Source: Lachnospiraceae bacterium (GTDB lineage: Bacteria > Bacillota > Clostridia > Lachnospirales > Lachnospiraceae). Taken from it: 51,350 nucleotides of DNA. Location of the stretch: assembly GCA_024405155.1 (NCBI GenBank), contig JAKSPC010000010.1, forward strand, positions 1-51,350, written 5' to 3'. The translations under genes were made by a program, and so were the position numbers. Under the pieces are notes generated by a model. That model made no database searches and was not told where the DNA came from. It was given only the letters and a program-made list of their open reading frames with translations. Numbering within the stretch: the first letter of the stretch is position 1; each line of letters starts with the position of its first letter. Positions 1-51,350 of this stretch are shown here, piece after piece.

Positions 1-1271
1 TCCATCATCAGCTGAATGATCTCTTCGTTGGTCCCCTTCATGCCGATGCTCGCCAGAAGCCCGATGCAGCGGATGGTGTCTTCGATCTCATCCATCACGA
101 GACCGTCACCGCCGTCAAAGTTCTGACCTTTCTTCGCCATCTGATATCCCATGATGCCGGCTTCCACTGCCGTGGAGATCCTTGCTGCGCAGGACGCCTT
201 GGCACCGTCGCATACGATGCCGGAAATGGAAGCAAGAGCATTGGATACGGTAAGGCATACGGTCCTGAAATCCGCTCCCAGAAGGTACGCGATGCCGGCA
301 CCTGCTGCCGCGCCCGCGCTGACGGCACCGCAGAAAGCGCTCAGGGTGCCGATGCCGTATTTTTCGTGTACGGATACCAGGTTGGAAAGTGCCAGGGCCC
401 GATATAATTTTTCTTCCGATACGCCCAGTTCTTTTGCATACTCAATAACGGGAACGCTGACGGTGATGCCCTGGTTTCCGCTTCCGGAATTGATCACAAC
501 GGGAAGTTCACAGCCGTTCATTCTGGCATCGGAACCCGCTGCTGCCATGGCTCTTGCTCTGGTGGCCACGTCCTTTCCGGTCTCCAGAAGAAGAGAACCG
601 ATGTTGGCACCGTACTTTCCTCGAAGTCCCTCTCGGGCAATGGCTGTATTATATCGGATCTGACGATCCAGGACCTCCTTTACGTCGTTTACGTCCAGTG
701 AATGGATGAAATCCCAGATCCCCTCCATGGTCATGGTGCTTCTGTCGGCACAGCCTTCAACAGGCCCGGCCGCCTCCACTTCTTTCTGAAGAAGGACCTT
801 TCCGTCTTTTTCAATGAGAACGATATTTGTGTGGGTGTCAACGATCCTTACCTTTGCGTAGGATTCGCCGGCATACTCCGTTACGATAATGTCGAATACA
901 TGGCCGTTGTCTACCGGTTCCACCACCATGGGACACTTTTCCAGATACTCTGTCAGTTCCTTTCGCTGCTCATCGGATACGCTGGAGATGACCTCCAGTT
1001 CTTTTGCCGCGTCACCGGCAACGATACCTGCGGCGCAGGCAGCCTTCATTCCCTTCATCTTGCCTGTGTTGGGGACGATAACGCTCTTCACGTTCTTGAT
1101 AATGCTTCCGCTCACTGCCATGTGCACTCTGTCAGGCAGTTCGCCAAGCACTTCTCTTGCCTTTGACGCCGCATAAGCAAGAGCGATGGGCTCCGTACAT
1201 CCCATTGCGGGGATCAGTTCCTCTTCCAGGATCTTACAATAGTTCCTGTATAAACAGCCATCCTTCTCCAT
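1..1271 (-). CDS. cyuA: L-cysteine desulfidase / UPF0597 (CyuA-like), 3' end cut by window
   Basis: About 423 codons read leftward from ATG at 1271 off the left edge; family members are about 430 residues, so only a few C-terminal residues should be missing. Near the N-terminus is the family hallmark MGCTEP, with later conserved Cys/Gly-rich stretches (SGSGNQG, CDGAKASCA). These are known in the Fe-S cluster-dependent cysteine desulfidase/serine-dehydratase-alpha-like family, which releases pyruvate, ammonia and sulfide from cysteine. It starts 6 bp after the stop of the amidotransferase-like gene and is the last visible gene of a tightly packed group with peptidase T, which fits catabolism of peptide-derived amino acids. 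Cysteine as substrate is inferred from the family; related proteins act on other thiol or hydroxy amino acids. Confidence 0.85.
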   Translation of the reverse strand, partial: MEKDGCLYRNYCKILEEELIPAMGCTEPIALAYAASKAREVLGELPDRVHMAVSGSIIKNVKSVIVPNTGKMKGMKAACAAGIVAGDAAKELEVISSVSDEQRKELTEYLEKCPMVVEPVDNGHVFDIIVTEYAGESYAKVRIVDTHTNIVLIEKDGKVLLQKEVEAAGPVEGCADRSTMTMEGIWDFIHSLDVNDVKEVLDRQIRYNTAIAREGLRGKYGANIGSLLLETGKDVATRARAMAAAGSDARMNGCELPVVINSGSGNQGITVSVPVIEYAKELGVSEEKLYRALALSNLVSVHEKYGIGTLSAFCGAVSAGAAAGAGIAYLLGADFRTVCLTVSNALASISGIVCDGAKASCAARISTAVEAGIMGYQMAKKGQNFDGGDGLVMDEIEDTIRCIGLLASIGMKGTNEEIIQLMM

Positions 1272-1277
1272 TCTTTT

Positions 1278-1970
1278 TTACCTCGCTAAGTAATCAAATA
1301 TGCTGCTGAGTTTATTATCCACATCGGGATGAAACTGCGTCCCAAGTATGTTCCTTCCATATTCGATCGCCTCGACCACACCGTCCGCTGCCGTGGCAGA
1401 GACCACCACCCCCGGGGCCGGATCCATGCAGGCAAACGTATGCAGTGATGCCCCCATGATCTCCGTCTTCCCCACAAGTTCATGGAGGAGAGTCCCTTCC
1501 TTTACAAACACCTTATGTTTGGTATCGTCTTCGCGGCCCCTGGGCAGAACGTTCCAGCGATGGCCTTCCACCTGGGTCAGATAGGACACGCCTGCCTGTT
1601 TCTGCCGCTCCCAGAACTCGCCCGGATCCCCGGTGGCTCCCTGTTTTTTCATTTCTTCCACCACCCTGAAATAGGTGTAGATCGACTGACAGCCCAGGCA
1701 GATGCCAAGAACTTTTTTCCCGGTTTTCACCGCATGATCGATGACCTGGATCTGATAAGGCCAGATCCTCTTTCCGCCTACCAGGATGAAGCAGTCACAT
1801 TCTTCCAGTGACTCTTTTATCACCCTGCCGTCTACCGAAAGGATCCCTATGGGGAGCATGCCCGCTTCCACAGCCCTGGTCACATAAGTGTTCGGAAAAT
1901 GGTATTTATCGTCATATACGTTATCGGTATAAAAAAGATCCGCCGTGGGAACGATGCCGACTTTCTTCAT
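1278..1970 (-). CDS. Class I glutamine amidotransferase-like hydrolase (peptidase C26 type)
   Basis: 230 residues. The nucleophile elbow GICLGCQ (Cys about residue 92) and the histidine motif TQFHPD near residue 213 define a class I amidotransferase fold like gamma-glutamyl-GABA hydrolase (PuuD). The usual acid of the triad is the Glu of HPE; here it is Asp (HPD), a conservative but uncommon change. The chain is slightly shorter than PuuD. No signal peptide is seen, so it is cytoplasmic. It lies between peptidase T (4 bp upstream) and the cysteine desulfidase (6 bp downstream), so it probably cleaves gamma-glutamyl or similar amide bonds in amino-acid salvage. The substrate is unknown, and a GATase domain working with another protein is possible. 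Confidence 0.8.
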   Translation of the reverse strand: MKKVGIVPTADLFYTDNVYDDKYHFPNTYVTRAVEAGMLPIGILSVDGRVIKESLEECDCFILVGGKRIWPYQIQVIDHAVKTGKKVLGICLGCQSIYTYFRVVEEMKKQGATGDPGEFWERQKQAGVSYLTQVEGHRWNVLPRGREDDTKHKVFVKEGTLLHELVGKTEIMGASLHTFACMDPAPGVVVSATAADGVVEAIEYGRNILGTQFHPDVDNKLSSIFDYLAR

Positions 1971-1974
1971 AGAT

Positions 1975-3198
1975 CTATCTGATCCTTTCCAGTATATTTA
2001 AAATAAGTTTTACACCCTTTTCCATCTGTTGTACAGTGGTAAATTCGTGGGGCCCATGACAATAAAAGGCGCCCATGCCCAGATTCGGGCAGGGAAGTCC
2101 CATAAAGGAGAACCTGGCGCCATCCGTGCCGCCCCGCACCGCAGGCTCCGAAAGCGTCTCGTCGGTGGCGGCGATCCCCGCTCTGGCGGCCTCCAGGATG
2201 TTTTCATGGCCGGGGATGAGCTTTTCCTTCATGTTCCGGTACTGCTCGCTGATCACTGCCGTCACGGTGCCTTCTCCGTATTTTTCGTTTAACTTTGCGG
2301 CAGTATCCTCGATCACGCGGATCCTCTCCCGCTCCTTTTCCATGTCGTGATCTCTCAGGATGTATTTAAGCCTTGCGCTCTCCACGCCGCCTTCCATATT
2401 GGTAAGGTGATAGAAGCCTTCTCTCTCTTTCGTGTAATACGGCGTCTCTTTTTCCGGAAGCATGGAAACGAATTCCGCGGCAATGAGGGACGCGTTCTTC
2501 ATGATGCCGAAGGAGGATCCCGGGTGCACGGCCACACCGCTTATCACGATGTCCGCACGCCAGGCATTGAAATTCTCGTATTCCAGTTCCCCCACCAGAC
2601 AGCCGTCCATGGTATAGCCGAAATCGCAATTTACCTTTTCCATGTCGATCCTGTCCGGTCCCCGGCCGATCTCTTCGTCCGGCGTGAACACGATCCTCAC
2701 CTCCGGATGAGGAAGATACGGATCACAGAGCATACTTTCCGCCGCGGTCACGATCTCCGCGATGCCTGCCTTGCAGTCCGCGCCAAGAAGCGTGGTGCCG
2801 TCGGTAACGATCAGGTCTTCTCCCACATGATCCAGAAGTTTCGGAAGATCTTTCACGGCAGAAACGATGCCGTACTCTTCGTTCAGAACGATGTCAGAAC
2901 CGTCATAATTCTTAATGATCCGAGGCCGGATGTTCTCTCCGCCGGCTTCTTCCGCCGTATCCATATGGGAACAGAACATTACTTTCGGCGCATTTTCGTA
3001 TCCTTTGGATGCCGGAATGGTGGCATACACGTAGCCGTTTTCATCCAGGCACACATCTTTTGCTCCCAGAGACGCAAGTTCATCTCTCAGATACTGCCCG
3101 AGTGCCAGCTGACAGGCCGTGGAGGGACAGGTATCCGACGTTTCGTCGGACTGGGTGGGAAAGCTTACGTATTGTAAAAATCTTTCTGTAACGTTCAT
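1975..3198 (-). CDS. pepT: Peptidase T (tripeptide aminopeptidase, M20B)
   Basis: 407 residues, the normal length for PepT, a cytoplasmic dizinc aminopeptidase that removes the N-terminal residue of tripeptides. The metal and catalytic motifs are present: CSHMDTAEE (His ligand and catalytic Asp), GADCKAG (bridging Asp), TPDEEIGRG (catalytic Glu and ligand Glu) and HGPHEF near the C-terminus (His ligand). In most PepT proteins the bridging motif reads GADDKAG; here the second Asp is Cys, while the first, which should be the bridging ligand, is kept. The ATG at 3198 follows AGAGAAGAA. It sits 9 bp after the GDPD gene in the same operon. Confidence 0.92.
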   Translation of the reverse strand: MNVTERFLQYVSFPTQSDETSDTCPSTACQLALGQYLRDELASLGAKDVCLDENGYVYATIPASKGYENAPKVMFCSHMDTAEEAGGENIRPRIIKNYDGSDIVLNEEYGIVSAVKDLPKLLDHVGEDLIVTDGTTLLGADCKAGIAEIVTAAESMLCDPYLPHPEVRIVFTPDEEIGRGPDRIDMEKVNCDFGYTMDGCLVGELEYENFNAWRADIVISGVAVHPGSSFGIMKNASLIAAEFVSMLPEKETPYYTKEREGFYHLTNMEGGVESARLKYILRDHDMEKERERIRVIEDTAAKLNEKYGEGTVTAVISEQYRNMKEKLIPGHENILEAARAGIAATDETLSEPAVRGGTDGARFSFMGLPCPNLGMGAFYCHGPHEFTTVQQMEKGVKLILNILERIR

Positions 3199-3207
3199 TT
3201 CTTCTCT

Positions 3208-4038
3208 TTACAAGCCAAACTGTCTGATATGTTTTTCCGGATCATCCGAGTTGATCAGACCTGCGCCTCTATTTACGGCCTCTGCAAAGTTTTCCGGCGT
3301 CAGTAGGCTTGGCGCCGCAATGGGTACCATGCCCATGGCACGGACTTTCTGCCACCAGTCTGCGGGGCAGAGAGGATCTTCATATCTGATCACGCGGCCT
3401 GCTTCATCCAGGAATCTGTGCTGCATACAGCAAAGCTCGCAATAGGCCGCCGGGTCGTTTCGCATCTTTCCCTGTATGAAGAAGGGATAAAAAACGTGGT
3501 ACCGGAATGCCTTTCCGTACTTTTCATACACGTGGTCCATGAGCGCCCCGGAAAACGAACAGATCCATACCCTGTCTCCCAGGCCGGCATCAAGGAGCAT
3601 GTCACAGGCTTTGTCCGCGCATCCGTACGCGAAAGTTTCCGCTGCCGGAGAAAGCCCCGGATCGATGGCGGGATCTGTAATGCTGCGGATATCTGACGGG
3701 TAGTCTTTCAGCTCCACGATCAGTCCCAGCTGCCCGTGTTCCTTCGCAAACGTGATAAGTTCCGAAAGTTTCGGAAGATCAGGTTTTGCTTTTACCAGTT
3801 CTTCGCACGTACAGTCTTTGATTTCTCCGGCTCCGGGAATATCACCGTTGTGACACAGAACGATCTCCCCGTCCTTTGTCATGTGCACGTCCGTTTCCAG
3901 AAAATCGGCACCGGCTTTCACGGCCCGCCGGAAAGCCGCCATGGTGTTTTCGTCAGCTCCCGTCCTGTCACCCCGGTGACCGCAGATATATAGTTTTTTC
4001 TGCCCCGAAAGGGGCTTTCGGATATCAAAAGTGTTCAT
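3208..4038 (-). CDS. Glycerophosphodiester phosphodiesterase family protein
   Basis: 276 residues from ATG 4038. The GDPD TIM-barrel signature is clear: GHRGD near the N-terminus, ENTMAAF, then FLETDVHMTKDG and VLCHN, giving the catalytic His pair and the Glu/Asp metal ligands. The family hydrolyses glycerophosphodiesters to glycerol-3-phosphate and an alcohol. No signal peptide is visible, so it is probably cytoplasmic. An in-frame TTG at 4062 would add eight residues but lies inside the terminator hairpin of the upstream operon, so the ATG is preferred. No convincing Shine-Dalgarno precedes either start, so translation may be weak or the mRNA may come from terminator readthrough. It is the first gene of the peptidase T group. 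Confidence 0.85.
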   Translation of the reverse strand: MNTFDIRKPLSGQKKLYICGHRGDRTGADENTMAAFRRAVKAGADFLETDVHMTKDGEIVLCHNGDIPGAGEIKDCTCEELVKAKPDLPKLSELITFAKEHGQLGLIVELKDYPSDIRSITDPAIDPGLSPAAETFAYGCADKACDMLLDAGLGDRVWICSFSGALMDHVYEKYGKAFRYHVFYPFFIQGKMRNDPAAYCELCCMQHRFLDEAGRVIRYEDPLCPADWWQKVRAMGMVPIAAPSLLTPENFAEAVNRGAGLINSDDPEKHIRQFGL

Positions 4039-4045
4039 AGTTATA

Positions 4046-4083
4046 AAAATCAAGGAGAGCAAGCGCGCTTGCTCTCCTGATTT
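4046..4083 (-). terminator. Intrinsic terminator of the 2-oxoacid dehydrogenase operon
   Basis: Read on the minus strand, the palindrome GGAGAGCAAGCG / CGCTTGCTCTCC (12 bp) is flanked by further A:T pairing with a one-base bulge and followed by a T-run. It lies 21 bp after the E1 stop. The GDPD start codon at 4038 is only about 8 bp beyond it. Confidence 0.85.
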
Positions 4084-4104
4084 GTTTTGATACTGCAGTA
4101 ACGA

Positions 4105-6567
4105 TCAGATGCCTGCTGCGTTTTCTCTGATCTGCTCGAGTTCGGTGCAGTTGTGTACGCATACGTGTCCGGGAAGAGGCATGATCCTCTCATGGATAGC
4201 GTCTACGATCCACTCAGGCTGCGGGAAGAAGCAGTTCTCCAGCTCGTGTGCGGGAGTGATCCAGTTCTTGGAGCCTACTACTACAGGCGGAGCATCCAGG
4301 TAATCGAATGCCAGCTCGGTGATGTTGGAAGCGAAGGTCCTCATGAAGGAGTTTCTCTCGCAGGCATCGCCGGTGATCACGATACGGCCGGTCTTCTTTA
4401 CGGACTCGATGACCTTTGCATAGTTGAACGGTACCAGAGAACGGGCATCGATCACTTCTGCGGATACGTTGTACTTCTCCTTAAGGATATCGGCTGCCTT
4501 CAGAGCTCTGTACAGAGTAGCACCGATGGAAAGGATAGTTACATCAGCGCCGGCTCTCTTAACGTCGGGCTCGCCGAAGGGGATCTCGTACTCTTCTGCA
4601 GGAACGCCTTCCTTATGGAACTGCTCTCCTACATCGTAGATCCTCTGGCTCTCGAAGAAGATAACGGGATCGGTGCCGTTTACTGCTGCCTGCATAAGTC
4701 CCTTTGCATCGTAGGGAGTTGCGGGGAATACGACCTTCAGTCCCGGGATGTGTCCGCAGAGTGCTGACCAGTCCTGAGAGTGCTGTGCGCCGTACTTGGA
4801 ACCAACGGACATACGAACGACTACGGGCATCTTGAGAACGCCTGCGCTCATTGCCTGCCACTTGGACAGCTGGTTGAACAGTTCGTCTCCGGAACGGCCA
4901 AGGAAGTCGGCGTACATGATCTCAACGACTGCACGGCCGCCCGCCATTGCATAACCAACGCCGGCGCCTACGATAGCTGCCTCAGCGATGGGAGCATTGA
5001 AGAATCTGTGATACGGAATGGTCTCCGTGAATCCACGGTATACAGCGTAAGCGCCGCCCCAGTCACGAACGTCCTCACCGAATGCAACAAGGGTGGGATC
5101 TTCGTAGAACTTGTGAAGGATGGGCTCGCAGAGTGCATCACGCATCTGGTAGACCTTGTTCTTGGAAACGGGCTGGCCGTTCTCGTCAAGGCCGAAACGG
5201 ATCTTCTTGGACATCTGGATAGCTCTGGGGCTCTCCTCGTAAGGCATGTTGACATCTGCCTTGCGGCCGGGATCCATGCTCTTCACGGTCTGGTTGGAGA
5301 ACATAAGATTTCCGATGGCGTTGGGATCCTTTCCGAATACATCGAGTCTGGGAGAAACCTTCTCGTCGATACCCAGCTTCATGTTGCGGAGCATATCTGC
5401 AGCGACCTTTGCCTTGATCTCGTCAAGCTTCTTCTGGCTGCATACCTTTGCTGCGATGAGCTGTCTGCCGAACTCGGCGATGGAGTCTTCTGCCTCCCAT
5501 GCCTTGATCTCTTCGGGGGTTCTGTAGGAAGAAGAATCGGAAGGTGAGTGACCGGAAATACGATAGGTGATAACTTCCAGCATCACGGGGCCCTCTTCCT
5601 CAGCCAGTTTCTTCTTTCTGTTGTATGCATCGATCACTGCCAGCGGATTCATGCCGTCGATGGTCTCGGTGTGCATCTCGTTGGGAAGAAGTCCTGCACC
5701 GATACGTGCGGGGTTGCCGTAACCCATGGTCTCGCCGCAGGTCTGGCCGCCCATGCCGTAGGAGTTGTTCCAGATGTTGAAGATGATGGGCATTCCCTTG
5801 AATTCCTTGTCCCAGAGCTGTCTGATCTGGTCCATGGATGAGAATACCATACCTTCCCAAACGGGACCGCAGGCGGTAGCAGCATCACCGATATTGCATA
5901 CGACTACGCCGTCTTTTCTGTTGGAAAGCTTGTAAAGAGCAGCGCCGGGAGCGATGGGGCCTGAGCCGCCAACGATGGCGTTGTTCGGATAAATACCGAA
6001 GGGAGTGAAGAATGCGTGCATGGATCCGCCAAGACCACGGTTGAAACCGTTCTCACGGCCGAAGGTCTCTGCGATCATACCATAAAGGAGGAAGTTACGG
6101 CCCAGTTCACGAACGTCCTTGTCGTCGCCGATGACCTTCATGATCTTTCCGCCGTCGAAGCTGTTCATGATCTCACGAAGCTTGTCCTCGGGAAGAGTCT
6201 CTACGGCACGAAGTCCTCTGGCAAGGATCTCACCGTGTGAACGGTGGGAACCGAAGGAATAATCGTCGATGGTAAGGTTCCATGCCTGGCCTACGTAAGC
6301 TGCTTCCTGGCCGATACCAAGATGTGCAGGACCGGGATGGTTGTAAGCGGTGCCCTGATACTCGCCGGTGGTCTTGATCAGCTGAAGCATGGTCTCGAAT
6401 TCACGGACGTAGCACATGTCACGATAGATGTTAAGGAACTCTTCCTTGCTGAAGTTCTTCAGCTCGTCCTTAACGGTCTTCTGGTACTGGTTGACCTGAA
6501 TGTCGTCAAATTTGATCTTCCCGGGGGCACGTTTTGCCTTGGGATCTACATATAACTGCTTTGACAT
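4105..6567 (-). CDS. 2-oxoacid dehydrogenase E1, alpha and beta subunits fused
   Basis: 820 residues. The first about 410 are an E1-alpha: a thiamine diphosphate site with GDAATACG near residue 229 and the paired Asn (WNNSYG) near 269, then GHSPSDSSSYRTPEE typical of pyruvate or branched-chain E1-alpha. The last about 350 are an E1-beta (GEDVRDWGG, PIAEAAIVG, VVEIMYADF, AQHSQDW). The linker is about residues 410-470. Two oddities: the third residue of the TPP motif is Ala instead of Gly, and there are about ten extra residues between the two halves of the TPP motif. Start ATG 6567 follows GGAGG at 8 nt. It is the last gene after E2 and E3 and decarboxylates the 2-oxoacid onto the E2 lipoyl group. 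Pyruvate and branched-chain 2-oxoacids are both possible; acetoin is less likely. Confidence 0.9.
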   Translation of the reverse strand: MSKQLYVDPKAKRAPGKIKFDDIQVNQYQKTVKDELKNFSKEEFLNIYRDMCYVREFETMLQLIKTTGEYQGTAYNHPGPAHLGIGQEAAYVGQAWNLTIDDYSFGSHRSHGEILARGLRAVETLPEDKLREIMNSFDGGKIMKVIGDDKDVRELGRNFLLYGMIAETFGRENGFNRGLGGSMHAFFTPFGIYPNNAIVGGSGPIAPGAALYKLSNRKDGVVVCNIGDAATACGPVWEGMVFSSMDQIRQLWDKEFKGMPIIFNIWNNSYGMGGQTCGETMGYGNPARIGAGLLPNEMHTETIDGMNPLAVIDAYNRKKKLAEEEGPVMLEVITYRISGHSPSDSSSYRTPEEIKAWEAEDSIAEFGRQLIAAKVCSQKKLDEIKAKVAADMLRNMKLGIDEKVSPRLDVFGKDPNAIGNLMFSNQTVKSMDPGRKADVNMPYEESPRAIQMSKKIRFGLDENGQPVSKNKVYQMRDALCEPILHKFYEDPTLVAFGEDVRDWGGAYAVYRGFTETIPYHRFFNAPIAEAAIVGAGVGYAMAGGRAVVEIMYADFLGRSGDELFNQLSKWQAMSAGVLKMPVVVRMSVGSKYGAQHSQDWSALCGHIPGLKVVFPATPYDAKGLMQAAVNGTDPVIFFESQRIYDVGEQFHKEGVPAEEYEIPFGEPDVKRAGADVTILSIGATLYRALKAADILKEKYNVSAEVIDARSLVPFNYAKVIESVKKTGRIVITGDACERNSFMRTFASNITELAFDYLDAPPVVVGSKNWITPAHELENCFFPQPEWIVDAIHERIMPLPGHVCVHNCTELEQIRENAAGI

Positions 6568-6581
6568 TTATTTATCCTCCA

Positions 6582-7946
6582 TTAATAGTGTAAAACTGCT
6601 TCACGCATTACTTCGCAGACTGTGGGATGCGGGAATACGATCTCCTTGATATCGTCAACAGTAAGCTCGAACTCTACGCACATGGCCGCTGCAACGATGA
6701 ACTCGGATGAGTAGTTGCAAAGGAACTGTGCACCGATCAGAGTGTTGTACTTCTTGTTGAAGATCATCTTGAAGATACCGTTGCCGCCTTCGTTTTCCGC
6801 GATATATCTTCCGGAATAGCTCATGGGCATCTTTACGACCTTGACGTCGATGCCTTCTGCCTTGGCCTGTGCCTCGGTCATACCTACGGAAGCGATCTCG
6901 GGAACGGTGTAGATAACGCTGGGGATCGCATTGTAGCGCATGGTGTCCTTCTTGCCGAGGATCATGTTGACTGCCACTTCCGCCTCTCTGTAAGCGGTGT
7001 GAGCAAGCATGATCTTGCCGTTTACGTCACCGACTGCATAGAGTCCGGGAAGGTTGGTGCGCATGTGCTCATCGGTAACAATGGCGCCGCGGTTCATCTG
7101 CAGTCCCAGTTCCTCAAGGCCGATGCCTGCGCAGTTTGCTCTTCTTCCGATGGAAAGAAGGATCTTCTCCGCGTTCAGCTCGCATGCCTTGCCGTCCTTC
7201 TCATACTTCACGCCGGTCTTTGTAACTTCGGTGACCTTTGCGTTGAGAAGGAATGTCATGCCGTAACCTTCCAGAGTCTTCTGAAGGATCTTGGTAAGGT
7301 CGGTATCGGTGGGACCTGCGATGTGGTCCAGCATCTCGATAACAGTGACCTTGACGCCGATCATCTGGAGATAGGTAGCCATTTCCAGACCGATCACGCC
7401 GCCGCCCAGAACGATGAGGTCCTTGGGAAGCCTGGTCATTTCCAGAAGTTCCTTGTTGGTCATTACGAAACCGGAAGCAAGACCGTCCTGAAGTCCCGGA
7501 ATGGGAAGGATGGTGCATACGGAACCGGTGGCAACGATCAGGTTCTTTCCGGTGTACTGTACGCCGTTAGCCTCTACCACGTATCCTTCTGCCGTACGGG
7601 AAACGACTTTACCCTTGCCGTCTACCATTTCCACGCCGTTTGCCTTGAGGCCTGCCTTTACGCCGGAGACCAGAGTCTTTACGACTTTGTCCTTGCGCTT
7701 TACGACTGCTTCATGGTCGATCTTTACGTTTTCTGCCGTTACGCCGTAAACGGCGCTTTCCTTTGCATGCTCATAGAGCTTTGCAGAGTTCAGAAGAGTC
7801 TTTGTGGGGATGCAGCCCTCATTGAGGCAGCAGCCGCCGAAATGGGTCTCTTCGATGCAGAGTGTCTTTAACTTTGCGCCGCCGGCAAGCTCAGCCGCCA
7901 TATATCCGCCGGGGCCGCCGCCGAGAACGATTACATCATATACCAT
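6582..7946 (-). CDS. lpdA: Dihydrolipoyl dehydrogenase (E3)
   Basis: 454 residues, standard length. The N-terminal FAD site is VLGGGPGGYMAA. The redox disulfide lies in GGCCLNEGCIPTK (Cys40 and Cys45), with Cys39 in place of the more usual Thr. The second dinucleotide site is VLGGGVIGLEMA, and YAVGDVNG closes the FAD domain. The C-terminal dimer domain carries the catalytic HPT motif near the end. It reoxidises the dihydrolipoyl arm of E2 with NAD. It lies 20 bp after E2 and 14 bp before E1, in one transcription unit. There is no lipoyl domain on this E3, unlike some complexes. Confidence 0.95.
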   Translation of the reverse strand: MVYDVIVLGGGPGGYMAAELAGGAKLKTLCIEETHFGGCCLNEGCIPTKTLLNSAKLYEHAKESAVYGVTAENVKIDHEAVVKRKDKVVKTLVSGVKAGLKANGVEMVDGKGKVVSRTAEGYVVEANGVQYTGKNLIVATGSVCTILPIPGLQDGLASGFVMTNKELLEMTRLPKDLIVLGGGVIGLEMATYLQMIGVKVTVIEMLDHIAGPTDTDLTKILQKTLEGYGMTFLLNAKVTEVTKTGVKYEKDGKACELNAEKILLSIGRRANCAGIGLEELGLQMNRGAIVTDEHMRTNLPGLYAVGDVNGKIMLAHTAYREAEVAVNMILGKKDTMRYNAIPSVIYTVPEIASVGMTEAQAKAEGIDVKVVKMPMSYSGRYIAENEGGNGIFKMIFNKKYNTLIGAQFLCNYSSEFIVAAAMCVEFELTVDDIKEIVFPHPTVCEVMREAVLHY

Positions 7947-7966
7947 AATATATTTACCTCTCTCAA

Positions 7967-9637
7967 TTACTGTGCCAGTAATACGGAAAACTTCGTCATG
8001 GCAGTGCAGAGCTCCTTAAGGAATCTGGAACCGTCTGCGCCGTCAAGGGCTCTGTGGTCGATGGTGAGCGAAAGGCCCATAGCCTTGTACAGCTCGATCT
8101 GACCATCCTTGCCTGCGCGTACCTTGTCTTCCATGCCGCATACGCCGAGAATTGCGGTCTGCGGAGGATTGATGACGGGAGTGAAGGACTCGATGCCGAA
8201 AGCTCCCACGTTGGAGATGGTGATGGAAGCGCCGCTCATCTGATCAGGACCAAGCTTTCCGGCCTTGGCGTCTGCTGCCAGAGCCTTGGCTTCCTGTGAG
8301 ATCTGAGCCAGAGTCTTCATATCGGCGTTCCTGATAACGGGAACGAAAAGTCCCTTGGGTGTATCCACTGCCATACCGATGTGAACGTGGTTGAAGTGAC
8401 GGATCACGCCTTCCTTGTCCAGCCAGTTCGCGTTGATGGCCGGATAGTTCTTCACGATACGGGAAACGGCAAATACCATGATGTCGTTGAAGGTGATCTT
8501 TGAAAGCTTCTCATCTTCCATGGTCTTAAGAAGCCCGCGGTACTTCACGATCTCGGTAGCATCGAAGCTGGTGTTCAGCGTGAGCTGAGCCATGGTGGAC
8601 AGAGAATTGCACATGTTCTTTGCAATTGCCTTTCTGATGTTCGGGATCTTCTCATCCACATAATCTGCTTCTGCTGCTGCGGATACTGCTGCCGGTGCTG
8701 CTTCTGCTGCGGGAGCTTCGGGAGCGGTCTTTGCTGCTGCCAGATCTGCAAGAGTGACTCTGCCGCCGATGCCGGTACCCTGGATACCTGCCGCACCGCC
8801 TGCGATGGCTGCTGCCGCGGTAGACTTCTGTGCTGCCAGGATGTCTCTCTCAAGGATACGGCCGTGAGGGCCGGTAGCGGAAACGGTGGAAAGATCCACG
8901 CCAAGTCTTGCCGCTGCGTTCCTTGCTCTCGGTGAAATGCCGCATACAGGGCCGGTGGGCTCTGCCTTTACGGGAGCTGCTTCCTGTACGGGAGCTGCTT
9001 CTGCGGCCGGGGAAGCTGCGGGAGCAGCTGCTGCTTCCTGAGCGCTCTGGGGACCGAAACCTGCCACGGAAGTGCCGGGCTTTCCGATCACCGCGATCTC
9101 GGTAAGGCAGGGGATATCGTCCTGCTCTTTGAAGAACTCAGCGAGAACGGTTCCGTCGACCTTTGCTTCTTCCTCGAAGCTTGCCTTGTCTGTTTCATAG
9201 GTGAAGAAGATCTCACCGGCCTTGATGGTATCGCCGACTTTCTTCTTCCACTCCGTGAGGATGCAGCTCTCCACGGACTGACCCTGTCTGGGCATGATGA
9301 CTGCAGTGGCATCCTTGGATCTCTCTGCGGGTGCTGCTGCCGGTGCGGCTGCAGGTGCTGCGTCTGCCTTTGCGGGACCAAAAGCTGAAATGTCTTCACC
9401 GGGCTGACCGATGACTGCAACTACCTGGAGGCAGGGGATATCGTCCTGCTCGTTAAAGAACTCTGCAAGAACGGTTCCGTCGGCCTTGGCTTCTTCCTCG
9501 AAGCTGGCCTTGTCTGTCTCGTAGGAGAAAAAGATCTCGCCGGCTTTGATGGGATCGCCGACCTTCTTCTTCCACTCGGTGAGGATGCAGCTTTCAACTG
9601 ACTGACCCTGTCTGGGCATGATGACTTCTACTGCCAT
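7967..9637 (-). CDS. Dihydrolipoyl acyltransferase (E2) with two lipoyl domains
   Basis: 556 residues. Two nearly identical N-terminal lipoyl domains (about 3-80 and 112-190) each carry the lipoylation site ETDKAS, Lys43 in the first. They are joined by Ala/Pro-rich linkers typical of swinging arms. A peripheral-subunit-binding domain follows (ISPRARNAAARLGV, about 235-275), then the catalytic acyltransferase core (about 330-556) with DHRALDGADG near the C-terminus. It forms the core of the complex and passes the acyl group to CoA. Start ATG 9637 follows AAGGAGG at 9 nt. It is the first gene of the operon, about 85 nt after the predicted transcription start. The acyl group cannot be decided from the sequence. 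Confidence 0.93.
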   Translation of the reverse strand: MAVEVIMPRQGQSVESCILTEWKKKVGDPIKAGEIFFSYETDKASFEEEAKADGTVLAEFFNEQDDIPCLQVVAVIGQPGEDISAFGPAKADAAPAAAPAAAPAERSKDATAVIMPRQGQSVESCILTEWKKKVGDTIKAGEIFFTYETDKASFEEEAKVDGTVLAEFFKEQDDIPCLTEIAVIGKPGTSVAGFGPQSAQEAAAAPAASPAAEAAPVQEAAPVKAEPTGPVCGISPRARNAAARLGVDLSTVSATGPHGRILERDILAAQKSTAAAAIAGGAAGIQGTGIGGRVTLADLAAAKTAPEAPAAEAAPAAVSAAAEADYVDEKIPNIRKAIAKNMCNSLSTMAQLTLNTSFDATEIVKYRGLLKTMEDEKLSKITFNDIMVFAVSRIVKNYPAINANWLDKEGVIRHFNHVHIGMAVDTPKGLFVPVIRNADMKTLAQISQEAKALAADAKAGKLGPDQMSGASITISNVGAFGIESFTPVINPPQTAILGVCGMEDKVRAGKDGQIELYKAMGLSLTIDHRALDGADGSRFLKELCTAMTKFSVLLAQ

Positions 9638-9680
9638 GTTAAAAAGCCTCCTTATACTAGCTATGTATTAGCTTTGATAC

Positions 9681-9709
9681 AATGTTATAATTTCGGCGAA
9701 AATGTTATA
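9681..9709 (+). promoter_or_regulatory. Direct pair of AATGTTATA boxes in the leader of the E2-E3-E1 operon
   Basis: AATGTTATA occurs at 9681-9689 and 9701-9709, exactly 20 bp start to start (two helical turns), separated by the near-palindrome TTTCGGCGAAA. Both lie downstream of the predicted operon promoter, where a bound protein could block transcription. The binding protein is unknown. Confidence 0.45.
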
Positions 9710-9729
9710 TTTTCCCTTATTACAGGCAG

Positions 9730-9759
9730 ATTATAACAAACCGACATGGTGGTTGTCAA
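9730..9759 (-). promoter_or_regulatory. Promoter of the E2-E3-E1 dehydrogenase operon
   Basis: On the minus strand, -35 TTGACA (9754-9759), 18 bp spacer, -10 TATAAT (9730-9735), preceded by TG one base upstream (extended -10). This is a near-consensus sigma-A promoter with a leader of about 85 nt before the E2 start. Confidence 0.85.
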
Positions 9760-9822
9760 CTTTGCACAAGCGCAGAAAGTGCCGAAAATAAGCCATTTTT
9801 CGAATATGTACACAAAATGGAC

Positions 9823-9853
9823 AATGTTATATTGCCGTATGTATTATAACATT
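9823..9853. promoter_or_regulatory. Inverted pair of AATGTTATA boxes upstream of the dehydrogenase promoter
   Basis: AATGTTATA (9823-9831) and its exact complement TATAACATT (9845-9853) form a 9-bp inverted repeat about 100-130 bp upstream of the predicted start site. The same nonamer occurs twice in the leader, which suggests an operator set on both sides of the promoter. Confidence 0.45.
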
Positions 9854-9859
9854 CCGCGT

Positions 9860-9953
9860 GCCGGCGGTACCCTGCGCGGTGAGTGTTTGCACCTTCGGGA
9901 GCAGCTTCCGCTGCTACTCGGTGCAAAGCACTCACTCGTCGCAATCCGCCGGC
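9860..9953. repeat. Structured hairpin repeat, copy 1
   Basis: Nested perfect stems: GCCGGCGG (9860-9867) with 9946-9953; GTGAGTGTTTGCACC (9879-9893) with 9920-9935, interrupted only by one bulged G; and AGCAGC (9900-9905) with GCTGCT closing a TTCC loop. Internal loops keep TACC on the left and CGCAAT on the right. A second copy with the same layout lies at 19085-19187. It sits between the terminator of the ABC ATPase gene and the dehydrogenase promoter. Confidence 0.75.
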
Positions 9954-9969
9954 ATGGGTTATATTGCAT

Positions 9970-10002
9970 AAAAAAACCGCTGCTTTTACACAGCGGTTTT
10001 TT
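9970..10002 (-). terminator. Intrinsic terminator of the sugar ABC ATPase gene
   Basis: Stem AACCGCTG / CAGCGGTT with flanking A- and T-runs on both sides, 16 bp after the ATPase stop. The symmetrical A/T tracts could let it act in both directions. Confidence 0.9.
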
Positions 10003-10018
10003 GTCAGTGGAATGACGA

Positions 10019-11197
10019 TCAGATGAGGTTCAGCTCAGTCTCGGGATCGAACATGTGGATCAGAGCGGGATCGAATGAGAAGTGGATCTCGCTGCCGTTC
10101 TTAACGGTGTTCAGATCAAGACCAGCGGTGGGAACGATACCGATGATGTCCTGTCCTTCGATGTTCATGTGAAGGTGCATCTCCGGTCCCATCATCTCGG
10201 ATACATCGATACGAGCGGGGAATCCTGCTTCTGCGATATCAAGATGTACCGGACGGATACCTACGATGATCTCCTTGCCATCAGCCCAGCCTGCTTCTGC
10301 CAGCTTCTTGGACTGGTCAGCGGTAAGCTCTACAGCCTTGCCAAGGATCTCAACAGCATACTTCTCGCCGTTCTTCACGAGCTTGCAGTTGTTGAAGAAG
10401 TTCATCTGCGGTGTTCCGATGAAGCCTGCTACGAACAGGTTGTGGGGATGCTGATATACATCCTGGGGAGTACCGATCTGCTGAATGTAACCATCGCGCA
10501 TGATAACGATACGATCGCCAAGGGTCATAGCCTCGGTCTGGTCATGTGTTACATATACGAATGTGGTGGTGATACGCTGGCGAAGCTTGATAAGCTCAGC
10601 TCTCATCTGGTTACGAAGCTTTGCATCGAGGTTTGACAGGGGCTCATCCATCAGAAGAACCTTGGGGTCACGGACGATTGCACGACCGATAGCTACACGC
10701 TGTCTCTGTCCGCCGGAAAGAGCCTTCGGCTTACGATCCAGATATTCGGTGATGCCGAGGATCTCGGCAGCTTCCTTTACCTTCTGGTCGATCTCTTCCT
10801 TGGGGAGCTTTCTGAGCTTCAGTGAGAATGCCATGTTGTCATATACTGACATGTGGGGATAAAGTGCGTAGTTCTGGAATACCATTGCGATATCACGATC
10901 CTTGGGAGCCACGTCGTTTACAAGGCGGTCGCCAATGTAAAGCTCGCCGTCTGAGATCTCCTCAAGACCTGCGATCATACGCAGAGTGGTTGACTTTCCA
11001 CAACCTGAAGGTCCAACGAGAACGATGAACTCACGGTCAGCGATATCCAGTGAGAACTGCTGAACGGCGATAACGCCTTCATCGGTGATCTGAAGATTCA
11101 CTTTCTTCTCTTCCGGAGCATCCTTTGACTTTTTCTTTTTCTTGGTCTCGATGTTCGGATAAACCTTCTTGATGTTAACTAACTTAACACTTGCCAT
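10019..11197 (-). CDS. Sugar ABC transporter ATP-binding protein (MsmK/UgpC/MalK type)
   Basis: 392 residues from ATG 11197. All ATPase motifs are present: Walker A GPSGCGKST, signature LSGGQRQRVAIGRA, Walker B LLMDEPLSNLD and switch His in VTHDQTEAMT. The C-terminal TOBE-like regulatory domain starts after about residue 240. The N-terminus MASVKLVNIKKVYPN matches the family, followed by an unusual Lys/Glu-rich insertion (about residues 15-41) before the nucleotide-binding core. The frame stays open upstream to a GTG at 11287, but the family N-terminus favours the ATG; only a weak ribosome site precedes it. It stands alone between two terminators, without permeases, so it probably energises several sugar importers in trans, possibly including the permease pair at 49287-51015. 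Confidence 0.92.
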   Translation of the reverse strand: MASVKLVNIKKVYPNIETKKKKKSKDAPEEKKVNLQITDEGVIAVQQFSLDIADREFIVLVGPSGCGKSTTLRMIAGLEEISDGELYIGDRLVNDVAPKDRDIAMVFQNYALYPHMSVYDNMAFSLKLRKLPKEEIDQKVKEAAEILGITEYLDRKPKALSGGQRQRVAIGRAIVRDPKVLLMDEPLSNLDAKLRNQMRAELIKLRQRITTTFVYVTHDQTEAMTLGDRIVIMRDGYIQQIGTPQDVYQHPHNLFVAGFIGTPQMNFFNNCKLVKNGEKYAVEILGKAVELTADQSKKLAEAGWADGKEIIVGIRPVHLDIAEAGFPARIDVSEMMGPEMHLHMNIEGQDIIGIVPTAGLDLNTVKNGSEIHFSFDPALIHMFDPETELNLI

Positions 11198-11385
11198 AGT
11201 TACGTGCTGTGATATGCCGGCCTCTGCCAGATCATACCTCATCCCGCCCCGGAAACGTGAGCGGAACATTACGACAGGTCTCCACACTGCCGCACCGCAA
11301 GCAGCGGTAATATCCTCCTTTTTTTCAGTGCGTCACCGTGCTATATGGATGGAGTAGACACGGGCACACCATGGTGTTTCTACTA
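11198..11385 (-). other. Leader of the ABC ATPase gene with palindrome and orphan Shine-Dalgarno
   Basis: Contains the perfect 12-bp palindrome ACACCATGGTGT (11366-11377), flanked by GTAGA/TCTAC arms, and on the minus strand an AAGGAGG motif near 11310 without a standard start codon at the right distance. I see no clear promoter. The palindrome could be an operator; the orphan site could belong to a short leader ORF or be chance. Confidence 0.35.
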
Positions 11386-11418
11386 TACAAAAAAGCGCCT
11401 GTCATTGCAAGCGCTTTT
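11386..11418 (-). terminator. Intrinsic terminator ending the 2-oxoacid/acyl-CoA operon
   Basis: Minus-strand stem AAAAGCGC / GCGCTTTT with a 12-nt loop and six T, about 50 bp after the stop of the TIM-barrel/acyl-CoA synthetase gene. Confidence 0.8.
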
Positions 11419-11470
11419 CTCAATCTTATTCAATATCCACAATTACATCTGCCGGAAATTGGAGAAAACG

Positions 11471-13951
11471 TCAAAGCTCTCCGTTTCTGATCTTTTCCGT
11501 GTACAGTTCCCGCATCTTGTATTTGAGCACCTTTCCCGCCGCGTTCATGGGGAACGCATCCGTCGGTACGATGTACCTGGGTACCTTGTGCCGGGCAAGC
11601 CTCTCCACGGCAAACTTTCTCAGATCTTCCGCCGTCTCTTTGGCATCTTCTCTGAAGATCACCGAAGCAAGGACTTCCTCCCCGTACTTTTCATCGGGAA
11701 CGCCGATGACCTGCACGTCCCTCACTGCCGGGTGGGTATAGAAAAATTCTTCGATCTCTTTGGGATAAATGTTTTCTCCGCCCCGGATGATCATGTCTTT
11801 CAGCCGTCCGGTAATGCGGTAGGTCCCGTCGGAGGCCCGCTGTGCCAGATCTCCGGAATGGAGCCAGCCGTCTTTATCCACGGTCTCTGCCGTGGCTTCC
11901 GGCATCTTGTAATATCCCTTCATGGTATTGTAGCCCCGGGAACAGAATTCTCCGTTCACGCCGTCCGGCACTTCTCTCCCCGTCTCCGGGTCGATGACCT
12001 TGCATTCCACATGGGGGAAAGCATAGCCCACGGTATTGCATCGAAGCTCTAAGTCATCCGTCCAGCTGCTCATGGTGCTTCCCGGCGCGGATTCCGTCTG
12101 TCCGTAAACGCTGACGATGCCCCGCATGTTCATTTCCTTCGGGTCTGCCGCCCGTTTCATGAGTTCCGGCGGGCATCCGGAACCTGCCATGATGCCGGTA
12201 CGCATATGGGAGAAATCGGTACGGGCATAGTTCGGATGGTTGAACATGGCGATAAACATGGTGGGAACGCCGTTGAAGCAGGTGATCTTCTCCTGATCGA
12301 TGCAGGCAAGAGAAGCCTTTGCCGAAAAATACGGCAGCGGACACACCGTGGTGCCGTGAGTCATGGACGCCGTCATGGAAAGCACCATGCCGAAACAGTG
12401 GAACATGGGCACCTGGATCATCATGCGGTCCGCCGTGGAAAGATCCATGCGGTCGCCGATACATTTGCCGTCATTGATCACGTTATAGTGCGTCAGCATG
12501 ACGCCTTTGGGAAATCCGGTGGTCCCGGAAGTATACTGCATATTGCACACGTCGTCCGGGCGGACCGCCGCGGCTCTTCTTCGCACTTCATCCGCCGGCA
12601 CCTTCCGTCCTCTTGTCATGGCTTCCTCAAAGGTAAGGCATCCGGGCTGCCGGAACCCTACGGTGATCACGTTCCGCAAAAAAGGAAGTCTTTTCACGTG
12701 GAGCGGCCTTCCGGGCACGGAAGAAGCGATCTCCGGGCAAAGCTCGTTTACGATGCCCCGGTAATCGGAATCCAGGGCCTTTTCTATCATGATCAGGGTG
12801 TGGGTGTCCGACTGGCGTAAAAGGTATTCCGCCTCATGGATCTTGTAGGCAGTGTTCATGGTCACCAGGACAGCACCGATCTTGGTGGCTGCCCAGAAAG
12901 AAATGAACCACTCCGGCACGTTGGTGGCCCATACCGCCACCTTGCTGCCGGGCTTTACGCCAAGAGAGATCAGTGCCCCGGCGAAGTCATCCACATCCCG
13001 CCGGAACTCCTCGTAGGTCCTGGTATAATCCAGCGTCGTATATTTGAAAGCGTACTGATCGGGAAACTCCTCCACCATGCGGTCCAGCACGCGGGAGAAA
13101 GTAAGATCCACCAGTTCGTCTTTTTTCCAGACGTACTGCCCTGATCCGTCAAAATTCCAATACAGGGACTTTTTCTTTCCCCGGGTATTCTCGAACCGTT
13201 TCATGTAGGTCACGAAATACGGGAAAATGATCTCGCGGTCGGTAAGATCCTCCATCCACTCCGGCTTCCATTCCAGAGAAACGAATCCGTCATAGTCGAT
13301 GGAAGAAAGGGCATTCACGATCTCGCGGATGGGGACGGTCCCCTCTCCGATCAGATTGTAATTCCCGGCGTCGTCGGAGTCTCTTAAGTGCACATGCTTC
13401 ACGTAGGCACCCAGATTGTTGATTGTCTTTCCGGCGCTTTCTCCTGCCTGCCGATACGTATGATGCGCATCCCACAGAGCCCCCAGAGAATCGCTTGCGA
13501 AATCGTCCAGCAGGCGCCTTAACCGTTCGGTGTCCGTATAGACGCCTTTTGTCTTTATCAGTATCATTACCGACCGCTTTTCCGCTTCCGGAAGAAGAAC
13601 TCCCAGCCTTTCGCGGACGGTACTGTCTTTGTCAAAGTTGCAGGTCACGGCAACGGAGGGGCACTGGGCATCTTCCGCGTACGCCAGAAGCGCCAGAAGC
13701 TCCTCGGTGGGATCTTCTGCCGAAAGGTCGCAGGAAGTGTCCATACAGGGGATGGAAAGCTTTGCATCCTTCAGTTTCCTTACGGTGGAAGCCACCCTGT
13801 ATCTGTCAAATGCGGCTCCTTTGCCGATGAGGTCCGGCCGTCTCAGCAGATTGTAGATCTCGATACCCTCGAAATGCATACGGTCCGCCGTTTCGATAAG
13901 GCTCTCGAAATCCATGTCGGCCCAGCCTCTTGTGGAGAAGGACAGTCTCAT
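11471..13951 (-). CDS. Fusion of a sugar-phosphate-isomerase-like TIM barrel and an acyl-CoA synthetase
   Basis: 826 residues. Residues about 1-255 resemble the xylose-isomerase-like/AP endonuclease 2 TIM barrel (start MRLSFSTRGW, LWDAHHTYR, VKHVHLRD, FVSLEWKPEW). Residues about 285-826 are a complete ANL-family acyl-CoA synthetase: P-loop TSGTTGFPKG near 473, YGQTE near 614, GRLKDMIIRGGENIYP near 712, and the catalytic Lys in AAGKVLKYK near 808. It should adenylate a carboxylic acid and load it on CoA; the barrel may isomerise, epimerise or sense a related compound. Start ATG 13951 follows GAGGAGG and lies 1 bp after the LeuA-like stop. A single reading frame crosses the join at about 265, so this is a real fusion. 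It is the last gene of the operon. Confidence 0.88.
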   Translation of the reverse strand: MRLSFSTRGWADMDFESLIETADRMHFEGIEIYNLLRRPDLIGKGAAFDRYRVASTVRKLKDAKLSIPCMDTSCDLSAEDPTEELLALLAYAEDAQCPSVAVTCNFDKDSTVRERLGVLLPEAEKRSVMILIKTKGVYTDTERLRRLLDDFASDSLGALWDAHHTYRQAGESAGKTINNLGAYVKHVHLRDSDDAGNYNLIGEGTVPIREIVNALSSIDYDGFVSLEWKPEWMEDLTDREIIFPYFVTYMKRFENTRGKKKSLYWNFDGSGQYVWKKDELVDLTFSRVLDRMVEEFPDQYAFKYTTLDYTRTYEEFRRDVDDFAGALISLGVKPGSKVAVWATNVPEWFISFWAATKIGAVLVTMNTAYKIHEAEYLLRQSDTHTLIMIEKALDSDYRGIVNELCPEIASSVPGRPLHVKRLPFLRNVITVGFRQPGCLTFEEAMTRGRKVPADEVRRRAAAVRPDDVCNMQYTSGTTGFPKGVMLTHYNVINDGKCIGDRMDLSTADRMMIQVPMFHCFGMVLSMTASMTHGTTVCPLPYFSAKASLACIDQEKITCFNGVPTMFIAMFNHPNYARTDFSHMRTGIMAGSGCPPELMKRAADPKEMNMRGIVSVYGQTESAPGSTMSSWTDDLELRCNTVGYAFPHVECKVIDPETGREVPDGVNGEFCSRGYNTMKGYYKMPEATAETVDKDGWLHSGDLAQRASDGTYRITGRLKDMIIRGGENIYPKEIEEFFYTHPAVRDVQVIGVPDEKYGEEVLASVIFREDAKETAEDLRKFAVERLARHKVPRYIVPTDAFPMNAAGKVLKYKMRELYTEKIRNGEL

Positions 13952-13952
13952 C

Positions 13953-15377
13953 TCATGCCTCCTCGTAGGTGATCTTGTTTAACGCATTCAGGTATGCCAG
14001 CACGGCAGACCCGATGATATCCGTGGAAATGCCTCTGCCGGGATAGATCTTCCCGCCGGAGATAAGCTTCACCACGGTCTCGCCCATGGCCTCATGGCCT
14101 TCCGTCACGGCACGGATCTGAAAATCGTCCAGCACGTAATGATGACCCGTGATCTGCTCGATGGCAAGATATGCCGCGTCGATGGGACCGTCTCCCAGGG
14201 CCATCCCTTCACAGAGCGTCCCGTTCTTTCTAAGGCGTATGTGTGCCATGCAGGTGATCTGGCTGCCGATGTTGATCACATAGGTATCCAGTTCGTATGT
14301 GGCGGGCACCTGCATCGCCTGAGCTGCCACGATGGCATCCAGTTCCGCCGGTCCCACTTTTTCCTTCTTGGAAGCAATGCTGCTGATGGCAGTCATCACG
14401 CTGTCCATGTCTTCATCGGACAGATCATAGCCCAGAGAGGCAACGGCACGGCGCACTTCCTCCCTGTCCGCATCCGCGTCCAGTTCCACCCGTTCCTTTA
14501 TCAGAACGCTCTCCGCTCCCACCCCGTCATCAAAGGGGGAGTTCTTGCTGTGCACGGCCTCGCAGATGGCATTCACCCGCTCCAGCACCCGTTTCATCTC
14601 CACAGTGCGGATACCGCAGCACACGCCGCATTCTTCACCTTTTGTTTCCAGGATCTTGGCTATGTGAGAAAGCGCCGGGCAGTCCACGGGATGAGCCGCC
14701 GCTTTCACTTCGGAAGCACCGGCATTCACTGCCGCCATGGACAGGGCTGCCGCCATGTTCAGTTTATCGGAACAGCACACGCCAAGGGAGATGTTCCGCA
14801 AAGCCGGAACGTTTTCAAAAATATCGCTGATGAACTGTTCCATTTCTCCGGGAAGCATGGTCCCCGCGTCGTCGCAGAGCGTTACCGCAGACGCTCCCGC
14901 CTCCACTGCCGCCGCTATGATCCCCGATAAAAAGGACCGTTCACTGCGGGTGGCGTCCAGAGCCACGAATTCCACGTCATCCGTGTATTCCCGGCACATT
15001 TCCATGATACGGGAGGAAAGCTCCATGACCTTGTCCGGCTTTTTGTGCAGCAGATATTCCATCTGCACGGCACTGGTGGGCACTTTCACCTGCAGGCGGA
15101 TGCGGGCGAGACCTTTTACGGTCTCTCCCACCTGCCTTACATTTTCTTCTGAAAGTTCCACCGGAACGGCAGCCACCGCGTTTTTAAGCGTTGACGCGAT
15201 GGATTTTATGCGCAGGGAATCTGTCCTGAGCTGTCGGATCCCCTCCAGCTCCAGAACATCCACGTGGAGACGGTCGATCTGTGCCGCAAGATCGATCCTG
15301 TCCTTGAAAGACAGGCTGTACTCGCGGGCGTTCGCCGCCTGGATCATGGTGATATCACTCACTTTTACCTTACGCAT
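13953..15377 (-). CDS. LeuA-like protein with degenerate catalytic barrel and intact regulatory domain
   Basis: 474 residues from ATG 15377, which has GGAGG 5 nt upstream; the frame extends to a TTG at 15389 that overlaps this ribosome site. The order is that of 2-isopropylmalate/homocitrate synthase: TIM barrel (about 1-270), linker, and a LeuA allosteric domain (about 370-474; ALGDGPIDAAY, GRGISTDIIGSAVLAY). Where active enzymes have DTTLRDGEQ this protein reads DITMIQAAN (residues 8-16), losing the catalytic Arg and metal Asp. Where they have HCHND it reads VCCSD, losing both His ligands. It is therefore unlikely to be a normal metal-dependent Claisen condensing enzyme. It might be a regulator, a scaffold or a new activity. 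It lies between the LeuDH-like gene (24 bp upstream) and the TIM/acyl-CoA synthetase gene (1 bp). Confidence 0.85.
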   Translation of the reverse strand: MRKVKVSDITMIQAANAREYSLSFKDRIDLAAQIDRLHVDVLELEGIRQLRTDSLRIKSIASTLKNAVAAVPVELSEENVRQVGETVKGLARIRLQVKVPTSAVQMEYLLHKKPDKVMELSSRIMEMCREYTDDVEFVALDATRSERSFLSGIIAAAVEAGASAVTLCDDAGTMLPGEMEQFISDIFENVPALRNISLGVCCSDKLNMAAALSMAAVNAGASEVKAAAHPVDCPALSHIAKILETKGEECGVCCGIRTVEMKRVLERVNAICEAVHSKNSPFDDGVGAESVLIKERVELDADADREEVRRAVASLGYDLSDEDMDSVMTAISSIASKKEKVGPAELDAIVAAQAMQVPATYELDTYVINIGSQITCMAHIRLRKNGTLCEGMALGDGPIDAAYLAIEQITGHHYVLDDFQIRAVTEGHEAMGETVVKLISGGKIYPGRGISTDIIGSAVLAYLNALNKITYEEA

Positions 15378-15401
15378 AACTGCCTCCAAAACTCAAGTCT
15401 C

Positions 15402-16445
15402 TTATCTCAGTCCGAAACGGATCCTGCTTTCTGCAAGCTTCTGAGCGATCTCTCCCTCCGGGATACCGGTCTGCTCGGATTCTTCCATGATCTCGGTCAG
15501 AGTGTTGTAAATGTTCTCGACCTGCTTTAACACGTTCTCCTTGTTGTAGGTGGTGAAAGCTTCCTGTGCCGCATTGATCACGCCGCCGCCGTTGATGATG
15601 AAGTCGGGAGCGTAAACGATGCCCTTGCCGCAGAGGATCCTGCCGCACTCGTCATCATACAGCTGGTTGTTGGCTGCGCCGGCAATGGCACGGCACTTAA
15701 GCTGCGGAAGGGTGTGCTTGTTGATGGTGCCGCCCAGAGCACAGGGAGAAAGGATATCGCACTCGAAGCCGTAGATCTCGTCTTCGGAGATCTCCTTTGC
15801 GCCCCATTCCCTGGTAGCGATCTCCATGTTCTTTCTGTTGGAGTGGGTGGATACGTAAAGGTCTGCGCCTGCCTCTGCCAGCTGGTGAGCCAGATCGAAA
15901 CCTACGTGACCAAGTCCCTGCAGAGCAATCTTTACGCCGTGAAGGTCATCGGTACCGTTCAGCTTGTGTGCCACGGCCTTGATGCCGCAGAAGCAGCCGT
16001 ATGCGGTGAACGGTGAAGGATCGCCGCTGACGGTCTCACGTCCTACCACGTACTGCGTCTTGTGCATTACCTGGTTCATGTCGTCGGTGGTGGTATTTAC
16101 ATCCTCAGCGGTGAAATACTTGCCCTGCATGCTCTCTACTGCCTCGCCGAATGCCTCGAACAGAGCTTCGGTCTTTGCTGCCGGTGATGCGATGATGACG
16201 CCCTTTGCACCGCCGCAGGGAAGTCCTGCTGCCGCGTTCTTGAAGCTCATGCCTCTGGAAAGGCGGAGCACGTCAAACAGCGCGTCATCCAGAGACTGGT
16301 AGGGGTACAGTCTGCATCCGCCGACTGCCGGTCCCAGCTTCGTGTTGTGGATTGCGATGATGGCATGAAGTCCTGCCTTCTCATTGTTGAAGAAGCATAC
16401 CTTCTCATGTCCGAACTCACCAATCATGTCTAATGTCGTTCCCAT
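15402..16445 (-). CDS. Leucine/valine/phenylalanine dehydrogenase-like amino-acid dehydrogenase
   Basis: 347 residues from ATG 16445, with AAGGAGG 6 nt upstream. It belongs to the Glu/Leu/Phe/Val dehydrogenase family. The substrate and catalytic lysines align as Lys69 (MSFKNAAAGL) and Lys81 (GGAKGVI), matching Lys68 and Lys80 of leucine dehydrogenase. The NAD site is GLGHVG. It interconverts a branched or aromatic amino acid with its 2-oxoacid. The start lies inside the last 29 bp of the oxidoreductase gamma gene, so the two are translationally coupled. Context with a 2-oxoacid:ferredoxin oxidoreductase and CoA ligases makes the shared intermediate a branched or aryl 2-oxoacid; which one is not shown by sequence. 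Confidence 0.88.
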   Translation of the reverse strand: MGTTLDMIGEFGHEKVCFFNNEKAGLHAIIAIHNTKLGPAVGGCRLYPYQSLDDALFDVLRLSRGMSFKNAAAGLPCGGAKGVIIASPAAKTEALFEAFGEAVESMQGKYFTAEDVNTTTDDMNQVMHKTQYVVGRETVSGDPSPFTAYGCFCGIKAVAHKLNGTDDLHGVKIALQGLGHVGFDLAHQLAEAGADLYVSTHSNRKNMEIATREWGAKEISEDEIYGFECDILSPCALGGTINKHTLPQLKCRAIAGAANNQLYDDECGRILCGKGIVYAPDFIINGGGVINAAQEAFTTYNKENVLKQVENIYNTLTEIMEESEQTGIPEGEIAQKLAESRIRFGLR

Positions 16446-16995
16446 AACTGTCCTCCTTGACTTCATAGTCCAGTCCTGCACGGACTGCCTTATAGTTGGC
16501 ATCGAAAAGGTTTGCCTTGGAAGCGGGGATCACCTTTTTCAGTGCCTCAACAATGGTTTCTTCCTTTATGCATTTCGTCTGCCGGATGATCGAACCGATA
16601 AGGATCATGTTGGCAAGTCCGCTGATGCCCATTTCGTCTGCCATCTTTGTGGCAGGCACGTAAATGCCGTAGATATCGTCCCGGACGATCTTCCGGGTCA
16701 CCAGCGTGGAATCCACGAAGGCACGTCCGCCGATGTATACGGAGTTTTCATATCTGTCCAGTGACGGTCCGTTCATCACCATGAGCACATTGGGCTTGCT
16801 CACGATGGGAGAACCGATGGGACCGTCACTTAAGATCACGTTGCAGTTGGCGGTGCCGCCGCGCATCTCGGGGCCGTAGGAAGGGAGCCAGCTCACCTCA
16901 CGGTTCTCCAGAAGCCCGGCATACGCCAGAAACTTACCCGCAAAGAGAAGCCCCTGTCCGCCGAAACCTGCGATCACAAATCCATAGTCCAGCAT
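16417..16995 (-). CDS. korC: 2-oxoacid:ferredoxin oxidoreductase, gamma subunit
   Basis: 192 residues, typical of a separate gamma chain. The N-terminus has AGFGGQGLLFAGK and PSYGPEMRGGTANC, the hallmark of the CoA-interacting gamma domain in Kor/Vor enzymes. AAGGAGG lies 7 nt before ATG 16995. It follows the beta gene by 12 bp and overlaps the start of the dehydrogenase gene by 29 bp. With alpha, beta and the ferredoxin-like delta it should form a four-subunit enzyme joining 2-oxoacid oxidation to ferredoxin reduction and acyl-CoA formation, reversibly. Confidence 0.92.
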   Translation of the reverse strand: MLDYGFVIAGFGGQGLLFAGKFLAYAGLLENREVSWLPSYGPEMRGGTANCNVILSDGPIGSPIVSKPNVLMVMNGPSLDRYENSVYIGGRAFVDSTLVTRKIVRDDIYGIYVPATKMADEMGISGLANMILIGSIIRQTKCIKEETIVEALKKVIPASKANLFDANYKAVRAGLDYEVKEDSYGNDIRHDW

Positions 16996-17007
16996 TGTTT
17001 CTCCTCC

Positions 17008-17760
17008 TTACCTGTTTTCCTGATCCGCAGATCTGTCCTTGTAGACACCCAGCGGATAATACGGGATCATGGCGTCATCGATCCACTTTAAGGCGTCCTT
17101 CGGTGTCTTTCCCCAGTTGGTGGGGCAGGCGCTTAAGACTTCCACCAGAGAGAATCCCTTGCCGTCGATCTGATTCTGGAAGGCTTTCTTGATCGCCTTC
17201 TTTGCCTCACGGACCCTGGCCACGTTGTTTACGGTAACGCGGGCAAGATACTCCGGTCCCTCCAGCTGAGAAAGCATCTCGCAGATCTTTACGGGATAGC
17301 CGCAAAGCTTGGGATCTCTGCCATAGGGAGAGGTCTGGGTCACCTGTCCCACCAGGGACGTGGGAGCCATCTGGCCGCCGGTCATGCCGTAAATGGCATT
17401 GTTGATGAAGATCACGGTGATGTTTTCGTTTCTGGTGGCTGCGTGTACCGTCTCGGCGGTGCCGATGGAAGCCAGATCACCGTCACCCTGATAGGTGAAC
17501 ACGATCTTTGAGGGATCTGCCCTCTTCACACCGGTGGCAACGGCCGGTGCTCTTCCGTGAGCAGCTTCGATCACGTCGCAGCCGAAATAGTCATACGCCA
17601 TGACGGAACATCCCACCGGAGCGATACCGATGGTCTTTCCTTCGATCTCCAGTTCGTCCAGGCATTCCGCCACCAGTCTGTGAACGATACCGTGGGTGCA
17701 TCCGGGACAGTAATGAAGCGGAACGTCTAAAAGTGCATGCGGTCTTTCAAATACTACCAT
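17008..17760 (-). CDS. korB: 2-oxoacid:ferredoxin oxidoreductase, beta subunit (TPP-binding)
   Basis: 250 residues. CPGCTHG near residue 19 and GCSVMAYDYFG precede the thiamine diphosphate/Mg motif GDGDLASIG (about residue 91) with NNAIYGMTGGQ. The conserved Cys residues are consistent with binding of the catalytic-chain iron-sulfur cluster. GGGAGG precedes ATG 17760 by 9 nt, and the gene overlaps the alpha gene by 7 bp, so expression is coupled. It holds the active site for decarboxylation. Features alone do not separate 2-oxoglutarate from 2-oxoisovalerate or aryl-pyruvate enzymes; the neighbouring LeuDH-like gene favours branched or aryl substrates. Confidence 0.93.
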   Translation of the reverse strand: MVVFERPHALLDVPLHYCPGCTHGIVHRLVAECLDELEIEGKTIGIAPVGCSVMAYDYFGCDVIEAAHGRAPAVATGVKRADPSKIVFTYQGDGDLASIGTAETVHAATRNENITVIFINNAIYGMTGGQMAPTSLVGQVTQTSPYGRDPKLCGYPVKICEMLSQLEGPEYLARVTVNNVARVREAKKAIKKAFQNQIDGKGFSLVEVLSACPTNWGKTPKDALKWIDDAMIPYYPLGVYKDRSADQENR

Positions 17761-18824
17761 GGAATCTCACCTCCCTGTGATGCTTCTACGATCTCTCTCA
17801 ATACTCTTTCCGATGAAGGGATCATGCCGCCTGCACGGTTGCACTTCTCCACCGGGATCCTGCACTTTGTGGCAAGGAGCACGTCTTCCACCATCTGACC
17901 CATGGAAAGCTCCACGGTGATGATGGCCTTCGTCTTTCCCACCAGCTTTGCAAAGTTTGCCTTGGGGAAGGGCCAAAGGGTAATAGGACGGATCAGTCCT
18001 GCCTTGATGCCCTGTCTTCTTGCTTCATCCACGGCATTCTTGGATACTCTTGCCGCGATGCCGAATGCCGCTACCACCACGTCCGCGTCTTCCGTCAGAT
18101 ACTCTTCGCAGAGAGGCTCTTCCTTCTCCACCTGCGCGTAACGGTCGAACCGGGCAAAGTTCTGTCTTTCCAGTTCCTCCGGCTGAAGGCACAGAGAGTT
18201 TACGATGTTGTGGGGGCGTCTCAGTTCCGTTCCGGTGGTCGCCCAGGGCTTTTCCGGTGCCGGTGCGATGTCAAAATCAAAAGTCACGGGCTCCATGACC
18301 TGACCGATGGTACCATCCGCCAGGATCATGGCCGGCATGCGCCACTTGTCCGCAAGGTCAAAGGCCTTTACGGTAAGCGCTGCCATTTCCTGTACGGAAG
18401 CGGGAGCCAGCACCAGGATGTGATAATCACCGTGTCCGCCGCCTCTCGTAGCCTGGAAATAATCCGACTGGCTGGGCTGGATACCGCCAAGTCCCGGACC
18501 GCCGCGCTGTGCGTTCACGATGACTGCCGGCAGATCGGATCCCGCCAGATAGGAGATCCCTTCACTCTTTAAGGAAATTCCCGGGCTGGAGGAAGAGGTC
18601 ATGACTCTTTTGCCGGCGGAAGCCGCGCCGTATACCATGTTGATGGCCGCGATCTCGCTCTCCGCCTGCAGGAAGGTACCGCCGATCTTTGGCATTCTTT
18701 TTGCCATATATGCGGCGATCTCCGTCTGCGGGGTGATGGGGTAGCCGAAATAATGCCTGCAGCCCGCCGTGATGGCAGCCTCGGCAATGGCTTCGTTACC
18801 CTTCATTAGTACTTTTTCAGACAT
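17754..18824 (-). CDS. korA: 2-oxoacid:ferredoxin oxidoreductase, alpha subunit
   Basis: 356 residues with the pyrimidine-binding domain of the PFOR superfamily: KGNEAIAEAAITAGCRHYFGYPITPQ at the N-terminus in split form (GNEAIAEAA, YPITPQTE), QAESEIAAINMVYGA, and SSSPGISLKSEG. The C-terminal domain includes RPITLWPFP. It pairs with the beta subunit to complete the TPP site. ATG 18824 lies 7 bp after the ferredoxin-like delta gene. This is the usual delta-alpha-beta-gamma order of Kor/Vor operons. Confidence 0.93.
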   Translation of the reverse strand: MSEKVLMKGNEAIAEAAITAGCRHYFGYPITPQTEIAAYMAKRMPKIGGTFLQAESEIAAINMVYGAASAGKRVMTSSSSPGISLKSEGISYLAGSDLPAVIVNAQRGGPGLGGIQPSQSDYFQATRGGGHGDYHILVLAPASVQEMAALTVKAFDLADKWRMPAMILADGTIGQVMEPVTFDFDIAPAPEKPWATTGTELRRPHNIVNSLCLQPEELERQNFARFDRYAQVEKEEPLCEEYLTEDADVVVAAFGIAARVSKNAVDEARRQGIKAGLIRPITLWPFPKANFAKLVGKTKAIITVELSMGQMVEDVLLATKCRIPVEKCNRAGGMIPSSERVLREIVEASQGGEIPW

Positions 18825-18831
18825 ACACTAC

Positions 18832-19044
18832 CTACCTTTCCACGGTTATGATGCAATCCGGACACATGATGGCGCAGGATGCGCATCCCACGCAGGAAGC
18901 GTCCGCACCTTCTTTCAGTTGTGCCGGGTGATGGCCTTTCCGGTTGATCTTGTCTTTGGCGATCTCCAGAAGGTCTTTGGGACAGGCGTCCACGCACAGG
19001 CCGCAGCCTTTGCAGCTGTCGGTCTTGAATGTCAGTTTTGCCAT
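18832..19044 (-). CDS. korD: 2[4Fe-4S] ferredoxin-like delta subunit of the oxidoreductase
   Basis: 70 residues with two CxxCxxCxxxC-type clusters: CKGCGLCVDACP at the N-terminus and CVGCASCAIMCP at the C-terminus, joined by a short loop. This is the electron-transfer chain of the complex, passing electrons to soluble ferredoxin. AAGGAG lies 9 nt before ATG 19044. It is directly downstream of the structured hairpin repeat (19085-19187), which therefore forms part of its leader if transcription comes from the upstream genes. Confidence 0.93.
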   Translation of the reverse strand: MAKLTFKTDSCKGCGLCVDACPKDLLEIAKDKINRKGHHPAQLKEGADASCVGCASCAIMCPDCIITVER

Positions 19045-19084
19045 GTATCCACTCTCCTTTGCTTTTTCATTTTATTGTGTTTAC

Positions 19085-19187
19085 GCGCGGGTGGTACCAT
19101 GCTTCGGTGAGTGTTCGCAGCTTCAAACAGTTCTCGCTTCGCTGCGAAACTCGCTGCGAAGCACTCACGCTCGCAATCCACCCGCGC
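19085..19187. repeat. Structured hairpin repeat, copy 2
   Basis: Stem GCGCGGGTGG (19085-19094) pairs with 19178-19187. GTGAGTGTTCGCAGC (19107-19121) pairs with 19153-19168, with one bulged G as in copy 1. Internal loops TACC and CGCAAT are conserved. Compared with copy 1 at 9860-9953, at least four stem positions change on both sides and keep pairing. It lies between the P-loop ATPase stop and the ferredoxin gene. Confidence 0.75.
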
Positions 19188-19193
19188 TGTGTT

Positions 19194-19856
19194 TCACATA
19201 TCGAACGGCTTTTTCTGCAAATGGATGCAGGTCACGCCTTCGCCCTTCATGGCCTCGTATATCGGAGGATATACGGTGGTGGCGGCGATGGGCAGGCCGG
19301 TCTTTTCCGAGATTCTGTCCGCGTAGGCGAAGGAAGCGCGCACGTCATCCGGTGTGGTTTCGGGACCCAGGTTCGAGTTGTTTATGATGGCCGTAAACGG
19401 GATGCCGCAGGCGTTTTCGATCTCGGCCTTCACTTCCAGCACGGAATCCGCATCCGGTGTCAGCGGGCGATACATGTTTATCACCATAAACATGTCGTAA
19501 TTGTTTTCCCGAAGAATGGCCGGTGCCAGTCTTCCGAGAGCCAGCGCCCCTCTCTCATCACCGCCCACGTCCAGCACGGCCTGTATCCTCTGATCGTCCG
19601 TGATCGCGTAGATCTCCTGGGGAAGTGCCGGCAGGTCCACGTTGGATCCCGCGTAGGGAGAACAGATCAGTCGGATTCCCTTTTCTTCCAGTTCAGTTTT
19701 GCTGTCGCTGGTCCGGTAATAGGGATTTACGATGTCCAGATCGGCGATGACCACATTTTCACAGGTCTTTTTCAGTTCCTCCGCAAAGCAGATGGCCGCG
19801 TTGGTCTTTCCGCTGCCGTAATGTCCGCAGAAAATGCTGATCCTCTTATGTTCCAT
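19194..19856 (-). CDS. P-loop ATPase of the MinD/CobQ type linked to the oxidoreductase
   Basis: About 220 residues. The N-terminal nucleotide site is GHYGSGKTN, followed by VVIADLDIVNPYYRTSD (switch I-like) and VLDVGGDERGA (Walker B/switch II-like). This resembles SIMIBI-class ATPases that mature or load metalloenzymes, but no metal-binding motif is obvious. An in-frame GTG lies directly before ATG 19856; the ATG has better spacing from AGGAGG. It follows the XRE-cupin-acyl-CoA synthetase by 8 bp and precedes the ferredoxin/oxidoreductase genes, suggesting a role in assembling or controlling that enzyme. The role is inferred only from position. Confidence 0.75.
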   Translation of the reverse strand: MEHKRISIFCGHYGSGKTNAAICFAEELKKTCENVVIADLDIVNPYYRTSDSKTELEEKGIRLICSPYAGSNVDLPALPQEIYAITDDQRIQAVLDVGGDERGALALGRLAPAILRENNYDMFMVINMYRPLTPDADSVLEVKAEIENACGIPFTAIINNSNLGPETTPDDVRASFAYADRISEKTGLPIAATTVYPPIYEAMKGEGVTCIHLQKKPFDM

Positions 19857-19864
19857 CACGCCTC

Positions 19865-22156
19865 CTACAAAAGGTTCCGCTGGATCTTCCCGCTGGCAGT
19901 CTTGGGAAGGCTTTCCTTAAACACCACGATACGCGGGTATTTGTAGGGCGCGGTATGCTCTTTGACATATTCCTGAACTTCTTTTACCAGAGCGTCGCCG
20001 GGCTCCGTTCCCTTCACCAGAACGATGCTGGCCTTTACCACCTGGCCTCTTACCTCGTCGGGCGCTGCGGAAACGCCGCACTCCAGCACATAGGGAAGCT
20101 CCATGATAACGTTCTCGATCTCAAACGGTCCGATGCGGTAGCCGGAAGACTTGATCACGTCATCGGCACGGCCCACGTACCAGTAGAAATCATCCTCATC
20201 CTTCCAGGCAAGGTCTCCGGTATGATAATAGCCGTTGCGGAACGCGTAAGCGTTTTCTTCCGCGTCTTCGTAGTATCCCGTGGTAAGGCCGCAGGGAGAT
20301 CCCTTGGAAAGATCGATGGCGATCTCGCCCACTTCGCCGGCTTCCACCGGATGATCGTCCTTATCCATAAGCACCACATCGTAGATAGGCGCGGCTTTTC
20401 CCATGGACCCGATCTTTGTCTGCACACCGGCAAGGTTTCCGATGATCATGGTGCTTTCGGACTGACCGAAACCATCGTAAATGCTTAATCCCGTGGCATC
20501 CTTGAACTTCCGGAACACTTCCGGATTCAGTGCCTCGCCTGCCGTAGTCACTCTCTTTACAGAGGAGAAATCGTACTTTGAAAGATCCTGCTTGATCATC
20601 ATGCGCAGCATGGTGGGCGGTGCGCACAGGGTAGTGATGTGGTATTTCGCGATCATGGGAAGGATCCGTGCCGCGTCGAACCGGTCGAAATCGTACACGA
20701 ACGTGGCTGCTTCCGAGATCCACTGCCCGAAAAGCTTTCCCCACAGAGCCTTGGCCCAGCCGGTCTCCGAAATGGTGAAGTGGAGCCCGTCGGGATCCAC
20801 CGAGTGCCAGTACCTGGCCGTATGGAAATGTCCCAGCGCGTACTTGTAGTTGTGCATGGTAAGCTTGGGATATCCCGATGTGCCCGAGGTAAAGAACATG
20901 AGCATGGTGTCGTCGCCGCCGGGAGAATTCTCTTTTCTTGCAAAATGGGAACTGTACATGGCGTATTCCGTGTTGAAATCGCGCCATCCTTCCCTTTCTC
21001 CGTTCACCAGCATCTTAATAAGGGGCTTTTCGTACGTCTGCTCCGCGATCTCCACCTGTTCCGCAATGTCTCCGTCTGCCGAGCAGATCACGGCAGAAAC
21101 ACCGGCCTTCCGGAAACGGTATGAAAAGTCGTGGGCCAGAAGCTGACTGGTAGCCGGAATGGCAATGGCGCCGATCTTGTTGAGCCCCAGCATGGCGAAC
21201 CAGAACTGGTAATGCCGCTTGAGGCTTAAGATCACCCGGTCACCCTTTTTAATGCCGATGGACGTGAAATAGTTGGCGCATCTTGCCGACTCATGATACA
21301 TGTCATGGAACGTGAACTTCTTTTCCTCATCCTTTTCGGAAACATAGACCATGGCAAGTTTATTCTTGTCTTTCTCCGCAATGGCGTCCACGATATCAAA
21401 GGCAAAGTTGAAATGTTCCGTGTTCTTGAAAGTGATGGACGTGGGGACACCCTTTTCGTTTTCCGACACATCGATGAAATTCCGGTAGATTCTGCTTTCC
21501 GTATCCCTCTTTGCCGGAGCGGATTCCTCCACAGTCACCGGCATGTTGAGCTCCGGAATGGGCTCTCCTTCAGGATTTAATACGATGGCATAAAAGATGC
21601 AGTCTTTTCCGCTTACGGCGATCATGCCGTGAGGCGTGCGGCTGTTGTAGTAAATGCTGTCCCCGGGGCCCAGAACTTCCTGATGCGCACCGATCTGGAC
21701 CTTCAGATAGCCGTCCACCACGATGTCGCATTCCTGTCCGGCGTGGCTGGTCACCTCGATGGGCTTGAGCTCCGCCTGGGGATCATAATGGCAGCGCACG
21801 TAGAGCGGTTCCGCGATCCTGTTCTGGAACGCGTCCGCCATGTTGTAGTAGGTCATGCCGTGGGCCTGGGACACTCTCTGTCCCGCACCTGCCCTGGTCA
21901 GATCGTAAGAGCGAAGTCTGGGGGCATCGCCCTCGATGAGTTCGGTCACGTCTACCTTAAGGATCCCTGCGCAGCGGTAGATGATGGTGAAGTTCATGTC
22001 ATGCCTGCCTGCTTCGCAGTCCTGATACTCCGCCTCACTTAAACCCACAGCCGCTGCCATTTCACTGACCGTAAGGTGTTCCAGTTCCCGAAGCTCCCGG
22101 ATACGGGCGCCCATCTCTTTTATTTTATCGTCGATTCCTGTCTGAATGTTTTCCAT
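19865..22156 (-). CDS. XRE-cupin-acyl-CoA synthetase fusion, paralog 1
   Basis: 763 residues in three parts. Residues about 14-70 are an XRE-type helix-turn-helix (IRELRELEHLTVSEMAAAVG). Residues about 120-190 are a cupin (SHAGQECDIVVDGYLKV and PGDSIYYNSRTPHG). From about 230 to the end is an ANL acyl-CoA synthetase with P-loop TSGTSGYPK (about 420), GFGQSE (about 560) and the catalytic Lys in TASGKIQRN at the C-terminus. A single chain thus has a predicted DNA-binding domain, a small-molecule sensor fold and a complete acid-activating enzyme. The domain order XRE-cupin is common in regulators; the enzyme fusion is not. It lies 27 bp downstream of a paralog of the same architecture. Its acid substrate is unknown. 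Confidence 0.9.
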   Translation of the reverse strand: MENIQTGIDDKIKEMGARIRELRELEHLTVSEMAAAVGLSEAEYQDCEAGRHDMNFTIIYRCAGILKVDVTELIEGDAPRLRSYDLTRAGAGQRVSQAHGMTYYNMADAFQNRIAEPLYVRCHYDPQAELKPIEVTSHAGQECDIVVDGYLKVQIGAHQEVLGPGDSIYYNSRTPHGMIAVSGKDCIFYAIVLNPEGEPIPELNMPVTVEESAPAKRDTESRIYRNFIDVSENEKGVPTSITFKNTEHFNFAFDIVDAIAEKDKNKLAMVYVSEKDEEKKFTFHDMYHESARCANYFTSIGIKKGDRVILSLKRHYQFWFAMLGLNKIGAIAIPATSQLLAHDFSYRFRKAGVSAVICSADGDIAEQVEIAEQTYEKPLIKMLVNGEREGWRDFNTEYAMYSSHFARKENSPGGDDTMLMFFTSGTSGYPKLTMHNYKYALGHFHTARYWHSVDPDGLHFTISETGWAKALWGKLFGQWISEAATFVYDFDRFDAARILPMIAKYHITTLCAPPTMLRMMIKQDLSKYDFSSVKRVTTAGEALNPEVFRKFKDATGLSIYDGFGQSESTMIIGNLAGVQTKIGSMGKAAPIYDVVLMDKDDHPVEAGEVGEIAIDLSKGSPCGLTTGYYEDAEENAYAFRNGYYHTGDLAWKDEDDFYWYVGRADDVIKSSGYRIGPFEIENVIMELPYVLECGVSAAPDEVRGQVVKASIVLVKGTEPGDALVKEVQEYVKEHTAPYKYPRIVVFKESLPKTASGKIQRNLL

Positions 22157-22183
22157 GCCTGTCTCTTCTGTATGTAAATATGA

Positions 22184-24442
22184 TCAAAGCCTGTTTCTCT
22201 GGATCTTTCCGCTGATGGTCTTGGGGAGGCTCTCCTTGAAGACAACGATACGCGGATACTTATAGGGTGCCGTATGCTCCTTAACGTAGGACTGGATCTC
22301 TTTTACCAGTGCCTCGGAAGGTGTGTAGCCTTTTACCAGAACGATGCTGGCCTTTACCACCTGCCCGCGGACGGGGTCCGGTTCCGGCGATACGCCGCAC
22401 TCCAGAACGTAAGGAAGCTCCATAATGACATTTTCGATCTCGAAAGGCCCGATGCGGTATCCGGAAGACTTGATCACGTCGTCCACACGGCCCACGTACC
22501 AGTAGAAATCGTCCTCGTCCCGGTAAGCCAGGTCACCGGTGTGGTAGAACCCGTCGTGCCATGCTTCCTTGGTGCTGTCCGCATTGTTGTAATAACCCTT
22601 GAAAAGTCCGCAGGGAACACCGTCTTTCGTGCTGACCACGATCTCGCCCGGTTCGCCGTCGGGAACGGGTTCGCCGTCCGCGTCCAGAAGGGAAATGTTG
22701 TAAAGCGGAGAAGCTTTTCCCATGGAGCCGATCTTGATCACGTCGCCGATCAGGTTGCCGATGCCAAGCGTCATCTCCGTCTGGCCGTAACCCTCTGCGA
22801 TGTGAAGCCCCGTTGCTTCCAGGAACTTCTTGTAGACCTCCGGATTCAATGCTTCGCCGGCCGTCGTCATATGACGGATGGAGGACAGATCGTACTTTGA
22901 CAGATCGCCGCGGATCAGCATGCGGAGCATGGTGGGCGGCGCGCAGAATGTGGTAATGTTGTATTTTGCGAACATGGGAAGGATCCTGTCCGCATCGAAC
23001 TTGTTGAAATCATAGACGAAGACCGCGCTCTCGCAGAGCCACTGACCGTAGAGCTTGCCCCAAAGGGACTTGCCCCATCCCGTCTCGGAGATGGTGAAGT
23101 GCAGACCGTCGTCGGTGACGCCGTGCCAGTACTTGGCGGTGATATAGTGACCCAGAGCATACTTGTAGGAATGCTCGGCGATCTTGGGATATCCGGAAGT
23201 TCCGGAGGTAAAGAACATGATCATGGTATCGTCGCCGCAGGCGGAATTTTCGGAACGATAGAAATGAGCACTGTACATGGACATTTCCTCGTCGAAATTG
23301 TGCCAGCCTTCGCGGGTGCCGTTCACGATGATCTTATTTTCCAGTGTCTGAGCGGTTTCGTTGGCCTTCTCCACTTCTTCCGCCACGTCACCGTCCGCGG
23401 TGCAGACGATGGCTGTTACACCGGCCGAGGTGAACCGGTATTCAAAGTCATGTTTTTTCAGCTGATTGGTAGCCGGAATGGCAATGGCGCCCAGCTTGTG
23501 CAGACCAAGGATGGCCACCCAGAACTGATAGTGGCGCTTAAGGACCAGCATTACCCTGTCGCCTTTTCTGATGCCCAGGGACTTGAAGTAGTTTGCCGCC
23601 TGATTGGAGGCACGTTTCAGATCCTTAAAGGTAAATCTCCGCTCCGTACCGTCATCCGAAATGTGCAGCATGGCCAGCTTGTCCGGGGATTTCTTCGCAA
23701 TGGCATCCACGATGTCGAAAGCAAAGTTGAAAGTATCCTCATTGGTAAAGGAGATGCTCTCCAGAAGTCCTTCTTCGTTCTCCGTGGTATGAATGAATTT
23801 CGAGCAGACGTAGTTCTTTTCCTCCTCGTGGCTGCGGCCCAGAAGAGTATTTCTGACAACGGTCTCTGACTGATCTTCGCCGGGAAGGACCACTGCCAGG
23901 AACAGACAGTCGGCGCCGTCCACGGCGATCATGCCGTGAGGCGTGGAACTGTTGTAGTATATGCTGTCGCCTTCGCTCAAGTATTCAACGTTGTCGCCTA
24001 CCTGCACCTTGAGACGGCCCTGCATGACGTAGTCGAATTCCTGACCGCTGTGCTTGGTCATGTGGATGGGAGCGTCCTGCAGCCTGGGATCGTACTCGTA
24101 ACGTACCCAGTAGGGCTCGGATATCTTCTGGCGGAACATGGGGGCCAGGTTTCTGATCTCAATGCCCTCTTCCTTTGCCGTGGCCTGTCCTTCGCCCTTT
24201 CTGGTCACCGTATAGGAAGAAAGACGGGCACTGCGGCCTTCCAGCAGATCGCTCATACCTACGCCGAAGGCCAGGGAACACTTGTGAATGAAGGTGAACG
24301 GGAAGTCCAGCTGTCCCGCTTCATACTTCACATAATCTTCCGTGCTGACTTCCGTCTTCTGCGCCATCTGCTCCACGGTAAAGTCCATGATGAGACGCAT
24401 TTCCCGGATACGAGCCGCGATGTCCTGCAGTTGATTTTCCAT
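22184..24442 (-). CDS. XRE-cupin-acyl-CoA synthetase fusion, paralog 2
   Basis: 752 residues from ATG 24442, which follows GGGGGATT; an in-frame TTG at 24454 overlaps the ribosome site and is not preferred. The architecture equals paralog 1: XRE domain (IREMRLIMDFTVEQMAQKTE), cupin (KHSGQEFDYVMQGRLKV; EGDSIYYNSSTPHG), then the acyl-CoA synthetase (TSGTSGYPK, GYGQTE, TISGKIQRN). The synthetase halves are much alike; the XRE and linker regions have diverged more, so the two may bind different DNA sites or acids. It is the first gene of the long minus-strand locus. Its leader contains a large inverted structure (24466-24614). No clear promoter was found between it and the upstream terminator. 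Confidence 0.9.
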   Translation of the reverse strand: MENQLQDIAARIREMRLIMDFTVEQMAQKTEVSTEDYVKYEAGQLDFPFTFIHKCSLAFGVGMSDLLEGRSARLSSYTVTRKGEGQATAKEEGIEIRNLAPMFRQKISEPYWVRYEYDPRLQDAPIHMTKHSGQEFDYVMQGRLKVQVGDNVEYLSEGDSIYYNSSTPHGMIAVDGADCLFLAVVLPGEDQSETVVRNTLLGRSHEEEKNYVCSKFIHTTENEEGLLESISFTNEDTFNFAFDIVDAIAKKSPDKLAMLHISDDGTERRFTFKDLKRASNQAANYFKSLGIRKGDRVMLVLKRHYQFWVAILGLHKLGAIAIPATNQLKKHDFEYRFTSAGVTAIVCTADGDVAEEVEKANETAQTLENKIIVNGTREGWHNFDEEMSMYSAHFYRSENSACGDDTMIMFFTSGTSGYPKIAEHSYKYALGHYITAKYWHGVTDDGLHFTISETGWGKSLWGKLYGQWLCESAVFVYDFNKFDADRILPMFAKYNITTFCAPPTMLRMLIRGDLSKYDLSSIRHMTTAGEALNPEVYKKFLEATGLHIAEGYGQTEMTLGIGNLIGDVIKIGSMGKASPLYNISLLDADGEPVPDGEPGEIVVSTKDGVPCGLFKGYYNNADSTKEAWHDGFYHTGDLAYRDEDDFYWYVGRVDDVIKSSGYRIGPFEIENVIMELPYVLECGVSPEPDPVRGQVVKASIVLVKGYTPSEALVKEIQSYVKEHTAPYKYPRIVVFKESLPKTISGKIQRNRL

Positions 24443-24465
24443 ATAATCCCCCAATCACTTATTTC

Positions 24466-24614
24466 AGAAACCAGTCAGCATCCGTCAGGCGATTCGCATT
24501 CCGCTTCGCTTCATGCTCATGACCTGCCGTCTGCCAGTCGCCGTACATGGATTTTCCGAAAAAAGCTGGCAAGCCATCTTTTTTCGCCAAACCCTGTACT
24601 ACTGACTGGTTTCT
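24466..24614. other. Large inverted structure in the leader of the XRE-cupin-acyl-CoA synthetase locus
   Basis: Perfect 13-bp arms AGAAACCAGTCAG (24466-24478) and CTGACTGGTTTCT (24602-24614) enclose about 120 bp. Inside are GGCGA (24488-24492) with TCGCC (24538-24542) and a strong hairpin 24557-24586 (CGAAAAAAG with CTTTTTTCG around TGGC/GCCA) that has the A-stem-T form of an intrinsic terminator. No target-site duplication flanks the arms. It could be a structured leader RNA with an attenuator or a small palindromic element. Confidence 0.5.
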
Positions 24615-24624
24615 TCTACAAGCA

Positions 24625-24655
24625 AAAAGGTTTGAGCCCGTGTCTCAAACCTTTT
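24625..24655 (-). terminator. Intrinsic terminator after the 26-codon gene
   Basis: Perfect 12-bp stem AAAAGGTTTGAG / CTCAAACCTTTT with a 7-nt loop and T-run on the minus strand, about 40 bp after the small gene's stop. Confidence 0.92.
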
Positions 24656-24693
24656 GTTCTTTGATTTAACTTATACGTTGTTAATCAGGAGCT

Positions 24694-24774
24694 TCAGTTA
24701 TCCGACACGCCGAAATGGACATTCATGAGAATGCCGATAATGACGAGTAGAATAATGACGGATGCGTACTGCAT
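24694..24774 (-). CDS. 26-residue single-span membrane peptide
   Basis: Starts MQYASVIILLVIIGILM and ends with the short polar tail NVHFGVSDN, so it has one transmembrane segment and almost no soluble part. AGGAG precedes ATG 24774 by 6 nt. A near-consensus promoter lies at 24803-24831 and a strong terminator at 24625-24655, making a complete monocistronic unit. A longer in-frame start (encoding MNTSFFQEQV before this Met) overlaps the -10 box and cannot lie on this transcript. I do not recognise the family. The shape fits small subunits or modulators of membrane complexes, or a toxin-like peptide; no antitoxin partner is seen. Confidence 0.75.
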   Translation of the reverse strand: MQYASVIILLVIIGILMNVHFGVSDN

Positions 24775-24802
24775 AACCTGCTCCTGAAAAAATGATGTGT
24801 TC

Positions 24803-24831
24803 ATAATAATCCCGTTTTTGGCAAAAGTCAA
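24803..24831 (-). promoter_or_regulatory. Promoter of the 26-codon membrane peptide gene
   Basis: Minus strand: -35 TTGACT (24826-24831), 17 bp spacer, -10 TATTAT (24803-24808). The predicted leader to ATG 24774 is about 20 nt and contains the ribosome site. Confidence 0.75.
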
Positions 24832-24856
24832 TAAAAAATGGCGACTTTTTTGGGTA

Positions 24857-25654
24857 TTATGCAAAATTTTGTCTGTCGTAATCCTTCCATAACATTTCAT
24901 CCACCGGGGCATCGTCTCGACAGAGATTCTGGTCTGTCCTTCCTTCGATGTAATGAAGCAGCCGGCAGATCTCCCGGCTCTCGCACACCTTTGCCACGGC
25001 ATTTCCGACCGGGTATTCCCTCTGCAGTCCGAAATGAAGGAAGATCGGCTCAAATTTGGGATAATAGACGGAGATCGGACACGCATGCCGTCTGACCTGA
25101 GTCATATGTTCGTCCCCGTTTTCATCGATCACCGGAATGTCACGAAGATCTTCCGTAAGACGCTCCGGAACGTCGATCATTTCCTCGATGCCGTGGATCA
25201 TGGTGTTTCTGTCATGCCCCACGCCCAGAAGAAACATCTTCGCGTTCCGCGCAAGGAGTTTTCCGGTGATGCCAGCGGGATCCGCCGGAGATGACGCGTT
25301 CAGTTCCCCATCCACGAAGGAACGGGCATCCTTCCCGAAGGCGGCCACGGAATGTGTGGGATGCAGAGAACGCACGCCGTCTTTCCGGAAAGCCGCGATC
25401 TGAGACACGATCCCGGTACACGGCACGGAGGAACGCACGTCAAACACCGGTTCCGTTCTCGGAACGGTATGCCACGTATGGGTGGGGATCACAAGAAGCC
25501 CGTCCGAAAGCACGTCCCGAAAAGCATCGATCAGCGTATCCGCTCCGCCTTCCACCGGTCCCACGGCTCTCATGGAAGTATGAAGCATCACGGTATCGTC
25601 ATTCCTGATCCCTGCAGTTCTTATCTGCGCTGCCAGTTCTTCCTTTGTATACAT
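24857..25654 (-). CDS. AAC(3)-family aminoglycoside N-acetyltransferase-like protein
   Basis: 265 residues from ATG 25654 (family-type start MYTKEELAAQI); the frame extends 12 codons upstream into the preceding gene without a better start. Family motifs include VMLHTSMRAVG, the HPTHSVAAFG stretch with the conserved His, and LLGVGHDRNTMIHGIEE. The fold transfers acetyl from acetyl-CoA to an amino group. Many AAC(3)-like proteins outside resistance islands have other amine substrates. It is 7 bp after a beta-helix gene and last in the glycerate kinase/beta-helix operon, so an amino-sugar or sugar-amine substrate is more likely than a clinical aminoglycoside. This is inference from context. Confidence 0.82.
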   Translation of the reverse strand: MYTKEELAAQIRTAGIRNDDTVMLHTSMRAVGPVEGGADTLIDAFRDVLSDGLLVIPTHTWHTVPRTEPVFDVRSSVPCTGIVSQIAAFRKDGVRSLHPTHSVAAFGKDARSFVDGELNASSPADPAGITGKLLARNAKMFLLGVGHDRNTMIHGIEEMIDVPERLTEDLRDIPVIDENGDEHMTQVRRHACPISVYYPKFEPIFLHFGLQREYPVGNAVAKVCESREICRLLHYIEGRTDQNLCRDDAPVDEMLWKDYDRQNFA

Positions 25655-25661
25655 TTCCCTG

Positions 25662-26996
25662 TCACTCCCACACCACTTCGGATGTCTCATCGCAGACGAT
25701 CCTGTTCACGATGTCTTCGCTCCTGATGTCCTCCAGGTGCACCCTGACGCCTCCGGATACGGAGACTCCCGTACCGACCGGATCCGTTTCCGCATGGGAA
25801 ATGCTCATGTCACCCTTCACATTCGGGAGGTTCACAAAGTATCCTTTATACTTTTCCCGTTCCACGGTCTCCCCATGGGGATACTTCGGCTGTTCCGTAC
25901 CGAAATACAGATGACTGAGCGTTACGTTTTCAAGGACCATTCCGTCTGAGACCGTATCAAAGAAATTGCGGCACTGACCAAAGGAATGAATGTTTGAAAA
26001 CTCCGCATCCGCACATACGTGAGCAAGTCTTACCGCCGAGGTCGCCCTGGTGTACACATTCTTTACCGTGATCTTCGCCGTATCCCCCGGTTTTCCGGGC
26101 TGATCATGGAAATAAAAAGGAGAACCGATCCCGATCCCCAGCCTTGGCTGGAAGGAATTGCGGTCGGAAGAATCCATCACGGTATCGATATCGATGTTGT
26201 ATTCCCGGTTCCCGTCGTGATTCAGAAGGCGGATCAGATTGCAGTTATGGGACGCAGCCTTGATATTGCGGACTTTCACGTCATGAATGTCACCGGAATG
26301 TCCGGCCACCTTCCGCGCCATCTCATTCTTTCCATTGAGCGCGGTAAACGCGACCACGTCGTCTCCGGTCCGGCCGGTAAAGTTTTCCAGCAGGAAATCA
26401 TGACAGCCGATCCTCAGGTCGAACCCGTCGAGATTCGGAACGTGAGGGATCGCCTCAAAATAAATGTTCTTATACACGGCGTTGCAGACGCACTCATGGA
26501 CGATCGCCCACCAGCGCTGATCCTTTAAATGAAGGTTCCTTACCTCCAGTCCGTCCACGTTCATAAACTGCAGGATGCACTGAACATACATGGAGTCCGG
26601 AAGATGATAGTGTCTGACAGTCTTTTCCAGCAGGTGATTGTGCTCGCCGCCGGAAAGGATCACGTGCCCTTCCCCGATCACTTTGATGTTTTTCACGCAG
26701 TGTTCCGGATCCCTGACCCATTCCGGATCGTCGGCATGCTCGTTCATGATGAGATTCTCGTAGGATCCCTTCGCCTGCTCCATATAGCAGTTATCCAGAA
26801 GCAGCGTAAAATCGTGGGGCAGCTCGATGGCATGCATGAGAGACCACCGGTTCTCCCCCGTTCTTTTGTTGTACCGCGGGATCTTTACCGCACGGCATCC
26901 ATCCTCACAGGCGCGTCTGATCGCCGCACGGATAGTCTCATGATCTCCCTCTGTGCATATCGTATCATTTGCGTTAATGTATTTTTCCATCTGCAT
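25662..26996 (-). CDS. Right-handed beta-helix protein, GH28/pectate-lyase-like (C)
   Basis: 444 residues. Begins with the pectate-lyase-superfamily-like INANDTICTEGDHETIRAAI in broken form (INAND, ETIRAAI), then strand-turn repeats rich in N/V/I. NLDGFDLRIGCHDF followed by GRTGDDVVAF resembles the NTD and GDD motifs of GH28 polysaccharide hydrolases. No signal peptide, so it acts in the cytoplasm, unlike most polysaccharide-active beta-helices; an oligosaccharide or glycoside taken up by the cell would be a suitable substrate. It is 8 bp downstream of beta-helix B. The first codon may be ATG 26996 or the ATG two codons later; no strong ribosome site distinguishes them. Confidence 0.8.
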   Translation of the reverse strand: MQMEKYINANDTICTEGDHETIRAAIRRACEDGCRAVKIPRYNKRTGENRWSLMHAIELPHDFTLLLDNCYMEQAKGSYENLIMNEHADDPEWVRDPEHCVKNIKVIGEGHVILSGGEHNHLLEKTVRHYHLPDSMYVQCILQFMNVDGLEVRNLHLKDQRWWAIVHECVCNAVYKNIYFEAIPHVPNLDGFDLRIGCHDFLLENFTGRTGDDVVAFTALNGKNEMARKVAGHSGDIHDVKVRNIKAASHNCNLIRLLNHDGNREYNIDIDTVMDSSDRNSFQPRLGIGIGSPFYFHDQPGKPGDTAKITVKNVYTRATSAVRLAHVCADAEFSNIHSFGQCRNFFDTVSDGMVLENVTLSHLYFGTEQPKYPHGETVEREKYKGYFVNLPNVKGDMSISHAETDPVGTGVSVSGGVRVHLEDIRSEDIVNRIVCDETSEVVWE

Positions 26997-27004
26997 GACC
27001 CCGT

Positions 27005-27835
27005 TTAGCCGAAATAGCAGTGTCTGACCGGATTATTGAGAAGTTTTTCGTTTTCCGTGCCGGTAAACTCTGTTGCCGAGATATTGAAATACCGCTTCTT
27101 GTCCAGGGTCTCGTTTTCGTGTCCGATGACGATCCCTGTGCCGCAGGTCTTTGTATGGTCGTACTGCACGTTGAATACGCCGCTCTCTTCGGAAGCACCG
27201 ATAAAGAGTGCCGTCTGCGCCTGCATTTCATTTTCGCGGATGATCAGTTCATGAATATCCGTATCCTTTCCCATGACGTACCGGTCATCACATAGCGAGG
27301 CATCTGCCGCGAAAGCGTTCTTTTCCGCTTCGAAACGGTTGTACTGAACGATGAAGTTGTTGCAGCCCCTCATAAGGACCACTGCCGCATCTCCATCGGA
27401 ACGAACGGTGTTCCTTTCCATCCTCACCTCACGGCAGAATTCAAAGCTCACGGAACCGTTGATCTCCATGTCCTCGATCACAAGGTTGCCGGCATGCCAG
27501 AACCTGATATTGCCGTTCAGGGAAGCTTTTCCCTCGGAAATAATGTAGATCCACTTGTCTTCAAAAGACCAGCTGGCCTTTTCCGCATTGCCGCAGATCT
27601 CGTTCTCAAACAGCACGGGCGCGGTCCCCGTCACGGTAACGCCGTCCAGAAATTTGAGCTCCGTTCCCGCCGGGATCTTTACCGTCTCTTCGATCACAAG
27701 GTCTCTGTCCACGATCACTTTCCCGATATCTTCCCCGGCAGAAAGATAAAGCGCTTTCTGCAGTTTTTCCGTATCGCTTCTTCCGGCTTCTATGTCATCG
27801 GGTGTCACGTACCCTCTGATCCTCAGTTCTTCCAT
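27005..27835 (-). CDS. Right-handed beta-helix protein (B), lacking the GDD motif
   Basis: 276 residues, shorter than its neighbours. It shows parallel beta-helix periodicity (NLVIEDMEINGSV, FIVQYNRFEAEKN, LIIRENEMQAQ) but no NTD/GDD catalytic pair, so it may be a binding or partner protein, not a hydrolase. The ribosome site GAGGAGG is formed by the last codons of beta-helix A, and ATG 27835 directly follows that stop, giving tight translational coupling. No signal peptide. Function unknown; closely linked to the other two beta-helix proteins. Confidence 0.72.
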   Translation of the reverse strand: MEELRIRGYVTPDDIEAGRSDTEKLQKALYLSAGEDIGKVIVDRDLVIEETVKIPAGTELKFLDGVTVTGTAPVLFENEICGNAEKASWSFEDKWIYIISEGKASLNGNIRFWHAGNLVIEDMEINGSVSFEFCREVRMERNTVRSDGDAAVVLMRGCNNFIVQYNRFEAEKNAFAADASLCDDRYVMGKDTDIHELIIRENEMQAQTALFIGASEESGVFNVQYDHTKTCGTGIVIGHENETLDKKRYFNISATEFTGTENEKLLNNPVRHCYFG

Positions 27836-29002
27836 TTATATATCCTCCTCATCCACGTCGATCAGCTTTTCCACTTTGAGATCTCCCTTAATGTTGTCCG
27901 CGACCACGGGAAGCGCCCCGATCGCATACCGGGAGATAAAAGAGGTGCTGTTGTTCGGTTCACTGCCTTTTCCGTAGTACAGCCTCCGGAACCGGACGTT
28001 TTCCGTCTGTACTTCGCAGGAACTGTTATTGATGATGTTGATATTGTCACCGAACGTGAATACGTTTTCAAAACAGGAATCGGAAAAAGAGCCGTTCAGG
28101 GAAAACGTGTTCACGGCACTGGAAAACGCATTCACAAGGCGGATCCCGGAAATGTCGGAAGGAACTGCCGGATGCAGCTCCGCTTCCCGGTCTCCGATAT
28201 GTACATTCGCATGGATCCTCTTTTTGTCGAAGAAATCCGAAGAGTCCACGATGCCGTCCATCCGGATATCGCGGATCTTATGCCCGCCGTTCGCCCGGAT
28301 ATGGACGATGGATTCGAATTTCGGGTCAGTAACGATATTCCTTAGCCGCACGCCGCGGATCTCCGCGTCTGCGGTCACCGGATACCTTTTGGAATCCGCG
28401 AAGATATAGACCGTGTCGTCTCCCGTTCGGCCCGTCAGGTTTTCAACGCTTATGTTTCTGCAGCCGCATCCGATCAGCACGCCGTAAAGATCTTTCACGT
28501 GCGGCACCATTTCAAACCACAGGTCCTCTATCCTGACGTCTTCGGAATGATCGACCATGACGGAAGCCCATCTTGCCATTTCAAACCGGATATTTCTGAT
28601 AACGGCGTGGCTTGCGTGACGGAACTTTAGGAGCGCGTTCACGCTGACGTCCGGAAGACCGTACTTTCCGGACATGTTGTTGGAAAGATAATTCCATTCC
28701 CCGCCGGAAAGAACGGCGCTGCCCTCTCCGATGATTGAAAAACCGGAGGCACCGTCTCTGTTCCGGAACATATTGTCATAGATCCCCGTTTTCAGCACCA
28801 GGCGGCAGTTGTCAAGCAGGACCGTGACACCGGTCCCCACAAGAATCGCTTTTCCGATATGCCATTCGTTACTGTCTCCGGATACGTTAAAGCGCGGTAT
28901 CCGTACGGTGTCTCCCGGGGATGCCGCATCGATGGCCTTTTGAATGATATCCGCATCCGCCGCTCCGGGTGATACAAAATCATTGGCATTAATGATACGC
29001 AT
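27836..29002 (-). CDS. Right-handed beta-helix protein, GH28-like (A)
   Basis: 388 residues. INANDFVSPGAADADIIQKAI is the typical opening of cytoplasmic pectate-lyase-like proteins (seen as INANDFVSPG and IIQKAIDAA). Repeated helix rungs follow, with LYGVLIGCGCRNISV and GRTGDDTVYIFAD matching the catalytic rungs of beta-helix C. A and C are thus paralogs with GDD, B without. AAGGAG precedes ATG 29002 by 8 nt; the glycerate kinase stop is 14 bp upstream. No secretion signal. Substrate unknown; probably a sugar-acid-containing compound given the adjacent kinase. Confidence 0.78.
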   Translation of the reverse strand: MRIINANDFVSPGAADADIIQKAIDAASPGDTVRIPRFNVSGDSNEWHIGKAILVGTGVTVLLDNCRLVLKTGIYDNMFRNRDGASGFSIIGEGSAVLSGGEWNYLSNNMSGKYGLPDVSVNALLKFRHASHAVIRNIRFEMARWASVMVDHSEDVRIEDLWFEMVPHVKDLYGVLIGCGCRNISVENLTGRTGDDTVYIFADSKRYPVTADAEIRGVRLRNIVTDPKFESIVHIRANGGHKIRDIRMDGIVDSSDFFDKKRIHANVHIGDREAELHPAVPSDISGIRLVNAFSSAVNTFSLNGSFSDSCFENVFTFGDNINIINNSSCEVQTENVRFRRLYYGKGSEPNNSTSFISRYAIGALPVVADNIKGDLKVEKLIDVDEEDI

Positions 29003-29016
29003 TAATGGTTCTCCTT

Positions 29017-30279
29017 TTATTCGGGTGTATCAGAATATTGCCGGCGGATGAGAAGTACCGTCAGATCATTGACGTTGGTACCGGTGGGGCCGGTCATGAT
29101 GAGGCCGTCCGCTTCCTTAAGAGCATGGTAAGCGTCATTCTCTTTCAGCACGTCATCGATGGCGATGCCCTTTTTTCGCAGAAGATCCGCCGTTTTTCCG
29201 TCCACGATGCCGCCGGCGGCATCCGTTGGTCCGTCGGTCCCGTCAGAGCCCAGGGAAAAGATGAGGGTATCGGAAAGTCCGTCGATTTCCGCTGCCGCAC
29301 TCAAGGCCAGTTCCTGGTTCCTTCCGCCCTTCCCCTTTCCGGTTAGATGTACCACGGTCTCGCCGCCTGCGATGTAGGCAAGCGACCTGCCGTCCTTCTG
29401 ATGATCTTTAGCGATGGCGCCCAGAAATCTCCCTGCTTCCTTTGCCTCGCAGGCAAGGCGCGCCGTCAGAAAGACCGGTTCATAGCCAAGGCCCTCACAG
29501 GTCTTTTCGGCCGAAGCACACAGCTGGGATACGCTCCCCGTCACATACGTGACAACGTTTTTAAGTTCCTTGGGCGTTTCTTCCCGCATGAGTTCCCTTG
29601 CCCTGTCCGACAGTTTCAGACCGTATTTTTTGATGATAATCTCTGCGTCTTTTGCCGTGGAGGAATCCGGATAGGCGGGGCCGGATGCGATCATGTCCAG
29701 AGGGTCACCGATGATGTCGCTTAAAATAATGGAGATCACCCGGGCCGGCCGGCAGGCGAGAGCAAACTTCCCTCCCTTCACCGCGGAAAGCCTTTTTCTG
29801 ATGGTGTTGGTCTCCGTGATGGCTGCGCCGCAGGCAAGGAGCTGACCGGTGATGTCTTTCAGTTCCTCTCCGGAAACGAGAGGCTTTTCAAACAGGGCCG
29901 ACCCGCCGCCGGAAACCAGGAACAGGACCGTGTCCCTTTCCGAAAGGCCGGAAACCATCTGCAGCGCTTTTTCCGCCGCATGGAAGGAATTTTCATCCGG
30001 TACGGGATGACCGGCTTCGCAAATGACAAGGCCGGGAATTTCTCCCTCTGCGTGATCATATTTGGTGATCACGATACCGCTTACGTTTTCTCTGTAAAGT
30101 CCCTTTTCCTCCAGCTTGTCACAAGCGGCCTTTGCCATAGACCAGGCTGCCTTTCCGATGGCAACAACAATAAGCCTGCCGCCGGCAAGATCCAGTTGTT
30201 CCAGAGTGTCTCCTACGGCCTTTCGGGGACTTGCGGTCTCCAGGGCGTTTCTGATGATCAGTTCTGCGTCTTTTCTCAT
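29017..30279 (-). CDS. Glycerate 2-kinase (GckA/MOFRL type)
   Basis: 420 residues from ATG 30279. Typical opening RKDAELIIRNALE, then VVAIGKAAWSMAKAA, FLVSGGGSALFEKP (nucleotide/substrate loop), ILSDIIGDPLDMIASGP and, at the C-terminus, the MOFRL-like segment SLGSDGTDGPTDAAGG. The family phosphorylates D-glycerate to 2-phosphoglycerate. An upstream in-frame GTG (30306) lies in the preceding terminator loop. No Shine-Dalgarno is evident for the ATG, the same situation as at the GDPD gene. As first gene before three beta-helix proteins it suggests that their product yields glycerate, as in hexuronate or aldarate breakdown. Confidence 0.9.
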   Translation of the reverse strand: MRKDAELIIRNALETASPRKAVGDTLEQLDLAGGRLIVVAIGKAAWSMAKAACDKLEEKGLYRENVSGIVITKYDHAEGEIPGLVICEAGHPVPDENSFHAAEKALQMVSGLSERDTVLFLVSGGGSALFEKPLVSGEELKDITGQLLACGAAITETNTIRKRLSAVKGGKFALACRPARVISIILSDIIGDPLDMIASGPAYPDSSTAKDAEIIIKKYGLKLSDRARELMREETPKELKNVVTYVTGSVSQLCASAEKTCEGLGYEPVFLTARLACEAKEAGRFLGAIAKDHQKDGRSLAYIAGGETVVHLTGKGKGGRNQELALSAAAEIDGLSDTLIFSLGSDGTDGPTDAAGGIVDGKTADLLRKKGIAIDDVLKENDAYHALKEADGLIMTGPTGTNVNDLTVLLIRRQYSDTPE

Positions 30280-30286
30280 AATAAAT

Positions 30287-30314
30287 AATTGGGGCGCCGT
30301 TTTCACGACGCCCC
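30287..30314 (-). terminator. Intrinsic terminator of the YjbQ-family gene
   Basis: Stem GGGGCGTCG / CGGCGCCCC (one G-T pair) with loop TGAAAA and an A/T-rich tail on the minus strand, 17 bp after the YjbQ stop. It ends only 8 bp before the glycerate kinase start codon. Confidence 0.75.
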
Positions 30315-30330
30315 GGAAGCATTTGCTTAA

Positions 30331-31026
30331 TTATTTCTTCTTGGAAGCTTTCTTCTTGTTAGGATTGGTAGCGCCTTCTGAAAGGTTCTTGGGATCTCTC
30401 TCAAGATACAGATCATAGTGCTTGTCATATTCCTTCTCTTCCGGATAGAACTTGTGAAGAGTATTGATGACTTCGCCGCCGTTCCACTTACGGCCTTCCT
30501 TGCCCTGCTCGAGCTTGCCGGTGGTACCCATAACGGTAACGTTGAGCTGTCTGTGACGAGCACGAACGTGATCCCAGTCGATGAAGTATACGTGAGCGAA
30601 CTCACCGCCGTCCAGCTTGCCGTCCTTGATGGTAAGGGTCTCGGAACGACCGAAGAATACGGAACGAAGATGTCCGTCGGTATTCATGGAAGTGAAGTCA
30701 CCGGGCTCATCCACGTAGCGGCCGAACTGTGCATGGATCGGTCCGGGATGACGATACTGATGCTCTACCTCGAAATCGGGAACGAGCTCACGCATGATGT
30801 CAAGAAGGTCGTGCTGAAGGAACTCAAGATCGAATGAATCGATATCGTGTGAGCACTCCTGAACCATTACGGAACAGGTGGTGTGATGAGAAGCTACGCA
30901 AACGGTACCATTCTGAACGCCTGATGCTTCAACGATCTCTCTGATCTCTTTTGATACATCGTGGAATGTGGGGATCCAGCCGCGTGACTGAAGCTCTAAT
31001 TCCTTCTGAAATACTTTAAACTCCAT
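30331..31026 (-). CDS. yjbQ: YjbQ/UPF0047 family protein with enlarged C-terminus
   Basis: 231 residues against about 140 in the usual family. The core is clear: SHHTTCSVMVQE with the conserved His/Thr, NTDGHLRSVFFGRSETL, and the final strand LNVTVMGTTGK. After residue about 175 comes an extra segment (HKFYPEEKEYDKHYDLYLERD) and a Lys-rich end (NKKKASKKK), not part of the normal fold; there is also extra sequence in the middle. The family has thiamine-phosphate-synthase-like side activity, but its physiological role is unsettled. GGAGG precedes ATG 31026. A near-consensus promoter and a terminator make it monocistronic. Confidence 0.82.
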   Translation of the reverse strand: MEFKVFQKELELQSRGWIPTFHDVSKEIREIVEASGVQNGTVCVASHHTTCSVMVQECSHDIDSFDLEFLQHDLLDIMRELVPDFEVEHQYRHPGPIHAQFGRYVDEPGDFTSMNTDGHLRSVFFGRSETLTIKDGKLDGGEFAHVYFIDWDHVRARHRQLNVTVMGTTGKLEQGKEGRKWNGGEVINTLHKFYPEEKEYDKHYDLYLERDPKNLSEGATNPNKKKASKKK

Positions 31027-31068
31027 AACTATCCTCCAAATAATGAGTTAAGAAATAATGCTTTGAGT

Positions 31069-31097
31069 ATTATAGGTTTTATTCTTTTCATAGTCAA
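31069..31097 (-). promoter_or_regulatory. Promoter of the YjbQ-family gene
   Basis: Minus strand: -35 TTGACT (31092-31097), 17 bp spacer, -10 TATAAT (31069-31074), about 40 nt before the start codon. Confidence 0.88.
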
Positions 31098-31107
31098 TAT
31101 AAAGAAC

Positions 31108-31136
31108 TTGAAAATACACAAGAAAAACTGTAGACT
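31108..31136 (+). promoter_or_regulatory. Possible promoter of the 37-codon ORF
   Basis: -35 TTGAAA (31108-31113), 17 bp spacer, -10 TAGACT (31131-31136), back to back with the YjbQ promoter. It is followed about 10 bp later by the AGGGAGG ribosome site at 31147-31153. Confidence 0.5.
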
Positions 31137-31159
31137 CTTTCCAAAAGGGAGGAACTGTT

Positions 31160-31273
31160 TTGAGCGGAAATACGGAAAACAAACCGAAAAGAGATCTGTT
31201 CCGGGTACGCTTCATGATCTACGGCGCGATCGCCCTTTTCCGAAAGATGCAAAAAGTTACTTGCCGCAGTTGA
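31160..31273 (+). CDS. Possible 37-residue small protein with TTG start
   Basis: TTG 31160 is preceded by AGGGAGG with 7-nt spacing. The product starts MSGNTENKPKRDLFRVRF and continues with a short hydrophobic stretch (MIYGAIALF), then a basic tail, so it could bind the membrane, but the hydrophobic part is short. A TTGAAA-17-TAGACT promoter lies just upstream. Its last codon overlaps the -35 of the aminotransferase promoter. It could be a real small gene, the front part of a truncated membrane protein, or chance. No family recognised. Confidence 0.4.
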   Translation: MSGNTENKPKRDLFRVRFMIYGAIALFRKMQKVTCRS

Positions 31274-31298
31274 AAAACGGCCGACAAAATTGTAAACT
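31270..31298 (+). promoter_or_regulatory. Promoter of the aminotransferase operon
   Basis: -35 TTGAAA (31270-31275), 17 bp spacer, -10 TAAACT (31293-31298), about 30 nt before the aminotransferase ATG. The same -35 and spacing occur in the candidate promoter at 31108-31136. Confidence 0.55.
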
Positions 31299-31327
31299 GT
31301 TCCTATCATTTTGCATGGAGGTCACTT

Positions 31328-32524
31328 ATGAAGTTTTCATCAAAAATCGAAAAATGCACCCAGTCTCCAATGCGGAAATTCCATCCTTTCGCTGTAGAGG
31401 CGGAAAAGCGCGGAATCAGGATCTATCATCTGAATATCGGTCAGCCGGACGTAAAAACACCGCCCCAGTTCTTTGAGGCAGTAAAGAATTTCAGCCAGCC
31501 GGTACTGGAGTACGCTCCCTCCCCGGGACTTCCCGTACTGATCGAGGCCATCCGCGGCTATTATGACAAACTTGACGTCTCTCTGGAACCCGGAAACATC
31601 TACGTCACCACCGGCGGCAGCGAGGCTCTTGCCATTACCCTGCAGTGTATCCTGGATAACGGCGACGAAATCATCATCCCGGAACCTTTCTACCCCAATT
31701 ACAACACCATGACCAATACCACCGGCGGCGTGGTACACCCTATCCCCACCGACGTGCACCATGGATACCGTTATGCGGACAAGGATCTCATCGAGGCACA
31801 GATCAACGAAAAGACACGTGCCATCATGGTGACTACCCCCGGAAATCCCACCGGCGTGGTCCTTTCCCGCGACGAAATGGAAATGATCGTGGACATCGCC
31901 GTCAAGCACGATCTGTTCCTCATCTGCGACGAAGCCTACAGAGAGTACTTCTTTGAAGGCGACAGGCTGCAGACCTTCGGCGAGTTCATCGACAAGGCAC
32001 CGGAAAACATTATCATTACCGATACCGTTTCCAAGCGGTTCTCCGCCTGCGGAGCCCGCATCGGCTGCCTGATCTCCAAAAACAAAGAGTTCATGGCCCA
32101 CGCCCTTAAATACTGCCAGGCAAGGCTTTCCGTTGCCACCCTGGATCAGATCGCATCCGCTGCCCTTTACGATGTGGGCCCGGAATATTTTGCGGAAGTC
32201 CGCGCTGAATACAAAAAGCGCCGTGACACGCTCTGCCGCAAGTTAAGAGAGATCCCCGGCATCGTATTCGACGTTCCCGGCGGAGCCTTCTACCTGATGG
32301 CCGCTCTCCCCGTAGACAATGCCGAAAAATTCCAGCAGTGGCTATTAGAGGAGTTTGACGACAACGGCGAGACGGTGATGTTTGCCCCCGGCGGTCCCAT
32401 GTACGCCGCTCCCGGAAAAGGAAAAAATGAAGTACGTATGGCATATGTTCTGGAATGTGATAAGATCGAGAGAGCCATTGACATCCTGAAAAAAGCCATT
32501 GAAGTATATAACAGCAAAAGCTGA
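31328..32524 (+). CDS. PLP-dependent class I/II aminotransferase
   Basis: 398 residues, normal for fold-type I aminotransferases. Motifs: NIGQPDVKTP near the N-terminus, GSEALAITLQC, PGNPTGVVLS (substrate-contact Asn), CDEAY (cofactor Asp), and the PLP lysine in TVSKRFSACGARIG near residue 237; the C-terminal arginine region is near VRMAYV. It transfers amino groups between an amino acid and a 2-oxoacid; aspartate-aminotransferase-like specificity is a fair guess only. GGAGG precedes ATG 31328 by 6 nt. It is first in a plus-strand operon with a SIS isomerase and a shikimate-kinase-like protein; aromatic amino-acid metabolism would link aminotransferase and kinase. Confidence 0.9.
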   Translation: MKFSSKIEKCTQSPMRKFHPFAVEAEKRGIRIYHLNIGQPDVKTPPQFFEAVKNFSQPVLEYAPSPGLPVLIEAIRGYYDKLDVSLEPGNIYVTTGGSEALAITLQCILDNGDEIIIPEPFYPNYNTMTNTTGGVVHPIPTDVHHGYRYADKDLIEAQINEKTRAIMVTTPGNPTGVVLSRDEMEMIVDIAVKHDLFLICDEAYREYFFEGDRLQTFGEFIDKAPENIIITDTVSKRFSACGARIGCLISKNKEFMAHALKYCQARLSVATLDQIASAALYDVGPEYFAEVRAEYKKRRDTLCRKLREIPGIVFDVPGGAFYLMAALPVDNAEKFQQWLLEEFDDNGETVMFAPGGPMYAAPGKGKNEVRMAYVLECDKIERAIDILKKAIEVYNSKS

Positions 32525-32544
32525 TACAGAAAGGAAAAACAATA

Positions 32545-33159
32545 ATGATCAGTAACGAAGCTTTAAAAGCAGCAAAAGACGCTTATGATATCGAGGCGCA
32601 GTGCCTTGTGGAAATGAAGGACTATTTCGATGACGAACAGTTCTCCAAGGCCGTGGAACTTCTGGCAGACGCAGAACGCATCGGCACCTGCGGCTGCGGC
32701 CATTCCGGCATTATCTGCCAGCATCTGGCTCATCTGATGTGCTGCATTGAGCGTCCCGCACGTTTCATCTCTCCCGCAGAAGCTGTTCACGGTGCCACCG
32801 GATATCTGCAGCCCGGCGACGTGATGGTATTCGCTTCCCGCGGCGGAAAGACCGGAGAGCTCCTTCCCATCATCGACATCTGCAAGAGCAAGGGCGTCAA
32901 GATCATCTCCATCACCGAAAACATGGAGTCTCCCCTGGCAAAGGCCGGTGACGCAGTTTTAAAGCAGCACGTGAATCGCGAGACCGACAAGTGGAACGCT
33001 CAGGGAACCACCTCCACCACCGCTCTCTGCATGATCTGCCATGCTCTTCAGGCAGCTCTTGTGGAAGTGACCGGATACCAGGCAGAACAGTTCGCCGTGA
33101 TCCATCCCGGCGGAGCAGTCGGCGAGCGCCTTAACGGAAAGAAACTGGGAGAAAAATAA
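32545..33159 (+). CDS. SIS-domain sugar-phosphate isomerase (KdsD-like, no CBS domains)
   Basis: 204 residues forming one SIS domain. GTCGCGHSGIICQHLAH and FASRGGKTGELLPII carry the sugar-phosphate Ser/Thr loop residues, and FAVIHPGGAVGERLN closes the domain as in arabinose-5-phosphate isomerases (KdsD/GutQ). The CBS pair of KdsD is absent. An aldose-ketose isomerase of a pentose or hexulose phosphate is likely; the exact sugar is unknown. AAAGGA precedes ATG 32545, 20 bp after the aminotransferase; its stop abuts the next start codon. Confidence 0.85.
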   Translation: MISNEALKAAKDAYDIEAQCLVEMKDYFDDEQFSKAVELLADAERIGTCGCGHSGIICQHLAHLMCCIERPARFISPAEAVHGATGYLQPGDVMVFASRGGKTGELLPIIDICKSKGVKIISITENMESPLAKAGDAVLKQHVNRETDKWNAQGTTSTTALCMICHALQAALVEVTGYQAEQFAVIHPGGAVGERLNGKKLGEK

Positions 33160-33684
33160 TTGAAGTCCATCGTTCTGGGAGGCTTCATGGGGTGCGGAAA
33201 GACCACCCTCGCAAAGCTCCTCTCCGAAAAACTTCACATGCAGTTTACAGACACCGACGACTACGTAAGAGAGCTCGCCGGTGTCTCTATTCATGACATG
33301 ATCGAGGCAGGAAAACTTTCGGACGTACGCCGTTTTGAAAAGCAGTGCGTTTCTGAACTTGCCTCCTCAAAAGATCTGGTGATCGCCACGGGTGCCGGCG
33401 TCATGGCAAACGAAGAAAACGGCAAAGCATTCCATGAGAACTGCTTTGTCGTTTTTGTGGATCGTGATTTTGATACCGTTTATCCCCTGATCTCCAAAGA
33501 CCCGGTACGGTCTCTTGCTTTCGGGAAATCTTATGAAGAACTGAAAGCCTTAAGCGACAGCCGGATCCCCGCCTACAGAAAATACGCCGATCTTACCGTA
33601 ACAAACAACGGCGACCCGGGTCTCTGTGCGGATGCCATCGTTCACGCCTGGCTCTCTTCCGCGGAAAACTCTTCGTCTTCGTAG
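33160..33684 (+). CDS. Shikimate-kinase-like P-loop kinase
   Basis: 174 residues, the usual shikimate kinase length. Walker A GGFMGCGKTT, the substrate Asp pair region FTDTDDYV, RRFEK (substrate Arg), ATGAGVM in place of the usual GGG loop, and a lid Arg in DPVRSLAFG. The start is TTG 33160, immediately after the TAA of the isomerase, with GGGAG about 10 nt upstream; no ATG fits. Altered substrate loops (GAG for GGG) leave open a related kinase that acts on a sugar or other polyol, which the neighbouring sugar isomerase would suit. The gene converges with the XRE-Uma2 gene, with 5 bp between stops and no terminator seen. Confidence 0.78.
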   Translation: MKSIVLGGFMGCGKTTLAKLLSEKLHMQFTDTDDYVRELAGVSIHDMIEAGKLSDVRRFEKQCVSELASSKDLVIATGAGVMANEENGKAFHENCFVVFVDRDFDTVYPLISKDPVRSLAFGKSYEELKALSDSRIPAYRKYADLTVTNNGDPGLCADAIVHAWLSSAENSSSS

Positions 33685-33689
33685 CCGGA

Positions 33690-34634
33690 TCAGCCTTTTC
33701 TCGGGCCGTAAAGGGCTTCCAGCTTTTTTTCGATCTTTCTGAAATCCACTTTGCATTCATTGTTCCAGATCTCCACGGGGACCTCTTCATCAAACGTGTA
33801 CTGTGTGATCTTTGTTTCCGGTCTAAAGACGTAAACCGTCACGATCCGGTTTGCGGGATCGATCTCCCAGTACTCTCTTACGCCTGCAGCTGCGTACCGC
33901 ATCCGCTTCTGCCCCACCCTTTTCGAAGTATCCGAAGAAGAAAGCACTTCCGCTACAAGATCAGGAGCCCCGTAGACTCTCTTTCCGTCACCGAATTTCT
34001 CCCTGTCACAGACAACAACAACATCCGGCTGGACCATGCCTTCCTCTTTCTCTGACAGCTGTACGTCGTCCGGTGCCGACAGAGGGACACATGTTCCACC
34101 CTTTTCATCAACAAACCGGTCCAGCATTTTCCACATCTCCAAGGCGATCGTCTGATGCTCCGGTGTCGGCGCCGCCATGTCATAAAACACGCCATCTATG
34201 AGCTCCACGCGCCTTTCCTCCGGAAGGGCAAAGTAGTCCTCCAGCGTATGATGTCCCTGTTTCGGATCCTCTTCCTCCAATTTTTTGGCGCCGGTCCCGA
34301 ACACATAGCTGCCGTCCTCACACAGATACTCCGCATCCCCGTAAAGGTCATCCTTTGGGTAGAATACACCATCCAGAAGTTCCACGTTGATGCTGCCGGG
34401 AAGCCTGTCATAATCCGCCACGGTATACAAGCCCTGCTTCTTTCCCACAAGGTGGGAAAAGAAATCCGGGAACAGGACCTTCTCTATCCTGTTCATGGTC
34501 GCAAGTCTGGGGTTTTTCGTGATGCCGCCGAATATCTTCCGGATGGTACTTAGCGGGATCTTTGTCTCTTCACTAAGTTTCTCATAAGACATTCCCAGAG
34601 ACTTTCTCTGCTCGTTCATTCTATCTATCGTCAT
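33690..34634 (-). CDS. XRE helix-turn-helix fused to a Uma2 (PD-(D/E)XK-like) domain
   Basis: 314 residues. Residues about 5-50 form an XRE-type HTH (GMSYEKLSEETKIPLSTIRKI). About 65-110 holds a partial Uma2-like strand segment (TVADYDRLPGSINVELLDGVFY) that recurs at about 128-150 (TLEDYFALPEERRVELIDGVFY), an internal duplication. Residues about 150-300 are a full Uma2 domain with VQPDVVVVCD, APDLVAEVLSSSD and YAAAGVREYWEID, holding the acidic/Lys residues of the PD-(D/E)XK nuclease fold. Uma2 proteins are widespread but of unknown function; fusion to an XRE domain suggests DNA-targeted activity or a regulator. AGGAAA lies about 9 nt before ATG 34634. Confidence 0.82.
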   Translation of the reverse strand: MTIDRMNEQRKSLGMSYEKLSEETKIPLSTIRKIFGGITKNPRLATMNRIEKVLFPDFFSHLVGKKQGLYTVADYDRLPGSINVELLDGVFYPKDDLYGDAEYLCEDGSYVFGTGAKKLEEEDPKQGHHTLEDYFALPEERRVELIDGVFYDMAAPTPEHQTIALEMWKMLDRFVDEKGGTCVPLSAPDDVQLSEKEEGMVQPDVVVVCDREKFGDGKRVYGAPDLVAEVLSSSDTSKRVGQKRMRYAAAGVREYWEIDPANRIVTVYVFRPETKITQYTFDEEVPVEIWNNECKVDFRKIEKKLEALYGPRKG

Positions 34635-34665
34635 TGTATCCGTTTCCTTTCCGCTTTATATCCAT

Positions 34666-34694
34666 ATTGTAACCATTATATACCCATTATGCAA
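34666..34694 (-). promoter_or_regulatory. Promoter of the XRE-Uma2 gene with repeated AACCAT boxes
   Basis: Minus strand: -35 TTGCAT (34689-34694), 17 bp spacer, -10 TACAAT (34666-34671). On the plus strand AACCAT occurs near 34671 and near 34693, about two helical turns apart, overlapping -10 and -35; a possible autoregulatory site. Confidence 0.55.
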
Positions 34695-34742
34695 CCATAT
34701 CCGGATACACCTGTGATATTTTTTATTCTGAAAAAAACCTGT

Positions 34743-34772
34743 TTGCAGGCACTTATACTTTTGTTGTATACT
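34743..34772 (+). promoter_or_regulatory. Promoter of the AraC-family regulator
   Basis: -35 TTGCAG (34743-34748), 18 bp spacer, -10 TATACT (34767-34772) with TG just before it; about 40 nt to the start codon. Confidence 0.6.
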
Positions 34773-34820
34773 TACGAATAAATATTATAAACACGCACGA
34801 AAGCGCAGAAGGAGCTAATA

Positions 34821-35729
34821 ATGGCTGAACAGAAACTTCCGGGAATACACATCCGGGACAGGTTCATTGCCGTCAACGAGATCGTTGCTGTGGATGCCAC
34901 CGTAGGCGTGCACCACAATACGGATCATTCTCACAAAAAGGCATATGAACTGATCTACTGTGCCCGGGGAAACATGGTGGTACAGCTGGATGAGACGTGG
35001 ACGGACATTGATTCCGGTACCTGCATCATCGTCCCCAGGGATACAAAACACAACACGGTGACAGAAAGTGATACCACTTTCTGCTTTTACGTTGCCTTCG
35101 ATCCCTCCACCGACATCTCCCGGATCTCCGGTCAGTACATCCGTCTTCCGGAAAACTACCGGCTTCTGCTGGATTCCCTGGCGGAAGAACTGACGAAAGG
35201 ATATCTTTCCACCGGAAAAGGCGATAAGATCTTCACCCTGATCCCCCACGACGAAATGCCGGCAGGTGCCGAGCAGCTGGCGCTGGATCTTCTGGAGATC
35301 CTTCTGGTACTCATCACCCGCATCGTCAGCGCGGAAGGATACCGTGCGATCACAAAATCCCACAACGATTTTGCCGACAACCTGTCCAAAGACGCGGAAG
35401 GTTTCACCACAGACAGAGTGACCGAATACATCCGGAATCACCTGACGGAAAAGCTTACGGTAGAATCCATTGCCGAGCACTTCGGTTATTCCCGTTCCCG
35501 CCTTTCCACCATCTACAAGCAGAATACCGGACACGGGATCAACTACACCATTGCCAACGAAAAGCTGCTGTATGCCCGGCATCTTCTCATCGAGACGGAC
35601 ATGCAGGTGAGCGAGATCGCCGAATATCTGGGATTTTCCTCTCCCCAGTACTTCACCAACCGCTTCTACCGCTCCACCGGCATGTCACCGTCCAACTACG
35701 CCCGCTTCAAGCGCACGAAAGTAAACTGA
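34821..35729 (+). CDS. AraC-family transcriptional regulator
   Basis: 302 residues. Residues about 30-110 are a cupin sensor (HHNTDHSHKKAYELIYC, GTCIIVPRDTKHNTV). Residues about 195-300 hold the two HTH motifs of an AraC DNA-binding domain (LTVESIAEHFGYSRSRLST and VSEIAEYLGFSSPQYFTNRF, ending GMSPSNYARF). AGAAGGAGC precedes ATG 34821. It lies 97 bp upstream of the FGGY sugar kinase in the same direction, with a separate promoter between them, so it probably activates that kinase in response to a sugar. The sugar is unknown. Confidence 0.92.
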   Translation: MAEQKLPGIHIRDRFIAVNEIVAVDATVGVHHNTDHSHKKAYELIYCARGNMVVQLDETWTDIDSGTCIIVPRDTKHNTVTESDTTFCFYVAFDPSTDISRISGQYIRLPENYRLLLDSLAEELTKGYLSTGKGDKIFTLIPHDEMPAGAEQLALDLLEILLVLITRIVSAEGYRAITKSHNDFADNLSKDAEGFTTDRVTEYIRNHLTEKLTVESIAEHFGYSRSRLSTIYKQNTGHGINYTIANEKLLYARHLLIETDMQVSEIAEYLGFSSPQYFTNRFYRSTGMSPSNYARFKRTKVN

Positions 35730-35732
35730 CCG

Positions 35733-35762
35733 TTGCCCGAAGGACCGGAAATCTGCTATAAT
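35733..35762 (+). promoter_or_regulatory. Promoter of the FGGY kinase gene
   Basis: -35 TTGCCC (35733-35738), 18 bp spacer, -10 TATAAT (35757-35762) with extended TGC. The weak -35 and strong extended -10 suit an activated promoter under the neighbouring AraC protein. Confidence 0.7.
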
Positions 35763-35780
35763 CACAAGAAGAAAACCAAT

Positions 35781-35797
35781 GGGGATCTTTCATCCCC
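35781..35797 (+). other. 5' leader hairpin of the kinase gene
   Basis: GGGGAT (35781-35786) and ATCCCC (35792-35797) with a 5-nt loop, near the predicted 5' end of the mRNA. It may protect the transcript or influence its stability; it has no T-run, so it is not a terminator. Confidence 0.4.
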
Positions 35798-35825
35798 TCG
35801 GCATCAATAAAAGAAGGATCTGACT

Positions 35826-37316
35826 ATGAAATATTTATTGGGAATCGATGTAGGAACCACAGGTACCAAAACTCTTCTCTTCTCCGAAAAAGGAGAACTG
35901 CTTGGTCATGCATACCAGGGATATGATCTGATCACGCCGCAGGTAGGCTGGTCGGAGCAGAAGGCCACCGACTGGTGGGATGCCATCGTAAAGACGGTCA
36001 ATGAAGTGATCGCAGCAGCCGGAAAAGACGTGGGAAAGAACGTGGCCGGCATTTCCCTTTCTCTGCAGGGAGGCACTTTCGTCCCCGTTGATAAGGATTT
36101 TCATCCCCTTACCAACGCCAGAGTGTGGAACGACCACCGCTGCACGGAAGAACGGGAGGAATTCCTGAAAGAAGTGGGCGAAGCGCCCCTTATGTACCAG
36201 AAGACCGGCTGGGGCCTTGGAAAAGGGCTTCTTGCCCTGGAGATCCGCTGGATGAAGAAGCATGAGAACGACCTTTTCAACAAAACTCACATGTTCCTTT
36301 CCGTTCCCAGCTACGTTTCCTATCAGATGACAGGCATTCCCGCCTGTGACTTCTCCGATGCCGGCATCGATCAGACCGGCAACGTGCGGGAAGAGAAATA
36401 CGATGCGGACCTTCTGAAGTTCATGGGCATTGATGAATCCCGGCTCCCGAAGCTGGTGCATACCGGCGAAGTGATCGGCCATCTCACAAAAGAAGCCGCA
36501 GAAAAACTCTCGCTTTCCACAGACTGCGTTCTGGCGGCCGGCGCACACGATCAGTATGCCGTTGCGCTTGGCGCAGGCGCACTGGATTCCGGCGACATCC
36601 TCATCGGTTCCGGCACCTGCTGGGTGGTGACTGCCCTTGCCGACGAAGCAAACTTCGAATCCGGCATCGCACAGTCCAAATCCGCCGTTCCCGGTCTCTG
36701 GGGCTCCTGCTGGTCCCTTTCTTCCGGCGGTGTCTGCCTGGACTGGTTCCGGAAGAACGTGGCACTTGCCGATCCGGAAGTAAAGATCGGATACGATGAG
36801 ATCAACAACATCGCTGCCGAAAGAAAAGCCGCCGAAAACGGCCTCTTCTTCTATCCTTTCTCCGGGTATGCCAGCGGCCGCCGGGGATTCGGCAAAGGTT
36901 CCTTCATCGGTCTCGACCTTTCTCACGACCGTTTTGACATGATGCGTGCCATCATGGAAGGTGTTGCCTTCCAGATCAAGAATATGATGGGCTATTTCAA
37001 GGCACAGCCTGATCCGCAGGACGGTCTTCGCATTGCCGGCGGTGCTACCAAGAGCCAGCTGTGGTGCCAGATCGTAGCCGATATCACCGGGTATCCGGTA
37101 CGTATTCCGGAAGTGGCCGACATGGCCTGCGTAGGCGCAGCCGTGATCGCCGGTGCCGGCAGCGGTGTCTTCAAAGATCTGAGGGAAGGTTACAAGGCTC
37201 TTGCCGTAAAGGAACATGTACTGATGCCGGATCCGGAAAAGAAAGAGATGTACGCGAAGCTGTTCGAGGAGTATCAGAAGAACGCGGAGCTTCTGGCGCA
37301 GATCTACGGAATGTAG
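35826..37316 (+). CDS. FGGY-family carbohydrate kinase (xylulokinase-like)
   Basis: 496 residues. N-terminal ATPase phosphate loop GIDVGTTGTKTLLF, catalytic Asp region DFSDAGIDQTG, AAGAHDQYAVALGAGALDSG, and C-terminal GGATKSQLWCQIVADITG with PEVADMACVGAAVIAG, all typical of xylulokinases. It phosphorylates a ketose, polyol or sugar acid in the cytoplasm with ATP. Its own promoter follows an AraC regulator, with no isomerase or transporter directly beside it, so the sugar cannot be named. AGAAGGATC precedes ATG 35826. A strong terminator follows. Confidence 0.88.
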   Translation: MKYLLGIDVGTTGTKTLLFSEKGELLGHAYQGYDLITPQVGWSEQKATDWWDAIVKTVNEVIAAAGKDVGKNVAGISLSLQGGTFVPVDKDFHPLTNARVWNDHRCTEEREEFLKEVGEAPLMYQKTGWGLGKGLLALEIRWMKKHENDLFNKTHMFLSVPSYVSYQMTGIPACDFSDAGIDQTGNVREEKYDADLLKFMGIDESRLPKLVHTGEVIGHLTKEAAEKLSLSTDCVLAAGAHDQYAVALGAGALDSGDILIGSGTCWVVTALADEANFESGIAQSKSAVPGLWGSCWSLSSGGVCLDWFRKNVALADPEVKIGYDEINNIAAERKAAENGLFFYPFSGYASGRRGFGKGSFIGLDLSHDRFDMMRAIMEGVAFQIKNMMGYFKAQPDPQDGLRIAGGATKSQLWCQIVADITGYPVRIPEVADMACVGAAVIAGAGSGVFKDLREGYKALAVKEHVLMPDPEKKEMYAKLFEEYQKNAELLAQIYGM

Positions 37317-37353
37317 GTAGTGATAAAGTGCGAAATAATTCAACCACACAACA

Positions 37354-37382
37354 AACGACCTCCCTTGGGAGGTCGTATTTCT
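37354..37382 (+). terminator. Intrinsic terminator between the kinase and FAD oxidoreductase genes
   Basis: Perfect 10-bp stem ACGACCTCCC / GGGAGGTCGT with a two-base centre, A/T-rich on both sides. The genes converge, so it can serve both strands. Confidence 0.85.
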
Positions 37383-37404
37383 TGTTTCATAGGCTGCCAA
37401 ACTT

Positions 37405-38757
37405 TCACTCCAAAATTACCTTTTGTTTCTGCAGGCGTCTTATCACTTCCTTTGGATCGATTTCCCTCGCCGGCACTCCTGTTTTTGCCACGACCGCCGA
37501 TGCCGCTCCGGCGGCCTGGCCTGTAGCCATGGAAATCGGAGTGACCCTGAGGGCCGCAATAGCTTCATGCGTTGCGGAAATACAGCGTCCGCAGACCAGC
37601 AGATTATCAAAATCCCTGCTGATCAGAGCCCGCAGTGGAATCTGATAGAACTTGCCCCTCTCCAGAAAAACACTTTCCGTACCGTTTCCTGAGGGATCGT
37701 GGATATCAATGGGGTAACTGCCCAACGCTATCGTATCCGGGTACGATCTTCCCTCAAGCAGATCTCCTGCCGTAAGGACCACCTCACCGCTCACTCTCCT
37801 GCTTTCCCGAACACCGATCTGGATTCCGGTGGAAACCAGTCTTGCATGTTCACAGCCCGGAGCTTCGTTCACCAGCATCCGGTAGATCTCCTCCACTTGC
37901 TTTCTCCCCAGGCGCTCCGCTTCGGAAAGCTCTTTCGGGTCCAGCGGATCCAGACGAACGACCCTGGTAGCATTGACCACATATGTGCCGGGTTCAGAAG
38001 TTTCAAACAGCATTAGATCATTTCTTTCGGAAGTCACCCGTCCCTCCGCTTTTGCCGCTGCAAACTCGCGGTAAAATCCAGCTACCAGCAATCTTTCGGC
38101 ACGGTCCAGTGCTGTCAGATCACGGATATTATAATTTTCCGGATGTTCATGAATCTCCCGGTACAGCCGTTTGGAATCCACATTGTCAATAGTAAAATTC
38201 ATGGTCATCGGCTGGCACAGCCCGTCCGAATTCCTTCCCACTTTCACCGACGCACCCGCCCTGGCCGCCAGATCTCCGTCTCCGGTCGCATCCACAAAAC
38301 AGTCCGCCCGGTATTCGGTGAGACCGTTTTTAGAAGCGGCAGTTACAGATACAAGTTTTCGGCCTTCGGTCTTTGCAGCACAGAGGAATGAATGGTACAG
38401 GACCTCCACACCTGCTTCCAGAAGCATCTCATCCAGTACCCTCTTTAAGGTTTCCGGGGCAAACGGAGTCACCGTAGAGACATAGCCGGTACTGTCTTCA
38501 ATATGGCCCGTGGAGCCGCCGGCCTCCACCAGACGGTCAACCAGTTCCTGAGCCAGACCACCCACCACCTGCTTTGTTCCGGCATGAAATGTCATCATCG
38601 GCCCGACTCCGGCATTGGTCAGCGCCCCGCCGGAAAAACCATATTGTTCAAGCAGCAGAACCGATGCACCTTCTCTGGCGGCGGCGATGGCCGCCATACA
38701 CCCGGATACCCCAGCGCCGGTAATGATTACATTGTATTTATTCTGCAGACCATTCAT
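37405..38757 (-). CDS. FAD-dependent oxidoreductase (PF12831-like)
   Basis: 450 residues. N-terminal FAD motif ITGAGVSGCMAAIAAAREGA with LLLEQYGFSGG, then FVDATGDGDLAARAG (second FAD contact) and, near the C-terminus, LLVCGRCISATHEAIAALRVTPISMATGQAAGA. This family of soluble flavoproteins is often encoded beside glycoside hydrolases and sugar-acid genes in gut and soil bacteria; some oxidise or reduce glycoside sugar hydroxyls before bond cleavage. It lies about 100 bp downstream of a beta-propeller glycosidase-like gene and could act on the same compound. Electron acceptor unknown. Confidence 0.85.
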   Translation of the reverse strand: MNGLQNKYNVIITGAGVSGCMAAIAAAREGASVLLLEQYGFSGGALTNAGVGPMMTFHAGTKQVVGGLAQELVDRLVEAGGSTGHIEDSTGYVSTVTPFAPETLKRVLDEMLLEAGVEVLYHSFLCAAKTEGRKLVSVTAASKNGLTEYRADCFVDATGDGDLAARAGASVKVGRNSDGLCQPMTMNFTIDNVDSKRLYREIHEHPENYNIRDLTALDRAERLLVAGFYREFAAAKAEGRVTSERNDLMLFETSEPGTYVVNATRVVRLDPLDPKELSEAERLGRKQVEEIYRMLVNEAPGCEHARLVSTGIQIGVRESRRVSGEVVLTAGDLLEGRSYPDTIALGSYPIDIHDPSGNGTESVFLERGKFYQIPLRALISRDFDNLLVCGRCISATHEAIAALRVTPISMATGQAAGAASAVVAKTGVPAREIDPKEVIRRLQKQKVILE

Positions 38758-38856
38758 GTCTCTTCACCATTTTCCCCTGCCCTGCCATCTTTTCCCGCAT
38801 CAGCTGTCTGGTTTTCGGTGTCCGTGTATTCAGACGAAAAAGCCTATCTGCTGCGT

Positions 38857-40416
38857 TCAGACATGCTTTGCGCAGTACGAATACAGTCTTGCGTTTTTCA
38901 GTACCAGCTTCAGATTCACCGGTTCCTTCCCTACCCAGTCCGGAAGGCCGATACACACATCCAGGCCGTTTTCAGAAACAACAGCCTCAAATTCCTTTTT
39001 GCTTTCCGTCCCCTCCAGTTTAACCTGTATTTCACCGAATGCACTGACACAGTTGAGGCATAAGACATTTCCGTCGATAATCATCGGATCAAACAGGATC
39101 TCACCGCCGTCAAAGCTGGCCATTGCACAGGCAAAACGGTCTCTTTTTACTGAACCGAATCCAATGCGGGTGCGTCGATCCCCGCAATCTGTTTTATCAT
39201 ACCCCGGGCCGTCAAATATCTGGGTATGGCGGAATACTGCCCCCTGATGATAGATCCTAATGTCGTCCCCCTCTTCCACGACCGTATCCCCAATGCTTGT
39301 GTTGAAGCGGTCCCATTCTCCGATGCCGCCGAGGGGAAGGATCGGGTTCCGATCTCCGACCCGTTCAAAATGCACGCCGTCATGGCTGATCGTCAGTTGG
39401 ACATCCAGCGTCATATCCGAAGGATTTCCGTGATACATCTGTACCAGCCCCAGATACACATTGCCTCTTTGGAATACCGACAGGGAATAGATCTCATCAC
39501 ACGGCCGGTCCCGATAATCCGCCTTCATCACGGGTTCGATCTTTCCGAAAGTCAGTCCATCCTTACTGGTGGTGCGGACAACGATCCGTCCGAAGCAGGC
39601 ATCAAATTCCGGAAGGTCCCGGTCCAGCTCCACCCTTTTCTCATCGTAACCGTACCCCCGGCCGTAGATCACATATTCCTGTTTCTGCGTATCATAAAAC
39701 CAGTGGGAGATGTCCATGATCTCATAGCAGCAGGGCTCCGTGCTCGTGTTCCAGTGCAGACCGTCGGAAGACCAGGCCGTATACAGAACACAGGGATACG
39801 TCTTATAAGGCTGCGGTCCTTCCGGAAGGGAACCGTCTTCTCCGAATTTCATGGCACGGTCATGGATCGAATCCACCCGTTTTTTCATACGGTCGCGGAT
39901 CAGCAGCTCCCCCTTTTCTTCATACTCCCTCATCACGGCTGCGTAATTTGCTTCCTGGATCAGACCGGCCTTTCGCGCATGTTTTTCATCTGCAAGGCCA
40001 TGGTAAAGCATCTTATATTCTTTTCCGGTATCCCAGGGGGTATAGATCACTCCGCAGTTTTCCTTGAAATACCGGCCTGCATTCAGAGTACTCAGAACGA
40101 TGTTTGTGTCCATTCCTTTATAAGAGACAATGCCAAGCTCCGGTTTCACCCAATGGACTCCGTCCGAACTTTCCGCATAGCAGACACTGCGGGTCTCATA
40201 GGCATCACTTCTGGCATAATACCACATCCGGTACGTTCCGTTGATCTTGAGGACCGAACCGAAAATATGGACATCCTCCTCCCAGGGTCTGTCCGGTACG
40301 ATCACCGGATTTTCCGGACACTTTTCCACGGATTCCACATGGACCCTGATCCCTTTCATAGAACGTACTCCGTCCCGATCAACGGCAAACTGCCCCGATT
40401 CATTGAGCGTTTTCAT
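38857..40416 (-). CDS. Five-bladed beta-propeller glycosidase-like protein
   Basis: 519 residues with no signal peptide. Repeated blade motifs are spaced along the chain: GTYRMWYYAR, YAESSDGVHW, GKEYKMLYHG, TAWSSDGLHW, QEYVIYGRG and ISHDGVHF, as in GH32/43/68-type propellers. No catalytic triad can be assigned with confidence, although Asp and Glu are frequent in the central strands (EEDVHIFGSV early, CDEIYSLSV late). The C-terminal about 60 residues form a beta-sandwich-like tail. AAGGAG precedes ATG 40416 by 7 nt. It is probably a cytoplasmic glycosidase or phosphorylase acting with the FAD oxidoreductase downstream. Confidence 0.75.
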   Translation of the reverse strand: MKTLNESGQFAVDRDGVRSMKGIRVHVESVEKCPENPVIVPDRPWEEDVHIFGSVLKINGTYRMWYYARSDAYETRSVCYAESSDGVHWVKPELGIVSYKGMDTNIVLSTLNAGRYFKENCGVIYTPWDTGKEYKMLYHGLADEKHARKAGLIQEANYAAVMREYEEKGELLIRDRMKKRVDSIHDRAMKFGEDGSLPEGPQPYKTYPCVLYTAWSSDGLHWNTSTEPCCYEIMDISHWFYDTQKQEYVIYGRGYGYDEKRVELDRDLPEFDACFGRIVVRTTSKDGLTFGKIEPVMKADYRDRPCDEIYSLSVFQRGNVYLGLVQMYHGNPSDMTLDVQLTISHDGVHFERVGDRNPILPLGGIGEWDRFNTSIGDTVVEEGDDIRIYHQGAVFRHTQIFDGPGYDKTDCGDRRTRIGFGSVKRDRFACAMASFDGGEILFDPMIIDGNVLCLNCVSAFGEIQVKLEGTESKKEFEAVVSENGLDVCIGLPDWVGKEPVNLKLVLKNARLYSYCAKHV

Positions 40417-40457
40417 AACCTGTCTCCTTTTTTCTGATATCTCTGTTGTATTCCCTT

Positions 40458-40520
40458 CTACTGTGAACTTTCCAGCGTCACCAGGATCTTTTTCTTATTG
40501 TGCTTTGTGCCGAATAACTC
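40458..40520 (-). pseudogene. Possible relic of a second MATE transporter C-terminus
   Basis: An open stretch of 20 codons ending in TAG reads KKKILVTLESSQ at its end, against KKKILVPLENAQ plus stop at the end of the MATE gene (41796). Third codon positions differ between the two, so it is not a recent copy. It has no start codon, ribosome site or upstream frame, and lies between the GNAT-like and beta-propeller genes. The match is short, so chance is possible. Confidence 0.35.
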
Positions 40521-40536
40521 CCTTCATTGCTCTGCA

Positions 40537-41727
40537 TCAAACATCATCTGCTAATATAAAACCGCCTGCGCTGTGAAGTTTTCTCCCTGCCCGATAAAGT
40601 TCCTGAACTTTTCTCTGCAGGGTGGTCGCGGGTTCCCAGGAAACCAGATCAAAAGGCGCTTCCGTAAATATATTGATCATAGCACCGAAGTCGCTGCTTT
40701 CCTCCGGGAAACAGCAAAACAGTTTTTGAAATTGCGCAATGTTCGAATCATCACCGAGCAGTCCTGACAGCGTATCATCAAGAAGCCAGGAATGGCACTG
40801 AAAGACCGGAAACTCCCATTCCGGGAAATACTTTTTAAAGAACGCAACAGCTTCCGCAAAGCTGCTTTTCACTTCAGGGATCTCCAGCCGGCCGTCTTTG
40901 GGAATGTGAACATTGATACACTTTTCACCTTTTCGGATCAGTGGATACCAGTCGGATTTCGGAAATGGTTTTACATCTCCGGTAATACGCCCTTCCAGGA
41001 TCTCCTGACCGATATAAGCATCTGCAGTTTCGCGAAATGTTGTGCGCAGGCAGCACGGATCCCAGCAGTCATTGGTGCCCGCCACAAGCCCGTCCTGATT
41101 CACAGGCACATCGCCTTCACTAAGAGCAACCGTGTCACCGGTTTTGTTTCTTAAAATAACGATCCTTCCGTAAAACCGGTCCATTTCATATTCCAGACGG
41201 CCGATCCGCAAAAACCGGAAATTCTCGATGAATACCATGCGGGGGCATTCTCTGTCGTGTCCCCACCGGCCATAGAATCGGTGAAAACGGCCGATCCATA
41301 TCCGAACGCTACGGTAACTTTGCTTCATGTAGGAGAGAGGAATATTTCCGGCTTCATAGCGCTGCCTTACGTTCTCCATCCCTGACAGATGAACCAGCAG
41401 CCCAAAGAAATCATTCACAAGCGGATCTTCCGTTACCGGACGCGGGAATCCCAGATGCACCAGATAATCTACTGAGCATTGCCGTTCAAACAGAAGTGTC
41501 CGCGCCGCGCAGGCCAGTCGGCACAGATCGGGAAGAGATGCGATCTTTTCAGAAGCAAGACATAGGGCATGGAAAGGTTCATCTTCGAGAAACAGCCATT
41601 CGCTGTTTACATGATCCAGGTAATCACGGGAAAGCCACGGAGAAAAATCTCCTCCATCGGAAAGCGCCTTATAGAAATCCGGACCAGCACCTTTCAGATG
41701 ATATTTTTCAATCAGCTCCTCATACAT
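40537..41727 (-). CDS. GNAT-like acyltransferase-domain protein
   Basis: 396 residues. It resembles a two-domain family known from Clostridia annotated as acyltransferase with a GNAT-like C-terminal domain: a helical N-terminal part (LFERQCSVDYLVHLGFPRP) and a C-terminal part with FIENFRFLRIGRLEYEMDRFYG split across FLRIGRLEYEMDRF, then INVHIPKDGRLE and PVFQCHSWLLD. The conserved INVHIP and CHSWLLD segments are the strongest signs. The acceptor and acyl group are unknown. It sits alone between the MATE exporter and a beta-propeller glycosidase, so modification of an imported or exported glycoside or antimicrobial is possible. Confidence 0.65.
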   Translation of the reverse strand: MYEELIEKYHLKGAGPDFYKALSDGGDFSPWLSRDYLDHVNSEWLFLEDEPFHALCLASEKIASLPDLCRLACAARTLLFERQCSVDYLVHLGFPRPVTEDPLVNDFFGLLVHLSGMENVRQRYEAGNIPLSYMKQSYRSVRIWIGRFHRFYGRWGHDRECPRMVFIENFRFLRIGRLEYEMDRFYGRIVILRNKTGDTVALSEGDVPVNQDGLVAGTNDCWDPCCLRTTFRETADAYIGQEILEGRITGDVKPFPKSDWYPLIRKGEKCINVHIPKDGRLEIPEVKSSFAEAVAFFKKYFPEWEFPVFQCHSWLLDDTLSGLLGDDSNIAQFQKLFCCFPEESSDFGAMINIFTEAPFDLVSWEPATTLQRKVQELYRAGRKLHSAGGFILADDV

Positions 41728-41795
41728 CAGATCACACCTCCTGCTATGTAAACCATTATAGTACAGAATGTCCTTTATTTAATTTCTTGTCTTTC

Positions 41796-43145
41796 CTATT
41801 GCGCGTTTTCCAGCGGCACAAGTATCTTCTTTTTGTAATAGAAATAGGTGACTGCGACCAGAAGGGCCTGGATGGTCCAGGAAACGGAGAAAGAAGCCTG
41901 GATCACGTAGAGATTGTTGAAGCCAAGGATGCCTATCATGATAAAAAGCCACAGCATGCGGACGCCGAATATGCTGAAAATGGATATTACCATGGACGGA
42001 ACGGAAACACCGATGCCCCTCAGCACTCCGGTCAGCACGCCTGTCACGCCTGTCACAGCATAAAACGGGTACATTACGTAGACTTTCTTCAGTCCTTCCT
42101 CGATGGCTGCGGGGGAATCGGTCAGGTAGATCCCCAGAAGCGGCCGGGCAAACAGGATGGCCAGTGCCGATACGACCACGCCGGTGATCACGGAAAAAAG
42201 AAGGCAGTACCGGGCCTGGGAGTAGATCCTTTTCACCTTTTTCGCGCCGAAATTCTGTCCCGTAAAGTTGAGGGACGTGGTATAGAAATTGCTCACAAAA
42301 GCGCCTACGAAACCTGCCACACTGGTGGCGGCGCTGCATCCGGCCACGGCCAGGGAACCCAGGGCATTGATATGTGACTGGATCGTCATATTGGCGATGG
42401 GATAGAGAGAATTCTGAAGACCGGTGGGAAGCCCGACGGAAACGATACCCTTAAGCGCGTCCCCATCAAACCCGAGGCGGTGGAGATCAAGCCGGGACGC
42501 ATCCGTTCTTTTCATCAGATTAAGCACCACAAGGCCGGCGGATATGCATTGGGAAATGGTGGTGGCCAGCGCAACGCCCACCACGTCCAACTTAAACGCC
42601 ACAACGAAGATCACATTCATCACAATGTTGGCGATGCCGGAAATGGTCAGATACCGGAGGGGCTTTTTTGTATCGCCGTTGGCATTGATCACGGCCGTAC
42701 CGAAGTTATACACCAGCATGGCCGGGATCCCGGCAAAATAGATCTGAATGTAAGCGGTGGCAAGGTCCAGGATATCCTCCGGGGTGTTCAGCAGTCTGAG
42801 GCCGGGCTTTGACAGCAGAATGCCGGCCACAGCCATAACGGTACCGCTGGTAAGCGCCAGCGGGATGGCTGTGTGGACCACTTTGGAAATACGGTCATCA
42901 TCGTTTGCGCCGATAGCCCGGGCCGTGGACGCTCCCACGCCGGTGGCAAAGCCTAAAAACAGTTCAATAAACAGATGAGTGAAAGATGTGGTGGAGCCAA
43001 CGGCTGCCACGGAAGCGCTTCCGCAGAACTGTCCCACCACCACCAGATCGGCTGCGTTGAATAAAAGCTGAACCAGCGCCGTAAGGATCACGGGGATGGT
43101 ATATATAATAACTTTTTTGGGGATCTTCCCGACCGTCAGATTCAT
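41796..43145 (-). CDS. MATE-family multidrug/metabolite exporter
   Basis: 449 residues with about twelve hydrophobic segments in two halves of six, as in MATE cation antiporters. Family signatures include LFNAADLVVVGQFCG in the first half, the repeated pattern SLYPIANMTIQSHINALG in the second, and GVSVPSMVISIFSIFG in the last segments. It exports organic cations or metabolites with Na+ or H+. GAAGAGG precedes ATG 43145. A degenerate piece of what may be a second MATE gene lies at 40458. Flanked by an amidohydrolase gene and a GNAT-like gene, all minus strand, with about 100 bp gaps. Confidence 0.92.
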   Translation of the reverse strand: MNLTVGKIPKKVIIYTIPVILTALVQLLFNAADLVVVGQFCGSASVAAVGSTTSFTHLFIELFLGFATGVGASTARAIGANDDDRISKVVHTAIPLALTSGTVMAVAGILLSKPGLRLLNTPEDILDLATAYIQIYFAGIPAMLVYNFGTAVINANGDTKKPLRYLTISGIANIVMNVIFVVAFKLDVVGVALATTISQCISAGLVVLNLMKRTDASRLDLHRLGFDGDALKGIVSVGLPTGLQNSLYPIANMTIQSHINALGSLAVAGCSAATSVAGFVGAFVSNFYTTSLNFTGQNFGAKKVKRIYSQARYCLLFSVITGVVVSALAILFARPLLGIYLTDSPAAIEEGLKKVYVMYPFYAVTGVTGVLTGVLRGIGVSVPSMVISIFSIFGVRMLWLFIMIGILGFNNLYVIQASFSVSWTIQALLVAVTYFYYKKKILVPLENAQ

Positions 43146-43246
43146 AACAGGTACCTCTTCCCGTTATTCTACCACTCTTTTCCCGGAATTGACCGCGAAA
43201 TACAGAAAAAGTACCCGCTTTTTCCCGCATCTGCGCCTCATGCGCC

Positions 43247-44023
43247 TCATATAGCGCGATTGCCTTCCGCAAGCTTCGGAAACAGGCGCAGAGCATTCCG
43301 GAACAGAATGTTCTCCTTGTCCCGTTCCGTGATCCCGGCAAAAAGGATCCTTCCATATTGAAACGCGGCGGAATACGTATCCGTACCAAACAGGATATGT
43401 TCAGACCCGACTTCCGAAACAGCCCGTTCCACTACGTTATTCAGATAGCTGTTCTTTCCGGAAGTATCCGTATAAATATTTCCGTGTTTCGCCCTGCGGA
43501 TGGCATCGATATGTGCCAGTGTTCCCAGGTGCGCGATGATCAGTTTCATATCCGGATACCGGTCCGCAAAGGATGGCATCTTTTCCACATGCTGCGGATG
43601 CATCAGAAGGACCGCCTTTTTCAGGTTTGCGAATTCAAAGATCCGGTCTCCGCATTCCATGATATCGTATCCGTGATAGGAGGGATGGATCTTGATGCCC
43701 AGACACTTCGGAGAAGAAAGCATCCGTTCCGCCTGAAGGAACGTCCCCGGATCTCTGGGGTCGATCACGACCCATTGATAGATCCAGTCCTCTTCCTGAG
43801 AAAGTGCAAACAGCAGCTCGTTTTCTTCCGTAACTTCCTCCGGACTCAGTACAGAGGCAAAGCTTGAAAAAGCTGCCTTTTGGATACCCACCCGCTGATA
43901 CTGTTTTCTGAGGGCCGGGAGGGTGCATGACTGCAGCTCCGGCTCTTCCGGATTCCTGTCATGAACGGTGCCGTGGTCAAAATGAGAATGACAGTCTATT
44001 GCCTCGATCCACCTGATCTCCAT
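43247..44023 (-). CDS. Amidohydrolase-superfamily TIM-barrel hydrolase
   Basis: 258 residues from ATG 44023 (MEIRWIEAIDCHSHFD), with AAAGGA 8 nt upstream; the frame is open for 42 more codons upstream inside the PfkB gene, without family sequence. Metal-binding motifs: DCHSHFDHG near residue 10, a carboxylate/Lys region LGIKIHPSYHGY, IIAHLGTLAHI and, late, FGTDTYS (metal Asp). This is the PF04909 type, hydrolysing or decarboxylating small cyclic or aromatic/sugar-derived acids. It starts 4 bp after the PfkB kinase and is third in an operon with an M20 peptidase. Confidence 0.85.
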   Translation of the reverse strand: MEIRWIEAIDCHSHFDHGTVHDRNPEEPELQSCTLPALRKQYQRVGIQKAAFSSFASVLSPEEVTEENELLFALSQEEDWIYQWVVIDPRDPGTFLQAERMLSSPKCLGIKIHPSYHGYDIMECGDRIFEFANLKKAVLLMHPQHVEKMPSFADRYPDMKLIIAHLGTLAHIDAIRRAKHGNIYTDTSGKNSYLNNVVERAVSEVGSEHILFGTDTYSAAFQYGRILFAGITERDKENILFRNALRLFPKLAEGNRAI

Positions 44024-44027
44024 CGTT

Positions 44028-45062
44028 TTATTCCTTTCCTGTCCGCACATACTCTTTGGCATATTCCGTAGCAAAGCGCAGGCGGTCTTTCGCTTTTTCT
44101 CCCATAAGAAGCGCGCTGCAGTATGCCGCGCTGAAATGATCCCCGGCACCGGTGAGTACCGCCGGATGTTCCACCGGAGACACCGCTTCTTTCACAATGT
44201 CTCCCTCCGCGGCAAAAAGGAAATTCTCTTTTCCGGAATGAACGACGATCTCTCCGATATCGTATTCCGCCTGCAGTTTTCTGCAGATCTCTTCCGTATC
44301 TTTTCCGGCACCAAGGATCTGCCCGATCCGTTCCGCCTCATTTCTATTGAGCCCAAGGACCGTCCTGCGCTTTTTTGAAAACTGCGCCATCAGCCGAAGG
44401 ATCTTTCTGCACTCCTCCTCTTTTCTCCGGGAAACATCGCAAAGATCGAAGAACATATATTTTGAAAAGTCCGCAGGGCTTTCTGCGAAACAGCAGTCAA
44501 ACACGTCTTCCCACAGCTTTCCGGCATACGAAAGCTCGCTCCAGTTGACCATTGCCGTAAGATCCGCATTCCGGAAGAGTTCCTCCGCCGATTCCTTTTC
44601 CCGTGCCAGCTGCTGCCGGATTTTTTCCCACGCATCCGGCTGATCCGGGTTCTGCTCCAGGAACGTCTTTCCGTCTTCGAATTCCAGCGCCAGCGTGGAT
44701 GCGGGACATCCGTAGGAGATCTTCCTGCAGGAAGCCTCCAGGAAAGCGGGATGCAGCTCGGGGGCCCCCATGGTACCGATACACGCGGCATCGACCCCCA
44801 GCCGGCTTAAGGCATGTGCCATGTTCGGCGCGTTTCCGCCAAAATGCTCCCGGTTCTTTTTCAATTCAAAACTGCAGTTTTTTCCCTGATGCTCTGCCAG
44901 TTCCCGTCCGAAACCCGAAAGAGACGTATAGTATTCAAAACCGTCTCTTTCCGTTTCCCCCGTTCCGGCCGTTTTCACCACGCGGACCAGGGTATCGACG
45001 GCACCATCAAAGCCGACCACTGCCCTTTTCGAATGCAGTTTTTCCATATCCTTTCCGGTCAT
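44028..45062 (-). CDS. PfkB-family carbohydrate kinase
   Basis: 344 residues. N-terminal GFDGAVDTLV and HFGGNAPNMAHALSRLG (substrate-binding first signature), and the C-terminal second signature LTGAGDHFSAAYCSA with the catalytic Asp. Family members phosphorylate sugars or nucleosides; the GN motif and large central insertion (about residues 130-220, Glu/Lys-rich) differ from ribokinase and fructokinase. It is 12 bp after the M20 gene and 4 bp before the amidohydrolase. A path in which a linked sugar compound is deacylated or hydrolysed and then phosphorylated would fit. Start ATG 45062 has GAGGA 9 nt upstream; an ATG five codons later is possible. Confidence 0.88.
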   Translation of the reverse strand: MTGKDMEKLHSKRAVVGFDGAVDTLVRVVKTAGTGETERDGFEYYTSLSGFGRELAEHQGKNCSFELKKNREHFGGNAPNMAHALSRLGVDAACIGTMGAPELHPAFLEASCRKISYGCPASTLALEFEDGKTFLEQNPDQPDAWEKIRQQLAREKESAEELFRNADLTAMVNWSELSYAGKLWEDVFDCCFAESPADFSKYMFFDLCDVSRRKEEECRKILRLMAQFSKKRRTVLGLNRNEAERIGQILGAGKDTEEICRKLQAEYDIGEIVVHSGKENFLFAAEGDIVKEAVSPVEHPAVLTGAGDHFSAAYCSALLMGEKAKDRLRFATEYAKEYVRTGKE

Positions 45063-45074
45063 GCGGCAGCATCC

Positions 45075-46334
45075 TCATTCTTTCCCGTATTCCAGAAGGA
45101 ACGCGGCAACGATCTTTGTGAAGTTTACAAGAACATCACATTCAATAAACTCGTCCGGCTGATGTGCGCCGCCAACCGCGTCAAAGTCACGCCCGGCGCC
45201 AAAGCAGAATGCTCTCCGGGATCCGTGATTGATCATCAGCGGCAGATCGGACAGGCAGGATCCCGTCCCCTGCCGTTTTTCTCCCGTCACCCGGTGAATA
45301 CACTCCGCCATCAGATCCATGGCGGGATTTTTTTCGTCCCCCTCGGAAAAGCGGAAGAAGCGCGTCGTCAGAGCAAAACCGCCGAATTCCATGCCCATGG
45401 GAAGCAGTTTTTCATTGATCCTTTGTTTCAGTTCTTCCAGTTCCCGGAGAGTCTCCTCCTCGTTCTCACAGGTATAGAAGACCACGCGGATCTTTGCCGC
45501 ATTCAGGGAAAGATCGCCGCCGATGCTGATTTCCAGGAAACGAAGAGCCGTATCCGGGATAATAGTATCTTTAAAAAGTTTTCGGGAAAGGAACCCTTTT
45601 CTGCGCTCTTCCTTGAATCTAAGCAGTTCCTCTTTGACCACAGCGATCCCATCGATGAGCTTTCCGCAGGAATCCAGTGTCTCCAGGGAGCGGACCATAC
45701 CCTCGATCTCACCGCCGCCCGCACCGGCACACCACATTTCCAGACCCTTTCCGTCCATATTCAGAATGTCGTCCGGCTTATGCTTGAGGCTTGCCGCCAG
45801 CGCACCGTTTCCCCCGCCGAATTCCTCATCGCAGTAGGCGTTTATGATAAGATCGTAAGGAAGACGGATCCCGTTCTCCTGAAAAAGCTTTATCAGAAAC
45901 AGGATCGATGCCAGCGCGTACTTGTCATCGCAGGCGCCTCTCCCCAGGATCTTCCCGTCTCGGACCGTTCCGCAGAGCGGATCGAAACTCCAGTTTTCCC
46001 GGTTCCCGATGGGGACCGTATCGCTGTGAGCCGCCGCCATCAGTTTCCGGTCATGATGCGTTCCCGGGATCACCGCGGAAACGTTTCTGCGTTCTTCCAG
46101 GTGTCTTCCGGGATAATAATCGATGTTTTCCGTAAGGCCGGGCACATCCAGCGGAGAATAGGACTCTGCCCCGATCCCCAGGTCAGACAGTGCTTTCAGA
46201 AGATAGTCCGCCATAGGTTTCTCATTTCCGTGAGGCCCGAAATTCTGGGAATCGATCCGGATCATTTCCGAAAGATAGGAAAACAGGACGTCTTTTTCTT
46301 TTTCAATAGCTTCAAACAATTTCTCAATATTCAT
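45075..46334 (-). CDS. M20-family metallopeptidase/deacylase
   Basis: 419 residues. Dizinc-site motifs: MAAAHSDTVP (His ligand, catalytic Asp), GRGACDDKYAL (bridging Asp), YCDEEFGGGN (catalytic and ligand Glu) and GAHQPDEFIE at the C-terminus (His ligand). The dimerisation domain is about residues 190-310. It removes an acyl group or a terminal amino acid from a small amide, as in DapE, ArgE and carboxypeptidase G2. It is first of the M20-PfkB-amidohydrolase operon, a combination pointing to a conjugated sugar or amino acid. The ATG at 46334 follows GGAGG. No clear promoter was found on the minus strand before it. Confidence 0.9.
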   Translation of the reverse strand: MNIEKLFEAIEKEKDVLFSYLSEMIRIDSQNFGPHGNEKPMADYLLKALSDLGIGAESYSPLDVPGLTENIDYYPGRHLEERRNVSAVIPGTHHDRKLMAAAHSDTVPIGNRENWSFDPLCGTVRDGKILGRGACDDKYALASILFLIKLFQENGIRLPYDLIINAYCDEEFGGGNGALAASLKHKPDDILNMDGKGLEMWCAGAGGGEIEGMVRSLETLDSCGKLIDGIAVVKEELLRFKEERRKGFLSRKLFKDTIIPDTALRFLEISIGGDLSLNAAKIRVVFYTCENEEETLRELEELKQRINEKLLPMGMEFGGFALTTRFFRFSEGDEKNPAMDLMAECIHRVTGEKRQGTGSCLSDLPLMINHGSRRAFCFGAGRDFDAVGGAHQPDEFIECDVLVNFTKIVAAFLLEYGKE

Positions 46335-46368
46335 GATCTGCCTCCATATGTGCGCGGTTTTCCTTCAG

Positions 46369-46397
46369 TTGCATTCTATCACCTTCAGATTTATAAT
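46369..46397 (+). promoter_or_regulatory. Promoter of the second beta-propeller gene
   Basis: -35 TTGCAT (46369-46374), 17 bp spacer, -10 TATAAT (46392-46397), about 33 nt before the start codon, in the divergent gap with the M20 operon. Confidence 0.75.
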
Positions 46398-46429
46398 AAA
46401 ACACAATTACGAAAAAGAGAGGTGTTTTC

Positions 46430-47830
46430 ATGGAAAGCCGCATGAAACTCAACATGTTCGACGATTACTGGATCGATTTCCGTCCGGACACCATCAGAAG
46501 GTGGTTTGCCCCCACCCCATTCAGCCGGATCAAAAAGACACTTGGCTACGGTTCCATCGTCTGTGACAAAAAGCCGGGCGTGTACCGCCTGTACTACGAA
46601 GTGGCAGTCTCCCTGGAGAACAACGGTGTGCGCAACCTCTACATGATCGAATCCACAGACCTCAAATCGTTTTCCGAACCCCAGCTGGTCTATGAAGGTG
46701 ACGGCGGCGTTCACGGAATGACCGTTTTCCTGGATGACCGCGATCCGGATCCTAAAAGACGCTATAAGCTCTGCGGCATGACCAGACTGATCAGCCGCCG
46801 GAAAGACCCGGAAGCCAGAAAGCGCATGGAAGTGGAACTGGGCTTTTCCGCGGACGGAAAAGCTTTTGTCTGCGACCATACCTGGCTGATCACGGCACAT
46901 ACCAGCGATTCCGACAACAATATCTTCTACAACCCGATCTTTGAAGAATACAATCTGCTGCACCGCTCTGCCTACGTGGACCGGCGTATTGCCGTAAAGA
47001 CCTCCAAAGATCTGAAGCAATGGAGCGATCCGCATATCGTTCTGCAGCCCTCTCCCGTCTACGGCAGTGACGGGTTCCAGACGCAGCAGTACGGCATGGT
47101 GGCAAATTACTTTGACGGTATCTTTTACGGTCTTCTGTGGCAGTACCGTACCATCATGACCAACACTGACTGGAGAAAAATGGCGGGAGTCATCGAGCCG
47201 GAACTGGTGTACAGCTACGACGGACATGAGTTTTTACATACCAGCGGAAAGACGCTGATCGAACGCCCGGAGGCACCGCAGCCCGGATGCGCGGGGATCT
47301 GTCCCTTCGGCATGGTGGAGAGCCTTGACGGAGAATACTACTATCTCTATCTGGGGACCAAGAGCGTTCCCCACGCAACAGACAAAGAAGTGGCCGTGCT
47401 GGTAAAAAACATTACGGAACAGAATATTCCCATCGCAGATTCGATCTACCGTATCCGTAAAGACCGCTTCTGCGGCATCGAAGGTCCCGGGGCCGGTGCT
47501 CAGGTCATCACGAAGACCGTGTGTCTTGACAAAGACGATCTGTCACTGAATCTGAACGCTTCCTGCGGTTCCGCCCGTTTTGCCCTGACAGAATACGATC
47601 TCACACCCCTTCCCGGCTTCTCCTATGACGACTGCATCCCCTTTGCTTTTGCAGACGCTGCAGATCACCGGCCGCAGTGGAAAGAGCATCAGATCTCCGA
47701 GGTCCTCGGAAAGCGCGTACGGATCTGTGTGGAATTAAACAGCGCAACACTCCACTGCATTTCGGCAGCGGCAAGGCCGTATATCGTAGAGATCCAGAAG
47801 AGCTTTGCGGAGCCCATAGCCGTTTCGTAA
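46430..47830 (+). CDS. Beta-propeller glycosidase-like protein, second
   Basis: 466 residues, no signal peptide. Blade-like repeats occur at YRLYYEVAVS, RNLYMIESTD, RYKLCGMTRL, ELGFSADGKAF, YDGHEFLHTSG and YYYLYLGTKS, similar in type to the protein at 38857-40416 but not a close copy. The blades resemble GH43/32/130 propellers; no catalytic set can be assigned. The C-terminal about 120 residues are beta-rich. GAGAGG precedes ATG 46430 by 7 nt. It stands alone on the plus strand between an M20 operon and a GH4 gene, with promoter and terminator of its own. Substrate unknown. Confidence 0.72.
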   Translation: MESRMKLNMFDDYWIDFRPDTIRRWFAPTPFSRIKKTLGYGSIVCDKKPGVYRLYYEVAVSLENNGVRNLYMIESTDLKSFSEPQLVYEGDGGVHGMTVFLDDRDPDPKRRYKLCGMTRLISRRKDPEARKRMEVELGFSADGKAFVCDHTWLITAHTSDSDNNIFYNPIFEEYNLLHRSAYVDRRIAVKTSKDLKQWSDPHIVLQPSPVYGSDGFQTQQYGMVANYFDGIFYGLLWQYRTIMTNTDWRKMAGVIEPELVYSYDGHEFLHTSGKTLIERPEAPQPGCAGICPFGMVESLDGEYYYLYLGTKSVPHATDKEVAVLVKNITEQNIPIADSIYRIRKDRFCGIEGPGAGAQVITKTVCLDKDDLSLNLNASCGSARFALTEYDLTPLPGFSYDDCIPFAFADAADHRPQWKEHQISEVLGKRVRICVELNSATLHCISAAARPYIVEIQKSFAEPIAVS

Positions 47831-47850
47831 CTTTCTTCCGATTATGTGAA

Positions 47851-47884
47851 AACAGGAGCCGTTTTTGAAGGCTCCTGCTTTTTG
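47851..47884 (+). terminator. Intrinsic terminator between the propeller and GH4 genes
   Basis: Stem CAGGAGCC / GGCTCCTG with a 9-nt loop followed by TTTTT on the plus strand and TTTT on the minus, so it can stop both converging genes. Confidence 0.9.
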
Positions 47885-47887
47885 ATA

Positions 47888-49207
47888 TCAGTGATATTCC
47901 GGCAGATAACTGCCGTGAGCTTCGATCAGCTCATCCACCATCTTTTTGATGGTATCGATGTCCAGTTCGCTGCCGGTGTGCGGATCCAGCATTGCCGCCT
48001 GATAAATGTGATCTTTCTTCAGAGTGCGGGCGGCTTCAATGGTCAGAAGCTGTACGTTGATGTTTGTCATATTCATGGCAGCGCACTGTACCGGCAGGCT
48101 GCCTACTCTGCAGGGATGGATACCGGCCCCGTTTACCAGACAGGGGACCTCCACACATGCTTCCTCCGGCAGGTTACTGATCAGGTTTCCTGTATTCAGC
48201 ACATTGCCGCCGATCTGATAAGGGGAATCTGTTGTGATGGATTCGATAATGCGGGACGCATACTCCCGGGAACGCTCCCGCGGCTTAAGACCGTTTTCTA
48301 TGAGTTCCGCGTATTCTTTTTTCCAACCTTCGATCAGTTTTACGCATCTGCGCGGATACTCATCCAGGGGAATGTTATAACGGTCGATCAGTTCCGGATA
48401 CCTGCTCTTTATATAGAACATATTATATTCGGCATTGTGCTCGCTGGATTCGGTGCAGTAATAGCCGAAATTCCGGATATACTCCAGACGAACTTTATCT
48501 TTGCACTCCGGGTCCGCAAGCTGTTCTTCCATGCGGACTTTGATCTCCGGATACAGATCCACGCCGTTTTTATCTTCGATCTTAAGGAGCCACGCCATAT
48601 GGTTGATACCGGCGATCAGTTCTTTTCGGCCTTCCAGCCTGTCTTCCATCCCCAGTCTGGTAAGAAGTCTCTGAGAGCACACCTGGACACTGTGACACAG
48701 ACCCACGGAACGGATCCCGGTGTATCTCTGCAAAAAGCCCGAATTCATTGCCATCGGATTGGTATAATTCAGGAACAGTGCACCCGGACACACTTCTTCC
48801 ATGTCATCTGCAAAATCTTTTAATACCGGTATCGTACGAAGCGTCCGCATGATGCCGCCGATCCCCAGCGTGTCACCGATGGTCTGACGGAGACCGTATT
48901 TTTTCGGTACTTCAAAGTCAATGATCGTGCAGGGATCATATCCTCCCACCTGGATGGTGTTGATGACGAAATCGGCATCTTGCAGAGCCGCCTTTCTGTT
49001 TTCCACACCCAGATAGCATTCAATGGTCCCGTGGCCGCCCATTTTCTCCTGCATGGCAAGAAGGATGGTGTAACATTCGTGCAGTCTTTCTCCGTCAATA
49101 TCATAAAGCGCGAAAACGGCATCCCGGATGACTTCCGATGCCATGCAGTCTCCCACCACATTTCTTGTGAAAGCGGCGCTCCCCGCTCCCATAAACGTTA
49201 TCTTCAT
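47888..49207 (-). CDS. GH4 family glycosidase (MelA alpha-galactosidase-like)
   Basis: 439 residues from ATG 49207, with AAGGAG 6 nt upstream; an in-frame TTG lies directly before it. NAD-binding GAGSAAFTRNVVGD at the N-terminus, DADFVINTIQVGGYD, LNYTNPMAMN, the Mn-binding Cys/His motif GLCHSVQ and GINHMAWLLKIE are those of GH4 enzymes, which use NAD and Mn and a redox elimination mechanism. The absence of phospho-sugar Arg motifs and similarity to MelA favour an unphosphorylated galactoside or glucuronide. It lies downstream of a terminator closing the permease genes, in the same direction, so it may be partly co-expressed with them. Confidence 0.9.
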   Translation of the reverse strand: MKITFMGAGSAAFTRNVVGDCMASEVIRDAVFALYDIDGERLHECYTILLAMQEKMGGHGTIECYLGVENRKAALQDADFVINTIQVGGYDPCTIIDFEVPKKYGLRQTIGDTLGIGGIMRTLRTIPVLKDFADDMEEVCPGALFLNYTNPMAMNSGFLQRYTGIRSVGLCHSVQVCSQRLLTRLGMEDRLEGRKELIAGINHMAWLLKIEDKNGVDLYPEIKVRMEEQLADPECKDKVRLEYIRNFGYYCTESSEHNAEYNMFYIKSRYPELIDRYNIPLDEYPRRCVKLIEGWKKEYAELIENGLKPRERSREYASRIIESITTDSPYQIGGNVLNTGNLISNLPEEACVEVPCLVNGAGIHPCRVGSLPVQCAAMNMTNINVQLLTIEAARTLKKDHIYQAAMLDPHTGSELDIDTIKKMVDELIEAHGSYLPEYH

Positions 49208-49238
49208 CAACCACTCCTTTTTCCTTTCCTGTAAAGAA

Positions 49239-49268
49239 TAAAGAGCCGACCCTTTCGGTCGGCCCTTT
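49239..49268 (-). terminator. Intrinsic terminator after the sugar permease genes
   Basis: Core stem GCCGACC / GGTCGGC, extended by AAAG/CTTT with one mismatch, 5-nt loop, A/T-rich tail. It separates the permeases from the GH4 gene about 32 bp downstream. Confidence 0.75.
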
Positions 49269-49286
49269 GAATGCTTCTGTTTGATA

Positions 49287-50123
49287 TCAACCCTTTACGG
49301 AACCTACGGTAATACCCTTGATGAAGTACTTCTGCAGGAACATGAACATGATGACCATGGGAAGGGAAGAAAGCATGATCCCGGCAAATGCGTAGCCATA
49401 CTCTGTGGTATACTTGCCGAAGAACTTGTTGATGCCTACCATGATCGTAGGAGTGGCATTGGAGTTCAGCAGTGAATTGGATACCAGATAGTCGTTCCAG
49501 ATACCGACGCCGTTACGGATGCAGCAGGTAGCGGTAACGGGAGCCAGCAGCGGAAGGAAGATCTTCCAGTAAACGCCCCAGGTAGTGCAGCCGTCAATGT
49601 AGGCAGCTTCTTCCAGTTCCTTGGAAATGCCTCCCATGAATCCTGCGTACAGGAATATGGAGAACGGCAGGTTCCAGGCTGCTTCAATAAGGATCACGCC
49701 TACCAGAGAGTTGTAAATGTTCATCTGCGTTGCCTGCGCTACCAGAGGAAGCAGACAGCCGATGAAGGGAATGACCATGCAGGACATTACGATCTTGTAA
49801 TAGATGTCAAAGGGTTTCCATTTGATACGCGCGATCGCAAATCCTGCCAGGGAAGCCAGTACGATAATGATCAGCATGGAAACGACCGTCATGACACCGG
49901 TATTCCTTAAAGCCTCAAAGAATTTCATCTTCTTGATGGCATAGGGGAAGTTTGACGTAATGAAAGTCTCTGCACTGATAGAAAGCGGATGCTGAACGAT
50001 ATCCACACGCTTTTTGAATGCACTGATAGCAAAGTAATAGATCGGAACCAGTTCTATAATACTGAAAAGAACAAGAACGATTTCCTGAATGATTACTTTT
50101 GCGGTAATTTTCTTATTATCCAT
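49287..50123 (-). CDS. Sugar ABC transporter permease, MalG-type
   Basis: 278 residues with six predicted membrane spans. The cytoplasmic coupling loop carries EEAAYIDGCTTWGVYWKIFLP in split form (EEAAYIDGC, KIFLPLLAP), the EAA motif that meets the ATPase. It forms the pore with the MalF-type partner; the two genes overlap by 8 bp. No ATPase gene lies near, so the MsmK-like ATPase at 10019 may serve it. The terminator at 49239-49268 follows. Substrate: an oligosaccharide, possibly the GH4 substrate. Confidence 0.93.
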   Translation of the reverse strand: MDNKKITAKVIIQEIVLVLFSIIELVPIYYFAISAFKKRVDIVQHPLSISAETFITSNFPYAIKKMKFFEALRNTGVMTVVSMLIIIVLASLAGFAIARIKWKPFDIYYKIVMSCMVIPFIGCLLPLVAQATQMNIYNSLVGVILIEAAWNLPFSIFLYAGFMGGISKELEEAAYIDGCTTWGVYWKIFLPLLAPVTATCCIRNGVGIWNDYLVSNSLLNSNATPTIMVGINKFFGKYTTEYGYAFAGIMLSSLPMVIMFMFLQKYFIKGITVGSVKG

Positions 50124-51015
50124 TTTTCTCCTCGTTCTTTCTTAAGTAATAGAGCTGCAGCAGAGATATGGCTGTGATCACCGCTGTCAGAATAACAGAC
50201 AGCGCCAGCCCTCGCCCGTAATATGCACCCGAGCCCAGATCAACGATCTTGGAAGCGATCAGTTTCGCCGATTCGGAGGGACCTACACCGATCTTTGCGG
50301 GAAGCTCGTAAGCCTTGAATGCACCGATGGACGTGGTCATGACGTTGATGGTGATGGACGGAGCCATCAGCGGAACCGTGATGTGACGGATCACCTGGCC
50401 TTCGTCTGCACCGTCAATGGTAGCAGCCTCATAAAGTTCTGTGGAGATACCCTGAAGACCCGCCAGGTAAATGATACATGTGGAACCAACGCCTGCCCAG
50501 AGAGCGGCAACAACGATACATACGTTAACAAGTCCTCTCGTTTCCAGCCAGTTTACCTTTTCCAGACCGGCGGAACTTAAGAGCTGGTTGATGATACCGT
50601 TATTGTAGTTGTACATAATGTGCCAGCAGATACCGGTAACGATGCCGGAAAGCAGTGCGGGAAGATACCAGATGGTACGCATCACGCTTCTGTTGATTCT
50701 GCCCTTACCCTTTTTGTCCAGCGACAGAGCAAGCGTAAAGGAAAGAATGTTCTTCAAAATGGTATCCGCTATTACGTAGAAAATGGTGGCGATCACCATT
50801 TCTTTAAAATACTGGATCTGTCCCAGCTTCGCATAATTCTCAAACCCGATGAAATTTGATGCGGAGCCGTAACCTTTCCAGTCTGTAAAGCTTCCAACGA
50901 TAAGCCTTCCCAGAGGATACAGCACAAAAACAATCAATAGCACAAGAGCCGGCAGACAGAAAATAATTCCTGTGATCCTGCGTGATCTCTCGAGCGTCGA
51001 CATACTGCCTTTCAT
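50116..51015 (-). CDS. Sugar ABC transporter permease, MalF-type
   Basis: 299 residues, six spans. Opens with RRITGIIFCLPALVLLI in the first segment and has the EAA loop YEAATIDGADEGQVI with PLMAPSI. AAAGGAGAG lies 7 nt before ATG 51015. It is the first gene after the promoter at 51045-51073, so the solute-binding protein is not encoded upstream of it in this transcription unit; it would have to lie beyond the right edge on the plus strand or elsewhere. Confidence 0.93.
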   Translation of the reverse strand: MKGSMSTLERSRRITGIIFCLPALVLLIVFVLYPLGRLIVGSFTDWKGYGSASNFIGFENYAKLGQIQYFKEMVIATIFYVIADTILKNILSFTLALSLDKKGKGRINRSVMRTIWYLPALLSGIVTGICWHIMYNYNNGIINQLLSSAGLEKVNWLETRGLVNVCIVVAALWAGVGSTCIIYLAGLQGISTELYEAATIDGADEGQVIRHITVPLMAPSITINVMTTSIGAFKAYELPAKIGVGPSESAKLIASKIVDLGSGAYYGRGLALSVILTAVITAISLLQLYYLRKNEEKNG

Positions 51016-51044
51016 ACCAACACTCTCCTTTCTAAGATAGGCAG

Positions 51045-51073
51045 ATTGTACATCATAGTAAAATCCATTTCAA
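51045..51073 (-). promoter_or_regulatory. Promoter of the sugar permease operon
   Basis: Minus strand: -35 TTGAAA (51068-51073), 17 bp spacer, -10 TACAAT (51045-51050), about 22 nt from the predicted start site to the ribosome site and ATG 51015. Confidence 0.75.
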
Positions 51074-51247
51074 CCGCTTATTTGGCACATTCGGAACCCG
51101 ACGGCCGGTGTTATCCTTCTTTTTTCTGACGCACGTTCAATTTTTTGTGCCGGTTGCCCAATTTTTTATTATCTCATATGTGCACAATGCACTAAAAATT
51201 CAACATAATCTTTGACTTATGTTTTTGTTTCATATTTGTGATTTTCA

Positions 51248-51276
51248 TTGATATCCCCATTGCCGTCTGCTATAAT
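51248..51276 (+). promoter_or_regulatory. Divergent promoter at the right edge
   Basis: -35 TTGATA (51248-51253), 17 bp spacer, extended -10 TGCTATAAT (TATAAT at 51271-51276). It reads to the right, off the window, so a gene divergent from the permeases starts beyond 51350. Nothing else clear is seen in 51074-51247 except A/T-rich runs and a GTGCAC palindrome. Confidence 0.75.
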
Positions 51277-51282
51277 GCAGAC
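51265..51282. promoter_or_regulatory. Palindromic operator candidate around the right-edge -10 box
   Basis: GTCTGC (51265-51270), the -10 TATAAT, and GCAGAC (51277-51282) form a perfect 6-bp inverted repeat centred on the -10. A dimeric repressor bound here would block polymerase directly. Confidence 0.5.
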
Positions 51283-51350
51283 TGTATGGGACTATCCCTA
51301 CTTCGACAATTGTAAGATAATAAAGGTGCATATTTGCTAAGTATACTTAG

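Follow-up and report, generated by a model that had tools for sequence, protein, structure and literature searches.

A candidate operon of gut Firmicutes for the conversion of isobutyrate, 2-methylbutyrate and isovalerate to valine, isoleucine and leucine

The feeding of isoacids to cattle rests on the use of these acids by rumen bacteria. Rumen bacteria and methanogens convert isovalerate to leucine, isobutyrate to valine and 2-methylbutyrate to isoleucine, as reported by Allison and co-workers (PMC7356843, PMC10658910), and in rumen bacteria this ability has been known since the 1960s according to papers cited in PMC7356843. The acid-to-amino-acid pairs are the same as those proposed below. 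Unlike the rumen route, which the excerpts of these sources used here describe as physiology without a gene cluster, the locus reported here is a single candidate operon with one ligase per amino acid, fused XRE-cupin domains and, in relatives, T-box leaders. A second parallel is the Bacteroides cluster of IOR and arylacetate-CoA ligase, where an AMP-forming ligase likewise stands beside a 2-oxoacid:ferredoxin oxidoreductase and a biosynthetic role has been proposed; as far as the excerpted text of that 2026 study goes, many VOR/IOR-type clusters carry Pta plus a kinase or an ADP-forming ligase, and an AMP-forming ligase adjoining IOR is argued to mean biosynthesis (PMC13285125). That cluster concerns aryl acids and IOR, whereas in ours three ligases for branched acids stand with VOR and an aminating enzyme. 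A third relative is MbcS of Staphylococcus aureus, which is described in the cited excerpts as a ligase of lipid synthesis with a preference for 2-methylbutyrate and isobutyrate, isovalerate being a poor substrate (PMC10026030). Among the best matches listed from the open-access literature we found no prior description of the gene cluster or its gene assignments; the route itself is long known.

The window, i.e. the whole 51,350-nucleotide stretch of DNA analysed here, carries ten codirectional genes on the minus strand (24442-11471), which comprise all the genes named in the original prediction, in the order given there:

L1, 22184..24442, minus strand: AMP-forming acyl-CoA ligase with cupin and weak XRE parts (Pfam AMP-binding, Cupin_2)
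L2, 19865..22156, minus strand: XRE-cupin-AMP-forming acyl-CoA ligase (Pfam HTH_31, Cupin_2, AMP-binding)
PL, 19194..19859, minus strand: P-loop NTPase, member of the conserved core (GHYGSGKTN motif)
FD, 18832..19044, minus strand: 70-aa ferredoxin-like subunit with 4Fe-4S motifs (Fer4 matches)
KA, 17754..18824, minus strand: VorB-type alpha subunit of a 2-oxoacid:ferredoxin oxidoreductase (NCBIfam PRK07119 VorB)
KB, 17008..17760, minus strand: TPP-binding beta subunit (TPP_enzyme_C)
KC, 16417..16995, minus strand: gamma subunit (POR, 118.3 bits)
DH, 15402..16445, minus strand: leucine dehydrogenase-like protein, start codon picked by eye (nearest solved structures are leucine dehydrogenases)
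LA, 13953..15377, minus strand: LeuA-like pseudo-enzyme with conserved LeuA_dimer (HMGL-like and LeuA_dimer)
TL, 11471..13951, minus strand: xylose-isomerase-like TIM barrel plus AMP-forming acyl-CoA ligase (AP_endonuc_2 and AMP-binding)
Probable terminator, about 11385..11420, minus strand: hairpin and T run after TL (fold -17.1 kcal/mol)

Intergenic gaps range from -29 to +27 bp, except for 149 bp between the P-loop and ferredoxin genes, and the ten genes are probably cotranscribed. The closing terminator that had been predicted probably corresponds to the folded hairpin and T run, a structure missing from the output of a pattern scan.

We propose that this locus is very probably a biosynthetic operon: isobutyrate would be converted to valine, 2-methylbutyrate to isoleucine and isovalerate to leucine, in each case by reductive carboxylation. 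The acids would be taken up from the gut and activated by one AMP-forming ligase each (L2 for isobutyrate, L1 for 2-methylbutyrate, TL for isovalerate). The four-subunit VOR-type enzyme FD-KA-KB-KC would then carboxylate the acyl-CoA reductively with reduced ferredoxin, and the resulting 2-oxoacid would be aminated by leucine dehydrogenase or, in most relatives, by a branched-chain aminotransferase (BCAT). Such a route would replace the lost IlvC/IlvD and LeuAB steps. We infer the biosynthetic direction of flux from the AMP-forming ligases, the isoleucine, valine and leucine T-boxes of relatives and the loss of de novo synthesis.

The search for a conserved gene set, which had been suggested as a check on the prediction, was based on the tblastn layout of 80 fetched loci. 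The seven-gene core of ligase, ligase, P-loop protein, ferredoxin and VOR is complete in 59/80 of them, so the gene order is not due to chance. A gene set that is not conserved in related genomes would have refuted the prediction; the opposite was seen, and the predicted linkage of acid, acyl-CoA, 2-oxoacid and amino acid into a single pathway has strong support. BCAT is present in 51/80 loci and in 44 directly follows KC, the position held by DH in the window; the BCAT of a representative relative scores above the NCBIfam ilvE_II cut-off. LA and TL are adjacent in 38/80 loci, and L2 stands alone in 8/80. Full-length matches share 66-75% (L1), 67-71% (L2), 44-63% (PL), 70-78% (KA), 74-89% (KB) and 50-61% (KC) identity with the window proteins.

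The predicted ferredoxin and three oxidoreductase subunits were identified as FD (19044-18832), KA, KB and KC. A VOR-type enzyme with a ferredoxin subunit is present, with KA assigned by the VorB cut-off (537 bits vs 399) and FD, KB and KC by domain; KB is PorB/KorB-like in NCBIfam, under the cut-offs. KB, KC, DH and the ligases all score under their best equivalog cut-offs. For DH, described earlier as LeuDH-like, leucine dehydrogenases are indeed the nearest solved structures (E 1.5e-99), followed by tryptophan (5e-91) and phenylalanine (1.7e-55) dehydrogenases. By homology, a branched 2-oxoacid aminating enzyme is thus LeuDH-like in the window and ilvE_II in relatives. The GHYGSGKTN motif of PL is nearly invariant in 35 sequences; its similarity to MinD/ParA/Mrp is weak, and no family scored above threshold in Pfam, NCBIfam or further comparisons.

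AMP-binding domains are found in all three ligases (Pfam). Two XRE-cupin-ligase fusions had been predicted, and the cupin and ligase parts hold for both; when the XRE-cupin parts were considered as regulators, the HTH exceeded the Pfam cut-off in L2 only (HTH_31, 31.9 bits, cut-off 27; HTH_3, 24.6 bits, cut-off 23), with L1 giving a weak HTH_19 match (E 3e-4; 21.1 bits vs 30.2). The best match of the XRE-cupin part of L2 to solved structures has an E of 0.016. MbcS is the best NCBIfam model of L1 (431.6 bits) and L2 (444.2 bits), about half of its equivalog cut-off of 850, so the two ligases fall outside the MbcS equivalog but may act in an MbcS-like way; unlike the staphylococcal enzyme as excerpted, they add XRE-cupin domains. 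Orthologue T-boxes, together with the similarity to MbcS, assign L1 to a putative isoleucine branch (2-methylbutyrate) and L2 to a putative valine branch (isobutyrate), and the adjacency of LA together with the T-boxes before LA assigns TL to a putative leucine branch (isovalerate). The reported substrate preference of MbcS fits this arrangement of two MbcS-like ligases for isoleucine and valine and another ligase for leucine.

The T-box leaders of relatives indicate branch identity. Across 102 loci, 72 T-boxes were found before L1, of which 71 were readable and all 71 carry the isoleucine specifier ATC; before L2, 68 of 69 were readable and all specify valine (GTA 61, GTC 7); and before LA, 38/38 carry CTC or CTG (leucine). 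Within the 80 loci, a T-box was seen for 61/67 L1, 68/80 L2 and 34/40 LA genes. L1, L2 and LA-TL each lie behind the T-box of their own amino acid in most relatives, so a shortage of one amino acid would be expected to turn on its own branch. The specifier script, which demands the AG-bulge first, read 32 of the LA leaders; six were read by eye as CTC or CTG, namely L074, L083, L088 and L089, for which the script gave odd readings, and L068 and L082, which it left unread. A relaxed script confirmed 5/6 and returned nothing for L082. On a control of 12 T-boxes from two genomes, three of them from the operon, the script correctly gave Phe before pheT and pheS, Thr before thrS, Ala before alaS and Met before MetI; one reading was wrong (AAT before TrpX), two had no judged partner and one was unparsed. 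Ten leaders exceed the Rfam T-box threshold: three, all before LA, in 3/8 loci of one set and seven in 5/6 loci of another. Many leaders of relatives score under it, e.g. all those of L143 and the two before L1 and L2 in L020.

The window gave no Rfam T-box between 9000 and 27000 at E up to 1, nor did its whole genome yield one, so the branch assignments in this genome rest on orthology. A T-box-like string in the gap between PL and FD was rejected, with no Rfam match in the region or genome. A Clostridiales-1-like RNA before L1 (34.8 bits vs a threshold of 48) was set aside as a regulator since the family is multicopy in these genomes, and L129, L130 and L132 gave no such RNA at E up to 0.5. 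The eight listed for G000 do not include the weak match in the window.

Loss of the de novo route accompanies the locus. In the window genome (93% complete) we found no IlvC, IlvD, LeuB or class IV aminotransferase, no LeuA_dimer protein other than LA and no genuine LeuA. IlvC is absent from 15/17 genomes with a ligase fusion vs 21/380 others in the family sample (Fisher p 1.2e-15), a set from which G097 was left out (256-aa frame, no ligase) and in which G260 was kept (639-aa frame cut by the contig end). It is also absent from 37/40 genomes reached via 40 of the 80 loci; these come without completeness figures and include many small metagenome bins, so part of the gene absences may be gaps. 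Retention of IlvC in 3/40 and 2/17 genomes suggests that the route can also be an addition. VorB (E 1e-40) was found in 12/13 fusion genomes vs 1/9 others. In 11/17 fusion genomes no VOR gene lies within the fetched stretch: G251, G260 and G395 stop at contig ends, and the other eight are lone fusions. Leucine synthesis in G115, which has LA-TL, IlvC and IlvD but neither LeuB nor VorB at E 1e-40, is not accounted for by the biosynthetic explanation and counts against it. Likewise not accounted for is a 556-580-aa LeuA_dimer protein kept without LeuB or IlvC in G229, G039, G174, G351 and G395.

The original prediction left the choice between salvage and fermentation, and it is the biosynthetic direction that is favoured. 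The reactions of the VOR and LeuDH/BCAT families are reversible, and a Stickland-like fermentation could in principle deaminate branched-chain amino acids by LeuDH, convert the 2-oxoacids to acyl-CoA by VOR and release the acids through the ligases with energy gain; amino-acid fermenters may lose branched-chain amino acid synthesis too. In C. difficile and C. sporogenes, VOR is run oxidatively with a kinase, according to the excerpted study (PMC13285125), whereas Pta, kinase and ADP-forming ligase are absent among the ten window genes and the ligases present are of the AMP-forming family. The T-boxes of relatives answer to a shortage of isoleucine, valine or leucine, and the fusions go with the absence of IlvC. 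We consider fermentation improbable. Still less probable is that the ligases make FabH primers for branched-chain membrane lipids with VOR as a side route: MbcS, the NCBIfam model that L1 and L2 match best, does have a role in lipid synthesis in S. aureus (PMC10026030, as excerpted), but VOR, BCAT/LeuDH, the three T-box types of relatives and the loss of IlvC, IlvD and LeuB would go unexplained; the acyl-CoAs may serve lipid supply in addition. Salvage of phenylacetate and indoleacetate to phenylalanine and tryptophan, along the lines suggested for the Bacteroides IOR cluster, is the least probable reading and very unlikely, since the readable specifiers are isoleucine, valine or leucine, an ilvE_II aminotransferase occupies the position of DH and DH scores leucine above tryptophan dehydrogenase structures, even if its best NCBIfam model is the Trp dehydrogenase ScyB (under the cut-off) and VOR may, in the excerpted account, take arylpyruvates promiscuously (PMC13285125). 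The three branched acids listed in the original prediction agree with the T-box specifiers, while no sign of phenylacetate, also listed there, was found.

If the biosynthetic reading is correct, isoacid use in many gut Firmicutes gains a basis at the level of genes, with the T-boxes assigning one ligase to each acid, and the operon could mark those gut bacteria whose growth may rely on isoacids released by protein-fermenting neighbours.

The original prediction also took the locus to be self-regulated; the regulators legible in relatives are T-box leaders, which the window copy lacks, and the XRE-cupin domains and LA are putative sensors. LA has the same two Pfam domains as 2-isopropylmalate synthase (LeuA) and is nearly always found next to TL. 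Using the LeuA of genome G020, with all three motifs intact, as reference, we compared the positions that we take to be the catalytic motifs DTTLRDGEQ, HxH and GERAGN, and none of these is kept in LA. Across the window protein and 45 relatives, the catalytic Asp is present in 0/46, the second (metal) His of HxH in 0/46 and the first in 1/46, the catalytic Arg in 3/46, and the Glu-Arg-Ala of the GERAGN loop is missing in 46/46, which confirms the earlier description of a LeuA-like protein without catalytic residues. Its LeuA_dimer domain (98 bits), a domain of the leucine-binding type, fits the Pfam model as closely as that of genuine LeuA does, and mean pairwise identity is 66% in this domain vs 45% in the barrel. 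LA clearly exemplifies a biosynthetic enzyme that has lost its catalytic residues but retained its regulatory domain intact, and most likely senses leucine on behalf of the isovalerate branch. We tentatively suggest, giving the idea rather less than even weight, that L1 and L2 are sensor-enzymes whose XRE-cupin part detects the acid or the product and adjusts the activity of the ligase, or of the operon, directly, and that LA, released from leucine synthesis, is a leucine-sensing allosteric partner of TL; the feedback formerly exerted on LeuA would in that case control an entirely different route to the same amino acid.

The operon comprises ten codirectional genes on the minus strand, running from 24442 to 11471, as defined by gene calls and Pfam/NCBIfam domains, with FD read from the sequence:

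L1 and L2, minus strand: each joins an XRE-like part and a cupin to an AMP-forming acyl-CoA ligase
PL, minus strand: P-loop protein
FD, minus strand: small ferredoxin
KA, KB and KC, minus strand: remaining 2-oxoacid:ferredoxin oxidoreductase subunits, with KA, the alpha subunit, above the VorB cut-off
DH, minus strand: leucine dehydrogenase-like protein
LA, minus strand: LeuA-like protein
TL, minus strand: TIM barrel fused to another AMP-forming ligase

Adjacent genes either overlap or are separated by no more than 27 bp, the exception being 149 bp ahead of FD, and a hairpin with a T run is found downstream of TL. The XRE-cupin parts of the fusions are conserved, and PL carries a nearly invariant Walker-A-like motif, its likeness to MinD/Mrp being weak.

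We propose that isobutyrate, 2-methylbutyrate and isovalerate would be activated to their acyl-CoA forms by L2, L1 and TL, respectively, carboxylated by FD-KA-KB-KC (VOR) with reduced ferredoxin, and the resulting products aminated by DH or, in relatives, a branched-chain aminotransferase (BCAT), giving valine, isoleucine and leucine. The best NCBIfam model for both L1 and L2 is MbcS, with both under its cut-off. MbcS is reported to accept 2-methylbutyrate and isobutyrate and hardly isovalerate (PMC10026030), so that a separate ligase for isovalerate would be expected, which fits the assignment of L1, L2 and TL. As to direction, a 2026 study describes many VOR- and IOR-type clusters that carry Pta plus a kinase or an ADP-forming ligase, and argues that an AMP-forming ligase adjoining a Bacteroides IOR indicates biosynthesis (PMC13285125). 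The chemistry is already known. Conversion of isovalerate to leucine, isobutyrate to valine and 2-methylbutyrate to isoleucine is reported as long-known rumen physiology (PMC7356843), and such physiology is also reported for rumen methanogens (PMC10658910). Searches of open-access papers listed no description of this gene cluster; they did not turn up the gene set, the proposed logic of one ligase per amino acid with T-boxes to match, the putative sensor fusions or the putative re-use of LeuA.

A search with L2, restricted to one genome per species, returned at least 588 relatives, the best 80 of which were used and are metagenome-assembled or uncultured Firmicutes by record annotation (Clostridia, Lachnospiraceae, Oscillospiraceae, Ruminococcaceae, Christensenella, Blautia, Solobacterium and other Erysipelotrichaceae), many from ruminant or horse gut. 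The L1-L2-PL-FD-KA-KB-KC core is whole in 59 of these 80 loci and L2 stands alone in eight, with several incomplete loci stopping at contig edges. LA and TL are adjacent in 38/80, placed downstream, upstream or on the opposite strand. An amidohydrolase-like gene (by eye) is present in 17 of the 80 loci (L018-L097), directly after TL in 15; its representative had no NCBIfam match.

In the relatives, frames 5' of LA contain a T-box antiterminator. Rfam detected T-boxes ahead of LA in three of eight submitted loci (L011, L012 and L013) and, in five of six further loci, seven more ahead of L1, L2 or LA; other leaders fall under its T-box threshold. A pattern search of 102 loci (the 80 and a further 22 belonging to the window's family) located T-boxes ahead of 72 L1, 69 L2 and 38 LA genes. 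Within the 80 loci, T-boxes precede 61/67 L1, 68/80 L2 and 34/40 LA genes, and all three occur together in 29. Specifiers, located by their position beside the loop-closing pairing, were ATC (Ile) in all 71 L1 leaders that could be read and GTA or GTC (Val) in all 68 such L2 leaders. Those of LA were CTC or CTG (Leu) in 38/38, 32 by script and six by eye, with a relaxed script agreeing with five of the six; two leaders (L087 and L096), truncated at contig ends, were unreadable. A control of the script on 12 T-boxes from two genomes, of which three belong to the operon itself, called Phe 5' of pheT and pheS, Thr 5' of thrS, Ala 5' of alaS and Met 5' of MetI, gave a wrong codon ahead of TrpX, left two without a judged partner and one unparsed; three of the fragments naming partner genes scored under their cut-offs. 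By these readings, the L1, L2 and LA leaders respond to isoleucine, valine and leucine, respectively. No T-box was detected in the window's operon copy or its whole genome. In G117, a genome of the same genus, locus L183 carries a T-box read as Ile (ATC) 5' of a gene labelled by eye as a CstA-like membrane protein.

BCAT occurs in 51/80 loci, 44 directly past KC and seven past L2, its identity being taken from one scanned representative above the NCBIfam ilvE_II cut-off, and a DH homologue in one. In the window DH occupies the place of BCAT, and a whole-genome search detected no class IV aminotransferase. One enzyme has thus replaced an unrelated one with the same predicted reaction, an exchange that indicates branched 2-oxoacids as the intermediates.

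LA was aligned for the window and 45 relatives against the LeuA of G020, which has all motifs. Of DTTLRDGEQ, the catalytic Asp is retained in 0/46 and the Arg in 3/46; of HxH, the first His in 1/46 and the second in 0/46; and Glu-Arg-Ala of GERAGN is deleted in 46/46. Mean pairwise identity is 66% in the LeuA_dimer domain vs 45% in the barrel. Stretches of the barrel are conserved (e.g. Asp141 and Met-Glu-Tyr 106-108), and it may therefore still bind a ligand. The top-scoring 30 LeuA_dimer loci (104-120 bits) are all LA, with 36-51% identity over at least 455 residues, and TL is matched within 29 of these loci, weakly in one (L152, 40% over 347 residues); the window's LA scores 99 bits and the normal-size LeuA of G117 95 bits. 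Given the dead barrel, the conserved leucine-type domain, the nearly constant TL neighbour and the Leu T-box of relatives, LA would most simply be a leucine sensor for the leucine branch.

The window's genome (93% complete) lacks IlvC, IlvD and LeuB, and LA is its sole LeuA_dimer protein. G117, without the fusion, has IlvC, IlvD and LeuB. Among 397 family genomes the XRE-cupin part matched 18, leaving 17 fusion genomes after exclusion of G097 (256 aa, without ligase). IlvC is missing from 15/17 of these vs 21/380 others (Fisher p 1.2e-15), or 13/14 vs 8/306 at completeness of at least 90%. It is also missing from 37 of the 40 genomes reached through 40 of the 80 loci, with KA in the locus for 39; some of these absences may be gaps, since no completeness is given for these genomes. 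VorB (E 1e-40) was found in 12/13 fusion genomes vs 1/9 others. VOR is missing from the fetched stretch in 11/17, eight of them lone fusions, and VorB lies elsewhere in every tested genome of this kind except G400. The lone fusions without adjacent VOR (G160, G096, G092, G039, G400, G351, G174 and G269; L132, L136-L142 and L144) mostly carry an Ile T-box. G115 and G081 encode LA-TL, IlvC and IlvD without LeuB or a second LeuA, which is what a role of LA-TL in leucine alone would predict; VorB was absent from G115 at E 1e-40. LA-TL and LeuB coexist in G136, G147 and G148, so LA-TL is not limited to LeuB-less genomes. An IlvB-like gene (by eye) follows the fusion in G039 and G395 despite missing IlvC, and G229, G039, G174, G351 and G395 encode a LeuA_dimer protein of normal LeuA size (556-580 aa) despite missing LeuB and IlvC.

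Directly past the operon lies a malK-I RNA (11192-11372, minus strand; RF03069, 117 bits vs a threshold of 60.3), where a MalK/UgpC-like ABC ATPase gene (10019 to about 11197) begins. At 6582-9637 (minus strand), at a distance of two genes from the operon, are a dihydrolipoyl dehydrogenase and, by eye, an E2 acyltransferase carrying two lipoyl domains. At 24857-25690 (minus strand) is an AAC(3) acetyltransferase-type protein, far under family cut-offs (99 bits vs 420). A weak Clostridiales-1 RNA match lies ahead of L1 (24466-24614, minus strand). Copies of this RNA number 8 in G000 (the window's own match not among them), 9 in G366, 17 in G075, 2 in G251 and 1 in G274, and G117 gave none (E up to 0.1); in G075 a tandem pair separates L1 from L2.
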